A DNA stretch of 64,000 bases from Bordetella petrii (lineage in GTDB: Bacteria > Pseudomonadota > Gammaproteobacteria > Burkholderiales > Burkholderiaceae_B): positions 3,124,673-3,188,672 of the forward strand of contig NZ_JAFMZZ010000001.1 of assembly GCF_017356245.1 (NCBI RefSeq), in the 5' to 3' direction. The notes under the pieces were generated by a model. The model was not told the origin of the DNA. It was given only the letters and a program-made list of their open reading frames with translations, and did no database searches. Below, piece after piece: positions 1-64,000 of this stretch. Every line of letters begins with the position of its first letter. The first letter of the stretch is position 1. Both the position numbers and the translations under genes were made by a program.

Positions 1-131
1 TACAGCTCGCGCGTCGGGTCATAAGACACGTTCAGCAGTTCTTTGCCCGATTGCGCCAGCGCGGCGGAAACCGGCAGCGCGGCAGTGAACGCGGCCGCCA
101 GCAAGGCGGCCAGCCAGCTTGTTTTCTTCAT
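1..131 (-). CDS. Sulfate-binding protein, N-terminal part (cut by window edge)
   Basis: Only the first 43 residues lie in the window. They are a clear Sec signal peptide (Lys-Lys, a hydrophobic Ala/Leu core, cleavage expected after ALA near residue 25) followed by mature sequence reading ELLNVSYDPTREL. That motif is the start of the sulfate/thiosulfate periplasmic binding proteins Sbp and CysP, which deliver sulfate to the CysTWA ABC importer; the fragment cannot tell Sbp from CysP. A second ATG lies 6 bases upstream at 137, but the AGGAG at about 140-144 sits too close to it and is well spaced for the ATG at 131. An inverted repeat at 228-248 upstream may be its operator. Confidence 0.85.
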   Translation of the reverse strand, partial: MKKTSWLAALLAAAFTAALPVSAALAQSGKELLNVSYDPTREL

Positions 132-227
132 CTTCATTTCTCCTGTTTCGGCATCGGCCAGTGTGCATGGCCTTAATTCATGGTGCAGCACGCGCCGCCG
201 GAAACGGAAGGAATTGTTTTCTTGTTG

Positions 228-248
228 CTTATGCGGACAACGCATAAG
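228..248. promoter_or_regulatory. Inverted repeat upstream of the sulfate-binding protein gene
   Basis: CTTATGCG, a 5-base spacer, then CGCATAAG: a perfect 8-bp inverted repeat about 100 bases upstream of the sulfate-binding protein start. The position suits an activator site, and a LysR-type sulfur regulator such as CysB is the natural candidate (inference). Nothing else, and no gene, is seen between 138 and 328. Confidence 0.4.
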
Positions 249-328
249 GTGGGCGTCGCCCCGCGCCGCGGGCCCGCATTGCCTGGTGATCGCGGCGCTG
301 CAACCGCACGGCTATGGGCGCCGGCGGG

Positions 329-784
329 CTAGCCCTGGCTGGATGCCCGTAGCATCAGGCGGTCCAGCGCATTGGCGAAGGCGCGCCGGTCGGCCTGGCT
401 GAACGCGGCCGGGCCGCCGGTATCGATGCCGGCGCTGCGCAGTTCTTCCATCATGTCGCGCATCGACAGGCGTTCGCGGATGGTATCGGCGCTGTAACGT
501 TCGCCGCGCGGGCTCAGCACCAGGGCCTGTTTTTCCAGCACCTGGGCCGCCAGGGGTATGTCGCCGGTAATCACCAGGTCGCCGGGCCCGGCGTGCTCGA
601 CGATATAGGCGTCGGCCACGTCGAACCCGCGCGGCACCTGGACGGCGCGGATCACGGTCGATGGCGGCGTGCGCAGCATCTGGTTGGCCACCAGGGTCAG
701 CGGCCGCTGCCAGCGCTGCGCCGCGCGAAACAAGATGTCCTTGATCACGGCGGGGCAGGCGTCGGCGTCCACCCAGATGTGCAT
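329..784 (-). CDS. YaiI/YqxD family protein (DUF188, UPF0178)
   Basis: 151 residues, the usual length of the UPF0178/DUF188 family. The N-terminus [18 protein letters not shown] carries the family's Asp-x-Asp signature in a PIN/NYN-like fold, and the middle has [20 protein letters not shown] with a further acidic cluster. The fold suggests a metal-dependent nuclease, but I know of no established reaction for the family. Its start lies 6 bases beyond the stop of the small gene at 790-1065 on the same strand, so the two are probably co-transcribed. Confidence 0.9.
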
Positions 785-789
785 GGCCT

Positions 790-1065
790 TCAGCCCCGGC
801 CCTTCAGCGCGTCTTCCAGCAAAGCATTGACCAGATCATTGACGGCCACGCCATCGGCATCCGCCCTGGCGCGCAAGGCGTCGACCAGCGGCTGGCGCAG
901 CTTGACCGGGAAAGGCACCAGGCCGGCGGCCTGGTCCAGGCGGCGCTGCTCGCGGCGGTCGGGCACGGCGGCCGCGGCGGCGCCATAGCGGCTGGGAGCC
1001 TGGGCGGCGTTCAGCTTGCCCATCAGTTTCAGGGCTTTGTTTTTTTCGAGATCGGTCTTTTTCAT
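790..1065 (-). CDS. Small conserved protein, ribbon-helix-helix-like C-terminus
   Basis: 91 residues. A basic N-terminus ([18 protein letters not shown]) and an Ala-rich linker lead to [35 protein letters not shown], which has the strand-helix-turn-helix spacing of Arc/CopG-type DNA-binding or antitoxin-like proteins. No toxin gene adjoins it; the downstream partner is the DUF188 gene 5 bases away. The function is unknown and the ribbon-helix-helix assignment is by eye. It is divergent from selD, with about 100 bases between the two starts. Confidence 0.7.
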
Positions 1066-1169
1066 TCTGCGGCCCTGCGGGGTTTTCGGGAATGCGCAAG
1101 ATTACTACGGGCCGCTGCTTTAAAATCATGGCCGTCACGCTATTTCTATTTATTACTACGGAACGTTCC

Positions 1170-2204
1170 ATGGACACCCCGGTCCGCCTTACCCAGTACA
1201 GCCACGGAGCCGGGTGCGGCTGCAAGATTTCCCCCAAAGTGCTGGATGTCATCCTGGCCGGCAGCGGGGCGCAAAACCTCGACCCCCGGCTCTGGGTGGG
1301 CAACGCCTCGCGCGACGACGCCGCCGTCTACGCGCTGGACGACGCGCGCGGCGTGGTTTCCACCACCGACTTCTTCATGCCGATCGTCGACGATCCCTTC
1401 GACTTCGGCCGCATCGCCGCCACCAACGCCATCAGCGACATCTACGCCATGGGCGGCGACCCGCTGATGGCCATCGCCATCCTGGGCTGGCCCGTCAATG
1501 TGCTGCCGCCCGAAGTGGCGCGCGAAGTGGTGCGCGGCGGCCGCGCGGCCTGCGACGCCGCCGGCATCCCCCTGGCGGGCGGGCACTCCATCGACGCGCC
1601 CGAACCCATCTTCGGGCTGGCGGTCACCGGGGTGGTGGACAAGGCCGGCCTCAAGCGCAACGACACCGCCACGGCCGGCTGCAAGCTGTACCTGACCAAG
1701 CCGCTGGGCATCGGCATCCTGACCACCGCCGAGAAAAAATCCAGGCTGCGCGCCGAAGACACCCACCTGGCGCGCGACTGGATGTGCACGCTGAACCAGC
1801 CCGGCAGCCGCTTCGGCAAGCTGGCAGCCGTCAAGGCCATGACCGACGTCACCGGCTTCGGCCTGCTGGGCCACCTGGTGGAAATGGCCGACGGCAGCGG
1901 CGTCAGCGCCCGCATCGCGTTCGACCAGGTGCCGCGCCTGCCGGGCATCGACCATTACCTGGCCGAAGGCTGCGTGCCGGGCGGCACCGCCCGCAACTTC
2001 GACAGCTACGGCCAGCGCATCGCCCCGCTGAGCCAGCAGCAGATCAACCTGCTGTGCGACCCGCAGACCAGCGGCGGCCTGCTGGTGGCGGTGGCGCCCG
2101 AAGGCGAAGCCGAGTTCCTGGCGGCCGCCGCCGAATCGGGCCTGAAGCTGGCCCCCATCGGCGAACTGGTCGCGCAGCAGTACTACGCGGTCGAAGTGGC
2201 CTGA
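1170..2204 (+). CDS. selD: Selenide, water dikinase SelD
   Basis: Makes selenophosphate from selenide and ATP, the selenium donor for 2-selenouridine in tRNA and for selenocysteine. 344 residues, close to the E. coli enzyme. The N-terminal [20 protein letters not shown] contains the catalytic Cys16 and Lys19; the position is an ordinary Cys codon, not UGA. Glycine-rich ATP-binding segments follow ([23 protein letters not shown] region) and the C-terminus has the conserved [10 protein letters not shown]. An upstream in-frame ATG at 1092 would add a non-conserved leader; 1170 matches the family start. Its TGA overlaps the ATG of mnmH by one base, so both are translated together. selA, selB and selC are not in the window. 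Confidence 0.95.
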
Positions 2205-3322
2205 TGCGCGCCGACACCAGCAATTACCGCGAACTCTTCCTGCGCGATGTGCCGATGCTGGACACGCGCGCGCCCGTCGAGTTCGGCAAGGGCGCCTTTC
2301 CCGGCGCGGTCAACCTGCCGCTGATGGACGACGCCGAGCGGCAGCAAGTGGGCCTGTGCTACAAGCAGCGCGGCCAGGACGCGGCCATCGCCCTGGGCCA
2401 CAAGCTGGTCAGCGGACCCATCAAGGCGCGGCGCGTGGCGGCGTGGGCCGAGTTCGCCCGCGCCCACCCCGACGGCTACCTGTACTGCTTTCGCGGCGGC
2501 CTGCGCTCGCAGATCAGCCAGGCGTGGCTGAAAGACGAAGCCGGCATCGCGTATCCGCGCGTCATCGGCGGCTACAAGGCCATGCGCGGCTTCCTGCTGC
2601 AAACCATCGAAGACGCCATCGCGCAATGCGGTTTCGTGGTGCTGGGCGGCATGACCGGTACCGGCAAAACCGACCTGCTGCGGCAGCTGGGCAACAGCCT
2701 CGACCTGGAACACCACGCCCATCACCGCGGTTCCAGTTTCGGCAAGCATGTCACCGGCCAGCCGATGCAGATCGATTTCGACAACCGCCTGGCCATCGAC
2801 ATCCTGAAAAAGCGCGCCGCCGGACACGACAGGTTCGTGCTGGAAGACGAGGGCCAGGCCATCGGCTGCTGCAGCCTGCCGGTCGGCCTGTACCGGGGCA
2901 TGCAGAGCTACCCCGTGGTCTGGCTGGAAGACAGCCTGGACAACCGGGTCGAGCGCATCCTGCGCGACTATGTCATCGACCTGTGCGCCGAGTTCGTCGA
3001 CTTCCACGGCCGGGAACACGGTTTCGACCGGTTCGCCGAACGCCTGCGCCAGAGCCTGGACAACATCGCCCGGCGCCTGGGCGGCGAGCGCCACGGGCAG
3101 CTGGCGGGCATCATGGACTCGGCCCTGGCCGAGCAGCGACGCAGCGGCCGCGTCGATCCGCACCGCGCCTGGATAGCAACCCTGCTGACGCAGTATTACG
3201 ATCCCATGTACGCCTACCAGCGCCAGCGCAAATCACAGCGCATCGTGTTCGCCGGCAGCCAGCAGGCCGTGCTGCAATACCTGCAGGACACCGCCCGCCA
3301 CGGGCCCGCCGCGGCCAAATAA
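2204..3322 (+). CDS. mnmH: tRNA 2-selenouridine synthase (MnmH/SelU)
   Basis: Converts 2-thiouridine at the wobble position of certain tRNAs to 2-selenouridine through a geranylated intermediate, using selenophosphate from SelD. 372 residues. The N-terminal rhodanese domain starts at LDTRAPVEF and carries the active Cys95 in [10 protein letters not shown]. The C-terminal P-loop domain has the Walker [10 protein letters not shown] at 148-156. The start overlaps the selD stop by one base, so the only obvious use of selenophosphate encoded here is tRNA modification. Confidence 0.95.
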
Positions 3323-3409
3323 GGGTTTTCCCTAGTGTCGACCTTGTCGATATGCGTGTGTCCGGATCGTCGCAGGTATACATCCACCACTTTGACAGGC
3401 AAACGCACC

Positions 3410-3856
3410 ATGACTACCGGAACCGTCAAGCTCCACCGCGTCCTGCGCGCCGACCCCGAACGCATCTACCGGGCCTTTCTCGAACCCGACGCCATCGCCA
3501 AATGGCTGCCGCCGTACGGATTCACCTGCCAGGTGCACCACATGGACCCGAAGGTGGGCGGCACCTTCAAAATGTCGTTCCGCAACTTCGGCACCGGCCA
3601 CAGCCATTCTTTCGGCGGCGAATACCTGGAATTGTCGCCGCACGAAAAGATCAGCTATACGGACCGGTTCGACGACCCGAACCTGCCCGGCCAGATGCAG
3701 ACCACGATTTCGCTGCGGCAGGTATCGTGCGGCACGGACGTGGACATCGTGCAGGAAGGCGTGCCCCCGGTCATTCCCGTGGAAATGTGCTACCTGGGCT
3801 GGCAGGAATCGCTGATGCAGCTGGCCAAGCTGGTCGAGCCCACTATCCCGGACTGA
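3410..3856 (+). CDS. SRPBCC/AHSA1-like (START-fold) protein
   Basis: 148 residues from MTTGTVKLHRVLRADPERIYRAF. The pattern is typical of the AHSA1/polyketide-cyclase-like SRPBCC family: VLRADPERIYRAFLEPDAIAKWLPPYGF, a GGTFKMSF strand, a GEYLELSPHEKISYTDRF strand and a C-terminal helix MCYLGWQESLMQLAKLVEP. Such proteins bind small hydrophobic ligands in a cavity; the ligand here is unknown. The ORF extends upstream to 3335, but that extension is not family-like. The gene lies 88 bases after mnmH and is convergent with the hydrolase that ends at 3866. Confidence 0.85.
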   Translation: MTTGTVKLHRVLRADPERIYRAFLEPDAIAKWLPPYGFTCQVHHMDPKVGGTFKMSFRNFGTGHSHSFGGEYLELSPHEKISYTDRFDDPNLPGQMQTTISLRQVSCGTDVDIVQEGVPPVIPVEMCYLGWQESLMQLAKLVEPTIPD

Positions 3857-3865
3857 GGCAACCGC

Positions 3866-4741
3866 CTATCCGGCGCCCAGCACCTCGATGATGCGCTGGC
3901 CGATGTACTGGCCATGTGTTTCCAGCGCGAAATGGCCGGTATCCAGCAGTTCGACCACGGCATCGGGGTTGTCGCGCCGGTAGGCTTCGGCGCCGGGCGG
4001 GATGAAGAAAGGATCATTGCGCCCCCAGACGGCCAGGGTGGGCAGCCTGGCCTGCCGGAAGAACGCCTGGAAGGCCGGGTACAGCTTCAGGTTGTTGGCG
4101 TAGTCCAGGAACAGGTCGAGCTGGATTTCCTTGTTGCCCGGGCGTTCCAGCAGGGCCGCGTCCAGTGTGTAGCTTTCGGGCGCGATGCTGTCCGGGTCGG
4201 CCACCCCATGCACGTACTGCCATCGGGTGCCCTCGAAATTCAGGATGGCGTCGTGAATGGCCTGCCGGTTGGCCGGCGTGGGGTCGTTCCAGTAGGCGCG
4301 TATCGGCGCCCAGGAATCGCCCAGGCCTTCAAGATAGGCATTGCCGCTCTGCGACACCAGGCCGGTGACCCGCTCGGGGTGGGCCAGGGCCAGGCGCAGG
4401 CCGGTGGGCGCGCCGTAGTCGAAAAAGAACAGCGCGTAGCGGGCCAGGCCGAGCTCATCGACCAGCGCTTGCAGCGACCGGGCCAGATTGTCGAACGTAT
4501 AGCGATAGCCGCGCTCGGCGGGCACTTCGGTAAAACCGAAGCCCGGCAGGTCGGGCGCAATGACGCGGAACTTGCGGGCCAGCTGCGGAATCAGGTTGCG
4601 GAACTGGTGCGACGAACTCGGAAAACCGTGCAGCAGCAACAGCACCGGCGCATGCGGATCGCCCGCCTCGCGGTAGAAGAAGCGCAGCCCGTCGGCATGG
4701 GCGTGGCGGCAGTGGACAAGGGTATCGGCGTGATCGGTCAT
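3866..4741 (-). CDS. Alpha/beta hydrolase, epoxide hydrolase/haloalkane dehalogenase-like (Asp nucleophile)
   Basis: 291 residues. Oxyanion-hole segment LLLHGFPSSSHQF at about 36-47, DLPGFGFTE at 64-72, and the nucleophile elbow FFFDYGAPTG at 105-114, where Asp108 replaces the usual Ser, as in epoxide hydrolases and haloalkane dehalogenases. A late acid region (WGRNDPFF) and the histidine in DTGHFALETH complete the triad. The substrate cannot be told. The gene stands alone with its own sigma-70 promoter (TTGACA/TAGACT) and a 31-bp inverted motif that also occurs before the hydrolase gene at 7132. Confidence 0.9.
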   Translation of the reverse strand: MTDHADTLVHCRHAHADGLRFFYREAGDPHAPVLLLLHGFPSSSHQFRNLIPQLARKFRVIAPDLPGFGFTEVPAERGYRYTFDNLARSLQALVDELGLARYALFFFDYGAPTGLRLALAHPERVTGLVSQSGNAYLEGLGDSWAPIRAYWNDPTPANRQAIHDAILNFEGTRWQYVHGVADPDSIAPESYTLDAALLERPGNKEIQLDLFLDYANNLKLYPAFQAFFRQARLPTLAVWGRNDPFFIPPGAEAYRRDNPDAVVELLDTGHFALETHGQYIGQRIIEVLGAG

Positions 4742-4803
4742 GGCGGGCCCCGGCTGGGTGAATGAAGGACAGGAATACGCAAGCCATCGAAGCTTCAGGG
4801 CCC

Positions 4804-4831
4804 AGTCTACGGATTTTTAGTAACCTGTCAA
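4804..4831 (-). promoter_or_regulatory. Sigma-70 promoter of the hydrolase gene ending at 3866
   Basis: Read on the minus strand: a perfect -35 TTGACA (4831-4826), a 16-bp spacer and the -10 TAGACT (4809-4804). The start codon is about 60 bases downstream at 4741. The inverted motif at 4820-4850 overlaps the -35. Confidence 0.6.
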
Positions 4832-4850
4832 CTGTATTTTTAACGGTTAC
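4820..4850. promoter_or_regulatory. GTAAC-N21-GTTAC inverted motif, copy 1
   Basis: GTAAC, 21 bases, GTTAC; the arms extend to 6 bp as GTAACC/GGTTAC. It overlaps the -35 of the hydrolase promoter, a position suited to a repressor. A second site with the same arms and the same 21-base gap is at 7025-7055, again before an alpha/beta hydrolase gene. Confidence 0.4.
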
Positions 4851-4859
4851 CACTCCACG

Positions 4860-4883
4860 AAAAAAAGCCCGGCATCGCCGGGC
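4860..4883 (-). terminator. Rho-independent terminator of the ECF sigma factor gene
   Basis: On the minus strand a perfect 7-bp stem GCCCGGC/GCCGGGC with a 3-base loop (4883-4867) is followed by seven T. It lies about 50 bases beyond the stop of the sigma factor gene. Confidence 0.85.
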
Positions 4884-4931
4884 GGGATTCAAGCGCATGC
4901 GCTGCGCCGCTTGGCGCGGCGGCCAGCCGCG

Positions 4932-5738
4932 TCATGTTGCCAGTGCTTCATCGCGCGGCCCGGTGACGGCGTCGCCCAAGGGCAGCCAGGCAATGGCGCC
5001 GTCTTCGGTGACGATCAGCAGGGCCAGCTGGTTGCCGCACTGGATCAGCCGCGTACGCGACGACGGCCCCGCGGCGCTGTCGGGGCCGCCATGCGGGGCC
5101 TGCCAGCGCGCCAGCATCGCCTGCGGCCTGGCGGCGCGCAGCACGGCAACCAATAGGGCGGGGTCACGCTGCGCCAGCGCCTGCCGGCACAACGCGAACA
5201 GGCAGGCCTGGTCTTCGTCATCGGCTATCGGCGCCGGGCCGGCGCCGCGCAGGCGCTGCAACAGCCGATGCAGCCGCTGGCGCGACGCCGCTTCGCTGCG
5301 GCCCGCCAGCGCGCCGAGTTCGGCATGGCTGTACCCGAAAACCTCGTACAGCAGCACGGCCGCCACGTCGCCGGGCGGCAGCGCGCCGACCAGCAGCCGC
5401 AGGGCCTGCCCGACCCGTTGCCCCTGCCCGGCCAGGCGCTGAGGCGGGTCGTCATCGAGATCGTGTCCGTGGTCTTGCGCGGCCTGTTCCAGCACGGACG
5501 CATAGCGGCCCTGGCGCCGCCAGGCATCGATGCACAGGTGGCGCAGCACCGTCACCAGCCACGCCTCGCGGCTGGCGGCCGCGGCAGGCATGGCGCCGTC
5601 CGCCGTGCGCACGTAGGTGTCCTGCACCACGTCCTCGGCCTCGCTTGCGTGGGCCAGCCACTGCCGGGCCAGCGCCATCAGGCGCCTGCGCAGTGCGGCG
5701 TCGCCGGCCAGCGGGTGGAGATCGATGGGGGATGTCAC
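4932..5738 (-). CDS. ECF sigma factor (RNA polymerase sigma-70 family)
   Basis: 268 residues. Region 2 is present (ALARQWLAHASEAEDVVQDTYVRTAD, then VLRHLCIDAWRRQGRY) and region 4 carries the HTH (LPPGDVAAVLLYEVFGYSHAELGALAGRSEAASRQRLHRLLQRLRG). A C-terminal extension of about 100 residues follows, longer than in minimal ECF factors; SigJ/ECF41-type factors also carry a C-terminal regulatory domain, but I do not see a clear match to it. The start is a GTG with weak RBS. No anti-sigma gene adjoins. It is divergent from the ClpP-like gene, with 56 bases between starts. Confidence 0.85.
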   Translation of the reverse strand: MTSPIDLHPLAGDAALRRRLMALARQWLAHASEAEDVVQDTYVRTADGAMPAAAASREAWLVTVLRHLCIDAWRRQGRYASVLEQAAQDHGHDLDDDPPQRLAGQGQRVGQALRLLVGALPPGDVAAVLLYEVFGYSHAELGALAGRSEAASRQRLHRLLQRLRGAGPAPIADDEDQACLFALCRQALAQRDPALLVAVLRAARPQAMLARWQAPHGGPDSAAGPSSRTRLIQCGNQLALLIVTEDGAIAWLPLGDAVTGPRDEALAT

Positions 5739-5794
5739 GGAAATGGCGGCTCGTTCGTCTATCCGGTGAACTTAACACAAAGGAGTTTGCCAAG

Positions 5795-6394
5795 ATGATG
5801 GTGAATCACGCCGATGCGCCCCCCTCGCCCGCCGCAGGACAGAACAGCGCCTTTCTTGAAGAAAAAGCCTTCCGCGCCCGCACGGTGCTGGTATTCGGCA
5901 CCGTCAACGAAGCCGTGGCGTCCGAAACGGTGCGCCGCCTGCTGGCGCTTGACGCCGAATCCGGCGCGCCCATCGACATGATCGTTTCTTCTCCGGGCGG
6001 CCACCTGGAATCGGGCGACGCCATCCACGACGTGGTGCGCTTCATCTCGGCGCCGGTCAACATGATCGGCACGGGCTGGGTGGGCAGCGCCGCTACCCAC
6101 CTTTATCTGGGCGCGCCGCGCGAACGCCGCTTCTGCCTGCCCCAGACGCGCTTCCTGATCCACCAGCCCAGCGGCGGAGCCGGCGGCCCCGCCAGCGACA
6201 TGGCGATCCACGCCAAAGAGATCATCAGGGCGCGCGAACGCATCGCCCAGGTCATCGCGCGCGAAACCGGCCAGCCCATAGAGCGGGTGCGCCAGGATAT
6301 CGAGCGCGACCTGTGGATGCCCGCCGGCGAAGCGCTTGCCTATGGCCTGGTCTCGCGCATCATCGAACGGCGCGCGGAGCTGGCCGGCCGCTGA
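5795..6394 (+). CDS. ClpP-like serine peptidase (Clp proteolytic subunit family)
   Basis: 199 residues, ClpP length. The fold is recognisable from LVFGTVNEAVASETVRRLLALD and IDMIVSSPGGHLESGDAIHDVVRF. The putative triad is Ser98 in GTGWVGSAATHL, His123 in RFLIHQPSGG and Asp172 in ERDLWMPAGEALAYGLV. The residues around the serine differ from the QAAS/MGA context of housekeeping ClpP, so this is a paralog, and no ClpX or ClpA gene is near. A good AAGGAG at 5780-5785 supports the first of two adjacent ATG codons. Its substrate or AAA+ partner cannot be inferred. Confidence 0.88.
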   Translation: MMVNHADAPPSPAAGQNSAFLEEKAFRARTVLVFGTVNEAVASETVRRLLALDAESGAPIDMIVSSPGGHLESGDAIHDVVRFISAPVNMIGTGWVGSAATHLYLGAPRERRFCLPQTRFLIHQPSGGAGGPASDMAIHAKEIIRARERIAQVIARETGQPIERVRQDIERDLWMPAGEALAYGLVSRIIERRAELAGR

Positions 6395-6417
6395 ACGCCG
6401 GCGCGGGTTTTTTGATC

Positions 6418-6999
6418 TTAAGCGGGTTCGCCGGCCGAGCCGCGCTGCCGGAATGCCGCCACTTTGTGGCGGTTGCCGCACAAGGCCATGCTGCACCAGC
6501 GCCGCCGGTGAGAACGGGTGCGGTCGTAGAACCACAGCGAGCAGCTGTCGCTTTCGCATTTGCGCACCAGGCTGAAATCGCCGTGGGCCAGCAGTTCGGC
6601 CGCCGCTTCGGCCGCGGGCAAGAGCCACTGCGCGGCAGTGGCCGCCGCATAGCGGCGCGCCAGCACCGGCTGGCCGGCCTCGGCCTCGGCCAGTTCCAGG
6701 TGGCTGCCGCCGGCCGCCAGCGCGCGGTTCAACGCGGCCAGCCTCAGGGGCTGGCCCGCCTTGCGCTGCGCCACCAGCGCGCGCACGGTCTCGCGCAAGT
6801 CGCGCGCGCCGTCCAGCAGCCCCCTGGGCGCGCCGCGCCGCGCCGGCGCCAGCCCGGACAGCTCCAGCCAGGCCTGCACATCGGCATCGGACTGCCAGCG
6901 ATCCACCGGGCCGGACTCGCTTTGCTCGATGGTGTTGATCATGTCCAGCGCGGCGTGGTCGCCCAATTGGCGGAATTCGGGTGGATGGCTGGCGTGCAT
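6418..6999 (-). CDS. CGNR zinc-finger / ABATE-domain transcriptional regulator
   Basis: 193 residues starting at MHASHPPEFR. The N-terminal two thirds is an ABATE-type stress domain (GDHAALDMINTIE, then an Ala/Leu-rich helical stretch with LNRALAAGG). The C-terminus is the CGNR zinc finger: CESDSCSLWFYDRTRSHRRRWCSM followed by CGNR at about 174-177 and a basic tail. Upstream in-frame starts exist, but they run through the AT-rich intergenic DNA. The gene is divergent from the hydrolase at 7132 and probably controls it; this is inferred from position only. Confidence 0.88.
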   Translation of the reverse strand: MHASHPPEFRQLGDHAALDMINTIEQSESGPVDRWQSDADVQAWLELSGLAPARRGAPRGLLDGARDLRETVRALVAQRKAGQPLRLAALNRALAAGGSHLELAEAEAGQPVLARRYAAATAAQWLLPAAEAAAELLAHGDFSLVRKCESDSCSLWFYDRTRSHRRRWCSMALCGNRHKVAAFRQRGSAGEPA

Positions 7000-7024
7000 G
7001 GCAGATGTCCCGGGCGGTTTATCG

Positions 7025-7055
7025 GTAACCTTCAAAATTATTATATAAAAGTTAC
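7025..7055. promoter_or_regulatory. GTAAC-N21-GTTAC inverted motif, copy 2, in an AT-rich divergent promoter region
   Basis: Between the CGNR regulator and the hydrolase at 7132. GTAAC at 7025-7029 and GTTAC at 7051-7055 enclose 21 AT-rich bases that include TTATTATATAAAA. Same arms and same spacing as 4820-4850. Probably the operator of a dimeric regulator, perhaps the CGNR protein itself. Confidence 0.4.
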
Positions 7056-7131
7056 ACCGCAAGGCGGACTGGTTATGATCGGCATTGCTTCTGCAGCAAT
7101 GCTGTGCCACCTGTTCTTGTGAGAACGACGC

Positions 7132-7926
7132 ATGCCAACCGTAACGACCCAGGATACTTTCATCGACGCCGGCGACGGCCGGCTGTTTGCCCGGCGCTGG
7201 ACGCCGGACACAGCCGATGGGCAGCCGCCCCTGGTGCTGTTCCACGATTCACTGGGATGCGTCGAGCTGTGGCGCGATTTTCCGCAGCAGCTGGCCATGG
7301 CCGCCGGCCGCGAGGTCATTGCCTACGACCGCCTGGGATTCGGCCGTTCGGATCCGCATCCCGGCAGGCTGGGGCTGGATTTCGTCGAACAGGAAGCCCG
7401 CCAGGGTTTCCGCGCCGTGCGCGAAGCCCTGGGCCTGCAACGCTACGCGGCGTTTGGCCACAGCGTCGGAGGCGGCATGGCGCTGGCCAGCGCCGTGGCC
7501 GATGGCCAGGCCTGCGCGGCCCTGATCACCGAATCGGCGCAGATGTACGCCGAAGAACACACGCTTGCGGGCATCCGGCAGGCCAGGGAAGACTTCGCGC
7601 AGCCGGGCCAGCTCGACCGCCTGAAGAAGTACCACGGCGAAAAAGCCGCCTGGGTGCTCAGCGCGTGGATAGACACCTGGCTGTCGCCGGGCTTTGCCGA
7701 CTGGAACCTGGACGGCTACCTGCGCCAGGTGCGCTGCCCGGTCCTGGCGCTGCATGGCGACCAGGACGAATACGGGTCGCTGGCGCACCCGCGGCGCATC
7801 GCCGAACTCGCCGGCGGCCGGCCGGTCATCCTGCAGGCCTGCGGCCATGTGCCGCACCGCGAAAAACCCGCGCAGGTCGTCGCGGAAATCGCCGGCTGGC
7901 TGCCGCGCCCCGCAGGCGCCGCCTGA
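7132..7926 (+). CDS. Alpha/beta hydrolase (Ser nucleophile)
   Basis: 264 residues. HDSLGCVELWRDFP forms the oxyanion region, DRLGFGRSDPHPG follows strand 4, and the nucleophile elbow is GHSVGGG with Ser111. The acid is likely in HGDQDEYG and the base is in ACGHVPHREKP. There is no signal peptide, so it is cytoplasmic. It has the shape of esterases, C-C hydrolases and haloperoxidase-like enzymes, but no specific activity is evident. It is divergent from the CGNR regulator and about 120 bases ahead of the acyl-CoA cassette. Confidence 0.88.
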   Translation: MPTVTTQDTFIDAGDGRLFARRWTPDTADGQPPLVLFHDSLGCVELWRDFPQQLAMAAGREVIAYDRLGFGRSDPHPGRLGLDFVEQEARQGFRAVREALGLQRYAAFGHSVGGGMALASAVADGQACAALITESAQMYAEEHTLAGIRQAREDFAQPGQLDRLKKYHGEKAAWVLSAWIDTWLSPGFADWNLDGYLRQVRCPVLALHGDQDEYGSLAHPRRIAELAGGRPVILQACGHVPHREKPAQVVAEIAGWLPRPAGAA

Positions 7927-8050
7927 CACCCGAGCAAGATCACCGGCTCTCTGACACAAAACACATAACAGCTTTGCTGGCCCGGGCGGTGCCTTGCGCC
8001 GCCCAGGATTCCTAGACTGGCGGCACGTCAAAGGAATCAAGGAGTGGGCC

Positions 8051-9271
8051 TTGCAGCCGCTGTTATCGAATATCAAGGTGCTGGACCTGAGCCGCGTGCT
8101 GGCGGGGCCCTGGGCCAGCCAGATCCTGGCGGACCTGGGCGCCGACGTCATCAAGGTCGAACGCCCGGGGCGCGGCGACGACACCCGCTCGTGGGGCCCG
8201 CCTTTCCTGAAGGATGAAGCCGGCGCCGACACGGCCGACGGCGCCTATTTCATTGCCACCAATCGCGGCAAGCGCTCCATTACGCTGGACCTGCAGACGC
8301 CCGAAGGCCAGGAACTGGTCAGGACGCTGTGCCGCGACGCCGACGTGGTGCTGGAAAACTACAAGGTAGGCACGCTGGCGCGACTGGGGCTGGACTACGC
8401 GGCGCTGTCCGCCATCAACCCGCGCCTGGTGTACTGCTCGGTAACGGGCTTTGGCCAGACCGGCCCGCGCGCGGCCGAACCCGCCTATGACTTCCTGATC
8501 CAGGCCATGGGCGGCCTGATGAGCGTAACCGGCGAACGCGACGACAAGCCCGGCGGCGGCCCGCAGAAAGTGGGCGTGCCCATCGTCGACCTCAGCACCG
8601 GCGTCTATGCGGCGCTGGGCATCGTGGCCGCGCTCCTGCGCCGCACGCAGACCGGCCGGGGCGAATACGTCGACGTCGCCATGCTGGACGTGCAGGTGGG
8701 CCTGCTGGCCAACCAGGCGATGAATTTCCTGCTGGGCAACCGCGTGCCGCGCCGCACCGGCACCGCGCACCCCAACATCCAGCCGCAGCGCACCTTCAGC
8801 TGCGCCGACGGCGACATCGTGATCGTGGTGGGCAACGATGCGCAGTTCGCCACCCTGTGCGATGTGATCGGCCAGCCGGCGCTGGCGCGCGACGCGCGCT
8901 ACGCCACCAATGGCCAGCGCGTGAAGAACCAGGCCAGCCTGGATCCGGTGCTGGACGCCGCTCTGGCCAGCCGGCCGCGCGCGCACTGGCTGAGCAGGCT
9001 CAAGCAGGCGGGCGTGCCGGCCGGCTCGATCAACACCGTGCCCGAAGTGTTCGACGACCCGCAGGTCGTGCACCGCGACATGCTGCGCCGGCTGCCGCAT
9101 CCGGTGGCGGGCTCGGTGCCGCAGGTCATGAGCCCCCTGCGCTTCGGCGGCGCCAGCCTGCGCGTGGACCGCGCGCCGCCGCTGCTGGGCGAGCACACCG
9201 AGCAAGTGCTGGGCGAACTCGGCCTGAGCGCCGGGCAGATCCAGAGCCTGCGCGACCGCGACATCATCTGA
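8051..9271 (+). CDS. CoA-transferase family III (CaiB/BaiF), first copy
   Basis: Transfers CoA between carboxylic acids. 406 residues from a TTG start chosen because AAGGAG at 8039-8044 sits 6 bases upstream and the product then begins like its paralog at 10119. Family marks: IKVLDLSRVLAGPWASQILADLGADVIKVERPGRGDD, YCSVTGFGQTGP, and the catalytic Asp at about 180 in VGVPIVDLSTGVYAALG. It opens an operon with an enoyl-CoA hydratase, a second CoA-transferase, a double acyl-CoA dehydrogenase and a Bug protein, so it probably activates or cycles the imported acid. A longer ORF from TTG 7994 is less likely. Confidence 0.9.
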   Translation: MQPLLSNIKVLDLSRVLAGPWASQILADLGADVIKVERPGRGDDTRSWGPPFLKDEAGADTADGAYFIATNRGKRSITLDLQTPEGQELVRTLCRDADVVLENYKVGTLARLGLDYAALSAINPRLVYCSVTGFGQTGPRAAEPAYDFLIQAMGGLMSVTGERDDKPGGGPQKVGVPIVDLSTGVYAALGIVAALLRRTQTGRGEYVDVAMLDVQVGLLANQAMNFLLGNRVPRRTGTAHPNIQPQRTFSCADGDIVIVVGNDAQFATLCDVIGQPALARDARYATNGQRVKNQASLDPVLDAALASRPRAHWLSRLKQAGVPAGSINTVPEVFDDPQVVHRDMLRRLPHPVAGSVPQVMSPLRFGGASLRVDRAPPLLGEHTEQVLGELGLSAGQIQSLRDRDII

Positions 9272-9289
9272 CACTGAACGGGAACCACC

Positions 9290-10087
9290 ATGAACATGCC
9301 TGAAGCCCTGGCCGGCCCCTACACCGCGCTGGACGTCACCCTGGACGGCGGCGTGGCCGTCGTCCTGCTGGCCAATCCGCCGGTGAACGCGCTGTCCACC
9401 GACATGATGAACGAGCTGTCCTGGGTGCTGGACCGCATTTCCGAAACGCCCGAGGTCCGCGCGGTGGTGTTGTCCGGGCAGGGCAAGACCTTCTGCGCCG
9501 GCGCCGACCTGAAGAACCGCGCCGCCACGATCAAGAGCCCCGGCGACCTGCCCCAGCATTCGCGGCGCACCCGCGAATGCTTCCACGCCATCCGCGAATG
9601 CGCCAAGCCGGTGGTGGGCGCCATCAACGGCGCGGCGCTGGGCGCGGGCCTGGCCATGGTGGCCTCGTGCGACATCCTGGTGGCGGCCTCGACCGCCACG
9701 GTGGGCCTGCCCGAAATCAACGTGGGCCTTCTCGGCGGCGGCCGGCACGGCATGCGGCTGTTCAGCCACTCGCGCCTGCGGCGCATGATGCTGACCGGCC
9801 TGCGCATCGACGGCGATGAACTCTACCGGCTGGGCGTCGTCGAGGCCTCGGTGCCGCCCGATGCGCTGATGGCCGAGGCGATGGCGCTGGCGCGCGAGCT
9901 GGCGTCCAAGAGCCCGCTTGCCACGGTGCTGGCCAAGCAGACGCTCAACGCCATCGAAGACATGAGCCTGCGCGACGGCTACCGCTACGAACAGGACATG
10001 ACGGCGGCCATCGCCAAGACCGCCGACGCGCGGGAAGCGCGGCAGGCCTTCCTGGAAAAGCGCGCGCCCGTCTTCCAGGGCCGCTAG
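9290..10087 (+). CDS. Enoyl-CoA hydratase/isomerase family protein
   Basis: 265 residues of the crotonase superfamily. Oxyanion-hole motifs are SGQGKTFCAGADLK at about 62-75 and NGAALGAGLAMVASCDILVA, with LPEINVGLLGGGRHGM where hydratases carry their first glutamate. The usual Pro-Gly-x-Gly-Gly becomes Leu-Gly-Gly-Gly-Arg, so the exact reaction (hydratase, isomerase or hydrolase) is open. It lies 18 bases after the first CoA-transferase and 31 before the second. Confidence 0.9.
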   Translation: MNMPEALAGPYTALDVTLDGGVAVVLLANPPVNALSTDMMNELSWVLDRISETPEVRAVVLSGQGKTFCAGADLKNRAATIKSPGDLPQHSRRTRECFHAIRECAKPVVGAINGAALGAGLAMVASCDILVAASTATVGLPEINVGLLGGGRHGMRLFSHSRLRRMMLTGLRIDGDELYRLGVVEASVPPDALMAEAMALARELASKSPLATVLAKQTLNAIEDMSLRDGYRYEQDMTAAIAKTADAREARQAFLEKRAPVFQGR

Positions 10088-10118
10088 CCGCGCCCGCCCC
10101 GACATCCAAGGAGACATC

Positions 10119-11342
10119 ATGGCAGGAGCGCTCGAAGGCGTGAAAGTGCTGGACTTGAGCCGCGTATTCTCAGGCCCCTGGGCCGCGCAGATGCTGGCCG
10201 ACTTCGGCGCCGAAGTCATCAAGGTAGAACGGCCCGGCCGCGGCGACGACGTGCGCCACCAGGGCTACCCCATGCCGGGCCCCGATGGCGCCCCCAGCGG
10301 CGAAACCTCGTCGTTCGTGGCGATGAACCGCGGCAAGCGGTCGCTGACCATCGACATGTCGCGCCCGCAAGGCCAGGCGCTGATCCGGCGCCTGGCGCAG
10401 AACACGGACATCGTCATCGAGAACTTCAAGGCCGGCGACCTGCGCCGCTACGGACTGGACTACGCCTCGCTGGCGGAACTGAATCCGCGGCTGGTGTATT
10501 GCTCGATCACCGGCTTCGGCCAGGACGGCCCGTACAGCCACCTGCCCGGCTATGACCCGATTTTCCAGTCAATGAGCGGCCTGATGAGCGTGACCGGCGT
10601 GCCCGACGGCGAGCCTGGCGCCGGGCCGGTAAAGGCCGGTTATTCGGTGTCCGACCTGACCGCGGGGTTCTATGCCGTGTGCGCCATTCTTGCCGCCCTG
10701 CGCCATCGCGACCAGGTGTCGGGCCGCGGGCAGCACATCGACCTGGCCCTGCTCGACGCGCAGATCGCCGCCATGTCGCACATCGGCATGAACTACCTGG
10801 CCAGCGGCAAGCTGCCGGCGCGCATGGGCTCGTCGTCGCAGATTACCGCGCCGTTCCGTGCCTTTGCCTGCCAGGACGGGCATCTGATGGTGGCGGTGGG
10901 CAACGACTCGCAGTTCCAGAGTTTCTGCCGCGTGATCGGCCTGCCCGGGCTGGCGCAAGACCCGCGCTTCGACACCAACCCCCGGCGCGCGGCGGCCCAG
11001 GCCGAACTGTCGGCGCTGATCGAACCGGCCCTGCTCACCCGCAAGGTCGCCGACTGGAATACCCGGCTGGAACAGGCCAAGGTGCCCTGCGGCCCCATCT
11101 ACACCCTGGACCAGGTATTTGAAGACCCGCAAGTCCGGCATCGCCAGGTGCTGGGCCACATGCCGCATCCGCGCCTGGGCGACATGCCTTTCGTGCGCAA
11201 TCCCATCCATTTCTCGGCCACTCCCATCCAGGCCGGGTTGCCGCCGCCCCTGCTGGGCGAGCACAGCGCCGCCGTGCTGAAGGCCGAACTGGGCCTGGAC
11301 GAAACGGAAATCGCGCAACTGCGGGCAGAAGGCATCATATGA
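10119..11342 (+). CDS. CoA-transferase family III (CaiB/BaiF), second copy
   Basis: 407 residues, colinear with the first CoA-transferase (VKVLDLSRVFSGPWAAQMLADFGAEVIKVERPGRGDD, YCSITGFGQDGP, catalytic Asp at about 179 in AGYSVSDLTAGFYA). Two diverged paralogs in one operon suggest either a heteromeric enzyme or two activation steps, for example an entry acid and a downstream intermediate. AAGGAGA lies just upstream of the ATG. The stop overlaps the next start by 4 bases (ATGA). Confidence 0.9.
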   Translation: MAGALEGVKVLDLSRVFSGPWAAQMLADFGAEVIKVERPGRGDDVRHQGYPMPGPDGAPSGETSSFVAMNRGKRSLTIDMSRPQGQALIRRLAQNTDIVIENFKAGDLRRYGLDYASLAELNPRLVYCSITGFGQDGPYSHLPGYDPIFQSMSGLMSVTGVPDGEPGAGPVKAGYSVSDLTAGFYAVCAILAALRHRDQVSGRGQHIDLALLDAQIAAMSHIGMNYLASGKLPARMGSSSQITAPFRAFACQDGHLMVAVGNDSQFQSFCRVIGLPGLAQDPRFDTNPRRAAAQAELSALIEPALLTRKVADWNTRLEQAKVPCGPIYTLDQVFEDPQVRHRQVLGHMPHPRLGDMPFVRNPIHFSATPIQAGLPPPLLGEHSAAVLKAELGLDETEIAQLRAEGII

Positions 11343-13681
11343 GCCAGGCCGATACCGCACTGATCGAGGCCGTACGCGACAGCGCGCGCGATTTCCTGCG
11401 GCGCCGCGACCAGAAACAGCGCAAGCGCCTGGGCGCCCCGCCCGACCGCGGCTACTGGCGCGAGATCGCCGAGGTCGGCTGGCTGGGCATGGCCGTGCCC
11501 GAACCGCTGGGCGGCCTGGGCCTGGGCTGGCATGCCATGGCGGCTGTCATGGAAGAAGCCGGGCGCGCGCAGCTGCCCGAGCCCCTGGTGGCATCGGCCG
11601 TGCTGCCGGGCGCCGTGCTGGCGCGGCTGCATGACGAAACCGGCGCCGGCGCGCGCCGGCGCCTGCTGCAGGACCTTTGCGCCGGCGCGCGCATCGTCGG
11701 GCTGGCCTGGCAGGAAACCGACGGCCAGCTGGAAGCCGGCGAAGCCACGGGCGCGTTCGGCGTCAGCGCCGCCTTGCGCGAAAACGCCTATGTGCTCAAC
11801 GGTGAAAAGCGCCACGTCATTCCGGGCGACGGCGTGGACGGCTGGCTGGTGTCCGCCGATGGCGAACAGGGGCCGGCGCTGTTCTACGTAGCCGCCGGCA
11901 CCCCCGGTGTCACCGCCACGGTTTATGCGCGCGCCGACGGCACGCGCGCCTGCCACCTGGCGCTGGAATCGGCCGCGGTACCGCCGGATGCCCTGCTGGC
12001 GCGGCAGGGCGTGCTGGACGCCATCGATGCGGCGCTGGATCTGGGGCGGCTGATGCAGGCCGCCGAGCTGGCCGGGGCCGCGCGCCAGGTCCTGGCCGAT
12101 TCGGTGGCCTACCTGAATACGCGCCAGCAGTTCGGCCGGCCCCTGGCCTCGTTCCAGGCCCTGCAGCATCGCCTGGTGGACGCGGCCATGCAGGTAGAGC
12201 TGGCCGCCAACAGCCTGCTGAACGCGCTTGACGGGCTGGACGAACTCGCGGACGCGGACGGCGCCGCAGCCCGCGCCGCCGCCAGCCGCGTGAAGGCGCG
12301 CGCCGCGCGGGCCGGCCTGGAAGCCGCCCGCCTGGCGGTGCAACTGCACGGCGCCATCGGCTACACAGACGAATGCGACGTCAGCCTGTATCTCCGCCAC
12401 GCGCTGCACCTGGCGGCATGGCTGGGCAACGCCACCGCGCACCGCCAGCGCTTCGGCGCCCTGGCGCCCGCCCCCGCCGCGCCGGACATTGACGACGACC
12501 CGCAGGACACGGCCGCCGCCCAGGCGTTTCCCTGCCGGGCCGACTGGAACGCCATGCCCGAGGCCGAATTCCGCGCCATGCTGCGGCGCTTCTTCCGCGC
12601 GCACTATCCGGCCCATCTGCGCCATGTGCCATGGCGCCTGCACTGGGACGAGATCAAAGACTGGTACTACACCCTGTCGCGCCAGGGCTGGATCGCCCCT
12701 TCCTGGCCGCGTGAGCACGGCGGCATGGCGCTGTCGCCGGCCCGCCTGATCGCCTACATCGAAGAAGCCGAACGCTACGGCGTGGCGCGCGCGCCCGATC
12801 AGGGGCTGGTGATGCTCGGCCCCATCCTGCTGCGCTACGGCACCCAGGCGCAGCGCGACCGCTTCCTGCCCGGCATCCTGTCCGGCCAGGACGTGTGGGC
12901 GCAGGGCTACTCGGAACCCGGCGCCGGCTCGGACCTCGCCGCGCTGCGCTGCGAGGCGCTCATCGACGGCGACGACCTGATCGTCACCGGGCAGAAAACC
13001 TGGTCCACGCTGGCGCAGGACGCCACCCACATGTTCATGCTGGTGCGCACCGACAAAACGGTGAAGAAGCAGGCCGGCATCAGCTTCCTGCTGGTCGACC
13101 TGCGCAGCCCGGGCATCAGCCGCCGCCCGATCCGCACGCTGGCCGGCCATGAAGAATTCTGCGAAGTGTTCTTCGACCAGGTGCGCGTGCCGCGCGCCAA
13201 CCTGGTGGGCGAGCTCAATGCCGGCTGGGGCATCGCCAAGGCGCTGCTGGGTTTCGAGCGGCTGTTCAGCGGCAGCCCCAAGCATGCCAACCACGCCCTG
13301 CAGCAGATTTTCAGCGTGGCCCGCCAGCGCGGGCTGCTGGCCGATCCGGCCTTCGCCGACCGGCTGGCCGAGCTGCGGCTGGACGCCGCCGACCTGACCG
13401 CCATGTACGAGGTGTTCGCCGACATGGCGCGCGCCGGCCGGCCCCTGCCGCCCGAACTGTCGCTGCTGAAGATCTGGGCCACCGAAACGCACGAGCGGCT
13501 GGGCGCGCTGCTGATCCAGGCAAGCGAGGAATACGGCGGCGCGGCCATGGCGCAAAGCCATGGCCGGGTGTACGCGCTGGCCCCGTACATCAACGCAATG
13601 GCCGCCACGATTTTCAGCGGCACCAACGAGATACAACGCAACATCTACGCCAAGCAGGTGCTGGGCCTGCAAGGCGCATGA
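11339..13681 (+). CDS. Fused double acyl-CoA dehydrogenase
   Basis: 780 residues, twice the normal length of about 380. Residues 1 to about 375 form one acyl-CoA dehydrogenase unit (VGWLGMAVPEPLGGLGLGW, NTRQQFGRPLASFQALQHRLVD, QLHGAIGYTDECDVSLYLR). Residues about 395-780 form the second (GWIAPSWPREHGGMALSP, GYSEPGAGSDLAALR, TGQKTWSTLAQDA, FSGTNEIQRNIYAKQVLG). The first unit lacks a clear TEP-AGSD FAD segment and its active site looks weaker, so the fusion may mimic alpha2beta2 dehydrogenases of sterol and side-chain catabolism, in which one subunit supplies only part of the site. It probably catalyses the alpha,beta-desaturation in this operon. Confidence 0.9.
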   Translation: MSQADTALIEAVRDSARDFLRRRDQKQRKRLGAPPDRGYWREIAEVGWLGMAVPEPLGGLGLGWHAMAAVMEEAGRAQLPEPLVASAVLPGAVLARLHDETGAGARRRLLQDLCAGARIVGLAWQETDGQLEAGEATGAFGVSAALRENAYVLNGEKRHVIPGDGVDGWLVSADGEQGPALFYVAAGTPGVTATVYARADGTRACHLALESAAVPPDALLARQGVLDAIDAALDLGRLMQAAELAGAARQVLADSVAYLNTRQQFGRPLASFQALQHRLVDAAMQVELAANSLLNALDGLDELADADGAAARAAASRVKARAARAGLEAARLAVQLHGAIGYTDECDVSLYLRHALHLAAWLGNATAHRQRFGALAPAPAAPDIDDDPQDTAAAQAFPCRADWNAMPEAEFRAMLRRFFRAHYPAHLRHVPWRLHWDEIKDWYYTLSRQGWIAPSWPREHGGMALSPARLIAYIEEAERYGVARAPDQGLVMLGPILLRYGTQAQRDRFLPGILSGQDVWAQGYSEPGAGSDLAALRCEALIDGDDLIVTGQKTWSTLAQDATHMFMLVRTDKTVKKQAGISFLLVDLRSPGISRRPIRTLAGHEEFCEVFFDQVRVPRANLVGELNAGWGIAKALLGFERLFSGSPKHANHALQQIFSVARQRGLLADPAFADRLAELRLDAADLTAMYEVFADMARAGRPLPPELSLLKIWATETHERLGALLIQASEEYGGAAMAQSHGRVYALAPYINAMAATIFSGTNEIQRNIYAKQVLGLQGA

Positions 13682-13718
13682 CCCACGCGCGGCCATCCCG
13701 CCACAAGGAGACATCCCC

Positions 13719-14690
13719 ATGAAGAAAAAACACGCTTTCCTGGCAGCCGCCCTGGCCTTGGGCGCGGCGCTGGCGCCGGGCGCGCAGGCCGCGCAAGCCT
13801 GGCCTGACCAGCCTATCCGCCTGATCGTGCCCTATCCTCCCGGCGGCTCGGTCGACAATCTGGCGCGGCTGCTCGCCCCAACACTGGGGCAGAAACTGGG
13901 GCAGACCATCGTGGTCGAGAACCGCGCCGGCGCATCCGGCACCATCGGCGTGGACGCCACCGTGCGCGGCACGCCCGACGGCAGTGTGTTCGGCTTCGGC
14001 GTGCCGGGCGCGATCTCGGGCCTGCCGCACGTCATGAAGGTGCCGTACGACGTGTCGCGAATTCAGTACGTCTCGCTGGTGGCGCGCATTCCCATGGTGT
14101 TCGTGGTGAATCCTTCCATGCCCGAGACCACCCTGCCCGCCTTCATTGCCACAGCGAAGCAGCACCCAGGCAAGTACAACTACGGGTCGGCGGGCAATGT
14201 CACCACGCCGCACCTGGGCGCCGAACTGCTCAGGCAGGAAACCGGCATCGACATCATGCATGTGCCTTACAAGGGCGCCGCGCCGGCGGTTACCGCGCTG
14301 CTGGCCAACGAAGTGCAGCTGTTCCTGGGCGATGCGTCGGCCGTGCTCAGCTTCATCAAGGCCGGCAAGCTGCGCGCCCTGGCCGTGGGCAGCCCCGAGC
14401 GCTTCGAGGGCCTGCCCGATGTGCCCACCACCAAGGAACTGGGGCTGCCCGGCGTGGCGGTCGAATCGAACTACGGCGTGATCGCGCCCACCGGCACGCC
14501 GCCCGACATCGTCAACCGCATGGCCGAGGCCATTGCACAGTCGTTGAAAGACCCGGAACTGCGCCGCAAGATGATCGACCAGGGCGCGGTTCCGCAGGCC
14601 ACCACGCCGGACGAATACCGCAAGCTGATGCAGGCCGAATCGCGCAAATGGGGCGAGGTCATCCGACGCGGCAAGCTGGGGCTGCAGTAG
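13719..14690 (+). CDS. Bug/TctC-family periplasmic binding protein (acyl-CoA cassette)
   Basis: 323 residues: signal peptide MKKKHAFLAAALALGAALAPGAQA, then PDQPIRLIVPYPPGGSVDNLARLLAP, VVENRAGASGTIGVDATV, a TPDG loop and a NYGSAGNVTTPHLGAELL segment, the recurrent Bug-family pattern. Proteins of this family bind carboxylates, amides or amino acids for tripartite (TctABC) uptake. No tctA or tctB is nearby. As the last gene of the CoA-transferase/dehydrogenase operon, 37 bases after the dehydrogenase, it probably binds the acid degraded by that operon. A strong terminator follows at 14701. Confidence 0.93.
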   Translation: MKKKHAFLAAALALGAALAPGAQAAQAWPDQPIRLIVPYPPGGSVDNLARLLAPTLGQKLGQTIVVENRAGASGTIGVDATVRGTPDGSVFGFGVPGAISGLPHVMKVPYDVSRIQYVSLVARIPMVFVVNPSMPETTLPAFIATAKQHPGKYNYGSAGNVTTPHLGAELLRQETGIDIMHVPYKGAAPAVTALLANEVQLFLGDASAVLSFIKAGKLRALAVGSPERFEGLPDVPTTKELGLPGVAVESNYGVIAPTGTPPDIVNRMAEAIAQSLKDPELRRKMIDQGAVPQATTPDEYRKLMQAESRKWGEVIRRGKLGLQ

Positions 14691-14700
14691 GCGCGCTTGC

Positions 14701-14733
14701 GCCGCCGGGCGCCCCCAGGCGCCCGGCGGCTTT
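14701..14733 (+). terminator. Rho-independent terminator after the acyl-CoA/Bug operon
   Basis: A perfect 13-bp GC-rich stem (14701-14713 with 14718-14730), loop CCCA, followed by TTT. It lies 10 bases after the Bug stop and separates the operon from the LysR gene at 14774. Confidence 0.8.
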
Positions 14734-14773
14734 GCCGTATAGTGTGCTCGCGTATTCCATCCTCACAGCCACC

Positions 14774-15736
14774 ATGCCTTCCGCCAAAGCCACGGGCCCC
14801 AGCCTGGACCTGACCGCCGACCTGCATAAATGGCGCGCCTTCGTCGCCATCGCCGAACTGGGCAGCATCACGCGCGCCGCGCTGCACCTGGACCAGGACC
14901 AATCGGTGCTGAGCCGCCGCATCAACGCGCTGGAGCGCGAATGCAATGCGCGGCTGTTCAACCGCACCGGCCGCGGCGTGCATTTGTCCGAAGTGGGCGA
15001 GCGGCTGTTTCCGCTGGTGCGCACCCTGCTCGAAGACGCCGAACGGCTCGAGCTCGAAGTCAACGGCCAGGCGCGCGAGCCGGCCGGCGAAGTCACGCTG
15101 GGGCTGCTGCCTTCTACCGCGCATCCGCTCATCCGCATGCTGTTCTCGCGGCTGCGCAAGCAATTTCCCAAGGTGCACCTGAAAATCTTCGAAGGCTCGA
15201 GCGGCCAGATCGAAGAATGGCTGACCGACAGCCGCGTCGACATCGCCATCCTGTACCGCTATGCCGAGAAATGCCCGCCCGGCGAAACCGCCCTGGGCTA
15301 TGTGGATTCGTACCTGATCGGCGCGCCGGGCGACGCACGCACCCAGGCCGGCGAGATCCGCTTCGACGAACTGGACGGCCTGCCGTTCATCCTGCCCGGC
15401 GCGCCCAATGGCCTGCGCAACACCCTGGACGGCCTGGCCCGCGCGCGCAAGATCGCCATCGCGCCACTGATCGAAGCCGACTCGCTACCGCTGATGAAAT
15501 CCATCGTCGAGCACGAGCAGATGTACACCGTGCTGCCCCTGCACGCGGTATGGCAGGAAGTCCAGGAAGGGCGCCTGAGCGTTGCCGCGCTGCGCGACCC
15601 CACCATGCGGCGCATTATTTCAATGGCCTACGCGCGCAGCAAGGGCCCCGGGCGCACCGTCATGGAAGTGGCGGCGCAGATCGAGGCGCTGGCGCGCGAA
15701 ATCGGCGGCGAAGGCGTCTGGCACGTCAACCCCTGA
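14774..15736 (+). CDS. LysR-family transcriptional regulator
   Basis: 320 residues. The N-terminal winged HTH reads KWRAFVAIAELGSITRAALHLDQDQSVLSRRINALERECNARLFNRTGRGVHLSEVGERLF, at about residues 19-80. The effector domain follows (GEVTLGLLPSTAHPLI, DIAILYRYAEKCPPG, LPFILPGAPNGLRNTLDGLA). It sits between the plus-strand acyl-CoA operon and the minus-strand cassette that ends at 15749, so it could control either one. It has an independent start after the terminator. Confidence 0.92.
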   Translation: MPSAKATGPSLDLTADLHKWRAFVAIAELGSITRAALHLDQDQSVLSRRINALERECNARLFNRTGRGVHLSEVGERLFPLVRTLLEDAERLELEVNGQAREPAGEVTLGLLPSTAHPLIRMLFSRLRKQFPKVHLKIFEGSSGQIEEWLTDSRVDIAILYRYAEKCPPGETALGYVDSYLIGAPGDARTQAGEIRFDELDGLPFILPGAPNGLRNTLDGLARARKIAIAPLIEADSLPLMKSIVEHEQMYTVLPLHAVWQEVQEGRLSVAALRDPTMRRIISMAYARSKGPGRTVMEVAAQIEALAREIGGEGVWHVNP

Positions 15737-15748
15737 GCCCGCCGGCAT

Positions 15749-16651
15749 CTAGAACCCGTACAGGCGGGCCGGGTTGTCCACCCAGACCTGCCGGCGCAGC
15801 GCGTCGCTGCCCAGCCATTCCCACGCCACGTCCACCAGGGCATCGGCCGCCGGCGCCCGGGCGCCCATGCGCACGAAAGGCCAGTCCGATCCCCACAGCA
15901 CCTGGCCGGGATTGGCGGCGATGAAAGCGTCGTGCAGGTAGCGGGCGTCGGCATAGCCGGGCGCGGCGCCCACGCGGCACAGCGTCAGCTTCATCCAGAT
16001 GGCGCCGTCGGCCAGCAGCCCGCGCAGCAGCTGGAACACGGCATCTTGCGGCCCGCGCGCCGGCACCAGGCTGCCCAGGTGGTCGATGACCAGCGGCAGC
16101 CCCAGGCGGGCCAGCGCCGGCAGGTGCCGCGCATACACATCGCACGGCGCCCACAGCTGCGCGTGCAGGCCATGCTGCTTCATGCGCGGCGCCAGCGCCG
16201 CGACCTGGTCGAAGCCCACACTGCCGGGAAAGAGTTTCCCGGCCGGGTCGCGCGCCTCGACAAAGCGCAGCGCCCGCACGCCGCCGTCGTACAACGCCTG
16301 CAGTTCGGCGTCGCTGGCCTGCGCATCGGCCACCGCCACGCCGCGCAACCGGCCGCCTCCCTGCGCCAGCGCGTCCAGCAGGGCGGCCGGCTCGGTGCCG
16401 TAGGGCGCCGGCTGCACCAGCACGCCGCGCCGCGCGCCCAGGGTGTCGAGCATGGCCAGGTAGCGTTGCGCGGGCGCATCCGGCGCGGCATACGACGAGG
16501 GATGCTGCAGCGGAAAGCGGTCGTACGGCCCGAACACATGGCAGTGCGTGTCGCAGGCTCCCGGCGGCAAGGCATGGCGCGGGCGCCCCGGCATGCGCGG
16601 GGTCTCGGTGGCGGCGGGAATATACGGCGCGGCTTGCCGGTCGGCGCTCAT
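15749..16651 (-). CDS. Amidohydrolase, 2-pyrone-4,6-dicarboxylate lactonase-like
   Basis: 300 residues of the amidohydrolase_2 TIM-barrel group. Metal and active-site features: ACDTHCHVFGPYDRFPLQHPSSY at about 32-54, LPLVIDHLGS, and VLWGSDWPFVRMG with the conserved Asp near the C-terminus. This is the pattern of LigI-type lactonases and related hydrolases of aromatic ring-cleavage products. The start is fixed by a 4-base ATGA overlap with the upstream decarboxylase-like gene. The longer frame reaching 17017 is a shadow of that gene. Confidence 0.85.
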   Translation of the reverse strand: MSADRQAAPYIPAATETPRMPGRPRHALPPGACDTHCHVFGPYDRFPLQHPSSYAAPDAPAQRYLAMLDTLGARRGVLVQPAPYGTEPAALLDALAQGGGRLRGVAVADAQASDAELQALYDGGVRALRFVEARDPAGKLFPGSVGFDQVAALAPRMKQHGLHAQLWAPCDVYARHLPALARLGLPLVIDHLGSLVPARGPQDAVFQLLRGLLADGAIWMKLTLCRVGAAPGYADARYLHDAFIAANPGQVLWGSDWPFVRMGARAPAADALVDVAWEWLGSDALRRQVWVDNPARLYGF

Positions 16652-17262
16652 GATTGCTCCGGATACGGCAGCGTCGCCAGGCGGCTCAGGGCGGGCCGGC
16701 CGGCTTCGGCCGGCACATCCAGCGGCGCCGGCGCGGTGTCGGGCATGGGAATGTCGTGGGCGTTCAGGGTCATGGACACCATGGTGTAGTAGCCGATGAC
16801 GGCCGTCAGCTCCACCACGCCCGCCACGCCCCACTGCCCCACCGCCCGCGCATGAAGGTCCGGCGCCACCTGCCCGGTTTCCTGCAACTGGCGGGCATAT
16901 TCGTAGACCAGCGCGTCGGTGGGGGTGTCGAACACGGGCGCGCGCCGCGCCTGGATGGCGTCCAGCACGGCCGGCGCAATGCCGGCATCCGCCGCGGCCT
17001 GGGCGTGGATGTGCCATTCGATCTGGCTGTTCCAGCGGCGCGCCGTCACCACGATGGCCAGCTCACTGACCCGCGGCGGCAGGCTGGTGCCGAAGCGCAG
17101 CAGCGCGCCCAGCGCCTGCCAGCGCTCGGCCAGCTCGGGGTTGTGCAGCGCGGCGCGCAGCGGCCCGACCAGGCGGCCCCGGGGGCCCGAGACAATGCGC
17201 TCATAAACGCGCTTTTGCTCCTCGCTCATGGTTTCGGGGGAGGGAAACGGGATACGGCTCAT
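16648..17262 (-). CDS. Carboxymuconolactone decarboxylase family protein
   Basis: 204 residues. The family core lies at about 45-120: LVGPLRAALHNPELAERWQALGALLRFGTSLPPRVSELAIVVTARRWNSQIEWHIHAQAAADAGI. A long C-terminal helical region follows, with VVELTAVIGYYTMVSMTLNAHDI. There is no AhpD-type CxxC pair, so a peroxidase role is unlikely. Together with the downstream lactonase-like gene (4-base overlap) it suggests steps on a ring-cleavage lactone or similar compound. Confidence 0.88.
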   Translation of the reverse strand: MSRIPFPSPETMSEEQKRVYERIVSGPRGRLVGPLRAALHNPELAERWQALGALLRFGTSLPPRVSELAIVVTARRWNSQIEWHIHAQAAADAGIAPAVLDAIQARRAPVFDTPTDALVYEYARQLQETGQVAPDLHARAVGQWGVAGVVELTAVIGYYTMVSMTLNAHDIPMPDTAPAPLDVPAEAGRPALSRLATLPYPEQS

Positions 17263-17285
17263 GATGCGGTCCTTGGTCGTGCGGC

Positions 17286-17903
17286 TCAGGCCGCGGCGTC
17301 GTCGGGCTGGCTGCGCGCCACCGAGGGGCGGCTGCTGAAGCGGCGGTGCCAGGCGGCCAGCGCCGCGTGGCCGTCGCGCCAGGGCAGATCGGCGAACCGG
17401 TAGTCCAGGTACGACAGCGCGCAGCCGATGGCGATCAGTCCCAGGTCGAACGGCGCGGCGTCCAGCGCGGGGGCTTCCTGTTCTAGCGCGGCCAGCGCCG
17501 CCCGGGTCTTCAATTCGAAGGCATCCAGCCAGGCCTGCGTCTGCCGCGCCGACGGCTTGGCGCGCTCTTGCCGGTAAAGCAGCAGCACGTCCAGCAGGCC
17601 GTCGCCCAGCGCCTGGCGCCGCTCGGCCACCAGGCGCGCCCGCGGCTCGGCAGGCAGCAGGCCGGCATCCGCCAGGCCGTCCAGATAGGCGCAGATGACG
17701 CGCGAATCGTACAGCGCCGAGCCGTCGTCCAGCACCAGCGTGGGCAGCTTGATGAGCGGATTGTCGGGCAGCAGGTCCAGGTTGGGCTTGTCCATTGCCA
17801 CCGGCGTGCGCACCAGGGTGACGCGGTCTTCGATGCCCGCCTCGTACAGCACGATCATCACCTTGCGCACAAACGGTGAACGGGGCGACCAATGCAGTTT
17901 CAT
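17286..17903 (-). CDS. Glutathione S-transferase family protein
   Basis: 205 residues. The thioredoxin-like N-domain begins MKLHWSPRSPFVRKVMIVLYEAGIEDRVTLV; the serines at 6 and 9 lie where GST active-site residues are found. NPLIKLPTLVLDDGSALYDSRVICAYLD contains the cis-Pro and the Asp-Ser glutathione-binding pair. The C-terminal helical domain has FDLGLIAIGCALSYLDYRF. In this cassette it may open or isomerise a maleyl-type intermediate or detoxify one (inference). Confidence 0.9.
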   Translation of the reverse strand: MKLHWSPRSPFVRKVMIVLYEAGIEDRVTLVRTPVAMDKPNLDLLPDNPLIKLPTLVLDDGSALYDSRVICAYLDGLADAGLLPAEPRARLVAERRQALGDGLLDVLLLYRQERAKPSARQTQAWLDAFELKTRAALAALEQEAPALDAAPFDLGLIAIGCALSYLDYRFADLPWRDGHAALAAWHRRFSSRPSVARSQPDDAAA

Positions 17904-17933
17904 CTATCAATCTCCAGAAATTGGGGCGCGGGC

Positions 17934-18578
17934 TCAATGGCCCTGCGCGGGCCGCACCGCCGGGTCGTTGGCGGCGGCCGGCGCCGGCATCTGGAACAGA
18001 TCGCTGGTGTGGGCATACCAGCCCGCGCCATGCATGCGGCCCAGCAATTGCAGCGCCGGCGTATCGACATAGAATTTCTCGCGGCTCAGAATGGCCTCGT
18101 CCCGCAAGTACATGGCCACTACCCGCGCCAGCACGATCACGCGCTGCGGCGCCGCCTCGAGCACCTGCCACACGCGGCACTCCAGCGCCGCCGGGCTGCG
18201 GGCGATGCGCGGCGGTGCCACCCGCAGCGACGGCTCGGTGTCCAGCCCCACCTGCGCCAGTTCGTCGATATCGGCCACATAATCCAGGCTGGTGCGGTTC
18301 ATCTGCTCGGCCAGCCCGGCCGAGGCCACATTGACCACGAACTCGCCCGTGGCCAGGATATTGCGCGAGGTGTCCTTCAACTGCCCGCCGCGCGGGCCAA
18401 TGCCCAGCGCCACGATAGGCGGGTCGCTGCTCACCACATTGAAAAAGGAAAACGGCGCGGCGTTCAGGCGCCCTTGCGGCGACAGGCTGACCACCCATGC
18501 AATGGGACGCGGCACCACCACGCTGGAAAGCAGTTTGAAGGCATCGGCCGAAGCCAGTTCGCTGAAGTCGAAGTTCAT
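17934..18578 (-). CDS. Flavin reductase-like (FMN-binding split barrel) protein
   Basis: 214 residues. The flavin reductase-like domain starts at VVVPRPIAWVVSLSPQGRLNAAPFSFFNVVSSDPPIVALGIGPR, followed by KDTSRNILATGEFVVNV, the typical FMN-binding pattern. In this family the protein can supply FMNH2 to a monooxygenase, but no monooxygenase gene is in the cassette. It lies 30 bases upstream of the GST gene. A diverged relative is at 50021-50650. Confidence 0.88.
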   Translation of the reverse strand: MNFDFSELASADAFKLLSSVVVPRPIAWVVSLSPQGRLNAAPFSFFNVVSSDPPIVALGIGPRGGQLKDTSRNILATGEFVVNVASAGLAEQMNRTSLDYVADIDELAQVGLDTEPSLRVAPPRIARSPAALECRVWQVLEAAPQRVIVLARVVAMYLRDEAILSREKFYVDTPALQLLGRMHGAGWYAHTSDLFQMPAPAAANDPAVRPAQGH

Positions 18579-18627
18579 GAGTGTGTCGCCGCCCGTGCAT
18601 CGCCTGGCGGCATGCGGCCCGTGTGTG

Positions 18628-19611
18628 TCATTTCGCCAGCAGCCCCAGCCGGCTCAGCAAGGCCCGCATGTCGGCGCGGTCTTTCTCGACAAAGGCCTGC
18701 GCCTGCTGCGGCGTCAGCGCCATCAACTCTATCGCCTGCCCCTCCATCACGCGACGGTAATCGGGGTCGTTGTTCACGTCGCGGACAGTATCGCTCAGGC
18801 GCCGCACGATGGCGGGCGGCGTGCCCGCGGGCGCGGCCAGGCTGTACCAGGTGGCCGACTGCGCGCCATGCACGCCGGCTTCGTCCAGGGTCGGCACCTG
18901 GGGCAGCAGCGGCGAACGCCGGGCCGATGCGTACGCCAGCGGCACCAGGCGGCCCTGGCGGATGAACGGCAGGCTGGCCGACAGGTTCAACATCACCATG
19001 TCGATCTGTCCGCCCACGGCGTCGTTGATGGCGGGCGCCGCCCCGGCATAGGGGATGTGGTTCAGCTGGATGTGCGCGGCCTGCTGGAACAATTCGGCGC
19101 CCAGGTGAGTAGCCCCGCCCACGCCCGCCGAGCCGTAGCTGAGCTTGCCGGGCTCGGCCCGGGCGCGCGCGATCAGTTCCGCCACGGTCTTGATGCCGCG
19201 CGCCGGATTCACCGCCAGCATGATGGGCTGCACGGCCACCACCGAACTGAAAGCGAACCCGTCCACGCCGTCGTAGGGGGTATTCTGCATCAGCGGCGTA
19301 ACCACGTGGCCGGCCGACGTGCCCACCAGCAGCGTGTAGCCGTCGGGCCTGGCGCGCGCCACGAAGCCGGTGCCGATCGACGCGCCGCCGCCGGGCTTGT
19401 TTTCCACCACCACCGGCTGGCCCAGGCGCTTTTCCAGGGCCCGCGCCAGGCTGCGCGCCACCGTGTCGGCCGGCCCGCCCGCGGCGTAAGGGTTGATCAG
19501 GGTAATGGGATGGTCGGGATAGGTGCTTGCCGGGTCGGCCGCGCGGGCGGCCGGCGCCGCAATGGCGGCCGCCGCCAGCGCGGCCAGCAGCATGCGGATC
19601 TTCAGAGACAT
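18628..19611 (-). CDS. Bug/TctC-family periplasmic binding protein
   Basis: 327 residues. Signal peptide MSLKIRMLLAALAAAAIAAPAARA, then YPDHPITLINPYAAGGPADTVARSLARALE, VVENKPGGGASIGTGFVARARPDGYTLLVG and LSYGSAGVGGATHLGAELF. The ligand-site loop has HIPYAGAAPAINDAVGGQIDMVM. It is one of two adjacent Bug genes at the head of the aromatic-type cassette, 38 bases after its neighbour and 49 before the flavin reductase gene. Confidence 0.93.
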   Translation of the reverse strand: MSLKIRMLLAALAAAAIAAPAARAADPASTYPDHPITLINPYAAGGPADTVARSLARALEKRLGQPVVVENKPGGGASIGTGFVARARPDGYTLLVGTSAGHVVTPLMQNTPYDGVDGFAFSSVVAVQPIMLAVNPARGIKTVAELIARARAEPGKLSYGSAGVGGATHLGAELFQQAAHIQLNHIPYAGAAPAINDAVGGQIDMVMLNLSASLPFIRQGRLVPLAYASARRSPLLPQVPTLDEAGVHGAQSATWYSLAAPAGTPPAIVRRLSDTVRDVNNDPDYRRVMEGQAIELMALTPQQAQAFVEKDRADMRALLSRLGLLAK

Positions 19612-19649
19612 GGTCGCTCCAGGGGCTGGCATGTTGGCCGGTTCGGATA

Positions 19650-20627
19650 TCAGTCTGCGTCCGCGCCGGACTGGCGGATCACCTGCGCCCACTTCTTCGT
19701 ATCCTGGCGGATGCGTTCGGCAAAGGCTTCCGGGGTGCTGTGGGTGGTGCGGATGCCGTAGCCGGCCATGCGCTGCACCATTTCGGGCGCGGTCATGACG
19801 GCTTCGATGTCCCGGTTCAGGCGGTCGATGATCGGCCGCGGCGTGCCCGCCGGCGCCAGCACGCCCGACCACAGGCTGACCTCGTAGCCGGAAAAGCCCG
19901 GCGCCTCGGAAATGGACGGCACGTCGGGCAGCACCGGCAGCCGCTGGCGGCTGGTCACGCCCAGCGCCTTGATCTTGCCCTGCTTGACCGATGCGATGAA
20001 ATTCGACGACGTATCGATCATCATCGAAATGCGCCCGGCCAGGAAATCGTTGATGGCGCCGGAACTGCCCTTGTATGGAATGTGGCGGATGTCCACGCCG
20101 GCGATGGACTTGAACATCTCGCCGGCCAGGTGGCTGGTGGTGCCCCGGCCGGAAGAGCTGAAGGTCAGTTCGCCGGGCCGCTGCCGCGCCAGCTCGGCCA
20201 GTTCGGCCACCGAATTCACCGGCATGTCATTGTTGACCACCAGCAGGTTCGAAGTCAGGTTGGTCAGCGAAATGGGCGCGAAACTCTGCTGCGGGTCGTA
20301 GCGCAGCGACGCATACAGCGTCGGGTTGATGGTCAGCACGCCCATGGTCGAATACAGCAGCGTGTAGCCGTCGGGCGTCGCATTGGCCACGGCCTCGGCG
20401 CCGATCGCACCGCCCGCGCCGCCGCGGTTTTCCACCACCACCGATTGCCCCAGCCGCCCGCCCAGGTCCTGCGCCAGCGCGCGGGCCATCAGGTCGGTGG
20501 CCCCGCCTGCCGGAAAGGGAACGACCAGCCGAACAGGATGGTCGGGGTACTCGCCCGCCCGGGCGCCACCCGCCGGGCAGATTCCCAGACACAGGCCGGC
20601 CACAGCCAGCGCGCGCGCCATTTTCAT
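19650..20627 (-). CDS. Bug/TctC-family periplasmic binding protein
   Basis: 325 residues starting MKMARALAVAGLCLGICPAGG, with a signal peptide ending near ARAGEYPDHPVRLVVPFPAGGATDLMARALAQDLG. It has VVENRGGAGGAIGAEAVANATPDGYTLLYS, and HIPYKGSSGAINDFLAGRISMMI in the ligand loop. GGAGAC lies just upstream; a second in-frame ATG two codons in is better spaced from it. As the most upstream minus-strand gene it probably heads the cassette that runs down to 15749. The 230-base gap to hutC carries both promoters. Confidence 0.93.
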   Translation of the reverse strand: MKMARALAVAGLCLGICPAGGARAGEYPDHPVRLVVPFPAGGATDLMARALAQDLGGRLGQSVVVENRGGAGGAIGAEAVANATPDGYTLLYSTMGVLTINPTLYASLRYDPQQSFAPISLTNLTSNLLVVNNDMPVNSVAELAELARQRPGELTFSSSGRGTTSHLAGEMFKSIAGVDIRHIPYKGSSGAINDFLAGRISMMIDTSSNFIASVKQGKIKALGVTSRQRLPVLPDVPSISEAPGFSGYEVSLWSGVLAPAGTPRPIIDRLNRDIEAVMTAPEMVQRMAGYGIRTTHSTPEAFAERIRQDTKKWAQVIRQSGADAD

Positions 20628-20798
20628 GCCGTCTCCATGCTTTTGCTTGTTTTGGTGGAAAGCATGGTATGTGGCCTGCCCGGCCCGGGCTATGCCGGGG
20701 ATGGCAAAGCAGCTATGCAACTGCCCCGCGGCGTCCACTTGGCCGACGACGCGCCATCTGCGGGCTCATTTCCGCATAAGCGCAGCGAAAAAGTTTGC

Positions 20799-20827
20799 TT
20801 GACTATACTTGTATATCCAAGTTAAAT
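20799..20827 (+). promoter_or_regulatory. Sigma-70 promoter of hutC-hutU
   Basis: -35 TTGACT (20799-20804), 17-bp spacer, -10 TTAAAT (20822-20827). Transcription would start near 20834, giving a leader of about 26 bases before the hutC ATG. The HutC-like operator fills the spacer. Confidence 0.65.
20808..20821. promoter_or_regulatory. HutC-like operator
   Basis: CTTGTATATCCAAG, a near-palindrome with CTTG and CAAG arms, close to the CTTGTATGTACAAG type known for HutC repressors. It lies between the -35 and -10 of the hutC promoter, where bound repressor would block RNA polymerase. Confidence 0.65.
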
Positions 20828-20859
20828 CACCCTGTTCACTCTGCTTTCGGACCATCGCC

Positions 20860-21639
20860 ATGAATGCCGCGACAAACGACCAGACCCTGGCTCCTTATGC
20901 CCGCATCAAGCAGCACATCATCGCGAACATCGAATCGGGCCTGTGGGCGGTCAATGCGCAGGTGCCCTCCGAGAACCAGCTGGCCGCCCAGTTCGATGTG
21001 TCGCGCATGACGGCGCGCCGCGCCATTCTTGAACTGACGCAAGACGGCATGCTGGTGCGCAGCCAGGGCGTGGGCACTTTCGTGGCCGAACGCCGGCCCA
21101 TGCTGCCGGTGCTGGAAGTGCGCAACATCGCCGACGAAATCGCCGAGCGGGGCCACCACTACGGCAACCGCATCATCCTGCTCGAGCGCGAAACCGCCAC
21201 CGAAGGCATTGCCATTGCGCTGGGCATCGCGCCGGGCAGCCCGGTCTTTCATTCGATTCTGCTGCACCTGGACAACGGCGTCGCGGTGCAGCTCGAAGAC
21301 CGCTATGTCAATCCGCATACCGCGCCCGGCTATATCGAGCAGGACTTCAGCCGCCAGACCCCCAACGCCTATCTCAGCCGCATCGCCCCCCTGTCCGCGG
21401 TGGAACACACTATCGAAGCCATTCTGCCAAGCGCCCAGGTCAGCGCCTGGCTGGGCCTGGACAGCCCGCAAGCCTGCCTGCAGGTATTGCGGCGCACCTG
21501 GACGGCGCCCCACATCGCCACCTTCGCCCGTCTGATCCATCCGGGCGATTCCTATCGCCTGAGCGGCTACGCCACGGTGCCTGCCCAGCCCGCCCCGGCG
21601 TTTCCCAACCCCCAAGAATTTCACGGAACCAAGTCATGA
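20860..21639 (+). CDS. hutC: HutC-type GntR/UTRA regulator (histidine-utilisation repressor)
   Basis: 259 residues. The N-terminal GntR winged HTH is [65 protein letters not shown], at about 12-77. The UTRA effector domain follows, with [38 protein letters not shown] and [20 protein letters not shown], all characteristic of HutC, whose inducer is urocanate. It overlaps hutU by 4 bases and should repress its own operon through the operator at 20808. The ORF extends upstream to 20809, but that lies inside the promoter. Confidence 0.93.
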
Positions 21640-23318
21640 GCGACCACACACCCGACCGCCACGACGCGACGCGCAGCATACGCGCTCCGCGCGGCAATAC
21701 CTTGAGCTGCAAGAACTGGCTGATCGAGGCCGCCTACCGCATGATCCAGAACAACCTGGACCCTGAAGTGGCCGAGCATCCCCACGAACTGGTGGTGTAC
21801 GGCGGCATCGGCCGCGCCGCGCGCAACTGGCCTGCCTACGACAAGATCCTGCAGGTGCTGCGCCGGCTCGAACCCGACGAAACCCTGCTGATCCAGTCCG
21901 GCAAGCCGGTGGGCGTGTTCAAAACGCACGCCGACGCCCCCCGCGTGCTGCTGGCCAACTCGAACCTGGTGCCGCACTGGGCCACCTGGGAACACTTCCA
22001 CGAGCTCGACCGCAAGGGCCTCATGATGTATGGCCAGATGACGGCCGGCAGCTGGATCTACATCGGTTCGCAAGGCATCGTGCAAGGTACGTACGAAACT
22101 TTCTATGCCGTGGCCAACCAGCATTTCGGGGGCGATCCCAAGGGGCGCTGGATCCTCACCGCGGGGCTGGGCGGCATGGGCGGCGCGCAGCCGCTTGCCG
22201 CCACCATGGCCGGCTTCAGCATGATCGCCGTGGAATGCGACGAGTCGCGCATCGATTTCCGGCTGCGCACGCGCTATATCGACGTCAAGGCCACCTCGCT
22301 GGACGAGGCGCTGGCCATCATTGACAAGGCGCGCGCCGAACAGCGCGCCGTATCGGTGGGCCTGCTGGGCAACGCCGCCGACGTGGTGCCCGAGATGGTC
22401 CGCCGCGGCATTACGCCCGACTGCGTTACCGACCAGACCTCGGCGCACGATCCCTTGAACGGCTATCTGCCGCAAGGTTGGACCGTGCAAGCCTGGCGCG
22501 ACAAGCGCCAAAGCGATCCCGCGGCCGTGGTGGCCGCGGCCAAGCAATCCATGGCCGCCCATGTGCGCGCCATGCTCGAACTGAAGCAGCGCGGCGCGGC
22601 CACGCTGGACTACGGCAACAACATCCGGCAGGTTGCGCTGGAAGAAGGCGTTGCCAACGCCTTCGATTTCCCCGGTTTCGTGCCGGCCTATATACGGCCG
22701 TTGTTCTGCGAAGGCATCGGCCCGTTCCGCTGGGCGGCGCTGTCGGGCGATCCGCAAGACATCTACAAGACCGATGCCAAGGTCAAGGAACTGATACCCG
22801 GCGACAAGCACTTGCACAACTGGCTCGACATGGCGCGCGAACGCATCGCCTTCCAGGGGCTGCCGGCGCGCATCTGCTGGGTGGGCGTGCGCGACCGCGC
22901 GCGGCTGGCGCTGGCCTTCAACGAAATGGTGCGCACCGGCGAACTGAGCGCGCCCATCGTCATCGGCCGCGACCATCTCGATTCGGGCTCGGTGGCCAGC
23001 CCCAACCGCGAAACCGAGTCCATGCGCGACGGCTCGGACGCGGTGTCCGACTGGCCGCTGCTGAACGCGCTGCTCAACACTGCCGGCGGCGCGACCTGGG
23101 TATCGCTGCATCACGGCGGCGGCGTGGGCATGGGCTTCTCGCAGCACGCCGGGGTCGTCATCGTCTGCGATGGCAGCCCCGAAGCCGACCGTCGCCTGGC
23201 GCGCGTGCTGCACAACGATCCGGCCAGCGGCGTGATGCGGCACGCCGATGCCGGCTATGACATCGCCATCGACTGCGCCCGGGCCGTCGGGCTGGACCTG
23301 CCCATGCTCGACCGGTAG
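21636..23318 (+). CDS. hutU: Urocanate hydratase
   Basis: Hydrates urocanate to imidazolone propionate with tightly bound NAD, the second step of histidine degradation. 560 residues, full length. Conserved blocks: [18 protein letters not shown] at about 55, [15 protein letters not shown], the NAD-binding [19 protein letters not shown] at about 180-200, [14 protein letters not shown], and [31 protein letters not shown] with the active-site Cys. The C-terminus has [19 protein letters not shown]. It is coupled to hutC by ATGA. Imidazolonepropionase (hutI), hutG and hutF are absent from the window. Confidence 0.96.
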
Positions 23319-23363
23319 GCAGCCGGGCGTCCGTTCCTCTTCCTTCACGTTCCAGGAGTTGCA

Positions 23364-25148
23364 ATGCGCCACCCCCTATGGTCCACGGACCGCGCTTTAC
23401 CGGCTCTGCCCCTGCCATGGCGGCGCCAGGCCGGCGCGGCCGGCATCGCACTGGCCTGCATGGCCGGCGTCCTGCTGGCCCCCCTTGCCCATGCGGACGG
23501 GGCCGCCCGCGCGGCGGTCCAGCCGGCCGCCGCCGACCGCGCGCCGGTCCGGCAGCAAGCCCTGGCGCTGGACGGCAAGTCGCTCACGGCGGCGCAGGTG
23601 GTCGAGGTCGCGCGCCACGGCCGGCCGGTGGCGCCCACCGATGCGGCCTGGCGGCAAGTGGACCGCTCGCACGAATTGCTGCTGGCGTACGCACGCCTGG
23701 GCCGCCCGGTCTACGGATTGAACCGCGGTGTCGGGCAGAACAAAGACCAGACAATTTTCTCTGGCGATGCCATCTCGGACGAGGCGCGCGCGCTGTCCGA
23801 GGCATTCAATCATCGCATGCTGCTGTCCCATACCGTTGCCTTTGGCGAACCGGCTCCCGCCGACGTGGTGCGCGCCGCGATGGTGGTGCGCCTGAACACG
23901 GCGTTATTCGGCGGCACCGGAATGAGCCCTGCCCTGGTTCGCCAGTACGCGGCGTTCCTGAACAAGGGATTGACGCCTGTGGTGCTGGGCCAGGGCTCGG
24001 TTGGCGAGGCCGACATCGGCATCCTGCCGCAGATCGGCCTGGCCATGATGGGCGAGGGCCAGATCGAAGTCGACGGCCGGCGCATGCCGGCGGCCGACGC
24101 CATGCGCGATGCCGGCATCGAACCGGTCAAGCCATATGCCAAGGACTCATTATCCCTGCTCAGTTCCAACGCTTATGGCGCGGCGCTGGCCATCCTGGCC
24201 GCGCACGACGCCGAAACGCTGCTGGACCGCGCCGACGGGATCGCCGCCCTTGCGCTCGAGGGCTTGAACGGCAATATTGCCCCGCTGCTGCCGGCCGTGC
24301 AGGCGCACCGTCCCTATATAGGCCAACAGCAAACCGCCCGCCGCATTCTCGGCATGCTGGAAGGCAGCGCGCTGTGGCAGGCCGATGACAAGCGGCCGCT
24401 GCAGGACCCTCTCAGTTTCCGCACGGTCAGCCAGGTGCATGGTGCGGCGCGCGATGCGCTGCGGGTGCTGAACGCGCAACTGCTCATCCAGATCAACAGC
24501 TCGGACGACAACCCCACAGTGGTGCTGGATGCCACGCCTCCGGCCGGCGTTACCCCGCAAGAAACCCGCTACTTCGTCACCCAGGGCGATGTGCGCGGCG
24601 CCATCGTGCCCAGCGCCGGTTTCGACCCCACTGCGTGGGTCGTGCCGCTGGAATCCGTGGGGGTGGCGTTGTCACATGTCGCGCAGTCGTCGGCGCAGCG
24701 CGTGCTGCGCCTGGGCGACCCCACCTTCACGCAGCTGTCGCGCTTCCTGTCGCCCGATGGCAAGACCCTGGCCTACACCACCATCCAGAAACCCGTATCC
24801 GCGCTGGCCACCGAAATCCGCGCCCTGTCGCACCCGGTGTCGTCGGATGCGCTGGTCGTGGCCGGCCACATCGAAGATGTGGCCACCAACGCGCCACTGG
24901 TGGCGCAGCGCGTCCGGCAGCAAGTGCTGCGGCTGCGGACGCTGCTGGGCATCGAATTGATCCACGCGGCGCAAGCCGTGGACCTGCGCACCCGCGCCGA
25001 TCCGCAACGCCCCATCGGCAAGGGCACCGGCGCCCTGCTCGGCGCCTTTCGCGAACAGGTAGCGTTTCTGTCGCAAGACCGGCGGCTGGCCGACGACATC
25101 GCGCGCGCCGACCGCTTTCTTCAAAGACCCGGCGACATCGCGCAATAA
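23364..25148 (+). CDS. Exported aromatic amino acid lyase homolog lacking the MIO triad
   Basis: 594 residues of the HAL/PAL superfamily, with a long N-terminus and hydrophobic segment (AAGIALACMAGVLLAPLAHA) and likely cleavage after AHA near residue 44, so the protein is probably periplasmic. The fold is clear: Tyr117 in VYGLNRGVGQNKDQ, LNTALFGGTGMSP, LALEGLNGNIAPLLPAVQAHRPYIGQQ, DPLSFRTVSQVHGAARDAL and NSSDDNPTVVLDA. Where active enzymes have GSVGASGDL, this protein has GSVGEADIGIL at 211-221: the Ala-Ser-Gly that cyclises to the MIO electrophile is Glu-Ala-Asp. It is therefore not a normal histidine ammonia-lyase despite following hutU by 45 bases. It could be a binding protein, a lyase with other chemistry, or a degenerate enzyme. 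Confidence 0.85.
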   Translation: MRHPLWSTDRALPALPLPWRRQAGAAGIALACMAGVLLAPLAHADGAARAAVQPAAADRAPVRQQALALDGKSLTAAQVVEVARHGRPVAPTDAAWRQVDRSHELLLAYARLGRPVYGLNRGVGQNKDQTIFSGDAISDEARALSEAFNHRMLLSHTVAFGEPAPADVVRAAMVVRLNTALFGGTGMSPALVRQYAAFLNKGLTPVVLGQGSVGEADIGILPQIGLAMMGEGQIEVDGRRMPAADAMRDAGIEPVKPYAKDSLSLLSSNAYGAALAILAAHDAETLLDRADGIAALALEGLNGNIAPLLPAVQAHRPYIGQQQTARRILGMLEGSALWQADDKRPLQDPLSFRTVSQVHGAARDALRVLNAQLLIQINSSDDNPTVVLDATPPAGVTPQETRYFVTQGDVRGAIVPSAGFDPTAWVVPLESVGVALSHVAQSSAQRVLRLGDPTFTQLSRFLSPDGKTLAYTTIQKPVSALATEIRALSHPVSSDALVVAGHIEDVATNAPLVAQRVRQQVLRLRTLLGIELIHAAQAVDLRTRADPQRPIGKGTGALLGAFREQVAFLSQDRRLADDIARADRFLQRPGDIAQ

Positions 25149-25190
25149 GCGCCGGACCGACACCGCAGTGAGACCTGCATAGGGGAAATC

Positions 25191-26177
25191 ATGAACACGT
25201 CTCTCGCCATCCGCATGACCGGCGCCCTCCTGGCTGGCGCCTTGCTTACCTCGCCGGCGCTCGCCGCCGAAGACCAGTATCCCAACCGGCCCGTCACCAT
25301 CATCGTGCCGTTCGGCGCGGGCGGCATCGCCGATGCCCTGCCGCGCATCGTCGGGCAGCAACTCAGCACCAAGTGGGGCGTGCCCGTCGTCGTCGAGAAC
25401 AAGGTGGGCGCTTCCGGCAACATCGGCATGGATTACGTGGCCCGCGCCAAGCCCGACGGCTACACGCTGGCGCTGGCGCCGGCCGGCAACCTGACTGTCA
25501 ATCCGCTGCTCTACACCAACCTGCCCTTCGACACGGCCAAGGACTTCGCCCCCGTGACGATGCTTGCCACCTCGCCCAATGTCCTGGTGGTCAATGACCG
25601 GGTGCCGGCCAAAAGCTTCAAGGAACTGGTGGATTACGCCCGCCAGAACCCCGACAAACTCAACTACTCGTCGCCCGGGCCGGGCAGCGGCGCCCACCTG
25701 GCGGGCGAGCTGCTCAACCAGTCGGCCGGCATCGTGATCCGGCACATCCCGTACAACGCCATGGCCGCCGCGGTCAATGACGTGGTGGCGGGCAACGTGG
25801 ACATGATGTTCGCGGGCATTTCCACGGTATTGCCGCAGATCCAGGCCGGCAAGCTGCGGGCACTGGCGGTGGCCGGCCCCGCACGCCTGCCGCAACTGAA
25901 AAACGTGCCCACCGTCGCGGAAAGCGGCTACCCCGGCTTTGACGTGACCTCGTGGTACGGCATCGTCGCCCCGGCCCAGGTTCCGCCGGCCATTCTCGAC
26001 AAACTGCAGGCCGACATCGCCGAGGCCGTGCAGCAAGCCTCCGTGCGCCAGAAATTCGCCGGGCTGGGCGTGGCCCCCTCCGGCTCGAGCCGCGCGGACT
26101 TCGCCCGCACGATCCAGGACGAGACCCGCAAGTGGGCCGCCATCGTGAAGCAAGCCGGCATCCAGCCCATTCAGTAA
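25191..26177 (+). CDS. Bug/TctC-family periplasmic binding protein in the hut-like operon
   Basis: 328 residues: signal peptide MNTSLAIRMTGALLAGALLTSPALAA, then YPNRPVTIIVPFGAGGIADALPRIVGQQL, VVVENKVGASGNIGMDYVARAKPDGYTLALA, and RHIPYNAMAAAVNDVVAGNVDMM. It lies 42 bases after the lyase homolog and 13 before the ornithine-cyclodeaminase-like gene, so the genes are probably one transcript. Urocanate and related aromatic acrylates are carboxylates, so this protein is a good candidate to bind the operon's substrate (inference). Confidence 0.93.
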   Translation: MNTSLAIRMTGALLAGALLTSPALAAEDQYPNRPVTIIVPFGAGGIADALPRIVGQQLSTKWGVPVVVENKVGASGNIGMDYVARAKPDGYTLALAPAGNLTVNPLLYTNLPFDTAKDFAPVTMLATSPNVLVVNDRVPAKSFKELVDYARQNPDKLNYSSPGPGSGAHLAGELLNQSAGIVIRHIPYNAMAAAVNDVVAGNVDMMFAGISTVLPQIQAGKLRALAVAGPARLPQLKNVPTVAESGYPGFDVTSWYGIVAPAQVPPAILDKLQADIAEAVQQASVRQKFAGLGVAPSGSSRADFARTIQDETRKWAAIVKQAGIQPIQ

Positions 26178-26190
26178 CCAAGGAGACACC

Positions 26191-27195
26191 ATGCAATCCA
26201 TCGACATCACCTACCTGAACGGGCCGGACGTGCGCGCGCTGGCACTCACCGACGCCGAGATCCTGGCCGCCGTGGAAAGCGCCCTGGACGCCCAGGGGCG
26301 CGGGCAGACCGTCATCGAACCGCGCATGCACCTGGTGCCGGAGTCCTCCGCCAAGGGGCATTTCAATGTGCTGCGCGGCTATGTCGCGCCGTTGCACGTT
26401 GCGGGCGTCAAGGTCGTCAGCGACTTCGTGGACAACTACAAGGTCGACCTGCCGTCGGAAATGGCGCTGCTCAATCTGTTCGATCCCGTCAACGGCAAAC
26501 CCCTGGCCGTGATCGACGCGACCGCCATCACCGACATGCGCACCGGCGCGGTCACCGCCCTGGGCGCCAAGCACCTGGCCCGCAAGAACAGCAAGGTGCT
26601 GGGCCACATCGGCTCGCGCGGCACCTCGTACTGGAACGTGCGGCTGCTGGACAGCCTGTTCGACTTCGATGAAATCCGCGTGCATTCCCGCCGCCCTGAA
26701 AGCCAGCAGGCCTTTGGCGAACGTCTTTCGCGGGACCTGAACAAGACAGTCAAGGTCGTGAATGACTGGGAATCGTGCGTGCGCGGCGCCGACATTGTCG
26801 TCGAAGCCTCGCGCCTGCCCGAACCGACCCCGCTGCTCAAGACCGAATGGATCAAGCCCGGCGCGCTGGTCATGCCCTACGGCACGATGAGCGCTGTGGA
26901 ACTGAGCCTGACCGACATCATGAGCAAGGTCGTGGTCGACGACTGGGGCCAGTGCCGCAAGGGGTTGCCGTACGGATCGCTGCGCGCCCACGTCGACAGC
27001 GACCGCATCACCCAGGAAAACCTGCACGCCGAGATCGGCCAGATCGTGGCCGGCCTGAAGCCCGGCCGCGAGCGCGACGACGAGACCATTCTCTTCTGGC
27101 ATCGCGGCCTGTCCACCACCGATATCGCGCTGGGCCATGCCATGCTCCAGAAGGCCGGCAAGATGGGCCTGGGCCAAACGCTGAAGTTCGCCTAG
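26191..27195 (+). CDS. Ornithine cyclodeaminase / mu-crystallin family protein
   Basis: 334 residues. Family blocks: IEPRMHLVPESSAKGHFNVLRGYVAPLHVAGVKVVSDF, LLNLFDPVNGKPLAVIDATAITDMRTGAVTALGAKHLAR, the Rossmann dinucleotide loop GHIGSRGTSYWNVRLLDSLF and GADIVVEASR. Members include ornithine cyclodeaminase, alanine dehydrogenases and imine or ketimine reductases; the substrate cannot be read from sequence. It follows the Bug gene by 13 bases, with AAGGAGA before the ATG. In this operon it might process an amino or imino product. Confidence 0.9.
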   Translation: MQSIDITYLNGPDVRALALTDAEILAAVESALDAQGRGQTVIEPRMHLVPESSAKGHFNVLRGYVAPLHVAGVKVVSDFVDNYKVDLPSEMALLNLFDPVNGKPLAVIDATAITDMRTGAVTALGAKHLARKNSKVLGHIGSRGTSYWNVRLLDSLFDFDEIRVHSRRPESQQAFGERLSRDLNKTVKVVNDWESCVRGADIVVEASRLPEPTPLLKTEWIKPGALVMPYGTMSAVELSLTDIMSKVVVDDWGQCRKGLPYGSLRAHVDSDRITQENLHAEIGQIVAGLKPGRERDDETILFWHRGLSTTDIALGHAMLQKAGKMGLGQTLKFA

Positions 27196-27204
27196 GCACG
27201 CATC

Positions 27205-28023
27205 ATGGCGCTGATCGCCTCGACCCGCATGTACGACGTGGCGCCCGCCGCCCGGGCCGCCTGGCACGCGCTGCTGCACGCCGCGCACCAGCGCGCCGGC
27301 CTGCAGGTGCAATTCGTCGAGCACGCGTGGCCCACCCCCATCGGCGAACTCTGGGACCGGCCCGGCTTGTGCGGCGCCTTCATGTGCGGCTGGCCCTATG
27401 CGCTGGCCGTGCGGGCGGGGCGCGACTACACCGCCCTGGCCGGCGTCGTGCCCGACTGGCCCCACTACCAGGGCCAGCCCCGTTATCGCAGCGAATTCCT
27501 GGTTCGCGCCGACAGCCCCTGGCGCACGCTGGCCGACACCGCCGGCAGCCGCTACGGCTGGATGGTGCAAGATTCGCAATCCGGCTGGAACGCGCCGCGC
27601 GCGGCGCTGGCCAAGGTCGTGAGCGGGCACGGCGCATGGTTCAGCGATTCCAGGGGGCCTTACGGCAATCCGCGCGGCCTGCTGCGGGCCCTGGCCGGCG
27701 GCGAAATCGACCTGACCGCCGTGGACGGCTGGTATCTGGACTTGCTGCGCGTCCATGACCGCGACGCGCTGGCCGGGCTGCGCACCCTGGCTTATACGCC
27801 CTGGACGCCCAACCCGTTGCTGGTGGCGGGCCCTGGCGTCGACGCCGCCTGCGCCGCCCGCCTGGCGCAGGCGCTGCTCGGCCTGCAAGACGACCCCGGC
27901 GGCGCGCAACTGCTGCGCAACGCCCGCGTCGCCCGTTTCGTGCGGCCCGAGCCTGGCCGTTACGCGCAACTGATCGGCATGGCGCACGAGGCCGAGGCGT
28001 GCGGCTACCGCGACATCCGCTGA
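27205..28023 (+). CDS. PhnD-like periplasmic-binding domain protein without signal peptide
   Basis: 272 residues resembling the PhnD/phosphonate-binding fold (PF12974 type). The protein begins directly with the first strand, MALIASTRMYDVAPAARAAWHALLHAAHQRAGLQVQFVEH. Then come GAFMCGWPYALAVRAGRDYTALAGVVPD, YRSEFLVRADSPWRTLADTAGSRYGW and AGGEIDLTAVDGWYLDLLRVHD. There is no signal peptide and no space for one, since the previous stop is only 9 bases upstream. It is thus cytoplasmic or exported by another route, and may act as a ligand sensor or enzyme. It is the last gene of the hut-like operon, ending 3 bases from the convergent regulator. Confidence 0.75.
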   Translation: MALIASTRMYDVAPAARAAWHALLHAAHQRAGLQVQFVEHAWPTPIGELWDRPGLCGAFMCGWPYALAVRAGRDYTALAGVVPDWPHYQGQPRYRSEFLVRADSPWRTLADTAGSRYGWMVQDSQSGWNAPRAALAKVVSGHGAWFSDSRGPYGNPRGLLRALAGGEIDLTAVDGWYLDLLRVHDRDALAGLRTLAYTPWTPNPLLVAGPGVDAACAARLAQALLGLQDDPGGAQLLRNARVARFVRPEPGRYAQLIGMAHEAEACGYRDIR

Positions 28024-28026
28024 TAC

Positions 28027-30042
28027 CTACCGGGCCCCGGCGTCGGCAGGCGGGATACTGGCCACCCCGATGCTCCACAACCGCAAGGCGACATGGATCT
28101 CCAGGGCGCGCCGGGCATCGCCCCAATGGCCGATCAGCGCCTCGGCGCTCGCCAGCCGCTGCCGCGCCGTGTTCACATGAATGCCCAGCCGCTGCGCGGT
28201 GACCGAGGCGTTCTGGTGGTTGTCGAAGTACGCCAGCAGGGTGGCCGCCAGGTCTGATCCGCGCTTGCGGTCATGAGCCACCACGGCGCCGATCGCCGCA
28301 TCCAGGAACAGGTTCAGGCTGGCGCGGTCCTGGGTTTCGAACAGCGCGGAATACAGCGCCATTTCGTTCTGGCCGACTATGCGCCCGTGCATGCCCAGCC
28401 GCCCCACCACGGGCAGCGCGCGGCGCAGCGATGCGTACAGGCCCGGCATTTCCGCCGCGCTGTGCACGGGACGCGACAGCACGCCCCGGTATGCGCCGCC
28501 CAGCTCGCGGCGGGCAAAATCGCCGAAGGCCTCCAGCAATTGCTGGGCGCGGGTCGCGCCGCACACGAAGGCCAGCACGCCGTCCACCTCGTCCAGCACC
28601 AGTTCCGGCCAGGCGAACAGCGCGCGCAGGCGCCGCGCCAGGAACGCCGGCCCCGGCTGGTCCGGCTCGACCAGCATCAGCGACATGGGCTGGGCAATGT
28701 CCAGCCCGAAGCGCTCCGCGCGATCGCGCGCCAGCGCGGGCTCGCCCTGCCGGGGCGAGATCAGCGACTGCAGGAACTCGGAAATATCGCGGCTTCTGTT
28801 CGCTTCCATGCGCTCTTGCGAAAGCAGCACGATGCCGATCACGCTGGAACTTCTTTCGAAGGTGCGGATCGAGATGTCGCGCATGTCTTCATGCCGGAAC
28901 AGCAGCACCGAGCCCAGCACGCCGCCGCCGCCCATCACCGCCGTGGCGCGGCACAGTTCGCCGCCGCTGGCGTAGGCGATGGTCGAGCGGCCGGCCCGCC
29001 GGCTGTCGCCCAGGGCCTGCGTCAGCGCCGCGCTGTGGGGGCCGTGCGGCGCGTAGGCGTCGGCCGCGCCGCCGCTGTAGCCCGTTGCGGCGCCCCGCCC
29101 CACCACATGGTGCATCTCGTCCAGCACCAGGATGCTGCCCTGCAGCAGCTGCGCAATCGACTGGCACAGCTCGCCCAGCGACGCCCCCCGGGCCAGCAGC
29201 AGGGTCAGGCGTTCGTGGGCCTCTACCGCGCTTTGCACATCGCGCGCATGCTGCTCGAGCTCGGCGCGCGCGTGGTCGGCCTTTTCCAGGGCCGCCTGTG
29301 CGTCGGCGAAGGCCTGGGCATTGTTGATCGCCACCGCCGCGTGCGTGGCCAGCGTGCACAAGATGGATATGTTCAGCGCCGTATGGGTGCGATGGTAGCG
29401 GTCGGCCACGAACAGCAGGCCGATCACGGTGTCGTCCCAGATCAGGGGCGCGCCCACCAGCGCCGCCACCCCTTCGTCGCGGAAGATGTCGTCCAGCTCG
29501 GGATCGTGGATAAAGCGGTTGTCGTGCAGGTAGTCCGGCGTAGAAAACGGCAGGCGGGTCGACATCACGACCCCGGCCACGCCGCGCTTGCGTTGCGCCG
29601 TCATCCTGCCGGTGCGCTCGACGATGGCGCCTTCGGCCACCACCACCCTGAACTCGCTGCCATCGGCGTCGTAGATGGTCAGCCAGCACAGGTGCGCGCG
29701 CAGCAGGTCGCGGGCGCGGGTGACGATGGCCTTCAGCAGCTCGGACAAGTCCAGGCGGCCGGCCAGGTCCTGCGCCGACTCGATCACCGCCAGCATGCCG
29801 CGTTCGCGCTGCTCGTGCTGTTCAAGGCGGTTGCGCAGGGCCATGGCCATGCGCGCCAGCTCGACCAGGCCGTTCTTGTGCGCCAGGCCGTCGGGCAAGG
29901 CTTCCAGGTCGGCCAGCCGCGCCGCGAAATCGCCGATGGGCGCATTGCCGTGCAGCAGGCCCACCAGGTCGGCGGCAACCGTTTCAGCGTCCGGGCCGGC
30001 CACGCCGGCGGGGTGTTTCTTGCGTGCGGAAGAAAGCGGCAT
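28027..30042 (-). CDS. GAF-domain regulator with PucR-type C-terminal HTH
   Basis: 671 residues from MPLSSARKKHPAG. A helical N-terminal region (LVELARMAMALRNRLEQHEQRERGMLAVIESAQDLAGRL) leads into a GAF domain at about 110-270 (ARDLLRAHLCWLTIYDADGSEFRVVVAEGAI, ALVGAPLIWDDTVIGLLFVADR, LCTLATHAAVAINNAQAF). A coiled-coil linker follows, then a long middle domain. The extreme C-terminus is the PucR/CdaR HTH: LLAYFDNHQNASVTAQRLGIHVNTARQRLASAE. Regulators of this design often control adjacent catabolic genes. It is divergent from the SDR and LIV-type transporter genes, its most likely targets. An upstream start at 30141 is possible but lacks an RBS. Confidence 0.88.
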   Translation of the reverse strand: MPLSSARKKHPAGVAGPDAETVAADLVGLLHGNAPIGDFAARLADLEALPDGLAHKNGLVELARMAMALRNRLEQHEQRERGMLAVIESAQDLAGRLDLSELLKAIVTRARDLLRAHLCWLTIYDADGSEFRVVVAEGAIVERTGRMTAQRKRGVAGVVMSTRLPFSTPDYLHDNRFIHDPELDDIFRDEGVAALVGAPLIWDDTVIGLLFVADRYHRTHTALNISILCTLATHAAVAINNAQAFADAQAALEKADHARAELEQHARDVQSAVEAHERLTLLLARGASLGELCQSIAQLLQGSILVLDEMHHVVGRGAATGYSGGAADAYAPHGPHSAALTQALGDSRRAGRSTIAYASGGELCRATAVMGGGGVLGSVLLFRHEDMRDISIRTFERSSSVIGIVLLSQERMEANRSRDISEFLQSLISPRQGEPALARDRAERFGLDIAQPMSLMLVEPDQPGPAFLARRLRALFAWPELVLDEVDGVLAFVCGATRAQQLLEAFGDFARRELGGAYRGVLSRPVHSAAEMPGLYASLRRALPVVGRLGMHGRIVGQNEMALYSALFETQDRASLNLFLDAAIGAVVAHDRKRGSDLAATLLAYFDNHQNASVTAQRLGIHVNTARQRLASAEALIGHWGDARRALEIHVALRLWSIGVASIPPADAGAR

Positions 30043-30125
30043 GAGATTTCCGGCAGCGGCCAGGCCAGGTTGCGGGCAGGCGCAGGGCCAGCACAGTGCG
30101 AACATCATATCAACAAGGGCTAGCC

Positions 30126-30144
30126 TATGTGCACATTGCACATA
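30126..30144. promoter_or_regulatory. Perfect palindromic operator candidate between divergent regulator and SDR
   Basis: TATGTGCA, CAT, TGCACATA: a perfect 8-bp inverted repeat with a 3-base gap in the regulator/SDR intergenic region. The first possible SDR start codon (30127) lies inside it, so binding here would affect SDR transcription or initiation. The TGTGC/GCACA half-sites recur at 40074-40116. Confidence 0.5.
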
Positions 30145-30177
30145 GATTTAGCCGCCCCGGTCCGTGACACTCTCGGT

Positions 30178-30999
30178 ATGCCCATGACAGGATACCAACA
30201 GGTGCACAACAGCCTTATCGACACGCTGCGGCCCGCCCCCGGCCTGCGCGTTCTGGTCACCGCCGGGGCGTCCGGCATCGGCGCCGCCGTGGCGCGCGCC
30301 CTGCGCGAGACGGGCGCCCGCGTACATGTGTGCGACATCGACCGCGCCGCGCTGGACCGGCTGACCGCCGAAACACCGGAAATCACCACCAGCATGGCCG
30401 ATGCCTCGGTGCCCGGGGATGTGGATACCGTGTTCGCCGATGTGCAGAACAGCCTGGGCGGGCTGGACGTGCTGGTGAACAACGTCGGCATCGCCGGGCC
30501 CACCGGCCCTGTCGAACACCTGCAGCGCGGCGACTGGGAACGCACCATCGACGTGAACCTGAACAGCCACTTTTATTTCGCCAGCCGCGCGGTGCCGCTA
30601 TTGAAGGCATCCGGCAACAACCCCTGCCTGATCGCCATGAGCTCGGTGGCCGGCCGGCTGGGCTACGCGCTGCGCACTCCCTACGCCTCGACCAAGTGGG
30701 CCATCGTGGGTTTCGTGAAATCGCTGGCGATCGAGCTGGGGCCGCACGGCGTGCGCGTCAACGCCATTCTGCCCGGCACTGTGGAGGGCGAGCGCATGGA
30801 CGGCGTCATCGGCGCGCGCGCCGCGGCCGCCGGCGTGCCGGTGCAGGCCATGCGCGACGAGTACCTGCGCAAGATCTCGCTGCGCCGCATGGTCACGGCC
30901 GACGACATCGCGGCCACGGCGCTGTTCCTGTGCTCGCCGGCGGCGCGCAACATCACGGGACAGGCCATCAGCGTGGACGGCAACATCGAATATCTATAA
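30178..30999 (+). CDS. Short-chain dehydrogenase/reductase (SDR)
   Basis: 273 residues from ATG 30178. NAD(P) motif TAGASGIG at 28-35, NNVGIAGP at 101-108, Ser in MSSVAGR, and the catalytic YASTK (Tyr169, Lys173). The C-terminus is ITGQAISVDGNIEYL, typical of classical SDRs. A start at 30127 has the better RBS (AAGGG, 7-base spacing) but adds 17 non-family residues and overlaps the palindrome at 30126; 30184 is also possible. It is the first gene before the LIV-type transporter, probably oxidising a hydroxyl in the imported substrate. Confidence 0.9.
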   Translation: MPMTGYQQVHNSLIDTLRPAPGLRVLVTAGASGIGAAVARALRETGARVHVCDIDRAALDRLTAETPEITTSMADASVPGDVDTVFADVQNSLGGLDVLVNNVGIAGPTGPVEHLQRGDWERTIDVNLNSHFYFASRAVPLLKASGNNPCLIAMSSVAGRLGYALRTPYASTKWAIVGFVKSLAIELGPHGVRVNAILPGTVEGERMDGVIGARAAAAGVPVQAMRDEYLRKISLRRMVTADDIAATALFLCSPAARNITGQAISVDGNIEYL

Positions 31000-31059
31000 G
31001 TACTCGGCGCCGGCCCGGCCGGCTCGTTCCATGGCAGCTTAAAAAAACAGGAGACAGGC

Positions 31060-32307
31060 ATGAACAAGCTCAACCTTTCCGCCATCACCGTCGCGTCCGC
31101 GCTGGGGGCATTCTGCGCCATGCCCGCTTCGGCGGCGCCGGTCAAGATCGGCCTGGTGGAAACCCTTTCGGGCCCGCAGGCGTCTTCGGGCCAGGCGTAT
31201 CGCACCGCCGTACGCTACGTGGTCGACCAGATCAACGCGGCCGGCGGCTGGAACGGCGAGCCGGTGCAACTGCTTGAATACGACAACCAGGGCGGCCCGG
31301 CGGGCGCGGCCGACAAGCTCAAGGCGGCCGCCGCCGACGGCGTGCAGATCGTCGTGCAGGGCGCCTCGTCGGCCATCGGCGGGCAAATTACCGAAGACAT
31401 CCGCAAGCACAACCTGCGCAACCCCGGCAAAGAGATGGTCTACATCAACATGGGCGCCGAGGCGCTGGAACTCACCGGCGAAAAGTGCAACTTCTACCAT
31501 TTCCGCTTCGCCGGCAACGCCCAGGTGCGCACCAGGGCGCTGGTCGAAGGCATGAAAAAGGCCGGCGCGCTGGGCGGCAAGGTGTATTCCATCAACCAGA
31601 ACTATTCCTGGGGCCAGGACATGCAGCAGGCCATCATCGACAACCAGAAGCCCGGCGGCTACACGGTGGTGGAAAAGACCCTGCACGACGTGAACAAGAT
31701 CCAGGACTTTTCCCCCTACGTCGCGAAAATCGCCGCTTCGGGCGCCGACACCGTCATTACGGGCAACTGGTCCAACGACCTGCTGCTGCTGATGAAGGCC
31801 TCGAAGGCCGCCGGCCTGAAAGCGCGCTATGGCACGGTGTACCTGGACCAGCCGGGCAATCTGGCCAACGCGGGCGACCTGGCCGAGGGCAATTTCGTCG
31901 TGCATACCTTCAACGCCGAGGCGGGCGGCCCCGACGCCGAACAGTTCGTGCAGGACTACCAGGCCAAGACCGGCCACATGCCGGTGTTCATCGAGCCGCA
32001 GACGGTCTATGGCATGAAGATGGTGGCCGACGCACTCAAGCGCACCCCGCCCGCCAACGGCGCGCTGAGCGTCAACGCGCTGGCCCAGGCTCTTGAAACC
32101 GCGCGCATCCAGACCCCCATGGGCGAAATGAGCATGCGCGCGGCAGATCACCAGGCGCAGCTGCCGATGGTGGTGTCCACGGTGTCGCGCGATGCCCGGC
32201 ACAAGGTCGACCGCACCGACATGGGCTTCAAGCCGGTGCTGCTGCTGACGGCCCAGCAGGCCTCCACGCCCGCGCAGGCCAGCTGCAAGATGAAGCGGCC
32301 CGGTTGA
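31060..32307 (+). CDS. LIV-type ABC transporter substrate-binding protein
   Basis: 415 residues. Signal peptide MNKLNLSAITVASALGAFCAMPASAA, then the Peripla_BP_6 start VKIGLVETLSGPQASSGQAYRTAVRYVVDQINAAGGWNGEPVQLLEYDNQGGPAGAADKL. The hinge and ligand region has VQGASSAIGGQITEDI, and a Cys pair is possible (Cys in TGEKCNFYHFRF, Cys near the C-terminus in ASCKMKRPG). It delivers branched-chain amino acids or, often in catabolic clusters, aromatic or acyl carboxylates. AGGAGA precedes the ATG. It is the first of five contiguous transporter genes. Confidence 0.93.
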   Translation: MNKLNLSAITVASALGAFCAMPASAAPVKIGLVETLSGPQASSGQAYRTAVRYVVDQINAAGGWNGEPVQLLEYDNQGGPAGAADKLKAAAADGVQIVVQGASSAIGGQITEDIRKHNLRNPGKEMVYINMGAEALELTGEKCNFYHFRFAGNAQVRTRALVEGMKKAGALGGKVYSINQNYSWGQDMQQAIIDNQKPGGYTVVEKTLHDVNKIQDFSPYVAKIAASGADTVITGNWSNDLLLLMKASKAAGLKARYGTVYLDQPGNLANAGDLAEGNFVVHTFNAEAGGPDAEQFVQDYQAKTGHMPVFIEPQTVYGMKMVADALKRTPPANGALSVNALAQALETARIQTPMGEMSMRAADHQAQLPMVVSTVSRDARHKVDRTDMGFKPVLLLTAQQASTPAQASCKMKRPG

Positions 32308-32318
32308 GCTGCAGCGCC

Positions 32319-33260
32319 ATGGAACAGCTTCTTTTCTCGCTGATGAACGGCATCATCTACGGACTGCTGCTGTTCATGGTGTCGGCCGGCCTGACGCTGA
32401 TCTTCGGCATGATGGGCGTGCTGAACTTCGCGCATGCGTCGTTCTATATGCTGGGCGCCTATTTTGCCTACACGCTGCAGGGCGTGGCCGGGTTCTGGCC
32501 CGCCGTGATCGCCGCGCCGCTGCTGGTGGGGCTGATCGGGGTGGTGGTGGAACGCTGCTTCCTGCGCCGCGTGCACCGCCATGGCCACGCGCACGAGCTG
32601 CTGCTGACTTTCGGCCTGTCGTTCATCATCGCCGAGTCCATCAAGCTGTTCTACGGCAATTATCCGGTCGACTACCGTGTGCCGGCGTCGCTGGATTTTT
32701 CCGCGTTCAGCATCGGCAGCACCCAGTATCCGTTCTACCGGCTGCTGATGGGCGGCATCGCCATCGCGATGTTCATCGCCATCTACCTGATGCTGACCCG
32801 CACGCGCGTGGGCATCGTGGTGCGCTCGGCGATACACCGGCCCAGCATGGCCGAGGCGCTGGGGCACAACGTGCCGCTGGTATTCATGGGCGTGTTCGGC
32901 GTGGGCGCCGCGCTGGCGGGGCTGGCAGGCGCCGTGGCCGGCGCCTTCTACACCACCAATCCCAACATGGCGCTGGAACTGGGCGTGATGGTGTTCGTGG
33001 TGGTGGTGGTCGGCGGGCTGGGCTCGCTGGCCGGGGCGATGCTGGCGTCGCTGCTGATCGGCGTCATCACCTCGCTGGCCGTCGCGGTCGACGCCAGCCT
33101 GGCCGACCTGTTCGCGCTGTTCGGCGCCGGTGAATGGGCCCGCGGCATAGGCGGGCTGATGACCCTGAATCTTTCCAGTCTGGCCGCCACGCTGCCCTTC
33201 GCGCTGATGCTGCTGGTCCTGCTGGTGCGGCCCGGCGGCCTGCTGGGCGAAAACGGTTGA
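32319..33260 (+). CDS. LIV-type ABC transporter permease (LivH-like)
   Basis: 313 residues with about eight hydrophobic spans. N-terminal MEQLLFSLMNGIIYGLLLFMVSAGLTLIFGMMGVLNFAHASFYMLGAYFAY is the LivH hallmark, and ALGHNVPLVFMGVFGVGAALAGLAGAVAGAF is the loop region that contacts the ATPase. ATG 32319 lies 12 bases after the binding-protein stop; a TTG at 32304 is less likely. It lies in the inner membrane and pairs with the next gene. Confidence 0.92.
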   Translation: MEQLLFSLMNGIIYGLLLFMVSAGLTLIFGMMGVLNFAHASFYMLGAYFAYTLQGVAGFWPAVIAAPLLVGLIGVVVERCFLRRVHRHGHAHELLLTFGLSFIIAESIKLFYGNYPVDYRVPASLDFSAFSIGSTQYPFYRLLMGGIAIAMFIAIYLMLTRTRVGIVVRSAIHRPSMAEALGHNVPLVFMGVFGVGAALAGLAGAVAGAFYTTNPNMALELGVMVFVVVVVGGLGSLAGAMLASLLIGVITSLAVAVDASLADLFALFGAGEWARGIGGLMTLNLSSLAATLPFALMLLVLLVRPGGLLGENG

Positions 33261-33264
33261 AATC

Positions 33265-34545
33265 ATGCGAAAGACCCTGATCACCTGCCTGGCGGGCGCC
33301 GCGCTGCTGGCGGCGCTGCCGTTCCTGCTGTCGCAGGGCCTGCTCAATGCGGCCATCCAGATGCTGATCGCCGCCCTGTTCGCCAGCGCCTACAACCTGC
33401 TGTGCGGGCAGGCCGGCATGCTGTCTTTCGGCCATGCGGCCTACTTCGGCGTGGGCGCCTTCGCCACTGTGCATGCCATGAACGCGGTGGGCGGCGCGGG
33501 CCTGCTGCCCACGCCCCTGATGCCCCTGGCCGGCGCGCTGGGCGGGTTGGTGTTCGGCGCCATCGCGGGCTGGTTCGCCACCCAGCGCAGCGGCACCTAT
33601 TTCGCCATGATCACGCTGGCCATCGCGGAACTCGTCCATTCGCTGGCGCCGCACCTGAAGGGCGTCTTCGGCGGCGAGGCGGGCATTTCGACCATGCGCA
33701 TGCCCGCCTGGGGCTTCGACTTCGGCTCGACCACCCAGGTGTATTACCTGACGCTGGCCTGGGTGCTGATGGCCATGGCACTGCTTTACCTGTACACGCG
33801 CACGCCCCTGGGCAGGCTGACGCTGGGGCTGCGCGAAAACAGCCACCGGCTGAAATTCCTGGGCTACAACGTGCACGGCCTCGGCACCCTGGTGTTCGCC
33901 ATTTCGGCCATGTTCTCCGGCATGGCCGGCGGCCTGCAGGTGCTGTCCAACGAGTCGGCCAACTACGTCGTGTTCGACCCGTCGCTGTCGGCCGCCGCGG
34001 TGCTCAATACCTATATCGGCGGGGTGCAGGTTTTTCTGGGGCCGGCGTTCGGCGCGGCGCTGATGACTTTCTTCGGATACGCCATTTCGGACCTGACCCG
34101 CTCCTGGCTGCTTTACCAGGGCATCCTGTTCGTGCTGGTCATGATGTTCCTGCCCACCGGCCTGACCGGGCTCATCGCCATCACCGGGCGCCTGCGCGAA
34201 CGCCACGCCCTGGGCCGGCTGATCCCGCTGTTCCTGATGGCCGCCGCCTGCGCCGTGCTGGCGGGCGCCGGCACGGTGTTCACCATCGAGCTGCTGCAGC
34301 GCCTGTTCTCGCAGGAATACCGCGCGCTGATGCAGGCCGGCGCGGGCGGCCCCTGGCCTGCCGTCGCGCTGTTCGACCGCTCGTGGCAACCCGGCTCGCC
34401 CGCCACCTGGGGTGTGCCGCTGCTGCTGTTCGGCGCGGCCGCGCTGCTGTACTGGCGCTGCCGCCAGATGCTGAACGCGCTGGCCGATGGCGAACCGGCG
34501 CCTTCCGGGCCGCCGCCGGCGCAACACAGCGAGGAATCGGCATGA
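33265..34545 (+). CDS. LIV-type ABC transporter permease (LivM-like)
   Basis: 426 residues. ALFASAYNLLCGQAGMLSFGHAAYFGVGAFATVHAM is the LivM signature, and GLRENSHRLKFLGYNVHGLGTLVFAISAMFSGMAGGLQ is the ATPase-contacting loop. A further membrane span sits near residues 320-335 (LGRLIPLFLMAAACAVLAGAG), followed by a longer periplasmic segment and a final span. The C-terminal part of about 100 residues is longer than in classical LivM. It starts 4 bases after the LivH-like gene and overlaps the first ATPase gene by 4. Confidence 0.92.
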   Translation: MRKTLITCLAGAALLAALPFLLSQGLLNAAIQMLIAALFASAYNLLCGQAGMLSFGHAAYFGVGAFATVHAMNAVGGAGLLPTPLMPLAGALGGLVFGAIAGWFATQRSGTYFAMITLAIAELVHSLAPHLKGVFGGEAGISTMRMPAWGFDFGSTTQVYYLTLAWVLMAMALLYLYTRTPLGRLTLGLRENSHRLKFLGYNVHGLGTLVFAISAMFSGMAGGLQVLSNESANYVVFDPSLSAAAVLNTYIGGVQVFLGPAFGAALMTFFGYAISDLTRSWLLYQGILFVLVMMFLPTGLTGLIAITGRLRERHALGRLIPLFLMAAACAVLAGAGTVFTIELLQRLFSQEYRALMQAGAGGPWPAVALFDRSWQPGSPATWGVPLLLFGAAALLYWRCRQMLNALADGEPAPSGPPPAQHSEESA

Positions 34546-35297
34546 GCGACCCCATCCTGGCCCTGCACGAACTGCGCAAATCGTTCGGCCCCACCGACAT
34601 CATCCGCGGCGTCGACCTGCAGGTGCGCGCCGGCGAGCGGCACGCGCTGATCGGCCCCAACGGCGCCGGCAAGTCCACGCTGTTCCACCTGGTGTCCGGC
34701 CAGCTGGCGCCCAGCTCCGGCGCCATCCGCTTCGAAGGCCGCGAGATCGGCGGCCGCACGCCGCAGGCGATCAACCGCCGCGGGCTGGCGCGCTCGTTCC
34801 AGATCACCAATATCTTTCCCAGGCTGAGCACCTACGAAAACGTGCGCCTGGCCGTGATGCGCGCGCATGGCCTGCAATATGCATTCTGGAAGTTCATCGA
34901 CCGCGACCGCCGCATCCGCGAAGAAACCGGCAGGCTGCTCGAGCTGGTGCGCCTGGCGGCGAAGGCGGGCTCGGTGGCCGGCGAAATGGCGTATTCCGAG
35001 CAGCGCTCGCTGGAAATCGCCATGACGCTCGCCTCGGATCCCCGGCTGATCCTGCTGGACGAGCCCATGGCCGGCATGTCGCATGACGAAACCGAGTACA
35101 CCGCGCAGCTGATCCGCGAGATTTCAGCGGGGCGCACGCTGATGATTGTCGAGCACGACATGGACGTCGTGTTTTCCCTCAGCGACCGCATCAGCGTCCT
35201 GGTCTACGGCCAGGTCATCGCCACCGGAACCCCTGCGGAAATCCGCGCCCACGCGGGTGTCCGCGAGGCCTACCTGGGCGACGAGGCCACCCCATGA
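34542..35297 (+). CDS. LIV-type ABC transporter ATPase (LivG-like)
   Basis: 251 residues. Walker A GPNGAGKST, Q-loop in RGLARSFQITNIFPRLSTYENV, Walker B LILLDEPMAGMSHDE, H-loop MIVEHDMDVVFSL, and a C-terminal GVREAYLGDEA. The signature reads AYSEQRSLEIAMTLA, in which the usual Gly before the Glu/Gln-Gln is Ser. It overlaps both neighbours by 4 bases (ATGA), indicating tightly coupled translation. Confidence 0.93.
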   Translation: MSDPILALHELRKSFGPTDIIRGVDLQVRAGERHALIGPNGAGKSTLFHLVSGQLAPSSGAIRFEGREIGGRTPQAINRRGLARSFQITNIFPRLSTYENVRLAVMRAHGLQYAFWKFIDRDRRIREETGRLLELVRLAAKAGSVAGEMAYSEQRSLEIAMTLASDPRLILLDEPMAGMSHDETEYTAQLIREISAGRTLMIVEHDMDVVFSLSDRISVLVYGQVIATGTPAEIRAHAGVREAYLGDEATP

Positions 35298-36019
35298 ACA
35301 CAACCGCCGACACCCCCCTGCTGGGCGTGGAAAACCTGCACGCCCACTACGGAAAAAGCCATGTGCTGCACGGCGTGGACCTGCGGGTCGGGCGCGACGA
35401 AGTCGTCAGCCTGGTGGGCCGCAACGGCGCGGGGCGTTCGACCACCATGAAGGCCATCATGGGCCTGGTGCCGCCCACTTCGGGCCGCGTGCGCCTGCGC
35501 GGGCGCGACCTGGCGGGCGCGCGGCCCTATGCCATCTGCCGCGCCGGCATCGCCTACGTGCCCGAAGAACGCGAGGTCTTCGCCAACCTGACCGTGGACG
35601 AAAACCTGCGCATGGGCCAGCAGCCCGCCGCGCCCGGGGCACACCGCTGGACCGTCGAGCAGATGTTCGACTACTTTCCGCGCCTGAAAGAACGCCGCAA
35701 TACCCGGGCCGGCAGTCTGTCGGGCGGCGAACAGCAGATGCTGACGATCTGCCGCTCGCTGCTGGGCAATCCGCTGGTCATGCTGATCGACGAGCCCACC
35801 GAAGGGCTGGCGCCGCGCATCGTGGCCCAGGTCGGCGAATGCATCCAGGACATGCACCGCAAGGGCGTCTCGGTGCTGCTGGTCGAGCAAAAGCTGACGA
35901 TCGCATTGAAGGTCTCGACGCGCGTCTGCGTCATGGGACACGGCCGCATCGTCTTCGAAGGCAGCCCGCGCGAACTGAGCTCGAACGAGGCCCTGGTGGC
36001 CCAATGGCTGGCCGTGTAG
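35294..36019 (+). CDS. LIV-type ABC transporter ATPase (LivF-like) with Arg in Walker A
   Basis: 241 residues. Walker A is GRNGAGRST at about 42-50: the invariant Lys is Arg48 (codon CGT). All other motifs are intact: Q-loop region GIAYVPEEREVFANLTVDENL, signature LSGGEQQML, Walker B VMLIDEPTEGLAPRI, H-loop-like LLVEQKLTIAL. LivF proteins normally have Lys here. Either this site is degenerate and hydrolysis is carried by the partner ATPase, or Arg is tolerated in this subfamily. The start overlaps the LivG-like stop by 4 bases. Confidence 0.92.
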   Translation: MNTTADTPLLGVENLHAHYGKSHVLHGVDLRVGRDEVVSLVGRNGAGRSTTMKAIMGLVPPTSGRVRLRGRDLAGARPYAICRAGIAYVPEEREVFANLTVDENLRMGQQPAAPGAHRWTVEQMFDYFPRLKERRNTRAGSLSGGEQQMLTICRSLLGNPLVMLIDEPTEGLAPRIVAQVGECIQDMHRKGVSVLLVEQKLTIALKVSTRVCVMGHGRIVFEGSPRELSSNEALVAQWLAV

Positions 36020-36057
36020 GCGGCCCGCCCCTTTACCCGTCATCGACGAGATCCGAC

Positions 36058-36999
36058 ATGCCAAACCGACAAGACAAGGTCATTATCAGCTGCGCCGTCA
36101 CGGGGTCGGTCCACACGCCGACCATGTCCGCGCACCTGCCCCTGACGCCCGCGCAGATCGCCGAGCAGGCCATCCAGGCCGCCGAGGCCGGCGCCGCCAT
36201 CCTGCACCTGCACGCGCGCGACCCGCGCGATGGCCGCCCCACGGCGGATCCGGCCGTATTCGATGAATTCGTCCCGCGCATCCGCGACGCGACCGATGCC
36301 GTCATCAACATCACCACCGGCGGCAGCACCCGCATGACGCTGGAAGAACGGCTGGCCTACCCGCTGCGCGCCAGGCCCGAGATGTGCTCGCTGAACATGG
36401 GTTCGATGAATTTTTCCATCCATCCCGCGGCGCGGCGCATTTCCGAATGGCGGCACGACTGGGAAAAGCCGTACATAGAAGGCATGGAAGACCTCATCTT
36501 CCGCAACACCTTCCGCGACATCCGGCACATTCTGAAGGTGCTGGGCGAAGAATGCGGCACGCGCTTCGAGTTCGAGTGCTACGACATGGGCCACCTGTAC
36601 AACCTGGCCCACTTCGTCGATGAAGGGCTGGTCAAGGGGCCGCTGTTCATCCAGAACATCTTCGGCATCCTGGGCGCCATGGGGCCCGACCCGGAAAACC
36701 TGGTGGCCATGAAAACCACCGCCGACCGCCTGTTCGGCCGCGACGGCTACCGCTTTTCGGTGCTGGGCGCGGGCCGGCACCAGATGCCGCTGGTGACCAT
36801 GGGCGCCATCCTGGGCGGCAGCGTGCGCGTGGGGCTGGAAGACAGCCTGTACCTGGCCAGGGGACAACTGGCAAAATCATGTGCCGAACAAGTCAGCAAG
36901 ATACGCCGCATCCTGGGCGAGCTTTCGCTGGACATCGCCACGCCCGACGAAGCGCGGGCCATGCTGGGCCTCAAGGGACGCGACGCCGTGGCGTTCTGA
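36058..36999 (+). CDS. BKACE family beta-keto acid cleavage enzyme (DUF849)
   Basis: 313 residues. BKACE enzymes condense a beta-keto acid with acetyl-CoA to give an acetoacetyl-type product and a new acyl-CoA, using Zn. Family blocks: KVIISCAVTGSVHTPTMSAHLPLTPAQIAEQAIQAAEAGAAILHLHARDPRDGRP (the metal-binding His-x-His in LHLHAR), NITTGGSTRMTLEERL, MCSLNMGSMNF, FECYDMGHLYNLAHF and GSVRVGLEDSLYLARGQLA. It follows the LIV-type transporter by 38 bases and precedes an SDR, so the imported compound probably passes through a beta-keto acid. Confidence 0.92.
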   Translation: MPNRQDKVIISCAVTGSVHTPTMSAHLPLTPAQIAEQAIQAAEAGAAILHLHARDPRDGRPTADPAVFDEFVPRIRDATDAVINITTGGSTRMTLEERLAYPLRARPEMCSLNMGSMNFSIHPAARRISEWRHDWEKPYIEGMEDLIFRNTFRDIRHILKVLGEECGTRFEFECYDMGHLYNLAHFVDEGLVKGPLFIQNIFGILGAMGPDPENLVAMKTTADRLFGRDGYRFSVLGAGRHQMPLVTMGAILGGSVRVGLEDSLYLARGQLAKSCAEQVSKIRRILGELSLDIATPDEARAMLGLKGRDAVAF

Positions 37000-37027
37000 A
37001 CCGGGCCGTTTTCCACCTGGAGTATTC

Positions 37028-37927
<900 letters not shown>

Positions 37928-37959
37928 CCCGGCGCCCGCGGCCCGCGCAAGCCCGCCCT

Positions 37960-38976
37960 TCAGCCGGCGTACTCGCGCGCCAGCCGCACCACCGTCACGC
38001 CCGGCTTGAGCTGCCGCAGCGACGGCATGATCAACGTGCAGTTGTCGTAAGGCGTGACGATGGGCGCATCGTCCGCCCAGCCGATCAGCGATCCGGCCCG
38101 GGCCAGCGTCTCCAGCCCCTGCCAGGGCTGCGCGAAGCGCAGGTTCATCGACGGCGCCACCACGGCGTCGGTCACTTCCAGCACGCGCTGCGGGCCGGCA
38201 TCCCCTGCGCCTGGCGCCTCGCAGCAGGTGTCAGACACCCTCTGGGTGTCTGACACCTGGTTCGGTTGAGAACCCGGCAGCAACCAGCCGGCCGGCAGGT
38301 CGGCCGCGTCGATCACGGCCGACTCGGCCAGCATGCGCGCCACCATGTCGCGCGCCACCAGACGCGCGGCCGGGTCTCCGTGGAAACCGCATTCAATCAG
38401 CAGCGCGCGGGCATCGGCCTGGCCCGGGTCGCCGAAGCGGCCATAGTCGCGCATGCGCACCCCGTCTTTGTGGCCCGCGTCCACGATGACATGCCGGGGC
38501 GCGCCCAGCCGGCGCGCCAGCGCGATATTGCGCGGCAGCATGCCGGTCAGCAGCAGCGGCGCGCCGGGCTCGTGCATCGAATGCAGATCCAGCAGCCAGT
38601 CGGCCCGTTCCACCCACGGGCGCAGCGCGGCGCCGCGGCGGCGCTCGCAAGAGACGGCGTCGTCCAGCCGCGCCGCGCTCCAGACGCGGTTCAGGTCTTC
38701 GTCGACAAAGCGCGACGCGTCGTGGCGGGCCGGGTCGAAGCGGTCGAAGGCCGCCAGGTTGCAGAAGGCCAGCGTCAGGCTGCCGCGGCGCGGCCGCAGG
38801 CCCGACGCCAGCAGGTCCTTCAGCGCCCAGGCGCCGCACAGTTCGTTGCCGTGCACCAGGGCTGTCACCATCAGCGCCCGCCCCGGCGCCCCGGAATCGA
38901 AATGCCAGACGCCTGGCGTACTGGTGTTGCCCGCGCGTTCGGCCGACAGGTCCGGGGCGGAAAGCTGGAATTGCAT
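37960..38976 (-). CDS. Succinylglutamate desuccinylase/aspartoacylase-like hydrolase, interrupted in frame by a palindromic repeat
   Basis: 338 residues of the zinc-dependent AstE/AspA group. Zinc and catalytic motifs: LVHGNELCGAWALKDLL (His-x-x-Glu), DLHSMHEPG, and LLIECGFHGD. At about residues 239-251 the frame runs through a 35-bp perfect hairpin repeat (38225-38259), inserting QVSDTQRVSDTC between LLPGSQPN and CEAPGAG; this stretch is not family-like. The frame stays open, so the protein may still fold if the insert is in a surface loop. The gene is convergent with the SDR and 25 bases upstream of a Bug gene on the same strand. Confidence 0.88.
   Translation of the reverse strand: MQFQLSAPDLSAERAGNTSTPGVWHFDSGAPGRALMVTALVHGNELCGAWALKDLLASGLRPRRGSLTLAFCNLAAFDRFDPARHDASRFVDEDLNRVWSAARLDDAVSCERRRGAALRPWVERADWLLDLHSMHEPGAPLLLTGMLPRNIALARRLGAPRHVIVDAGHKDGVRMRDYGRFGDPGQADARALLIECGFHGDPAARLVARDMVARMLAESAVIDAADLPAGWLLPGSQPNQVSDTQRVSDTCCEAPGAGDAGPQRVLEVTDAVVAPSMNLRFAQPWQGLETLARAGSLIGWADDAPIVTPYDNCTLIMPSLRQLKPGVTVVRLAREYAG
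38225..38259. repeat. 35-bp palindromic repeat (16-3-16), copy inside a CDS
   Basis: Perfect 16-bp arms (left begins CAGGTGTCAGACACCC) around the loop TCT. It lies inside the aspartoacylase-like gene, in frame. A second 35-bp copy with the same arm length and loop length is at 63824-63858, so this is a dispersed short palindromic element rather than a gene-specific structure. Confidence 0.85.
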
Positions 38977-39001
38977 GCTGCGTGGTTCCTTGTGCTGCGG
39001 G

Positions 39002-39994
39002 TTACTGCGCCTGGATCTTCGCGGCCTTGACCAGCGCGCCGTATTTCTTGGTTTCGCTGGCCTGATAGGCCACCGGGTCCACGCCGGGCTGGGCCAGCAC
39101 GCCGCCGGCCTGCTGCAGCTTGGCGCGGAACTGCTCCGATTTCAGCGTTTCGGCCAGCGCGCCACGCAGCTTGGCGGCCACTGGCCCGGGCAGGCCCGCC
39201 GGGCCGTACAGGGCGAACCAGACGTTGATGTCCACGCCCTCGAAGCCCGAGGTCTCGGCCAGGGCGGGAATATCCGGGGCGGCGGGCGAACGCTGCTTTT
39301 CGGTCACGCCCAGCGCCACCACCTTGCCGCCGCGCACCTGCGGCAGGCCCGACGACAGGACCAGCACGCCGTAGTCGAGCTGGCCGCTCATCAGGTCGGT
39401 AACCATCGGGGCCACGCCACGGTAAGGCACGTGCGCGGCGCGCGTGCCGGTGGACTGGTTGACCATCTCGCCCGCCAGGTGCAGGGCCGTGCCCACGCCC
39501 GACGAGCCGAAGTTGAACGTGCCGGGCTGCTCGGCCCGCAGCTTCTGCAGGTACTGCGCGGCCGTGGTCACACCCGACGCCTTGCTGGCGGCCAGCAGCA
39601 TCGGCTGCGAGGCGATCACGCCCAGCGCGGTGAAATCCTTGGCGCCGTCATACTTGACGGCCGGGTTGACCATGCGGGCAATGACCATTTCGTTGGTCGA
39701 CCCCAGCAGCAGCGTATAGCCGTCCGGCTCGGCGCGCGCCACGCGCTGCGCGCCGATAGTCCCGCCGGCCCCGCCCACGTTTTCGATCACCACGCTCTGC
39801 CCCAGGCGCTTGGCCAGCTCTTCGCCGAACAGGCGGGCGGTCAGGTCGACGCTGCCGCCCGCCGGGTAACCCACCACCAGCGAAATGGAACGCTCGGGGT
39901 AATCGGCCGCCGCGGGCGCGGCGGCGCCGCAGGCAACAACAGAACAAAGTGCGAACATGGCGCCGCGCAGCGGCCGCGATATGGTTTTTTTCAT
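39002..39994 (-). CDS. Bug/TctC-family periplasmic binding protein
   Basis: 330 residues from MKKTISRPLRGAMF, with GGGAG upstream. Signal peptide ending near APAAADYPERSISLVVGYPAGGSVDLTARLF, then VVIENVGGAGGTIGAQRVARAEPDGYTLLLG and FNFGSSGVGTALHLAGEMV. The ligand loop is HVPYRGVAPMVTDLMSGQLDYGVLV. It stands between the aspartoacylase-like gene, 25 bases downstream, and a LysR gene, 133 bases upstream, all on the minus strand; the hydrolase and Bug protein may serve one N-acyl amino acid substrate (inference). Confidence 0.93.
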   Translation of the reverse strand: MKKTISRPLRGAMFALCSVVACGAAAPAAADYPERSISLVVGYPAGGSVDLTARLFGEELAKRLGQSVVIENVGGAGGTIGAQRVARAEPDGYTLLLGSTNEMVIARMVNPAVKYDGAKDFTALGVIASQPMLLAASKASGVTTAAQYLQKLRAEQPGTFNFGSSGVGTALHLAGEMVNQSTGTRAAHVPYRGVAPMVTDLMSGQLDYGVLVLSSGLPQVRGGKVVALGVTEKQRSPAAPDIPALAETSGFEGVDINVWFALYGPAGLPGPVAAKLRGALAETLKSEQFRAKLQQAGGVLAQPGVDPVAYQASETKKYGALVKAAKIQAQ

Positions 39995-40073
39995 GATGTC
40001 TCCCTTGGGTGCTGTGATGGACGGCGTGCCCGTCTCGTTGGAATATCGGTCGATATTTTCCGGCACCACATGG

Positions 40074-40116
40074 GGCACAATGTGCCAAGGCAGCACATTG
40101 CCGTGCTTATTCAGCA
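40074..40116. promoter_or_regulatory. Palindrome and GCACA/TGTGC cluster upstream of a Bug gene
   Basis: GGCACAATGTGCC at 40074-40086 is a perfect palindrome with 6-bp arms. Further GCACA or GTGC half-sites follow up to about 40116, in the 133-base gap between the LysR and Bug genes (both minus strand). The half-sites match those of the 30126-30144 palindrome. Likely an operator of the LysR protein or of another regulator. Confidence 0.4.
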
Positions 40117-40127
40117 CAAATCAGACA

Positions 40128-41042
40128 TCAGCCCGCCCGGCTGGCCGTCACTTCCCAGGCCGCCTCGGCCAGGTCCGCCAGCCGCGCCCGCGAACGGTAC
40201 AGGCGCACCTCGAAAGAGATTTCCTCGCTGCGCCCGCCCAGCGCCGCCAGCGTGCCGCGGCGGCAGTCCCCAGCCACCATCGACCAGGGCAGCCAGGCCA
40301 CGCCCAGGCCCTTGAGCACCAGGCCGTGGGCGGCATCCAGGGAATCGATGCGCAGGAAAGGCGCCAGCGCATAGGGCATGGCTTCCAGGCGGTCGCCGAC
40401 GATGCGCTCCATCGACAGCCCGCCGGCATAGGTCAGCAGCGGCACTCCGGGGCCGGCTTCGCGCAGCGCATAACGGGGCCGGCCGCGCGTGTCCGCCTGG
40501 CTGACCGGCACCAGCTTGTCAGTACCCAGCGTCATGTAGCGGTAGCGTTCCGGGCTGAGCTGCACCGATAGCGCCGGGTGTTCATAGCAGCACAGCAGGT
40601 CGATCCGGCCCTGCTCCATCCGGGCGACCAGGTCCTGCATCATGCCGGTGCTGAGCTCGACCTGCGCGCCTTCGGCCAGCACCTTCGGGCTGCGGTGCCG
40701 CAGACGGGCGATCCAGTCGGCCACCAGCGTGCGCGCCAGGCTGCGGCCGGTGGCAATGCGCAGCACGGACTCGCCGGCCGCGCCCGAGCGGCGGATCCGG
40801 TGGCGCACCTGCTCCATCCGCTCGACCACCTGCGCCGCCGTCTTGAGCAGCGCCTCGCCCTGCGGCGTCAGGATGACGGGGGCCCGCTGGCGCTCCACCA
40901 GCGGCGTGCCGGCCCAGGCTTCCAGCGCCCGGATGCGCCGGCCGAACGCCGGATGGGTAACGTGGCGCAGCTCGGCCGCGCGCACAAAGCTGCCGGTCCG
41001 CGCCAGCGCGATCAGATCTTCCAGAAGTTTCAGGTCGGCCAT
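40128..41042 (-). CDS. LysR-family transcriptional regulator
   Basis: 304 residues. The HTH is MADLKLLEDLIALARTGSFVRAAELRHVTHPAFGRRIRALEAWAGTPLVERQRAPVILTPQGEALLKTA, with the uncommon recognition stretch THPAFGRR in place of SQPALSR, seen in some LysR subfamilies. The effector domain starts at ESVLRIATGRSLARTLV. It lies between two Bug genes on the same strand and probably controls one of them. The ATG is 28 bases after the stop of the upstream Bug gene. Confidence 0.92.
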   Translation of the reverse strand: MADLKLLEDLIALARTGSFVRAAELRHVTHPAFGRRIRALEAWAGTPLVERQRAPVILTPQGEALLKTAAQVVERMEQVRHRIRRSGAAGESVLRIATGRSLARTLVADWIARLRHRSPKVLAEGAQVELSTGMMQDLVARMEQGRIDLLCCYEHPALSVQLSPERYRYMTLGTDKLVPVSQADTRGRPRYALREAGPGVPLLTYAGGLSMERIVGDRLEAMPYALAPFLRIDSLDAAHGLVLKGLGVAWLPWSMVAGDCRRGTLAALGGRSEEISFEVRLYRSRARLADLAEAAWEVTASRAG

Positions 41043-41070
41043 GACCCGGCAGCTTACGCCATTCCGGGTT

Positions 41071-42033
41071 CTAGTTGGTTTGAATGTTCGCGCCCTTGAT
41101 GATGTCCGTCCAGCGGGCGGTTTCTTTGCTGGAAAGTTCCATCAGATCTTGCGCTGTTCCGGGATAGGGCATCGCGCCCAGCTCGGCCAGCTGCTTGATC
41201 ATCGGCTTCTCTTTTGCGATGCCGATGACCGTGTCCTGCAGCTTCCTGATCACGTCGGAAGGGGTGCCCGCGGGCGCCATGACCCCATACCATGACTCGA
41301 CGACCGCGTCTTTCACGCCGGCTTCGGCCAGCGTGGGCACATCGGGAATGGCCGGGCTGCGCTGGTCGCTGGCGATCGCCAGCACGCGGACCTTGCCGGG
41401 CTCGATGTACGGCAGCACGTTCGGCAGGTTGGCGAACAGCACCTGCACCTGGCCCGACAGCAGGTCGGCTGTCGCGGGCCCGGCGCCGCGATACGGCACA
41501 TGCGAGAACTTGACACCCGACCGGTACATGAACAGCTCGCCGGTCAGGTGATTGACAGAGCCGATGCCGGCCGAGGCCATGTTCAGTTTCCCGGGATTCC
41601 GCTTGGCGTACGCAACCAGTTCCGCCACGCTCTTGACCGGCGTATGCACCGAAACCGTCAATACGTTCGGCACGGTGGAAAACAGCGCAACCGGCGCGAA
41701 ATCCTTGTTGGCGTCGTAAGGCAGCTCTTTGGCCAGCAAAGGCTGGATCGACTGCTGCCCCATCGTCGCCAGCAACAGCGTGTAGCCATCGGCCTGGGCC
41801 TTGGCCACCAGGTTCGCGCCGATACTGCCGCCGGCGCCCGGCTTGTTCTCGACAATAACCGGCTGCCCAAGCACCTGCGACATGCGGTCGGCCAGCAGGC
41901 GTCCCATCAGGTTCACGGTGCCGCCCGGGGCGAATGGAACGACGATGGTGATGGGTTTTTCAGGGTAGGCCTGGGCATTTGTCCCCAGGCAGATGCCCGC
42001 TGCGGCGGCCAGCGCCAAGACGATCTTGAACAT
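41071..42033 (-). CDS. Bug/TctC-family periplasmic binding protein (argininosuccinate-lyase cassette)
   Basis: 320 residues. Short signal peptide MFKIVLALAAAAGICLGTNAQA, YPEKPITIVVPFAPGGTVNLMGRLLADRM, VIVENKPGAGGSIGANLVAKAQADGYTLLLA and LNMASAGIGSVNHLTGELFM. The ligand loop is HVPYRGAGPATADLLSGQVQVLF. The gene follows the argininosuccinate-lyase-like gene by 24 bases on the minus strand, with GGAGGA just before the start, and should bind the substrate of that lyase. Confidence 0.93.
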   Translation of the reverse strand: MFKIVLALAAAAGICLGTNAQAYPEKPITIVVPFAPGGTVNLMGRLLADRMSQVLGQPVIVENKPGAGGSIGANLVAKAQADGYTLLLATMGQQSIQPLLAKELPYDANKDFAPVALFSTVPNVLTVSVHTPVKSVAELVAYAKRNPGKLNMASAGIGSVNHLTGELFMYRSGVKFSHVPYRGAGPATADLLSGQVQVLFANLPNVLPYIEPGKVRVLAIASDQRSPAIPDVPTLAEAGVKDAVVESWYGVMAPAGTPSDVIRKLQDTVIGIAKEKPMIKQLAELGAMPYPGTAQDLMELSSKETARWTDIIKGANIQTN

Positions 42034-42057
42034 GATGAATCTCCTCCGTTTTTATAG

Positions 42058-43590
42058 TCAGGTTTTCTGCAACGCGGGTTCGCCCGTATCAGACGAGACA
42101 AGTGCGCGTATGCGGGTTTGCAGCAGCTCACGGGCGTCGATGGCCTGCCGAGCCGCGATTCCAACAACATCCTTCTTCTGGCCAAGCAACGCCGCCTGCG
42201 CCTCGATGCGTTCGAGCACACGGCGTGGCGCCGGCCCGCCCGGCGACTGGCGCGCGGCCACGTTGCGCACGGGATCCAGGCAACTGCCGATGTCGTCGTC
42301 CTGCAGCAATATCGGCCGCCCAAGCTGCTGCTCTGCCGCGGACGCGATCATCTGCGGCGTTATCTGCCGGGCCGGCATGCCGCTGTCCAATGCATGCCGG
42401 ACAACCGCCCCTATGATGTGATGCGCGTCGCGGAACGAAATGTCCGCCTTGCACACCAGCAGGTCCGCCAGATCCGTCACGGTCGAGAAATCCTCGGCGG
42501 CGCGGGATGCCATGCGGGCCCGGTTGGGCTCGACTTCCTCCACCAGCAGCTTCATCAGTTCCAGAGACTTCAACGCCTCTTCGCATGCCTCCCAGCAGGT
42601 CCGGGTGCTTTCGCGGCTGCTGTCGCCCGAATGGGTGAAATGCGTGGATTTCACAGTGGCAAGGGCAGCCGAAGTCAACCCGATCAAGTGGCCTGTTTTC
42701 CCGCGCAGGTACTCCAGCACGGCTGGATTCTTTTTCTGCGGCATGATGCTGGAGGTGCTGGCCACCCGGTCCGGGAACGACAGCAAGCCGAATTCCGGGG
42801 TCGACCAAATGTAGAAGTCCTGCACCATGCGGCTGCAGGTAATCATCATGATCGACAGCGCCGCGCTCAGTTCCAGCGCGAAGTCGCGCGATGCGACGCC
42901 ATCCAGGGCATTCGCGAGCGGCCGGGCAAAGCCCAGCATCGCGCTGGTGGCGTCGCGATCGATGGGAAACGATGTTCCCGCCAGCGCGCACGAACCCAGC
43001 GGCGAAGCGTCCGCCGTGTCCATCGCATGCAGGATCCTGTCGATGTCCCGGGACCAGGCATCCACCAGCGCCGAAAGGTAATAGCCGTAAGTGATCGGCT
43101 GCGCGGCCTGCATGTGGGTATAGCCCGGCATCGCGCAATCGGCGTACTTGCGGGCCTGCCGCAGCGCGGCTTGCGCCACCCCGACCAGCGCGCCCGCGAT
43201 GCGGGCCGCGAAATCCCGCGCCCGCAGGCGGTCGATGGTAGCCCCCATATCGTTGCGGCTGCGGGCGGTGTGCAGCCGCCCGCCCACATCTTGCCCGACC
43301 AGCTTGATCAGGTGGGCCTCATAGTTGAAGTAGGCCTCTTCCCGCGCGGGATCGAGTTCCACCGCATCAGGGCCGTCCGATTGCATCTTCAGCAAGGCCG
43401 TCCCCAGGCGGATCGACACGCTCCGGTCGAGTATGCCCTGCTCATGCAGCATCAGCAGATGCGCGAGATTGATCTGATTCAGCATCTCGAAATTGGCGTA
43501 GAACTCGCGATTCAGGCGCGGAAGAAAAACATGCTGGATCACCTCTTTTGCAAGAGGCTGCTTGAGGCGGCTGCTTACTTTGGATTCCAT
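42058..43590 (-). CDS. Argininosuccinate lyase/fumarase superfamily lyase (ArgH paralog)
   Basis: 510 residues, longer than ordinary ArgH (about 460). Superfamily motifs: GGRLHTARSRND at 103-114, PGYTHMQAAQP at 155-164, and the signature STSSIMPQKKNP at 278-289 with the catalytic serine at about 281. A C-terminal extension follows. Its neighbours are a Bug binding protein and a divergent LysR gene, not arginine-biosynthesis genes, so it is probably catabolic. Such lyases split C-N bonds to release fumarate, and ethylenediamine-disuccinate lyase is a related catabolic example. The natural substrate could be an N-substituted aspartate (inference). Confidence 0.88.
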   Translation of the reverse strand: MESKVSSRLKQPLAKEVIQHVFLPRLNREFYANFEMLNQINLAHLLMLHEQGILDRSVSIRLGTALLKMQSDGPDAVELDPAREEAYFNYEAHLIKLVGQDVGGRLHTARSRNDMGATIDRLRARDFAARIAGALVGVAQAALRQARKYADCAMPGYTHMQAAQPITYGYYLSALVDAWSRDIDRILHAMDTADASPLGSCALAGTSFPIDRDATSAMLGFARPLANALDGVASRDFALELSAALSIMMITCSRMVQDFYIWSTPEFGLLSFPDRVASTSSIMPQKKNPAVLEYLRGKTGHLIGLTSAALATVKSTHFTHSGDSSRESTRTCWEACEEALKSLELMKLLVEEVEPNRARMASRAAEDFSTVTDLADLLVCKADISFRDAHHIIGAVVRHALDSGMPARQITPQMIASAAEQQLGRPILLQDDDIGSCLDPVRNVAARQSPGGPAPRRVLERIEAQAALLGQKKDVVGIAARQAIDARELLQTRIRALVSSDTGEPALQKT

Positions 43591-43665
43591 CTCGGCCAGG
43601 TAGAAACGTGGAAAACCGTAGTCTCCATCTGCCGCAATTCATGCGTCAAATCAGATTTTTACGCC

Positions 43666-43684
43666 TATCTATACAATAATGATA
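43666..43684. promoter_or_regulatory. LysR-type box between the divergent lyase and LysR genes
   Basis: TATC-N11-GATA, an inverted repeat with the T-N11-A layout of LysR boxes, in the AT-rich 128-base gap. It overlaps a -10-like TACAAT (43672-43677) reading toward the LysR gene, consistent with autoregulation and divergent activation. Confidence 0.5.
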
Positions 43685-43718
43685 TGGCAAGGCAATAAGC
43701 ATTCCAGAGGATTCGCGC

Positions 43719-44624
43719 ATGAACTTCAAACAAGTCGAGGCTTTTCGCGCCGTCATGATGACGCGCTCGATGACCACGGCGGCCGGGCTGCTGCACACCT
43801 CGCAGCCGAATGTCAGCCGCTGGATAGCGCTGCTCGAAAAAACCCTGGGGTTCGGCCTGTTCCAGCGCGTCGGCACCAGGCTGATTCCCACGCCAGAGGC
43901 AGAGGCGTTCTATGCCGATGTCGAGCGCGCATTCATCGGGCTGGAATCACTGAATGACAGCGCCAGCTCGATCCGCCGCAGAGGCACCGGCCTGCTGCGG
44001 GTAGGCGCGGTGGGTTCTATTACCCAATGCGTTCTGCCGGACGCCATTCGCCTGTTCAGGCAGAAATTCTCGGATATCCCCGTGGTGGTCAATACGGGCG
44101 GGTCCGACGTCGTGGCCAAGTGGATGGCGACGGGATTCTGCGATATCGGCTTCTGCTCGATCCATACCGACATGCCGAGCTTGCGTTACGAGCGTATCAA
44201 TACGGCGCATGGCGTCGGCATCGTGGCCGGCTCGCATCGGCTGGCCGCCAGGAAAATCTTGAAACCCGCCGATTTCAACGAAGAAAACTTCATTTCGCTG
44301 CCGGCGGGCAGTTTCAACAGGGCGGCGATCGACCGCCATTTTCCCGATGATTCAAGAATTCTCTCGATAGAAACCCCTTATGCCACCACCATCTGCACCA
44401 TGGTCGGCAAGGGGCTCGGGGTGTCGATCGTCAACCCGGTCGTGTCGCGGGCCTTGCAGGAGCCCGGCCTGCGTGAAATACCCTTCTCTGAAAAAATCGA
44501 CTTCCACAGCTACGCAGTGACGTCCGATCATTTTCCCGTCAACTCGCTGGCCAGGCGCATGGTGGAATGCGTGCACGAAACTTTCACCACCTTGAACCGC
44601 GGCGCCAGGCGTTCCCGCTCATGA
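43719..44624 (+). CDS. LysR-family transcriptional regulator
   Basis: 301 residues. The HTH is MNFKQVEAFRAVMMTRSMTTAAGLLHTSQPNVSRWIALLEKTLGFGLFQRVGTRLIPTPEAEAFY. The effector domain begins GLLRVGAVGSITQCVLPDAIRLF. It is divergent from the ArgH-like and Bug genes, which are its most likely targets. The codon choice of this pair looks slightly less GC-biased than that of its neighbours. Its 3' end overlaps the end of the convergent permease gene by 6 bases. Confidence 0.93.
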   Translation: MNFKQVEAFRAVMMTRSMTTAAGLLHTSQPNVSRWIALLEKTLGFGLFQRVGTRLIPTPEAEAFYADVERAFIGLESLNDSASSIRRRGTGLLRVGAVGSITQCVLPDAIRLFRQKFSDIPVVVNTGGSDVVAKWMATGFCDIGFCSIHTDMPSLRYERINTAHGVGIVAGSHRLAARKILKPADFNEENFISLPAGSFNRAAIDRHFPDDSRILSIETPYATTICTMVGKGLGVSIVNPVVSRALQEPGLREIPFSEKIDFHSYAVTSDHFPVNSLARRMVECVHETFTTLNRGARRSRS

Positions 44625-45935
44625 AATCGGCCGGCCCGCCCGCCCCCGGGCCTGCCTGGCCCCGGCAATAAGCAGCCCCAGCGCCAGCCACGCCGCGCCG
44701 CCCGCCAAACCGGCCGCGCCGCTGGAAACCAGCAGCACCAGCGCCATGATGAAAGCCAGCGGCAGCAGGACCGCGGGCAGCGGCATCTGGAAAGCGGGCG
44801 CGGGGCCGCCCTTGCGGCGCAGCTTCAGCAGCACCAGCAGCGGCGCAATAAAGTGCAGCACATACAAAAAGCCGCCGATCGCCGTGGAAATATGCAGGGT
44901 GCCGATCAGCGCCACCAGCGCCAGCATGGCCCCGCTGACCAGCACGGCGGCCCAGGGCGCGCCGGTGGCCGGGCTTACCCGCGCCAGGGCCGGCGGCAGC
45001 AGCCCGTCGCGCGCCATGGCAAAACTGATGCGCGACGTCACCACCAGCACGGCATTCGCCGTGGCCGCGGTGGTCAGCACGGCCACCAGCGCCACCGCAC
45101 GGCCCCCCACGGGGCCAAGAAAGGTCCGCGCGGCATCGGCCAGCGGCGCGGCGGACGCGCCGAGTTCGCGCCAGTCCAGCGTGCCCAACGCGGCGCAGGC
45201 CACCAGCAAGTACACCACCAGCACGATGGCCAGCGTCAGCAGAATGGCCAGCGGCAGGTTGCGTTCCGGGCGCTCGATTTCTTCTCCGGCCGCGGCCACC
45301 ATGTCAAAGCCGCCGAAGGCCAGGAAAGCGATCAGCGCGGCGGAAAGTATCCCGGGCAGCCCGTTGGGCATCCAGGGCGTAAAACGGTCCGCCTGCACCG
45401 ACGGCATGCCCAGCGCGGCAAAGCCCAGCAGCCCCGCCAGCGCCAGCGCGATCACCAGCACCTGCAGTTGCCCCGACAGCCTGACGCCCGCCACATTGAC
45501 CGCGATGCACACCAGCACCAGCCCGACCGCGCCCCAGGCCGAAGGCAGGCCGGTCAGCGAGGCCAGATACCCGCCGAACCCCAGCGTGACATAGCCGCTG
45601 ACGAAAATGTAGGCTCCCCAGAACACCCAGCCCATCAGGAACCCCCAGCCGCGCCCCAGCACTTCGCGCACGAACACATAACCGCCGCCCGCCTCCGGAT
45701 AGCGGCAGGCAAGTTCCGCGTACGGCAGCGCAATCAGCAGGGAAGCGATGAACGCCAGCCCGAACGCCAGCAGCGCGGCCGGGCCGGCCAGAGCGGCCGT
45801 GTGGCCGACCAGCACGAAAATGCCTCCGCCGATGGTTCCGCCGACGCCCAGCGCGACGGCGCCGCGCAAGCCCAAGGCCCGGCGCAACTGCGTCCGGGGC
45901 TGCGCGGTTTTCTGGCAAGACGCGGGGGTGGCCAT
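44619..45935 (-). CDS. APC-family amino acid permease
   Basis: 438 residues with about 12 membrane spans. The first span has the APC substrate-backbone motif GVGGTIGGGIFVLVGHTAALAGPAALLAF, and FGGFDMVAAAGEEIERPERNLPLAILLTL is the conserved span 6 region. AMARDGLLPPALARVSPATGAPWAAVL is also typical. It may import an amino acid or amine, or exchange substrates. The AraC gene at 46029 lies upstream on the same strand, 93 bases away, and may control it. Confidence 0.92.
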   Translation of the reverse strand: MATPASCQKTAQPRTQLRRALGLRGAVALGVGGTIGGGIFVLVGHTAALAGPAALLAFGLAFIASLLIALPYAELACRYPEAGGGYVFVREVLGRGWGFLMGWVFWGAYIFVSGYVTLGFGGYLASLTGLPSAWGAVGLVLVCIAVNVAGVRLSGQLQVLVIALALAGLLGFAALGMPSVQADRFTPWMPNGLPGILSAALIAFLAFGGFDMVAAAGEEIERPERNLPLAILLTLAIVLVVYLLVACAALGTLDWRELGASAAPLADAARTFLGPVGGRAVALVAVLTTAATANAVLVVTSRISFAMARDGLLPPALARVSPATGAPWAAVLVSGAMLALVALIGTLHISTAIGGFLYVLHFIAPLLVLLKLRRKGGPAPAFQMPLPAVLLPLAFIMALVLLVSSGAAGLAGGAAWLALGLLIAGARQARGRAGRPIS

Positions 45936-46028
45936 GCGGGCTTCCTGGAAAGTGGCTGCAAGTCCGGGAAGTATCGGGAAACGCGCAAACGGCGTATTGG
46001 CAAAAATTGCGGAATGCGGGGCTGGCGG

Positions 46029-46937
46029 TCAATGCACCGCGCCGTTGGCCGCGGCCCTGGCGAACTGCAGCGGCGTGATTCCGTAGCACCGCTTGAACTG
46101 CCTGGTCAGGGCGCTTTGGTCATAAAAGCCCGTTGCCGCGGCCACCTGCGCAATAGGCATCCCGCGGCGCAGAAAATGGCAGGCCCGCCCCAGGCGCACC
46201 TGGGTCAGGTAGGTGTGCGGCGTCAGGCCCAGGCAGCGCTTGAACAGGCCGATAAGCTGGAACGGCGTCAGCCCCGCCGCCCCGCTCAGGTCTTCCAGCC
46301 GCAAGTCCTGGGCGTACCGGGCATGGACCATATCGATGGCCAGGCGGATCAGCGCCTGGTCGCGCGGCGGCGGATCGATGCGCCCGCCCCCGCTGCCATG
46401 CCGTTGATACAGGCGGCCGAAAGTGGAAAACAGCAGCTCGCGTTCGCGGAACAGGTCGCGGCCGTCCTCCAGCGCCCGGTGCAGCGCCAGGAAGCTGCCG
46501 ATGAGGTCGCTGTCGCTGAACATGTTGCGCGTGAAATAGGGAACATCTTCGATGCCCAGCCCGCGTGCCACGGCATCGACGGCCGACTGCGTCAAGTAAA
46601 ACGACCGGTAAAGCCAGCGCTCGCTCGAACCCATCCAGCCCGCGTGCGCCTCGACCGGGTTGAAGACGAACAGGGTCGACGAACGCGCCTCTTCCACCAC
46701 GCCGCGGCTCTTGATCACCGACCCGCCGGTTTCCGTCACCGCGATCACGAAACCGTCATGCGTGTGCGGCGGATATTCCTGGGTAGAGAAATCCGCGTGC
46801 ATCAGGCTGAGCCCGGGCGTATGGCGGTCCCACCAATAGCGCGACAGGTTCCGGGGGTCGGTGCGGGGCACGATGAATACTCGGATTAAACTGGCGCCGG
46901 ACCGAGACCCAGGCGCCTGATTGTCTGTGACAACCAT
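46029..46937 (-). CDS. AraC-family transcriptional regulator
   Basis: 302 residues. The N-terminal cupin-type sensor domain has HTPGLSLMHADFSTQEYPPHTHDGFVIAVTETGG and FNPVEAHAGW. Two C-terminal HTHs: DLRLEDLSGAAGLTPFQLIGLFKRCLGLTPHTYLTQVRLGRACHFLRRG and PIAQVAAATGFYDQSALTRQFKRCYGITPLQF. It lies upstream of the APC permease gene on the same strand, and divergent from the metallophosphoesterase gene 42 bases away. Confidence 0.92.
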   Translation of the reverse strand: MVVTDNQAPGSRSGASLIRVFIVPRTDPRNLSRYWWDRHTPGLSLMHADFSTQEYPPHTHDGFVIAVTETGGSVIKSRGVVEEARSSTLFVFNPVEAHAGWMGSSERWLYRSFYLTQSAVDAVARGLGIEDVPYFTRNMFSDSDLIGSFLALHRALEDGRDLFRERELLFSTFGRLYQRHGSGGGRIDPPPRDQALIRLAIDMVHARYAQDLRLEDLSGAAGLTPFQLIGLFKRCLGLTPHTYLTQVRLGRACHFLRRGMPIAQVAAATGFYDQSALTRQFKRCYGITPLQFARAAANGAVH

Positions 46938-46979
46938 TCTAGCAACCCCCCAAACGCCCCTGCCCCCATATTCTTACCT

Positions 46980-48131
46980 ATGTCCAGAGTCTCGTTCCTG
47001 CTGCGCCTGATCGCCATTGTCGCCGCCGCCCATGTCTACGTCGGCCTGCGCCTGATTCCCGATCTTTCCCTGTCGGGCGGCCGGCAATGGGCCGGGGTGG
47101 CGGCGCTGGTGCTGTCGTGCATCCTGATGCCGGTGTCGCTGGTGATCCGCCCGTTTGCCGCGCGCCCCTGGGCCGACTGGGTGGCCGGCGCCGGGCTGGT
47201 GCTCATGGGCCTGTTCTCGTCCCTGTTCGTGCTGACCCTGCTGCGCGACGTGGCGCTGGCCGCGGCGCTGTCGATAAGCGCCCTGGCTTCGGCCGCGCTG
47301 CCGGTGCCGGCGCTCAAGACGGCCAGCGCCTTCGCGGTGCTGGCGCTGGCCCTGGCCGCCACGCTGGCGGGCGCGTTCAACGCCCGGCGCCTGGCGCGCG
47401 TGGTGCGCGTCGACGTGCCCATCGCCGGCCTGCCCGCCGCGCTGCACGGGTTCACCATTGCCCAGATCAGCGATATCCACGTGGGCCCCACCATCAAGCA
47501 AGGCTATGTCGCGCACATCGTCCAGGCGGTCAACGCCCTGCGGCCCGACCTGATCGCCGTCACCGGCGACGTGGTCGACGGCCCGGTGGCGCAACTGGCG
47601 CCGCACACCCGGCCGCTGGGCCAGCTGGCCGCGCGCCACGGCGCGTACCTGGTGACGGGCAACCACGAATACTATTCCGGCGCCGGACAATGGGTAGCGG
47701 AATTCCGCCGCATAGGCCTGCGCGTGCTGATGAACGAACACGCCGTGCTGGACCACGGCGATGCGCAGCTGGTGGTGGCCGGGGTAACCGACTACAGCGC
47801 CGGCGCGTTCGACCCTGCACAGGCCAGCAATCCGGCGGCGGCCCTGGCGGGCGCGCCCGCTGGCGCGATCAGCCTGCTGCTGGCGCACCAGCCCCGCAGC
47901 GCCGCCGCGGCCGCCCCGGCCGGCTACCGGCTGCAGCTGTCGGGCCACACGCACGGCGGCCAGTTCCTGCCCTGGAATTTCTTCGTGCGCTTCCAGCAGC
48001 CCTTTACCGCCGGCCTGCACCGCTTCCAGGACATGTGGGTATATACCAGCCGCGGCACCGGCTATTGGGGCCCGCCGCTGCGGCTGGGCGCGCCGTCGGA
48101 AATCACCTTGCTCAGGCTGGTTGCCGCCTGA
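46980..48131 (+). CDS. Membrane-anchored metallophosphoesterase
   Basis: 383 residues. Four N-terminal membrane spans (up to about residue 140) are followed by a calcineurin-like phosphoesterase domain with all five motifs: QISDIHVGPTIKQG (Asp-x-His), VTGDVVDG, TGNHEYYSGAG, LLAHQP and LSGHTHGGQFLPW. It resembles the YkuE/YaeI group; YkuE-like proteins act at the membrane, with lipid-related substrates suggested for some. The substrate here is unknown. Confidence 0.92.
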   Translation: MSRVSFLLRLIAIVAAAHVYVGLRLIPDLSLSGGRQWAGVAALVLSCILMPVSLVIRPFAARPWADWVAGAGLVLMGLFSSLFVLTLLRDVALAAALSISALASAALPVPALKTASAFAVLALALAATLAGAFNARRLARVVRVDVPIAGLPAALHGFTIAQISDIHVGPTIKQGYVAHIVQAVNALRPDLIAVTGDVVDGPVAQLAPHTRPLGQLAARHGAYLVTGNHEYYSGAGQWVAEFRRIGLRVLMNEHAVLDHGDAQLVVAGVTDYSAGAFDPAQASNPAAALAGAPAGAISLLLAHQPRSAAAAAPAGYRLQLSGHTHGGQFLPWNFFVRFQQPFTAGLHRFQDMWVYTSRGTGYWGPPLRLGAPSEITLLRLVAA

Positions 48132-48140
48132 GCCCGGCGC

Positions 48141-48854
48141 CTACTCGTAGGCCTTCTTCTTCCACAATTCCCACGGCCGGTTCATCACGCCGGCCATCAT
48201 TGCGTCGGCCAGCGCCGCCTCTTCCTGGCTAAGGTAGGTCACTTCGCCGTTCAGGCCGATGGCCTTCTGCTGCAATGCCGCGTTCATTTCGGTATAGATG
48301 GCGCGGTACACCGCCACGGGAATGCCGCCGCCCACCGCGACGAAGCCATGGCCGCGCATCAGCGAGATCTGGCGGTCGCCCAGCGTCTGCGCCAGTTCTT
48401 TGCCATGGTCGCGGTTGCGCACCAGCATATCGGTATGCCCGAAGCAGCAGCGGATATCGAACACCGGCGCGCCGCCGCCCAGAAAACCGGCCATGTGGTA
48501 AATGGGCTGCAGCCGCACCGACGACCCGGCAAAAGGAATCACCGACGGCGAGTGGCTGTGCACCACGGCGTGCACATCGGGCCGCGCCCGGTAGATCTCG
48601 CCGTGGATGTAGCGTTCCAGATAAGGCTTGCGGTCATCCTTGGCGGCTACCTCGGAATCCATGCCGAACTCCATGATGTCGTCGGCCGTAACCAGCTCGG
48701 GCGCCAACGAGCGCGACAGCAGGAAACGCTGGGCATCGTGCGGATGGCGCACGCTGACGTGGCCGAAGCCGTCCAGCACGCCGAAGCGCGCCAGCACGCG
48801 ATTGGCGACGACCAGGTCATCGATGCAGGCTTTGAGGTCCGGGGCAATGCTCAT
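48141..48854 (-). CDS. Class II aldolase/adducin family protein
   Basis: 237 residues from MSIAPDLKACIDDLVVANRVLARFGVLDGFGHVSVRHPHDAQRFLLSRSLAPELVTADDIMEF. The zinc site is seen in DVHAVVHSHSPSVIPFAG (His-x-His) and LMRGHGFVAVGG (a third His). Typical substrates are phosphorylated or non-phosphorylated sugar acids and hydroxy-keto acids. It is downstream of a Bug gene, 38 bases apart, so it may act on an imported hydroxy acid. Confidence 0.9.
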   Translation of the reverse strand: MSIAPDLKACIDDLVVANRVLARFGVLDGFGHVSVRHPHDAQRFLLSRSLAPELVTADDIMEFGMDSEVAAKDDRKPYLERYIHGEIYRARPDVHAVVHSHSPSVIPFAGSSVRLQPIYHMAGFLGGGAPVFDIRCCFGHTDMLVRNRDHGKELAQTLGDRQISLMRGHGFVAVGGGIPVAVYRAIYTEMNAALQQKAIGLNGEVTYLSQEEAALADAMMAGVMNRPWELWKKKAYE

Positions 48855-48892
48855 GGAGTTTCCTTGAAACGAAGTCTGAAGGCGGGGCAGCG

Positions 48893-49882
48893 TTATTGCA
48901 GCGTAATGCCGGACTGCTTGGCCAGCTTGCCGTACATGTCCAGGTCCTTGTCGATCTGGCTGGCCATGGCCGCGGCGCCGGTTTTCTCGATTTCGTAGTA
49001 ACGGTCGCGGAAGGCCTTCTGCACGGCCGGATCCGCCATGGTGGCCGTCACGGCCGCCTCGAACTTGTTCTTCACCGCGGCGGGCAGCCCCTGCGGCCCG
49101 AACACGCCGAACCATACGGAAATATCCAAGGTTCCGAACGGCTTGGTCTCGGCAATGGCCGGCAGGTCGGGCATGAACGACACCCGCTTGGCGGATGCCA
49201 CGCCCAGCATGCGCAATTTGCCTGTTTCGGCATGCGGCGCCAGGTTGGGGATCGTGCTGAAAAGAATCGGCACCTGGTTGCCCAGACCGTCATTGACGGC
49301 CGGCGCGCACCCCTTGTACGGCACGTGGACCATGTCGAGCTTGGCCGCCTGCTTGATGAATTCGCCGGTAAAGTGCTGCGGCGTGCCGTTGCCGCAGGAA
49401 GAATAGCTGAGCTTGCCGTTGTTCTTCTGGATGTAGTCGACCAGTTCGGGCACGGTCTTGGCCGGCATCACCGCATTGACCCCCAGCGCCACGGGCGCGA
49501 TCACCAGCAACGACACCGGCGCCAGTTCTTTGCGCACGTCGGGCGTGCCGTGCATGTCCAGGCTGGCGTTGATGGTAAGCGTGCTGTTAGTCAGCAGAAA
49601 GGTGTACCCGTCGGCCGGCGCGCGGGCCACCTGGCCCGCTCCGATATTGCCCGAGGCGCCGGGCTTGTTGTCCACGATGACAGACTGCCCGCCCAGTTGC
49701 GCGGGCAGCTTGGTGGCCAGCAGCCTGGCGATCACATCGGCGCCCCCGCCCGCGGCAAACGGCACGACCAGGGTAATGGGGCGGTCGGGGTAGGTATCGG
49801 CGGCGTGGGCGGCGGCCGCCCCCAGCGCAAGGCTCAGCAACAGGGCGTGCGTCGTCCGCCGCAACAGCGAGGCAGTGGGCAT
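48893..49882 (-). CDS. Bug/TctC-family periplasmic binding protein (aldolase cassette)
   Basis: 329 residues. Signal peptide MPTASLLRRTTHALLLSLALGAAAAHAADT, YPDRPITLVVPFAAGGGADVIARLLATKLP, VIVDNKPGASGNIGAGQVARAPADGYTFLLT, and VHVPYKGCAPAVNDGLGNQVPILF. Cys residues in LSYSSCGNGTPQHF and VPYKGCAP could form a disulfide. It is co-oriented with the class II aldolase gene. A 10-bp inverted repeat lies upstream at 49975-50003. Confidence 0.93.
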   Translation of the reverse strand: MPTASLLRRTTHALLLSLALGAAAAHAADTYPDRPITLVVPFAAGGGADVIARLLATKLPAQLGGQSVIVDNKPGASGNIGAGQVARAPADGYTFLLTNSTLTINASLDMHGTPDVRKELAPVSLLVIAPVALGVNAVMPAKTVPELVDYIQKNNGKLSYSSCGNGTPQHFTGEFIKQAAKLDMVHVPYKGCAPAVNDGLGNQVPILFSTIPNLAPHAETGKLRMLGVASAKRVSFMPDLPAIAETKPFGTLDISVWFGVFGPQGLPAAVKNKFEAAVTATMADPAVQKAFRDRYYEIEKTGAAAMASQIDKDLDMYGKLAKQSGITLQ

Positions 49883-49974
49883 GGCAATTGTCTCCGGTAC
49901 GAATCGTTATTTGAATGCAGGCCATTATCTGGGCGCTGCCATACCGGTTCAAATGAAATAATCTTATTAACCAT

Positions 49975-50003
49975 ATGGTCTGGCATATGGGACGCCAGAC
50001 CAT
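49975..50003. promoter_or_regulatory. Perfect 10-bp inverted repeat upstream of the Bug/aldolase genes
   Basis: ATGGTCTGGC, 9 bases, GCCAGACCAT. It lies 93 bases upstream of the Bug start and 18 bases after the flavin reductase stop (both minus strand). No T-run follows on either strand, so an operator is more likely than a terminator. CCATATGG is nested at its left edge. Confidence 0.5.
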
Positions 50004-50020
50004 CCTTTGGGCAACGGCGC

Positions 50021-50650
50021 TCAGCCCTGCCCTGGCCGGAACAGCTCGAAGCGCTTTCCCTCGCTCATGTAGTCCGCCCGGTAGCCGGCCCGCAGCGCCG
50101 GATTCGCAAGAAACGTATCGAACAGGCCATCGCGCAGGTACTTGCGGCGGATGTGCACCCCCACCACCTGCCCGAACACGACCCAATGGCCGGCGCTGTC
50201 TCCGTTCATGTCTTTCAGGGCCAGGATATCGACCAGCTTGCATTCCAGCACGGCGGGTGAAGCCGCCACATGCGGAGCCTTGATGGCGCGCCCCGCTGCC
50301 GGCTCGATCCCCGCCAACTGGAACTCGCTGACTTCGGCGTCCACCGCCTCGGAAGTGGCGTTCATGGTCTCGACCAGCTCGCGGCTGACGAAATTCCAGG
50401 CGAACTCGCGCGTCGCCTCGATATTGCGCACGCTGTCTTTGTATCCCGCGCTGGAAAAAGAGATGATGTCCGGCCGCGAACTGACGGCCGAGCAGAAACT
50501 GTAGGGCGCCAGATTCGGCTGCCCCGCGGCGTTCAGGCTGGAAATCCAGCCGATGATGCGCGGCGCCACAATGGCCTTGAAAGGATCGTGGGCCAGGCCA
50601 TGCCCGGCTTCCGGACGATAAAAGTGAATGTCGTCTTGCGTGTCGTCCAT
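50021..50650 (-). CDS. Flavin reductase-like (FMN-binding split barrel) protein
   Basis: 209 residues from MDDTQDDIHFYRPEAGHGLAHDPFKAIVAPRIIGWISSLNAAGQPNLAPYSFCSAVSSRPDIISFSS, then KDSVRNIEATREFAWNFVS, matching flavin reductase-like domains of the DIM6/NTAB type. The start at 50650 has GGAAAA upstream; the longer frame from 50701 has no RBS. It could supply reduced flavin or bind FMN for another redox role. It lies 77 bases after the 2-hydroxyacid dehydrogenase gene. Confidence 0.88.
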   Translation of the reverse strand: MDDTQDDIHFYRPEAGHGLAHDPFKAIVAPRIIGWISSLNAAGQPNLAPYSFCSAVSSRPDIISFSSAGYKDSVRNIEATREFAWNFVSRELVETMNATSEAVDAEVSEFQLAGIEPAAGRAIKAPHVAASPAVLECKLVDILALKDMNGDSAGHWVVFGQVVGVHIRRKYLRDGLFDTFLANPALRAGYRADYMSEGKRFELFRPGQG

Positions 50651-50727
50651 GGTTTTCCAGTCTTTGAAATTCCGCGGGAAGAATGCCGCCGGATCCGGCA
50701 TGTTTCAGGGTCCGGCCCCGGCAGCGG

Positions 50728-51660
50728 CTATAGCGGGGTCAGCAGCGGCTGGCCGGCAAAGTGGCGCCTGGCATTTTCGATGAAATTAGTGAACATGGCC
50801 CGCATGGATTCGGGCGAGCGCCCGGCGACATGCGGCGTCAGAACCAGGCGGGGCGCGCCGTCCAGGGCGCGCGAAAGCGCGGGCTCGCCCTCGTAGACAT
50901 CGAGCGCGGCGCCGGCAATCCCGTCCTGGTGCAGCGCGGCAACCAGCGCATCGGTATCGACGACGCTGCCCCGGGCAACATTGACGACATAGCCGCGCGG
51001 CCCCAGGGCCGACAGTACGTCTGCATTGATCAGCCGCGCCGTGCCCGGCCCGCCGGGCGTCGCCACCACAAGATAATCCGCCCAGGCCGCGAGCTGCAGC
51101 AGATCGTCGAAATAGCGCAGCGCCGAATCCGGGCGCGGCCTGCGGTTATGGTAGGCCACTTCCATGTCAAAGCCCGCCGCGCGCCGCGCTACCGCGGCGC
51201 CTATCGAGCCCAGCCCGACGATGCCCAGGCGCTTGCCGGATACGTTCGGCTGCATCGGAATGCCGTCGCGCCAGGCCCCCCGGCGCACGTTCGCGTCAAG
51301 AAACGGAATGGCCCGGACCACCCCCAGCAACAAGGCAAAGGCATGATCGGCCACGCAGGCCGAGTTGGTGCCGGCGCCATTTGCCAGCGCTATGCCGCGC
51401 CGGCGCGCGTACTCGATCGGGATATTCTCGTAGCCGACGCCCAGCGCCGCCAGCAGGCCCACATTCGGCATTCGTTCAAGATCCGGCACGGCGATGCCCG
51501 TGGTGCCATTTGTCAGCACGGCTTCAAACCGGCTTGCATGGGCAGCGATGGCGGATTCCCGGCTGGCCGCATCGGGGGCTTGCACCACGTCGAAATCGCC
51601 GCGCAGCAGCGACAGGTCATCGCCCGAAAGCGGAATCAGGACCAGCAGGGATCGGCTCAT
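50728..51660 (-). CDS. D-2-hydroxyacid dehydrogenase
   Basis: 310 residues. NAD-binding KRLGIVGLGSIGAAVARRAAGFDMEVAYHNRRP (GLGSIG at 149-154), then the catalytic Arg in VVNVARGSVVDTDAL, Glu in LDVYEGEPALSRAL and His in LVLTPHVAG. The LAALGVGYENIPIEYARRRGI segment is typical of the glyoxylate/hydroxypyruvate reductase branch. Probably reduces a 2-keto acid. It is divergent from the LysE-family gene, with 72 bases between. Confidence 0.92.
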   Translation of the reverse strand: MSRSLLVLIPLSGDDLSLLRGDFDVVQAPDAASRESAIAAHASRFEAVLTNGTTGIAVPDLERMPNVGLLAALGVGYENIPIEYARRRGIALANGAGTNSACVADHAFALLLGVVRAIPFLDANVRRGAWRDGIPMQPNVSGKRLGIVGLGSIGAAVARRAAGFDMEVAYHNRRPRPDSALRYFDDLLQLAAWADYLVVATPGGPGTARLINADVLSALGPRGYVVNVARGSVVDTDALVAALHQDGIAGAALDVYEGEPALSRALDGAPRLVLTPHVAGRSPESMRAMFTNFIENARRHFAGQPLLTPL

Positions 51661-51732
51661 GAAACGGATCTGAGAAATGGGTCGAAGGAAAGATACAATT
51701 TACCTCTTCTTTCTCCGGCCTCGGATCGGATC

Positions 51733-52371
51733 ATGCCTAGCCTGCAAATGCTGCTGCTGTTCCTGGCCGCCGACATGGCGCTCAAACTGACGCCCGGGCC
51801 GGACATGGCGCTGACGCTGACGCGCGGCATGACCCAGGGATTCCGCACCGCCTGGTTCAGCGTGCTTGGCACTTCATCGGCGGGCTTCATTCAGATTCCG
51901 CTGGTGGTGCTGGGCCTGGCCGCTCTTTTCCAGCATTCGCCCGCGCTGTTCGCGGCGGTAAAGATCCTTGGCGCGCTGTACCTGGCCTACCTGGGTGTGC
52001 GCGCCCTGCGCCGCTGCACCCGTTCGCACAGCCTGGCGGGCGGCGCCCGGGCCGCATCGCTGCGCGACGCCTACTGGCAGGGCCTGTTCACCAATCTGCT
52101 GAATCCCAAGGTCTTCCTGTTTCTGGTGGCCTTCCTGCCGCAATTCACCGACCCCGCCCTGGGCCCGATCTGGATACAGATGCTGGTGCTGGCGCTCATC
52201 TCCAAGACGATGGGACTGGCCACCGGCGCGATGTTAGCCTATGGCGCTTCCCGCATCCGTGGGTGGCTGGTGCGCAACCCCTGGTTCATGCGTCTGCAGG
52301 AAGGCATGCTGGGCGCGGCCATGCTGGGAATTGCCGGCTGGCTGCTGCTGAGCCGCGACCCGGTGCGCTGA
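51733..52371 (+). CDS. LysE/RhtB-family amino acid exporter
   Basis: 212 residues and about six membrane spans. The start MPSLQMLLLFLAADMALKLTPGPDMALTLTRGMTQGFRTAW carries the conserved TPGP of the family, and YLAYLGVRALRR and FTNLLNPKVFLFLVAFLPQF are also typical. It exports amino acids or homoserine-lactone-like compounds across the inner membrane. A -10-like TACAAT lies at 51694-51699. The start ATG is about 70 bases from the divergent dehydrogenase start. Confidence 0.92.
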   Translation: MPSLQMLLLFLAADMALKLTPGPDMALTLTRGMTQGFRTAWFSVLGTSSAGFIQIPLVVLGLAALFQHSPALFAAVKILGALYLAYLGVRALRRCTRSHSLAGGARAASLRDAYWQGLFTNLLNPKVFLFLVAFLPQFTDPALGPIWIQMLVLALISKTMGLATGAMLAYGASRIRGWLVRNPWFMRLQEGMLGAAMLGIAGWLLLSRDPVR

Positions 52372-52498
52372 CTGGGCGGAACCGCCGCTTGCCGCCGGCA
52401 GGCCGCGCGCGGGATCAGGACATGGCCATCAGCGCGGCCGGCGCGTTCATGTCGGTTTCGAGCTGGGTGCGCAGTGCAGCACCGCCGTGGCAAAAGGC

Positions 52499-53152
52499 CT
52501 ACCCGTGTTGCAGCAAAATCCTGGCCAGGGCCTCGGGCGCCAGCCGCGGAATATCGTGCGCGCAGTCCAGGCGATGCGTGGTCCATTCCGGGTCCAGCCG
52601 CAGGCGTTCGTACAGATCGATGAACGGGCTGCCTTCCCAGCCGAACGCGGCGATGAAGGTTTTGGCGGGCACATTGCGCCAATTGCCCGTCAGCCTGATC
52701 GCCTGCAGAAAGGTGGCAATGGGATGGGGGCGGCAGCGCTTGTCGAGATGGGCCGAGGGCGCGCAATTAAGGCCATCCGCGGCCACGCCCGCAACGAAGC
52801 GGTCGCGGTAGTTCTGGGTAGTCAGCGACCAGACCGATGCGCCGTCGTCCGGCACATAGGCATCGGCGTACACGATCGCCTTGACGCGCGACGCTTCCCG
52901 GTCGGCCGCGCCGGTGACGACCATTCCTCCGTACGAATGGCCGACCAGAACGGCGGGCGTGTCGCCTGCGCGTATCGCCTGAACTACTTCGTCAATATGG
53001 CGTTCGAGATTGGCGCCCGGCGCGGGTTCGTCGCCCAGCCCCGGCAGCGTAAGCGCCTGCACTTCGTGGCCCTGGCCTGACAGCGCCTGGCCGACAGCGT
53101 CGAAGGCCCAGCCTCCGTGCCAGCCGCCTGGCACTAAAACGAATCTTGCCAT
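52499..53152 (-). CDS. Alpha/beta hydrolase, esterase/hydroxynitrile-lyase-like
   Basis: 217 residues. MARFVLVPGGWHGGWAFDAVGQALSGQGHEVQALTLPGLGDEPAPG is the typical start of the plant MES/HNL-like hydrolases and bacterial relatives. The nucleophile elbow is VLVGHSYGGMVVTGA with Ser at about 72. The C-terminus is short: the usual late His is probably in RLDCAHDIPRLAPEALARILLQ. There is no signal peptide. A TATAAT on the minus strand at 53217-53212 may be its -10. Confidence 0.88.
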   Translation of the reverse strand: MARFVLVPGGWHGGWAFDAVGQALSGQGHEVQALTLPGLGDEPAPGANLERHIDEVVQAIRAGDTPAVLVGHSYGGMVVTGAADREASRVKAIVYADAYVPDDGASVWSLTTQNYRDRFVAGVAADGLNCAPSAHLDKRCRPHPIATFLQAIRLTGNWRNVPAKTFIAAFGWEGSPFIDLYERLRLDPEWTTHRLDCAHDIPRLAPEALARILLQHG

Positions 53153-53528
53153 CTGCTTTGTCCTTGCGGGTGCGCTGGCCAGCGCCAGGAAGATGCGGCC
53201 GGAATCGACCCATTATAGGCGCCGGCTTCCGGCCGGCATGATGCGTCGGCAAGCGTCCCGGACTGCAGAAATCCCTGTGCCGAAGCCGGCACGAAAGTGC
53301 GCTGACCGGCCTCATACGAGAAACGGTCGCATCCGCCGATTGTTGCCGTTTGGTCAACATACTGAAGGCCTTCCCGATACTACTGGCGCTGGCGCTGGCT
53401 CACTAGAATTTGTCGCAACGATGGTTGCACCAGCCGCTGCAACGATCGAACAGAAGGTCCGCGCAACCACGCGCACCCGCAACCTGCCGCACTGCGGCGC
53501 ATCCACCCAATTGAATGGAGTAGTGAAA
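53153..53528. other. Intergenic region between divergent hydrolase and MBL-fold genes
   Basis: 376 bases without a convincing gene. A plus-strand frame is open through it but shows no family-like sequence and no RBS before the metallo-beta-lactamase start. It holds a TATAAT-like -10 on the minus strand (53212-53217) and presumably the plus-strand promoter. No strong inverted repeat was seen. Confidence 0.6.
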
Positions 53529-54461
53529 ATGAGCCAGACAACCCGTAATGTGCAGCCGGTTACCGCCAGATTCGGCAAAGAAAGCTCAGGCGAATTGGTG
53601 CCTTCCCGCTATGCCGTGCGCGTGGGCGATGTCGACGTCGTGCTGATCAGCGACGGCATTCTGCCGCTGCCGACCTCGACCATGTCCACCAACGTCAACG
53701 AATCGGACCGCAACGAATGGTTCGATGGCCGGTTCCTGCAGCGCGACATGTTCGACTGGGCCTTGAATATCGCGCTTATCCGCAGCGGAGAACGCCTGAT
53801 CCTGGTCGACTCGGGCGTAGGCGACGGTTTCGAATACTTCTCGCGCGCCGGCCGGTCGGTAATGCGCCTGGAATCGGCCGGCATCGACCTGGCCGCGATC
53901 ACCGATATCGTGATTACGCACATGCACATGGATCACGTCGGCGGGCTGAATATCGATGGCGTCAAGGCCAGGCTGCGCCCGGACGTGCGCATTCACGTAG
54001 CGGCCTCGGAAGTGGAGTTCTGGAAAAATCCGGATTTCAGCAAGACCGTGATGCCGGAAGCGGTTCCTCCCGCGCTCCGCAAGGCGGCGGCGAAGTTCGT
54101 GGAACTGTACCGCGACAACATCGTGCAATTCGGCCAGACCGTGGAAGTCGCCCCGGGCGTGTCGGCGCGCGTGACGGGCGGGCACACGCCGGGACATTGT
54201 GTCGTGGACGTCGCCTCGAAAGGCGAAAAGCTGACATTCGTGGGCGACGCAATTTTCGAAGTCGGCTTCGACAATCCCGATTGGCAAAATGGCTTCGAGC
54301 ACGATCCTGAAAAAGCCGTGGACGTGCGCATCTCGCTGCTCAATGAGGCCGCCGAAACCGGCGCCATGCTGGCGGCGGCGCATGTCGCGTTTCCGTCTAT
54401 CGGCCACATCGCCAAGAACGGCAAGAGCTTCCGTTTTGTGCCGGTACAGTGGGATTACTGA
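53529..54461 (+). CDS. Metallo-beta-lactamase-fold hydrolase
   Basis: 310 residues. The metal motif is ITHMHMDHVGGL (His131, His133, Asp135, His136), with a later His in ARVTGGHTPGHCVV, Asp in TFVGDAIFE and His in LAAAHVAFPSIGH, so the full set of metallo-beta-lactamase-fold ligands is present. It resembles quorum-quenching lactonases and other broad MBL-fold hydrolases, without a decisive motif. GGAG at 53518-53521 supports the ATG at 53529; there is no signal peptide. Confidence 0.88.
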   Translation: MSQTTRNVQPVTARFGKESSGELVPSRYAVRVGDVDVVLISDGILPLPTSTMSTNVNESDRNEWFDGRFLQRDMFDWALNIALIRSGERLILVDSGVGDGFEYFSRAGRSVMRLESAGIDLAAITDIVITHMHMDHVGGLNIDGVKARLRPDVRIHVAASEVEFWKNPDFSKTVMPEAVPPALRKAAAKFVELYRDNIVQFGQTVEVAPGVSARVTGGHTPGHCVVDVASKGEKLTFVGDAIFEVGFDNPDWQNGFEHDPEKAVDVRISLLNEAAETGAMLAAAHVAFPSIGHIAKNGKSFRFVPVQWDY

Positions 54462-54497
54462 TTGATGCCCGGCCACTCGCCATCTGGTTTGTCGTTT

Positions 54498-54735
54498 TCA
54501 GTGCGCCGGGCGCAGCATGGCACGGCGCACGCATTCGATGGTCCAGATCCAGAGCGCCGTGCCAACCAGCTCTGAAATCAGCCCGGCCGTGCCGATGTCC
54601 CAGGGGCGCGGCGCGATGCCCAGCAGCGGCAGCACGATGCAATGGGCCCCCACCGCGGCGACCAGCACAGTGAAAAGACACCCATGCGATCACCACGGCG
54701 GGTTCGCGGGGCCGGCCGTAAGATCGTGGCGATGC
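54498..54735 (-). pseudogene. YagU-like (DUF1440) membrane protein remnant
   Basis: On the minus strand the frame ending at 54498 reads AAVGAHCIVLPLLGIAPRPW and continues into GTAGLISELVGTALWIWTIE and CVRRAMLR. This resembles the last 45 residues of E. coli YagU ([29 protein letters not shown]). A stop lies just upstream in that frame (54692-54690). The preceding piece VVIAWVSF is in the next frame, consistent with a frameshift near the TTTT at 54674-54677. The first 140 or so residues are missing, because the next gene starts at 54806. A dead fragment; family assignment from memory, by eye. Confidence 0.5.
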
Positions 54736-54805
54736 GGATGCGGATGCCTTCCATCGCGGAATTCATGCGCAGCACTTCCATGAAGCCGCGCACGAACCAC
54801 CGGCG

Positions 54806-55213
54806 TCACATCGTCGACGCCGGCTCCAGAGGCAGCGCGATGCCGCATTCGTCGAAAACGCGCCGCACCTCCGCCAAGCCGTTCAAGGCTGCCGGAAAGC
54901 CCGCATAGACCGCCATCTGCATCACGGTCTCCACAATCTCAGCAGGCTTGCAGCCGACGTGCAGCGCCGCGTGCAAATGCACGCGCAGCTGCGGCGCGGC
55001 GTTTCCCATGGCGCACAGGGCCGCAACCACGGCGAGCTCTCGTTCGCGCAAGCCCAGGCCCGGGCGCGTATAGATGTCCCCGAAAGGGAACTCCACCACG
55101 TAAGTCGCGAAATCCGGAAACGCCTGCCGCAGCGACTCTACGACGGCAACGCCGGCTTCGCCGTCCACCGCGTGCAACTGCTGCAGGCCTGCTTTATATC
55201 GTTCGGATGTCAT
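54806..55213 (-). CDS. Carboxymuconolactone decarboxylase family protein
   Basis: 135 residues, close to PcaC length. MTSERYKAGLQQLHAVDGEAGVAVVESLRQAFPDFATYVVEFPFGDIYTRPGLGLRERELAVVAALCAMGNAAPQLRVHLHAALHVGCKPAEIVETVMQMA follows the PcaC/AhpD_DUF family pattern, with the conserved LRERELAVVAALCA and HLHAALHVG. There is no CxxC pair. It could act on a lactone or be a general CMD-family protein. It is divergent from a LysR gene 120 bases away. Confidence 0.9.
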   Translation of the reverse strand: MTSERYKAGLQQLHAVDGEAGVAVVESLRQAFPDFATYVVEFPFGDIYTRPGLGLRERELAVVAALCAMGNAAPQLRVHLHAALHVGCKPAEIVETVMQMAVYAGFPAALNGLAEVRRVFDECGIALPLEPASTM

Positions 55214-55320
55214 GGCATGTGTCCTTTATCGGCTCGTTGGTCATGGCCGCCGCCACAAAGCGGCAACCGGAGCCGCTACTCTAGGCACGGACGCAAGAGA
55301 CTGGAATGACAGATTTCGTG

Positions 55321-55335
55321 ATACCTTTTAGGTAT
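55321..55335. promoter_or_regulatory. Perfect inverted repeat at the LysR start codon
   Basis: ATACCT-TTT-AGGTAT, 6-bp arms with a 3-base loop, ending on the first two bases of the ATG at 55334. It could be an autoregulatory operator or a small mRNA hairpin that limits initiation. Confidence 0.35.
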
Positions 55336-56275
55336 GACCGCCGCTCTCGATTTCCGTGGCCTCGTCCTGTTTCTGGCGGTGGCCGACACGCTCAGCTTCC
55401 GCCAGGCCGCCGACCGGCTGCACATGTCGCAGCCGCCGCTCAGCCGCGCCATCCGGCAGATGGAAGACCGGCTGGGCACGCCCTTGTTCTTCAGAGACAC
55501 CCATGCAGTGCGCCTGACGCCGGCCGGCGAACGGCTGCTGCCGCATGCGCGCAAGATCATGCGGCAGCTGGCCCAGGCCGAGGCCAGCATCGCATCGCCC
55601 GCGCTGCCCGCACGGCTGCGCCTGGGCATGACGAGCGCGGTAGAGCCGCCGTGGTTCCGCGGGTTGGCGGCGCGCATCGCGTCGTCCGGGCGCTTCGATG
55701 CGGTGCCCACCGAATTCGATACGTCACCCCGGCTGGTGCGGCGCCTGCGTGCGCGGCGGCTTGACGCCGCCTTCATCGCCCTGCCCACGGAAACCGAGGG
55801 CCTGGCCGTGATCGAGCTGGATCGCCAGCCCATGGTGGTGGCCATGCCCAGCGCTCATCCGCTGGCCAGGCGCCGGGCCGTGTCGCTGCACGATCTGGCG
55901 GACGCCACGTTGTATGCATTCGAAAGGGCGCGGCAACCGGCATTCTTCGATCACTGCCACGCGGTGTTCCGCCATCATGGTTTCGCGCCGCGGACACTAC
56001 GCGAACCGGAAGACCACCACGTATTGCTGGCCGGCGTCGCCAGCGGCGAGGCCTTCGCGCTGCTGCCCCGGTCCTTCATGTCCATGAAGCGCGCCGGGGT
56101 CAGCTACCGGCCGCTAAAGGAAGGCGAACAGCTGGCGGTCACCATCGGCCTGGCCACGCTGCCCGACCGCCAGGAACTCCAGCAGGTGGTATGCGGGCTG
56201 CTGCCCGGGCAAGTGAAACCGCGTCCATGGCCTTCGGCAGGCACGGCCCGAGGGCGCCACGGCCCGTCGCCATAG
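55334..56275 (+). CDS. LysR-family transcriptional regulator
   Basis: 313 residues. The HTH is LDFRGLVLFLAVADTLSFRQAADRLHMSQPPLSRAIRQMEDRLGTPLFFRDTHAVRLTPAGERLLPHA. The effector domain begins ARLRLGMTSAVEPPWFRGLAARI, close to the BenM/CatR style. It is divergent from the carboxymuconolactone decarboxylase family gene, its natural target. The start codon sits directly after the AGGTAT repeat arm, so the RBS is weak. Nothing further is seen between 56276 and 56373. Confidence 0.92.
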   Translation: MTAALDFRGLVLFLAVADTLSFRQAADRLHMSQPPLSRAIRQMEDRLGTPLFFRDTHAVRLTPAGERLLPHARKIMRQLAQAEASIASPALPARLRLGMTSAVEPPWFRGLAARIASSGRFDAVPTEFDTSPRLVRRLRARRLDAAFIALPTETEGLAVIELDRQPMVVAMPSAHPLARRRAVSLHDLADATLYAFERARQPAFFDHCHAVFRHHGFAPRTLREPEDHHVLLAGVASGEAFALLPRSFMSMKRAGVSYRPLKEGEQLAVTIGLATLPDRQELQQVVCGLLPGQVKPRPWPSAGTARGRHGPSP

Positions 56276-56373
56276 GGCAAGGCAAGGCGCCGGGAACCGC
56301 ATGTCCGTTTCGCATGCCGGCCATATCCGTTCGGACTCGGTCAATTGTTGAGCGCCCCGCCTCAATACCTATC

Positions 56374-57081
56374 CTAAGGTTTGAGCTCTGCGGGTACGGG
56401 AGTTTCCTTCCGCTCGCTATAGCGATCCACAAGATACGGTGCGACATCCCGCGTAAGCAAGGTGAACTTCATCAACTCTTCCACGACATCGACGATACGA
56501 TCATAGTAAGGCGAAGGCTTCATGCGCCCCGTGTCGTCGAACTCCTGGTACGCCTTGGCGACCGACGACTGGTTGGGTATGGTCAGCATCCGCATCCACC
56601 GGCCCAGCAGGCGCATCTGGTTCACGGCGTTAAACGACTGCGACCCGCCCGACACCTGCATGACTGCAAGCGTCTTGCCCTGGGTCGGGCGTACAGCGCC
56701 CACCGACAGCGGGATCCAGTCGATCTGCGTCTTCATCAGGCCCGTCATGGCGCCATGGCGTTCCGGCGAGCTCCAGACCATCCCTTCCGCCCATTGCACC
56801 AGGTCGTGCAGCTCGCGAACCTTCGGATGGCTGTCACTGGCATCATCGACCAACGGAAGGCCGGACGGGTTGAACAAGCGCGCATCGCCTCCCAGGGCCC
56901 GAAGCAGCCGCGCGGCTTCCTCGGCGACCAGGCGGCTGTAGGAGCGCTCGCGCAGCGATCCATACAGCACCAGGAAGCGCGGCGCATGGGTCGCGCGTCT
57001 GGGCGCAAACAGTTCGGCAGGATTGGGAGCTTGGAATAGCGGCGCGTCAATATTGGGCAAGTCGACCAGCAAGTCAGACAC
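56374..57081 (-). CDS. arsH: ArsH, NADPH-dependent FMN oxidoreductase of the arsenic operon
   Basis: 235 residues. The FMN phosphate loop is [23 protein letters not shown] at about 38-60, with [23 protein letters not shown] and the C-terminal [34 protein letters not shown] typical of ArsH. Family members oxidise trivalent organoarsenicals or reduce metals and quinones with NADPH. It is the last gene of the arsenic operon and overlaps the arsC end by 8 bases. Confidence 0.95.
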
Positions 57082-57496
57082 GACGGCCCTCCGCGTTGAT
57101 CACCGGCTCGCCGTCTTCCTTGTTGAATGCGCCGCGCTGTGGTTGCGGCAAGATATCCAGAACCGCCTCAGATGGGCGGCACAGGCGAGTACCGAGAGGG
57201 GTAACCACGATGGGGCGATTGATCAGGATCGGATACTGGAGCATGAAGTCGATCAGCTGCTCCTCTGTCCATTTCGGATTCGCCAGCCCCAGATCGTCGT
57301 ACGGCGTGCCTTTCTGCCGGAGCACATCCCGCGCCGGCACACTCATAGCGGAAATCAACGACTTGAGCGTTTCGGCGTCAGGCGGAGTCTTCAAATACTC
57401 GATGATCGTCGGCTCCTCGCCGCTGTTGCGAATCAATCCGAGGACATTGCGCGATGTTCCGCAGGCGGGGTTGTGATAGATCGTGATGGAACTCAT
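57074..57496 (-). CDS. arsC: Glutaredoxin-dependent arsenate reductase ArsC
   Basis: 140 residues. [45 protein letters not shown] has the catalytic Cys12 in the CGTSRN loop. Conserved arginines follow in [27 protein letters not shown]. This is the E. coli R773 type that uses glutathione and glutaredoxin to reduce arsenate to arsenite. The start at 57496 fits the family; the frame extends upstream to 57517. It lies 74 bases downstream of acr3. Confidence 0.96.
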
Positions 57497-57570
57497 GAGA
57501 TACCTCTGTTGACGCAAGACTGGATTTCAATGAGCTGCGGGCCGCGCACGCGGCAGGATCGGCTTGCACG

Positions 57571-58650
57571 TCAGTTCCGCTGGGTGCCGGCGTCGTACCA
57601 GCCTTTGCTCTGGTTGACGATCCGCACAACGAGCAACATGACGGGCACCTCGATGAGTACTCCCACAACTGTCGCCAAGGCGGCTCCGGACTGGAATCCG
57701 AACAGGCTGATCGCGGCGGCGACGGCCAGTTCAAAGAAGTTGGATGCTCCGATCAGCGCGGACGGGCATGCAATGCTGTGCTTTTCGCCAACCCGGCGAT
57801 TAAGCCAGTACGCCAGGCCCGAATTGAATAGCACCTGAATGAGAATGGGCACGGCCAGCATCGCGATCACCAACGGCTGGCCGATGATGGCTTCGCCCTG
57901 GAACGCGAACAACAGCACCAGCGTCAGCAGCAAAGCCGCCATCGAGAACGGTCCGATTCGCTCCAATGCCCGGTCGAAGGCCGCCTGCCCGCGGCGCAGC
58001 AGCGCGCGGCGCCAAAACTGGGCAAGAATGACCGGAATGACGATGTACAGCCCCACGGACACCAGCAAGGTATCCCATGGCACGGTGATGGCGGACAAGC
58101 CCAGCAGCAGCCCAACGACGGGCGCGAAGGCGAACACCATGATCGTGTCATTCAGGGCCACCTGGGACAGCGTGAAAGCCGGATCGCCGCCCGTCAACCG
58201 ACTCCACACGAACACCATGGCGGTGCACGGCGCGGCGGCCAGAAGGATCAGGCCCGCGATGTAGCTGTCCAGTTGGTCTGCCGGCAACCAGGGGGAAAAG
58301 ACTTGCCGGATGAATAGCCAGCCCAGGAAAGCCATCGAGAACGGCTTGACGGCCCAGTTGATGAACAGGGTCACGCCAATGCCACGCCAATGCTGCTTGA
58401 CCCGGCCCAGCGCGCCGAAGTCCACCTTGAGCAGCATCGGGATGATCATGACCCAGATCAGGATTCCTACGGACAGGTTCACCTGGGCGACTTCCCAGCG
58501 GCCGATGGTCTGGAATAGCGCGGGCATCAGTTGGCCAAGCGCCACGCCCAGCACGATGCAGAGGAAGACCCACAGCGTAAGGTAGCGCTCGAAAACACTC
58601 ATCCCGGAGCGCTGGCGCGAAGCCAGCGCCGCCTGTGTACTGGATGGCAT
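57571..58650 (-). CDS. acr3: Acr3-type arsenite efflux permease
   Basis: 359 residues, ten membrane spans. SVFERYLTLWVFLCIVLGVALGQLMPALFQTIGRWEVAQVNLSVGILIWVMIIPMLLKVDF is the typical start, AAPCTAMVFVWSRLTGGDPAFTLSQVALNDTIMVFAF carries the essential Cys, and IGASNFFELAVAAAISLFG carries the conserved Glu. Extrudes arsenite. The true start follows the stop of the broken arsI by 4 bases. The reading frame continues open far upstream only because it runs through the second frame of arsI. Confidence 0.95.
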   Translation of the reverse strand: MPSSTQAALASRQRSGMSVFERYLTLWVFLCIVLGVALGQLMPALFQTIGRWEVAQVNLSVGILIWVMIIPMLLKVDFGALGRVKQHWRGIGVTLFINWAVKPFSMAFLGWLFIRQVFSPWLPADQLDSYIAGLILLAAAPCTAMVFVWSRLTGGDPAFTLSQVALNDTIMVFAFAPVVGLLLGLSAITVPWDTLLVSVGLYIVIPVILAQFWRRALLRRGQAAFDRALERIGPFSMAALLLTLVLLFAFQGEAIIGQPLVIAMLAVPILIQVLFNSGLAYWLNRRVGEKHSIACPSALIGASNFFELAVAAAISLFGFQSGAALATVVGVLIEVPVMLLVVRIVNQSKGWYDAGTQRN

Positions 58651-58654
58651 AGGT

Positions 58655-58990
58655 TTATTCCCTGGACTGGCCGATACCGCGAAGCTTGGACTGGAGCGAC
58701 AGAGCATCCCGGCGATCGAGCGGCAAGGGGTTTGGGCTGCAGCAGCCGGCCGGCGCCGTAGCTTCCTGGATGGCTGGCTGACAAGTTCCTCGGCGCTTTC
58801 GGCTTGAATGCCGAAATGGTCTACCCCGTGGCCAGCGCCGCGGGTAGATATCGCGAAGTTCACTGGCGGATCGTCCAGCATCCATTTTGCGTAGTCCGAC
58901 GCGAGCGGGCTCCTGGGCAAACAACCGGGAGTAAAAACCGATGTTCCTGGCCAGATCGTCGACGTGCAGATGAACGTGAAAGCGCTTCAT
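58655..58990 (-). pseudogene. arsI: Frameshifted arsI (C-As lyase / CadI-type glyoxalase-fold protein)
   Basis: The gene starts normally: MKRFHVHLHVDDLARNIGFYSRLFAQEPARV. The family sequence then continues in another frame as SDYAKWMLDDPPVNFAISTR, GAGHGVDHFGIQAESAEELV, and returns to the first frame as PAIQEATAPAGCCSPNPLPL to the stop. At least two lesions are needed, and the middle with its second metal-binding part is missing, since intact proteins are about 140-160 residues. ArsI cleaves the carbon-arsenic bond of methylarsenite. Its position between arsR and acr3 is the usual one. A non-functional remnant, unless these are sequencing errors. Confidence 0.75.
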
Positions 58991-59002
58991 GGAAGCCCCC
59001 GG

Positions 59003-59329
59003 TTAGCAGGTGGTGCAGCCGCCCGGGTTGGAAGCCTCGCAGGAGGCCCCTTCGCAGCAATGCTCCGTGAGATACCCGAGCAACCCATTCATCCGGGAAA
59101 AATCGGCGCGATAGATCAGATTGCGCCCCTGCTGCTCGACGCTGACCAGACCGGCATGCGCGAGTTCCTTCAGATGAAAGGACAGGGTGTTGCGGGCGAC
59201 GCCAAGCTGATCAGCCAGGACACTGGGGGTAAGGCCCGGAAGCCCGGCCACCACTAGAGCGCGGAATGCGCGCAGGCGCTGGGGATGGGCGAGGCCTGCA
59301 AGGGCGGCAATGGCCTGGTTCTCATTCAT
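59003..59329 (-). CDS. arsR: ArsR-family arsenic-responsive repressor
   Basis: 108 residues. The winged HTH is LAHPQRLRAFRALVVAGLPGLTPSVLADQLGVARNTLSFHLKELAHAGLVSVEQQGRNLIYRADF. It lacks the alpha-3 ELCVCDL arsenic site of R773 ArsR. Instead the C-terminus is Cys-rich: Cys91, Cys92, Cys97, Cys105 and Cys108 in TEHCCEGASCEASNPGGCTTC, like the AfArsR type whose As(III) site is C-terminal. The ATG is chosen from the family start MNENQA; an inverted repeat abuts it at 59331. It heads the minus-strand operon arsR-arsI(broken)-acr3-arsC-arsH. Confidence 0.94.
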   Translation of the reverse strand: MNENQAIAALAGLAHPQRLRAFRALVVAGLPGLTPSVLADQLGVARNTLSFHLKELAHAGLVSVEQQGRNLIYRADFSRMNGLLGYLTEHCCEGASCEASNPGGCTTC

Positions 59330-59330
59330 T

Positions 59331-59356
59331 ATTCGATAATACAACGTTTATTGAAT
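59331..59356. promoter_or_regulatory. ArsR operator candidate at the head of the arsenic operon
   Basis: ATTCGATAA, 8 bases, TTATTGAAT: 9-bp arms with one mismatch, in an AT-rich stretch 2 bases upstream of the arsR start codon. The A/T-rich ATTCAA-type arms fit known ArsR sites. It would cover the RBS region or the -10. Confidence 0.6.
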
Positions 59357-59405
59357 CTTGGCTTCGACAGTTGGCCCAAATATGTAACAGCCACCCCCTC
59401 CCCCC

Positions 59406-59433
59406 TTGAACGCCGCCGCATCATCCCTATAAT
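59406..59433 (+). promoter_or_regulatory. Sigma-70 promoter of groESL
   Basis: -35 TTGAAC (59406-59411), 16-bp spacer, perfect -10 TATAAT (59428-59433). The last base of the -10 is the first base of the CIRCE element. Confidence 0.85.
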
Positions 59434-59459
59434 TAGCACTCGCTGCTGGTGAGTGCTAA
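59433..59459. promoter_or_regulatory. CIRCE element (HrcA operator)
   Basis: TTAGCACTC-N9-GAGTGCTAA, an exact match to the consensus. It directly follows the -10, covers the transcription start, and places groESL under HrcA control. hrcA is not in the window. Confidence 0.97.
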
Positions 59460-59518
59460 CACCGCCTCCCGGCCTGAATCCGATCATTTCACCCTTCTAT
59501 AGAAACAGGAGTTCCCTC

Positions 59519-59806
59519 ATGGCCCTGCGTCCCCTGCACGATCGCGTGATCGTCAAACGCCTGGACAACGAGCGCAAGACTGCCTCGGGCATCGTCATCC
59601 CCGACAGCGCCGCTGAAAAGCCGGATCAAGGCGAAGTCGTTGCCGTTGGCCCGGGCAAGAAGACCGAAGACGGCAAAGTGCTGCCGGTCGACCTGAAGGC
59701 TGGCGACAAGGTTCTGTTTGGCAAGTATGCCGGCCAGTCGGTGAAAGTCGACGGCGAAGAGCTGCTCGTCATCCGCGAGGAAGAAATCCTCGCCGTGATC
59801 CAGTAA
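59519..59806 (+). CDS. groES: Co-chaperonin GroES
   Basis: 95 residues, full length. [48 protein letters not shown] includes the mobile loop that contacts GroEL, and [33 protein letters not shown] is the conserved C-terminal half. It lies 60 bases after CIRCE; ACAGGAG precedes the start. It is transcribed with groEL, 33 bases downstream. Confidence 0.98.
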
Positions 59807-61480
<1,674 letters not shown>

Positions 61481-61501
61481 GTCCGCGCCGCTGCCGCGAG
61501 C

Positions 61502-61522
61502 ATCCCCGGCCTGCCCGGGGAT
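61502..61522 (+). other. Hairpin between groEL and its terminator
   Basis: ATCCCCGG, a 5-base loop, CCGGGGAT: perfect 8-bp arms, 22 bases after the groEL stop and 12 before the terminator. It could protect the mRNA 3' end or help termination. Confidence 0.5.
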
Positions 61523-61533
61523 ACGCCAGACCA

Positions 61534-61570
61534 ACACCCCCAAGGGTTCGCCCCTGGGGGTGTTTTTTTT
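61534..61570 (+). terminator. Rho-independent terminator of groESL
   Basis: A 13-bp stem (ACACCCCCAAGGG with one mismatch near the loop), TTCG tetraloop, then eight T. It lies 54 bases after the groEL stop. Confidence 0.92.
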
Positions 61571-61597
61571 GCCGCCGGGCCGCCCCAAGGCAAAAAC

Positions 61598-61645
61598 GCC
61601 CCCTCGGGGGGCAGCAAGCGCAGCGCAGCGTGGGGGCTTTTTTTT
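61598..61645. repeat. GC-rich hairpin repeat ending in a T-run
   Basis: GCCCCC and GGGGGC arms at 61598-61603 and 61632-61637 enclose a nested CCCCCTCGGGGG hairpin and a GCAGC-rich stretch, followed by eight T (61638-61645). I recall similar blocks as dispersed intergenic repeats or terminators in Bordetella-like genomes, but could not check. Only one copy is seen here. Confidence 0.5.
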
Positions 61646-61678
61646 GCCTAGCGCAAGGACGGGCACATGGCTTGCGGA

Positions 61679-61708
61679 TTGTGGGCAGCCGAACCGTCCC
61701 CCTACAAT
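61679..61708 (+). promoter_or_regulatory. Putative promoter of the YihY/BrkB gene
   Basis: -35-like TTGTGG (61679-61684), 18-bp spacer, -10 TACAAT (61703-61708). Transcription would begin about 15 bases before the first ATG at 61729. Confidence 0.45.
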
Positions 61709-61728
61709 GCGGGGATTCCGACTGCGAA

Positions 61729-62655
61729 ATGAGTGCCATGACTATTCCGCCCCGCTTGCTGCAAATGCTGCGCCCCTCGGAAATCTACGGGCTGCTGGTC
61801 GATTCGGCCAAGCAGTGGTCGGGGCACCGGGCCTCCAGCAAAGGGGCGGCGCTGTCGCTGTACATGGTGTTCTCGCTGGCGCCGATGCTGATCCTGGTGA
61901 TTGCCGTGGCGGGTATTTTCTTTGGCGAAGAGGCGGTGCGCTCGGAATTGTTCGCGCAGGTGCGCGACCTGACCGGCGCGCGCGGCGCCGAGGTCATCCA
62001 GACCGTGCTGGCCAGCGCCCACGAATCCGGCGGCGGCTGGATCGCGGCGTTGCTGTCGATTGCGGTGCTGCTGTTCAGCGCGACCACGGCGTTTGCCGAG
62101 CTGCAGGCCAGCCTGGACGAACTGTGGGACGCCACCAGCCAGCGCAAGTCGGGCCTGCAGGGCATGGTGCGCAGCCGCATGGTGTCGTTCGGCCTGGTGC
62201 TGGTGCTGGCGCTGTTCCTGCTGCTGTCGCTGGTGATGAACGCGGCGCTGGGCGCGGCCAAGGGCTATTACGGCGACCTGTGGACGCATTCCACGTTCGC
62301 CCTGGTGGCGGGGTGGATCGCCAACCTGTTCTCGTTCGCGGTGGTAACGGCCTTGTTCGCGGTGGTGTACAAGCTGCTGCCCAGCATCACCATCCCCTGG
62401 CGCGACGTGATTCCTGGCGCCATCGTGACGGCGGCGCTGTTCCTGGTGGGCAAGTGGGGCATCGGCCTGTACCTGGGCCGCGGCGGCACGGTGTCGGCCT
62501 ACGGGGCGGCGGGCTCGCTGATCGCGCTGCTGCTGTGGATCTACTATTCCGCGCAGATTTTCTTCTTCGGCGCCGTGTTCACGCGGCAGTTCGCCGAGCG
62601 CTTCGGCAGCCGCAAGCGGGCCGAACCCGGCGAGCCGCCCGCATCCCGGGCATGA
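61729..62655 (+). CDS. YihY/virulence factor BrkB family membrane protein
   Basis: 308 residues from MSAMTIPPRLL; the ATG three codons later at 61738 is an alternative. About six membrane spans. Family blocks: SSKGAALSLYMVFSLAPMLILVIAVAGIFFGEEAVRSEL, LFSATTAFAELQASLDELWDATSQRKSGLQGMVRSRM, YKLLPSITIPWRDVIPGAIVTAALFLVGKWGIGLYLGRG, and YGAAGSLIALLLWIYYSAQIFFFGAVFTRQFAERFGSRK. In Bordetella, BrkB was described in serum resistance; the general role of the family is unclear. It stands alone after groESL. Confidence 0.93.
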   Translation: MSAMTIPPRLLQMLRPSEIYGLLVDSAKQWSGHRASSKGAALSLYMVFSLAPMLILVIAVAGIFFGEEAVRSELFAQVRDLTGARGAEVIQTVLASAHESGGGWIAALLSIAVLLFSATTAFAELQASLDELWDATSQRKSGLQGMVRSRMVSFGLVLVLALFLLLSLVMNAALGAAKGYYGDLWTHSTFALVAGWIANLFSFAVVTALFAVVYKLLPSITIPWRDVIPGAIVTAALFLVGKWGIGLYLGRGGTVSAYGAAGSLIALLLWIYYSAQIFFFGAVFTRQFAERFGSRKRAEPGEPPASRA

Positions 62656-62740
62656 AGCCCCGCGCCGCCGGATAAAAACGGTCACACGCGGCGGGGACCC
62701 GTGCGTTTAGGATAGGGGCTTGCCACGATGTCCGCCGCCC

Positions 62741-63814
62741 ATGTCCCGACCGCTATGGATTGCCCCGCTGCCCGCTTCGACCCGTTTCCGGCGCCTGGCC
62801 GGGGCGCCGCTGTTGCTGGCCCTGGCGGCCGGCCCGGCCTGCGCCGATACGGTATGGCTGAATAATGGCGACCGCCTGACCGGCACGATCCAGTCGCTGG
62901 ACAACGGCTACCTGCTGATCCACACCGACTACGGCGGCGACATGCGCATCGCGTTCGACCACGTGCAGACCCTGCAGAGCGACACGCCGCTGGTCATCCG
63001 CGACGCTTCCATGGAACACGATTACCGCGCCAAGCTGGTGGGCGCCGGGCCCGGCACGGTGGTGCTGGACGGCGTGCGGCGCCAGGACGGCCAGGCCCGG
63101 CCCGTGACGGCGGACGTGCCGCTCAAATCGCTGGAAAGCGTGGTGAGGCCCCGCCCGTTCCTGCGCGAAACATCCGTGACCGGGCACGTGGACCTGGCGG
63201 CCACCAGCAAGTCGGCGTCGAACGACACGCGGGACTATTCGGCCACGGTGAACACCACGATACGCCACGGCCTGTGGCGCCACCAGTTCAACGGCCTGTA
63301 CCTGCACAGCAAGGAAGACGACAGCGTCAACACCAACAACTACGGCATGGACTACACGCTGGACCGCTTCCTGACCGAGAAGGCGTTCTGGCAGGTGCGG
63401 CTGATGCACCGGCGCGACTGGATCGAAGACTTGAACCGCCAGACGGCGTACGGCACCGGGCCGGGCTACCAGTTCTGGGACAACGAGCTGGGCGCGTTCT
63501 CGATGTCGGCCCTGCTGGGCCGGGTGCACTACGGCTACAGCGACGGCAACAGCGATGCGGCGTATGCCGCCAGCCTGCGCTGGGACTATGTGCGGTACTT
63601 CAGCGGCAAGGAATTCGAACTGTTCACCAAGGGCGAACTGATGCGGCCCTTCGAGGGCAGCGCCAAGGCGGCGGTCAACGGCGAAATCGGCGTGCGCTAC
63701 AACATGAACAGCTGGCTGTCGCTGTACTTGAAGTACGCCCGCAACCAGGTCAGCAGCACGTTCGAAAGCCTGAACGAATCCATCTACAGCACCGGGCTGG
63801 GATTGCGCTGGTAG
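62741..63814 (+). CDS. DUF481 outer-membrane protein
   Basis: 357 residues from MSRPLWIAPLPAS; a TTG start at 62720 is possible. A signal peptide ends near GPACADTVWLNNGDRLTGTIQSLDNGYLLIHTDYGG, a small beta-rich module. The rest is a DUF481 beta-barrel: alternating strands such as HQFNGLYLHSKEDDSVNTNN, KAFWQVRLMHRRDWIEDLNRQ, and a C-terminal strand STGLGLRW ending in Trp, the outer-membrane insertion signal. The family's role is poorly known; some members respond to salt or acid stress. Confidence 0.88.
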   Translation: MSRPLWIAPLPASTRFRRLAGAPLLLALAAGPACADTVWLNNGDRLTGTIQSLDNGYLLIHTDYGGDMRIAFDHVQTLQSDTPLVIRDASMEHDYRAKLVGAGPGTVVLDGVRRQDGQARPVTADVPLKSLESVVRPRPFLRETSVTGHVDLAATSKSASNDTRDYSATVNTTIRHGLWRHQFNGLYLHSKEDDSVNTNNYGMDYTLDRFLTEKAFWQVRLMHRRDWIEDLNRQTAYGTGPGYQFWDNELGAFSMSALLGRVHYGYSDGNSDAAYAASLRWDYVRYFSGKEFELFTKGELMRPFEGSAKAAVNGEIGVRYNMNSWLSLYLKYARNQVSSTFESLNESIYSTGLGLRW

Positions 63815-63823
63815 ATGCATAGG

Positions 63824-63858
63824 CAGGTGTCTGGCTCCCGCAGGGTGTCAGACACCTG
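63824..63858. repeat. 35-bp palindromic repeat (16-3-16), intergenic copy
   Basis: 16-bp arms with two mismatches around the loop GCA; the right arm is GGGTGTCAGACACCTG. It starts 10 bases after the DUF481 stop. Same size, arm length and core as the copy at 38225-38259; the arms have the opposite orientation of the central TCAGA/TCTGA. Confidence 0.85.
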
Positions 63859-63909
63859 GATAAGCTGCCGATCCTGCGATACGGGTGCTGAGCGGCGGTT
63901 CGAATTCAA

Positions 63910-64000
63910 CTATCGCAGTCCCGCGTCGTGCGGGCCAGCGGTGTCGGCGCGTTGGGCGGCGGGGCAGCCTGCGCAGCAGGCCGAGGGCGCCTGGTTGCGC
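63910..64000 (-). CDS. Possible C-terminal end of a minus-strand gene (cut by window edge)
   Basis: On the minus strand the frame is open from the window edge and ends at a TAG (63912-63910). It reads RNQAPSACCAGCPAAQRADTAGPHDAGLR, with a CCxxCP cluster. Too short to assign to a family, and other frames are open too. A gene ending near this position is plausible, because the palindromic repeat lies just downstream of it and just after DUF481. Confidence 0.25.
   Translation of the reverse strand, partial: RNQAPSACCAGCPAAQRADTAGPHDAGLR

What the first reader, a model, noticed from the sequence alone, without database searches (positions are those of the whole stretch)
23364..25148. Exported ammonia-lyase homolog whose MIO cofactor triad is Glu-Ala-Asp
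The protein has the full HAL/PAL fold signatures and the Tyr loop (VYGLNRGVG), but GSVGASGDL is replaced by GSVGEADIGIL (211-221). Without Ala-Ser-Gly no methylidene-imidazolone can form, so normal amino acid deamination is not expected. It also has an N-terminal export signal, whereas HutH is cytoplasmic. It sits behind hutC-hutU and before a Bug carboxylate-binding protein. Possibilities: a periplasmic binding protein for histidine or urocanate, a lyase with different chemistry, or an enzyme in decline. An automatic annotation would call it HutH and mislead.
Basis: partly seen in the sequence, partly recalled or inferred. Interest (0 to 1): 0.8.

Follow-up and report, generated by a model that had tools for sequence, protein, structure and literature searches.

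The report
Exported MIO-free trimethylamine lyase, not HutH
A bacterial gene that looks like the enzyme for histidine breakdown has lost that enzyme's built-in cofactor and is sent out of the cytoplasm; it most likely clips trimethylamine from a histidine betaine and feeds the rest into the ordinary histidine pathway.

Summary
In detail: an intact 594-aa ORF with GSVGEADIGIL where HutH has GSVGASGDLAPL, plus an export signal. It is not decay: none of the 120 nearest homologs listed shows Ala-Ser-Gly, and selection is purifying (dN/dS 0.16-0.21). The closest solved relative is ergothionase, a known MIO-free trimethylamine (TMA) lyase. 'Glu-Ala-Asp triad' is the wrong description: ASG became two residues, the Glu varies, and the Asp is HutH's own.

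New is that exported MIO-free lyases couple to different pathways by clade. The sister clade (58-62% identical) sits with thiourocanate (ergothioneine) genes. The window's clade has true urocanase, HutC and HutI nearby in Bordetella; two Bordetella genomes have this lyase, HutU and HutI but no other HutH-fold protein. A HutC-type operator precedes 7 of 8 evaluable operons of this clade, four lacking hutU, and none of 13 thiourocanate-type loci.

Best reading: a periplasmic TMA-lyase on a histidine betaine whose product reaches urocanate. Whether imidazole C2 carries H (hercynine) or sulfonate (oxidised ergothioneine) is open; a conserved ornithine-cyclodeaminase-like neighbour and, in other lineages, a putative sulfite/sulfate exporter favour sulfonate. 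No assay or structure was available.

The parts
20808..20821 (+). HutC-type operator, CTTGTATATCCAAG
   Evidence: 1 mismatch to CTTGTATATACAAG, the only site with at most 3 mismatches in the 64-kb window; 0 of 300 shuffles of the upstream 400 bp do as well. The consensus was set by me from this site and from recall of Pseudomonas HutC sites; similar sites lie 41 and 37 bp before two canonical hutH genes. Binding not tested.
20860..21639 (+). hutC, histidine-utilization repressor (GntR/UTRA)
   Evidence: TIGR02018 286.2 bits, cut-off 220; start taken as the ATG at 20860
21636..23318 (+). hutU, true urocanase by model; second copy in this genome
   Evidence: hutU 973.9 bits (cut-off 375); thiourocanate hydratase 700.1 (cut-off 930); S-methyl thiourocanate hydratase 716.4 (cut-off 880). 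The other copy scores 926.6 for hutU and is 71.8% identical.
23364..25148 (+). MIO-free HutH-fold lyase, predicted exported trimethylamine lyase
   Evidence: best solved relative is ergothionase 6s7j, 323.2 bits, against 138.2 for HutH 1gkj
23364..23567 (+). N-terminal extension with hydrophobic export signal (about residues 1-68; possible cleavage after AHA, residues 42-44, by eye)
   Evidence: hydrophobic 12-mer mean 2.6; such an extension in 104 of 119 nearest homologs and 0 of 115 T. denticola-type relatives with a readable Tyr loop. A hydropathy rule, not a signal-peptide program.
23994..24026 (+). place of the MIO triad: GSVGEADIGIL
25191..26177 (+). Bug/TctC periplasmic binding protein; candidate carrier of the acrylate product (inference)
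   Evidence: PF03401 256.4 bits; a Bug gene lies in all 10 window-clade loci
26191..27195 (+). ornithine cyclodeaminase / mu-crystallin family enzyme (OCD)
   Evidence: PF02423 186.3 bits; PDB relatives are alanine dehydrogenase, pyrroline-2-carboxylate reductase and mu-crystallin; 70-96% identical orthologs in related clusters; dN/dS 0.06
27205..28023 (+). PhnD/SsuA-like protein, no signal peptide by eye
   Evidence: PF12974 89.5 bits; PDB relatives are PtxB-like/Aio proteins and ArrX, which from recall bind oxyanions

Best explanation
The protein is an exported, MIO-independent lyase of the ergothionase type. In the periplasm it removes trimethylamine from an N,N,N-trimethyl-histidine (a histidine betaine) by acid/base-assisted 1,2-elimination, leaving an imidazolyl-acrylate. 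Unlike its sister clade, which feeds the thiourocanate (ergothioneine) route, this clade feeds the ordinary hut route: the acrylate is taken up, is or becomes urocanate, and HutU and HutI continue the breakdown under HutC control. The betaine is either hercynine (urocanate forms directly) or ergothioneine sulfonate (the conserved OCD protein would then remove sulfite with NAD(P)H before HutU). I lean slightly to the sulfonate (about 0.40 against 0.35). Shown here: absence of the MIO triad, kinship to ergothionase, clade, neighbours, operator-like sites, purifying selection. Inferred: export, TMA as leaving group, periplasmic site, uptake by Bug, HutC control, the OCD step.
For: Nearest solved relative is ergothionase. 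Y117, K476, E504, R353, L350 and D381 match Y54, K384, E412, R281, L278 and D309 of the T. denticola protein P0122, while the own HutH has V386, Y280 and S311 at the places of K476, L350 and D381. The adjacent hydratase differs by clade: true hutU beside the window's lyase and in L005 and L007; thiourocanate hydratase over cut-off in L013 and L015 (sister clade) and in L021 (branching just outside both clades); S-methyl thiourocanate hydratase over cut-off in L080. Of 13 genomes checked, the 6 with thiourocanate hydratase over cut-off are exactly those with a sister-clade lyase (5) or the L021 lyase (1), and 6 of 8 window-clade genomes lack it. G002 and G003 have one HutH-fold protein each, this lyase, one urocanase-family match and one HutI over cut-off. 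HutC-type sites (at most 2 mismatches) precede 7 of 8 evaluable window-clade operons, 4 of them with no hutU attached; 0 of 13 loci L013-L025 have one. Rhizobial OCD clusters pair a MIO-free lyase with a glycine-betaine ABC transporter, HutC and a putative sulfate exporter.
Against: No activity was measured and no structure model could be made. Coupling can switch among close relatives: the P. denitrificans lyase in L133 is 71.1% identical to the hut-coupled Paracoccus one in L088 but sits with thiourocanate hydratase, so these lyases may be promiscuous. OCD also occurs in a canonical hut operon with a MIO-type HutH (L154), in Cupriavidus without a lyase found nearby (L152, L153) and in L156 with no seed gene of either route nearby, so OCD is not tied to the lyase. 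The Polaromonas window-clade cluster (L085) has neither hutU nor a HutC-type site within 400 bp of lyase or exporter. hutU is adjacent in 4 of 9 window-clade loci where it could be seen (L008 is cut). The hut-coupled L135 has no site closer than 4 mismatches before OCD or lyase. Bordetella and Achromobacter clusters lack the exporter, though one PF03601 gene lies elsewhere in each of the 7 genomes searched, which decides nothing.
Confidence: 0.62

Rival explanations
1. Hercynine lyase: the substrate is plain hercynine, urocanate is made directly in the periplasm, and OCD and PhnD-like serve something else.
For: True hutU, hutI and hutC context; simplest route to urocanate; glycine-betaine binding protein beside a MIO-free lyase in rhizobia and L157; OCD also found in a canonical hut operon, so it may have a separate role.
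Against: Gives no role to the OCD protein, present in 10 of 10 window-clade loci and strongly conserved, nor to the putative sulfite/sulfate exporter in Polaromonas, Paracoccus and Rhizobium clusters.
Confidence: 0.35
2. Ergothioneine-sulfonate route: the lyase makes urocanate-2-sulfonate, OCD reductively removes sulfite, HutU and HutI follow.
For: OCD is kin to ketimine and imine reductases. OCD was found in 0 of 38 loci whose best hydratase hit is of thiourocanate type (34) or S-methyl type (4), and in 6 of 6 proteobacterial MIO-free-lyase loci with a true hutU. PF03601 exporters sit in the same clusters; PMC11582611 passages link this family to sulfite or sulfate from sulfonate breakdown. 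An ergothioneine sulfonate pathway is in print by title (reference list of PMC13405746; paper not held).
Against: The desulfonating role of OCD is my chemical inference. No exporter in the Bordetella or Achromobacter clusters. OCD also occurs without a MIO-free lyase nearby (L152, L153, L154, L156).
Confidence: 0.4
3. An ordinary ergothionase: it makes thiourocanate from ergothioneine, and its place beside hutU is incidental.
For: Sister clade at 58-62% identity is coupled to ergothioneine genes. T. denticola ergothionase is the nearest enzyme with a solved structure. Coupling differs within 71% identity in Paracoccus.
Against: Own genome has no thiohydantoin desulfurase match and two urocanases, both of hutU type. 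6 of 8 window-clade genomes lack thiourocanate hydratase. Two Achromobacter genomes carry both lyase types.
Confidence: 0.1
4. A histidine ammonia-lyase that works without MIO, replacing HutH in genomes that lack it.
For: G002 and G003 have HutU and HutI but no other HutH-fold protein.
Against: Ammonia is a poor leaving group without MIO (established chemistry of this family); own genome and G001 keep a canonical HutH besides; the protein looks exported.
Confidence: 0.06
5. A catalytically dead protein or periplasmic binding protein.
For: Export-type N-terminus; next to a binding protein gene.
Against: Residues matching ergothionase conserved, purifying selection, conserved neighbours.
Confidence: 0.05

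Closest known systems
Ergothionase (ergothioneine TMA-lyase), Treponema denticola, PDB 6s7j/6s7q
   Same: HutH fold without MIO; SSIGEGDITTL at the same place; matching Tyr, Lys, Glu and Arg
   Different: About 498 aa, no export-type N-terminus; about 40% identical to the window's protein (P0122). Its own gene context was not examined. The Burkholderia, Cupriavidus and Agrobacterium ergothionases named in PMC13405746 were not available for comparison.
Sister clade of exported lyases with thiourocanate hydratase and thiohydantoin desulfurase (Achromobacter, Comamonas)
   Same: Export-type, MIO-free, 58-62% identical
   Different: LysR gene, MFS transporter and thiourocanate-route genes alongside; no HutC-type site within 2 mismatches; no OCD
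Histidine ammonia-lyase HutH
   Same: Fold family, Tyr loop, Glu and Arg of the active site
   Different: No Ala-Ser-Gly, below the hutH cut-off, export-type N-terminus
Rhizobial cluster annotated hutC-hutH with glycine-betaine ABC transporter, OCD, PhnD-like and putative sulfate exporter (pRL12 of R. johnstonii 3841)
   Same: MIO-free lyase (GSIGAADL; 385.0 bits, below the hutH cut-off), true HutC, OCD 75% identical, PhnD-like
   Different: Lyase has no export signal by eye; betaine importer; no hutU detected in the stretch

Membership tests
Histidine ammonia-lyase (HutH, MIO enzyme) | Ala-Ser-Gly that forms MIO | tested here: not met
   GSVGEAD at 211-217
Histidine ammonia-lyase (HutH, MIO enzyme) | score above the hutH model cut-off | tested here: not met
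   304.7 against 539.15 bits
Histidine ammonia-lyase (HutH, MIO enzyme) | releases ammonia from histidine | not testable with these tools
   needs an assay
Ergothionase-type MIO-free lyase | closest solved kin by sequence is ergothionase | tested here: met
   323.2 bits to 6s7j, next 165.9 (7tqr)
Ergothionase-type MIO-free lyase | no MIO triad; one residue shorter, with conserved Asp | tested here: met
Ergothionase-type MIO-free lyase | Lys in place of Val of HutH (K384 in P0122 numbering) and the Tyr and Glu | tested here: met
   K476, Y117, E504; that this Lys is catalytic is recalled, paper not held
Ergothionase-type MIO-free lyase | eliminates trimethylamine | not testable with these tools
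   needs an assay
Ergothioneine-utilization lyase | thiourocanate hydratase and thiohydantoin desulfurase in the genome | tested here: not met
   both urocanase copies are hutU type; no desulfurase match
hut regulon member | in an operon with hutC and hutU behind a HutC-type operator | tested here: met
   by sequence only, HutC binding not tested

The most novel reading that the evidence does not exclude
A periplasmic lyase opens a route in which oxidised ergothioneine (the sulfonate) loses trimethylamine outside the cytoplasm, an ornithine-cyclodeaminase-like enzyme removes its sulfonate reductively, and the resulting urocanate enters the histidine pathway under HutC control.
Probability: 0.33. 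Interest if true: 0.75.

Novelty: new variant of a known kind. Interest (0 to 1): 0.56.

Why it matters
A 2026 paper (PMC13405746, passages seen) calls ergothionase restricted to few genera, while allowing that divergent or poorly annotated relatives were not counted. Here 234 of the 240 homologs listed by two searches are readably MIO-free, many named histidine ammonia-lyase, and they include a whole class with export signals; whether each is an ergothionase is not known. The clade-by-clade match between lyase and downstream hydratase gives a direct test of substrate range, and the OCD enzyme is a concrete candidate for an unassigned step. If true, trimethylamine is released in the periplasm, and histidine regulation is linked to histidine betaines.

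Tried and rejected
Sequencing error or pseudogene: rejected (119 of 120 listed homologs carry an equivalent motif with no ASG; dN/dS 0.16-0.21). Glu as a conserved catalytic residue: rejected (E, Q, A). Substrate from specificity-determining positions: 38 near-fixed differences between 10 window-clade rows and 12 thiourocanate-coupled rows (L013-L024), but L021, one of the 12, shares several window-clade states (for example TT before IQK; P0060, identical to L021), so inconclusive. Structure model and pocket: not possible, tool off. Wider sampling: 4 of 399 genomes of the order, the own one included, and 1 of 398 of the phylum, the own one (Paracoccus lyase as query) passed the limits used, so no further hut-coupled clade came from these. 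HutF: no match at E <= 1e-30 in 4 genomes, so the step after HutI was not identified. Papers: 10 searches; no title or abstract opening in their listings names a hercynine lyase or a hut-coupled MIO-free lyase; most subscription journals are not in that library, so this is no proof of absence. Passages of four papers were seen. The ergothionase structure paper, a 2025 cross-feeding paper, the ergothioneine sulfonate paper and a HutC paper were not held.

Full report
OBSERVATION. The ORF 23364-25148 (+) is intact and codes for 594 aa. Pfam gives Lyase_aromatic over residues 74-564 at 430.5 bits. At the MIO place it reads GSVGEADIGIL (211-221). Against HutH, the triad ASG is replaced by EA with one residue deleted, and D217 is the Asp conserved in HutH. 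It falls far below the hutH model (304.7 against 539.15 bits).

NOT DECAY. One search found 498 homologs among 8000 scored candidates and listed 120, one of them a database copy of this protein. In these 120 the MIO place reads EA 71, QA 38, AA 4, EG 6, one unreadable, none ASG. Pairwise dN/dS of the gene against four relatives is 0.16-0.21; hutU gives 0.07-0.08 and OCD 0.06 (three relatives each), Bug 0.13-0.15 (two). An export-type N-terminus (hydropathy rule) occurs in 104 of 119 of this set and in 0 of 115 of the T. denticola-type set with a readable Tyr loop.

KINSHIP. The best solved relative is ergothionase of T. denticola (6s7j, 323.2 bits); the next is a probable HutH, 7tqr (165.9), and HutH 1gkj has 138.2. 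Ergothionase has SSIGEGDITTL at the MIO place. Y117, K476 and E504 match Y54, K384 and E412 of the T. denticola protein P0122; the place of K476 is V386 in the own canonical HutH. That this Lys is catalytic is recalled; the paper is not held. PMC13405746 (passages) states that ergothionase lacks MIO and makes TMA and thiourocanic acid, and names Burkholderia, Cupriavidus, A. radiobacter and T. denticola as definite holders; only the T. denticola sequence was available to me.

TREE. In a quick maximum-likelihood tree of 109 rows the group that holds the export-type lyases has 49 rows (SH-aLRT 100). The window's protein lies in a 10-row clade (100) of Bordetella and Achromobacter; its sister is a 15-row clade (100) of Achromobacter, Comamonas and B. 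trematum, the two joined at 99; the Polaromonas OV174 lyase L021 branches just outside both (81). In a second tree of 88 rows the Polaromonas JS666 plasmid lyase (L085) joins the window's clade (94), and lyases of Sinorhizobium, B. arboris and Paracoccus form a further group (99). Many rows have unusual composition and some deep forks are open.

OPERON. hutC (20860-21639), hutU (21636-23318), lyase, Bug, OCD and PhnD-like follow each other on the + strand with gaps of at most 45 bp. HutC and HutU are true family members by model score. The genome (4.95 Mb, 14 contigs) has a second, canonical hut locus with an ASG-type HutH and another HutU, and its one HutI over cut-off lies there.

DOWNSTREAM ENZYME BY CLADE. 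The hydratase next to the lyase is hutU by model for the window (973.9), L005 (974.1) and L007 (971.9), with thiourocanate hydratase scores near 700 against a cut-off of 930. It is thiourocanate hydratase in L013 (1047.1) and L015 (1046.0) of the sister clade, in L021 (1044.9) and in Paenibacillus L047 (1020.8); in L080 it is S-methyl thiourocanate hydratase (972.6, cut-off 880). Since L021, outside both clades, is thiourocanate-coupled, the hut coupling of the window's clade looks like the derived state. L013 also has thiohydantoin desulfurase (593.4, cut-off 440), and Paenibacillus L047 has an ErtE-type amidohydrolase over cut-off and an ErtD-like one below it. HutI (483.6, cut-off 298.15) stands next to hutC in L005, and the one HutI over cut-off in G001 and in G002 lies in this cluster.

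GENOME TESTS. Of 13 genomes, 6 have thiourocanate hydratase over cut-off: G006, G008, G009, G010 and G012 with a sister-clade lyase, and G011 with L021. The other 7 (G001-G005, G007, G013) have none and no such lyase. Of the 8 with a window-clade lyase (G001-G008), 6 lack the hydratase and the other 2 also carry a sister-clade lyase. G002 (Bordetella genomosp. 2) and G003 (B. petrii MY10) have one HutH-fold protein each, the MIO-free lyase, one urocanase-family match and one HutI over cut-off. The same two assemblies appear as G019 (9 contigs, 100% complete) and G016 (550 contigs, 99%), judged by matching coordinates. No HutF at E <= 1e-30 was found in G000-G003.

REGULATION. CTTGTATATCCAAG at 20808 lies 52 bp before hutC. 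With at most 2 mismatches to CTTGTATATACAAG, sites lie before hutC in the window, L005 and L006, and before the lyase in L009-L012 (lyase starts there are my estimates), where no hutU is attached. L007 and L008 are cut on that side. L085 has none within 400 bp of lyase or exporter; its only such site is inside the LysR gene. Among hut-coupled or OCD clusters elsewhere, sites lie between OCD and exporter in Paracoccus L137 (1 mismatch; 3 mismatches before its hutC), before the CoA-transferase operon in L149, L150 and L134 and before the lyase in L157 (2 mismatches each); L135 has none (best 4 and 5). In the 13 loci L013-L025 (12 of the sister clade plus L021) there is none with at most 2 mismatches. 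Sites also lie 41 and 37 bp before two canonical hutH genes. Where a site was found, shuffles of the upstream stretch reached it 0 or 1 time in 300. The consensus was fixed after seeing the window site, so the window's own match is not independent; the Achromobacter, Paracoccus and canonical hutH sites are.

THE OCD ENZYME. OCD is present in 10 of 10 window-clade loci and was not found in any of 38 loci whose best hydratase hit is of thiourocanate type (34) or S-methyl type (4) (classed by best tblastn hit, six of them also by model). It is present in all 6 proteobacterial lyase loci with a true hutU (window, L005, L006, L007, L135, and Paracoccus L088 with its extension L137). Two Firmicutes loci whose best hydratase hit is hutU-like (L031, L064) have no OCD. 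These loci share ancestry, so the independent support is about three lineages. Rhizobial plasmids carry exporter, CoA transferase, SDR, MaoC, hutC, a MIO-free lyase named hutH, glycine-betaine binding protein, OCD, PhnD-like and ABC transporter (partly annotated). L157 has HutI, a HutH-like gene and part of a hutU beside lyase, glycine-betaine binding protein and OCD. OCD also adjoins other MIO-free lyases with no hut seed gene in the stretch (L155, L158). Against a tight link: G228 (L154) has OCD, PhnD-like and Bug in a canonical hut operon with ASG-type HutH, Cupriavidus L152 and L153 have them with no lyase found nearby, and L156 has OCD with none of the seed genes.

MECHANISM. I infer that the lyase uses Y117, K476 and E504 (matching ergothionase) to expel trimethylamine, which needs no MIO because it is a good leaving group. 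The hut context says that the product is, or becomes, urocanate. The betaine is then hercynine or ergothioneine sulfonate. The sulfonate explains OCD as a reductive desulfonase (kin of ketimine and imine reductases) and the exporter family, which PMC11582611 (passages) ties to sulfite or sulfate from sulfonate breakdown. Hercynine is simpler but leaves OCD without a role. I give 0.40 and 0.35.

CAUTIONS. No assay and no structure. The P. denitrificans lyase, 71.1% identical to the hut-coupled Paracoccus one, sits with thiourocanate hydratase, so coupling may switch without a change of substrate. Signal peptides were judged by hydropathy only. Identity of G-handles with named strains was inferred from loci and coordinates.

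NOVELTY. The fold without MIO and the TMA chemistry are known (ergothionase). The exported class, its split into ergothioneine-coupled and hut-coupled clades, and the HutC-type sites did not show in the listings of the papers searched. I rate it a new variant of a known kind.

Noticed in passing
L154 (G228) 5282-14356: A canonical hut operon with an ASG-type HutH carries OCD, PhnD-like and Bug genes between hutU and hutI; their role there is unknown.
   Followed up: partly
loci L031-L081 (Firmicutes, Fusobacterium): T. denticola-type lyases of anaerobes lie with genes of xanthine-dehydrogenase-like type (cluster 5 in 24 loci; representative scored as XdhB-like; clusters 6 and 11 not annotated).
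   Followed up: no
L013-L025: Loci of the sister clade and L021 carry a metallo-beta-lactamase-fold protein with an export-like N-terminus (cluster 16, 12 loci), and most also an MFS transporter; role unknown.
   Followed up: no
L086 (S. meliloti pSymA): A MIO-free-class lyase annotated hutH lies about 2.7 kb from a gene annotated dimethylsulfoniopropionate lyase.
   Followed up: no
L149 4414-7615 and similar rhizobial plasmids: CoA transferase, SDR and MaoC dehydratase genes lie in the operon of the MIO-free lyase; they suggest an acyl-CoA step not seen in Bordetella.
   Followed up: no
L102 (G006) and L103 (G009): Further Lyase_aromatic proteins (533.0 and 517.8 bits) in which my motif search found no frame; not examined.
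   Followed up: no
window 19650-20738 (-): A second Bug-like binding protein gene lies divergently upstream of hutC (family judged by clustering with the Bug gene).
   Followed up: no
Legionella, Parachlamydia, Coleofasciculus and Pendulispora homologs: Export-type MIO-free lyases occur far outside Burkholderiales; none of the hut or ergothioneine seed genes was detected in the Legionella and Parachlamydia loci.
   Followed up: partly
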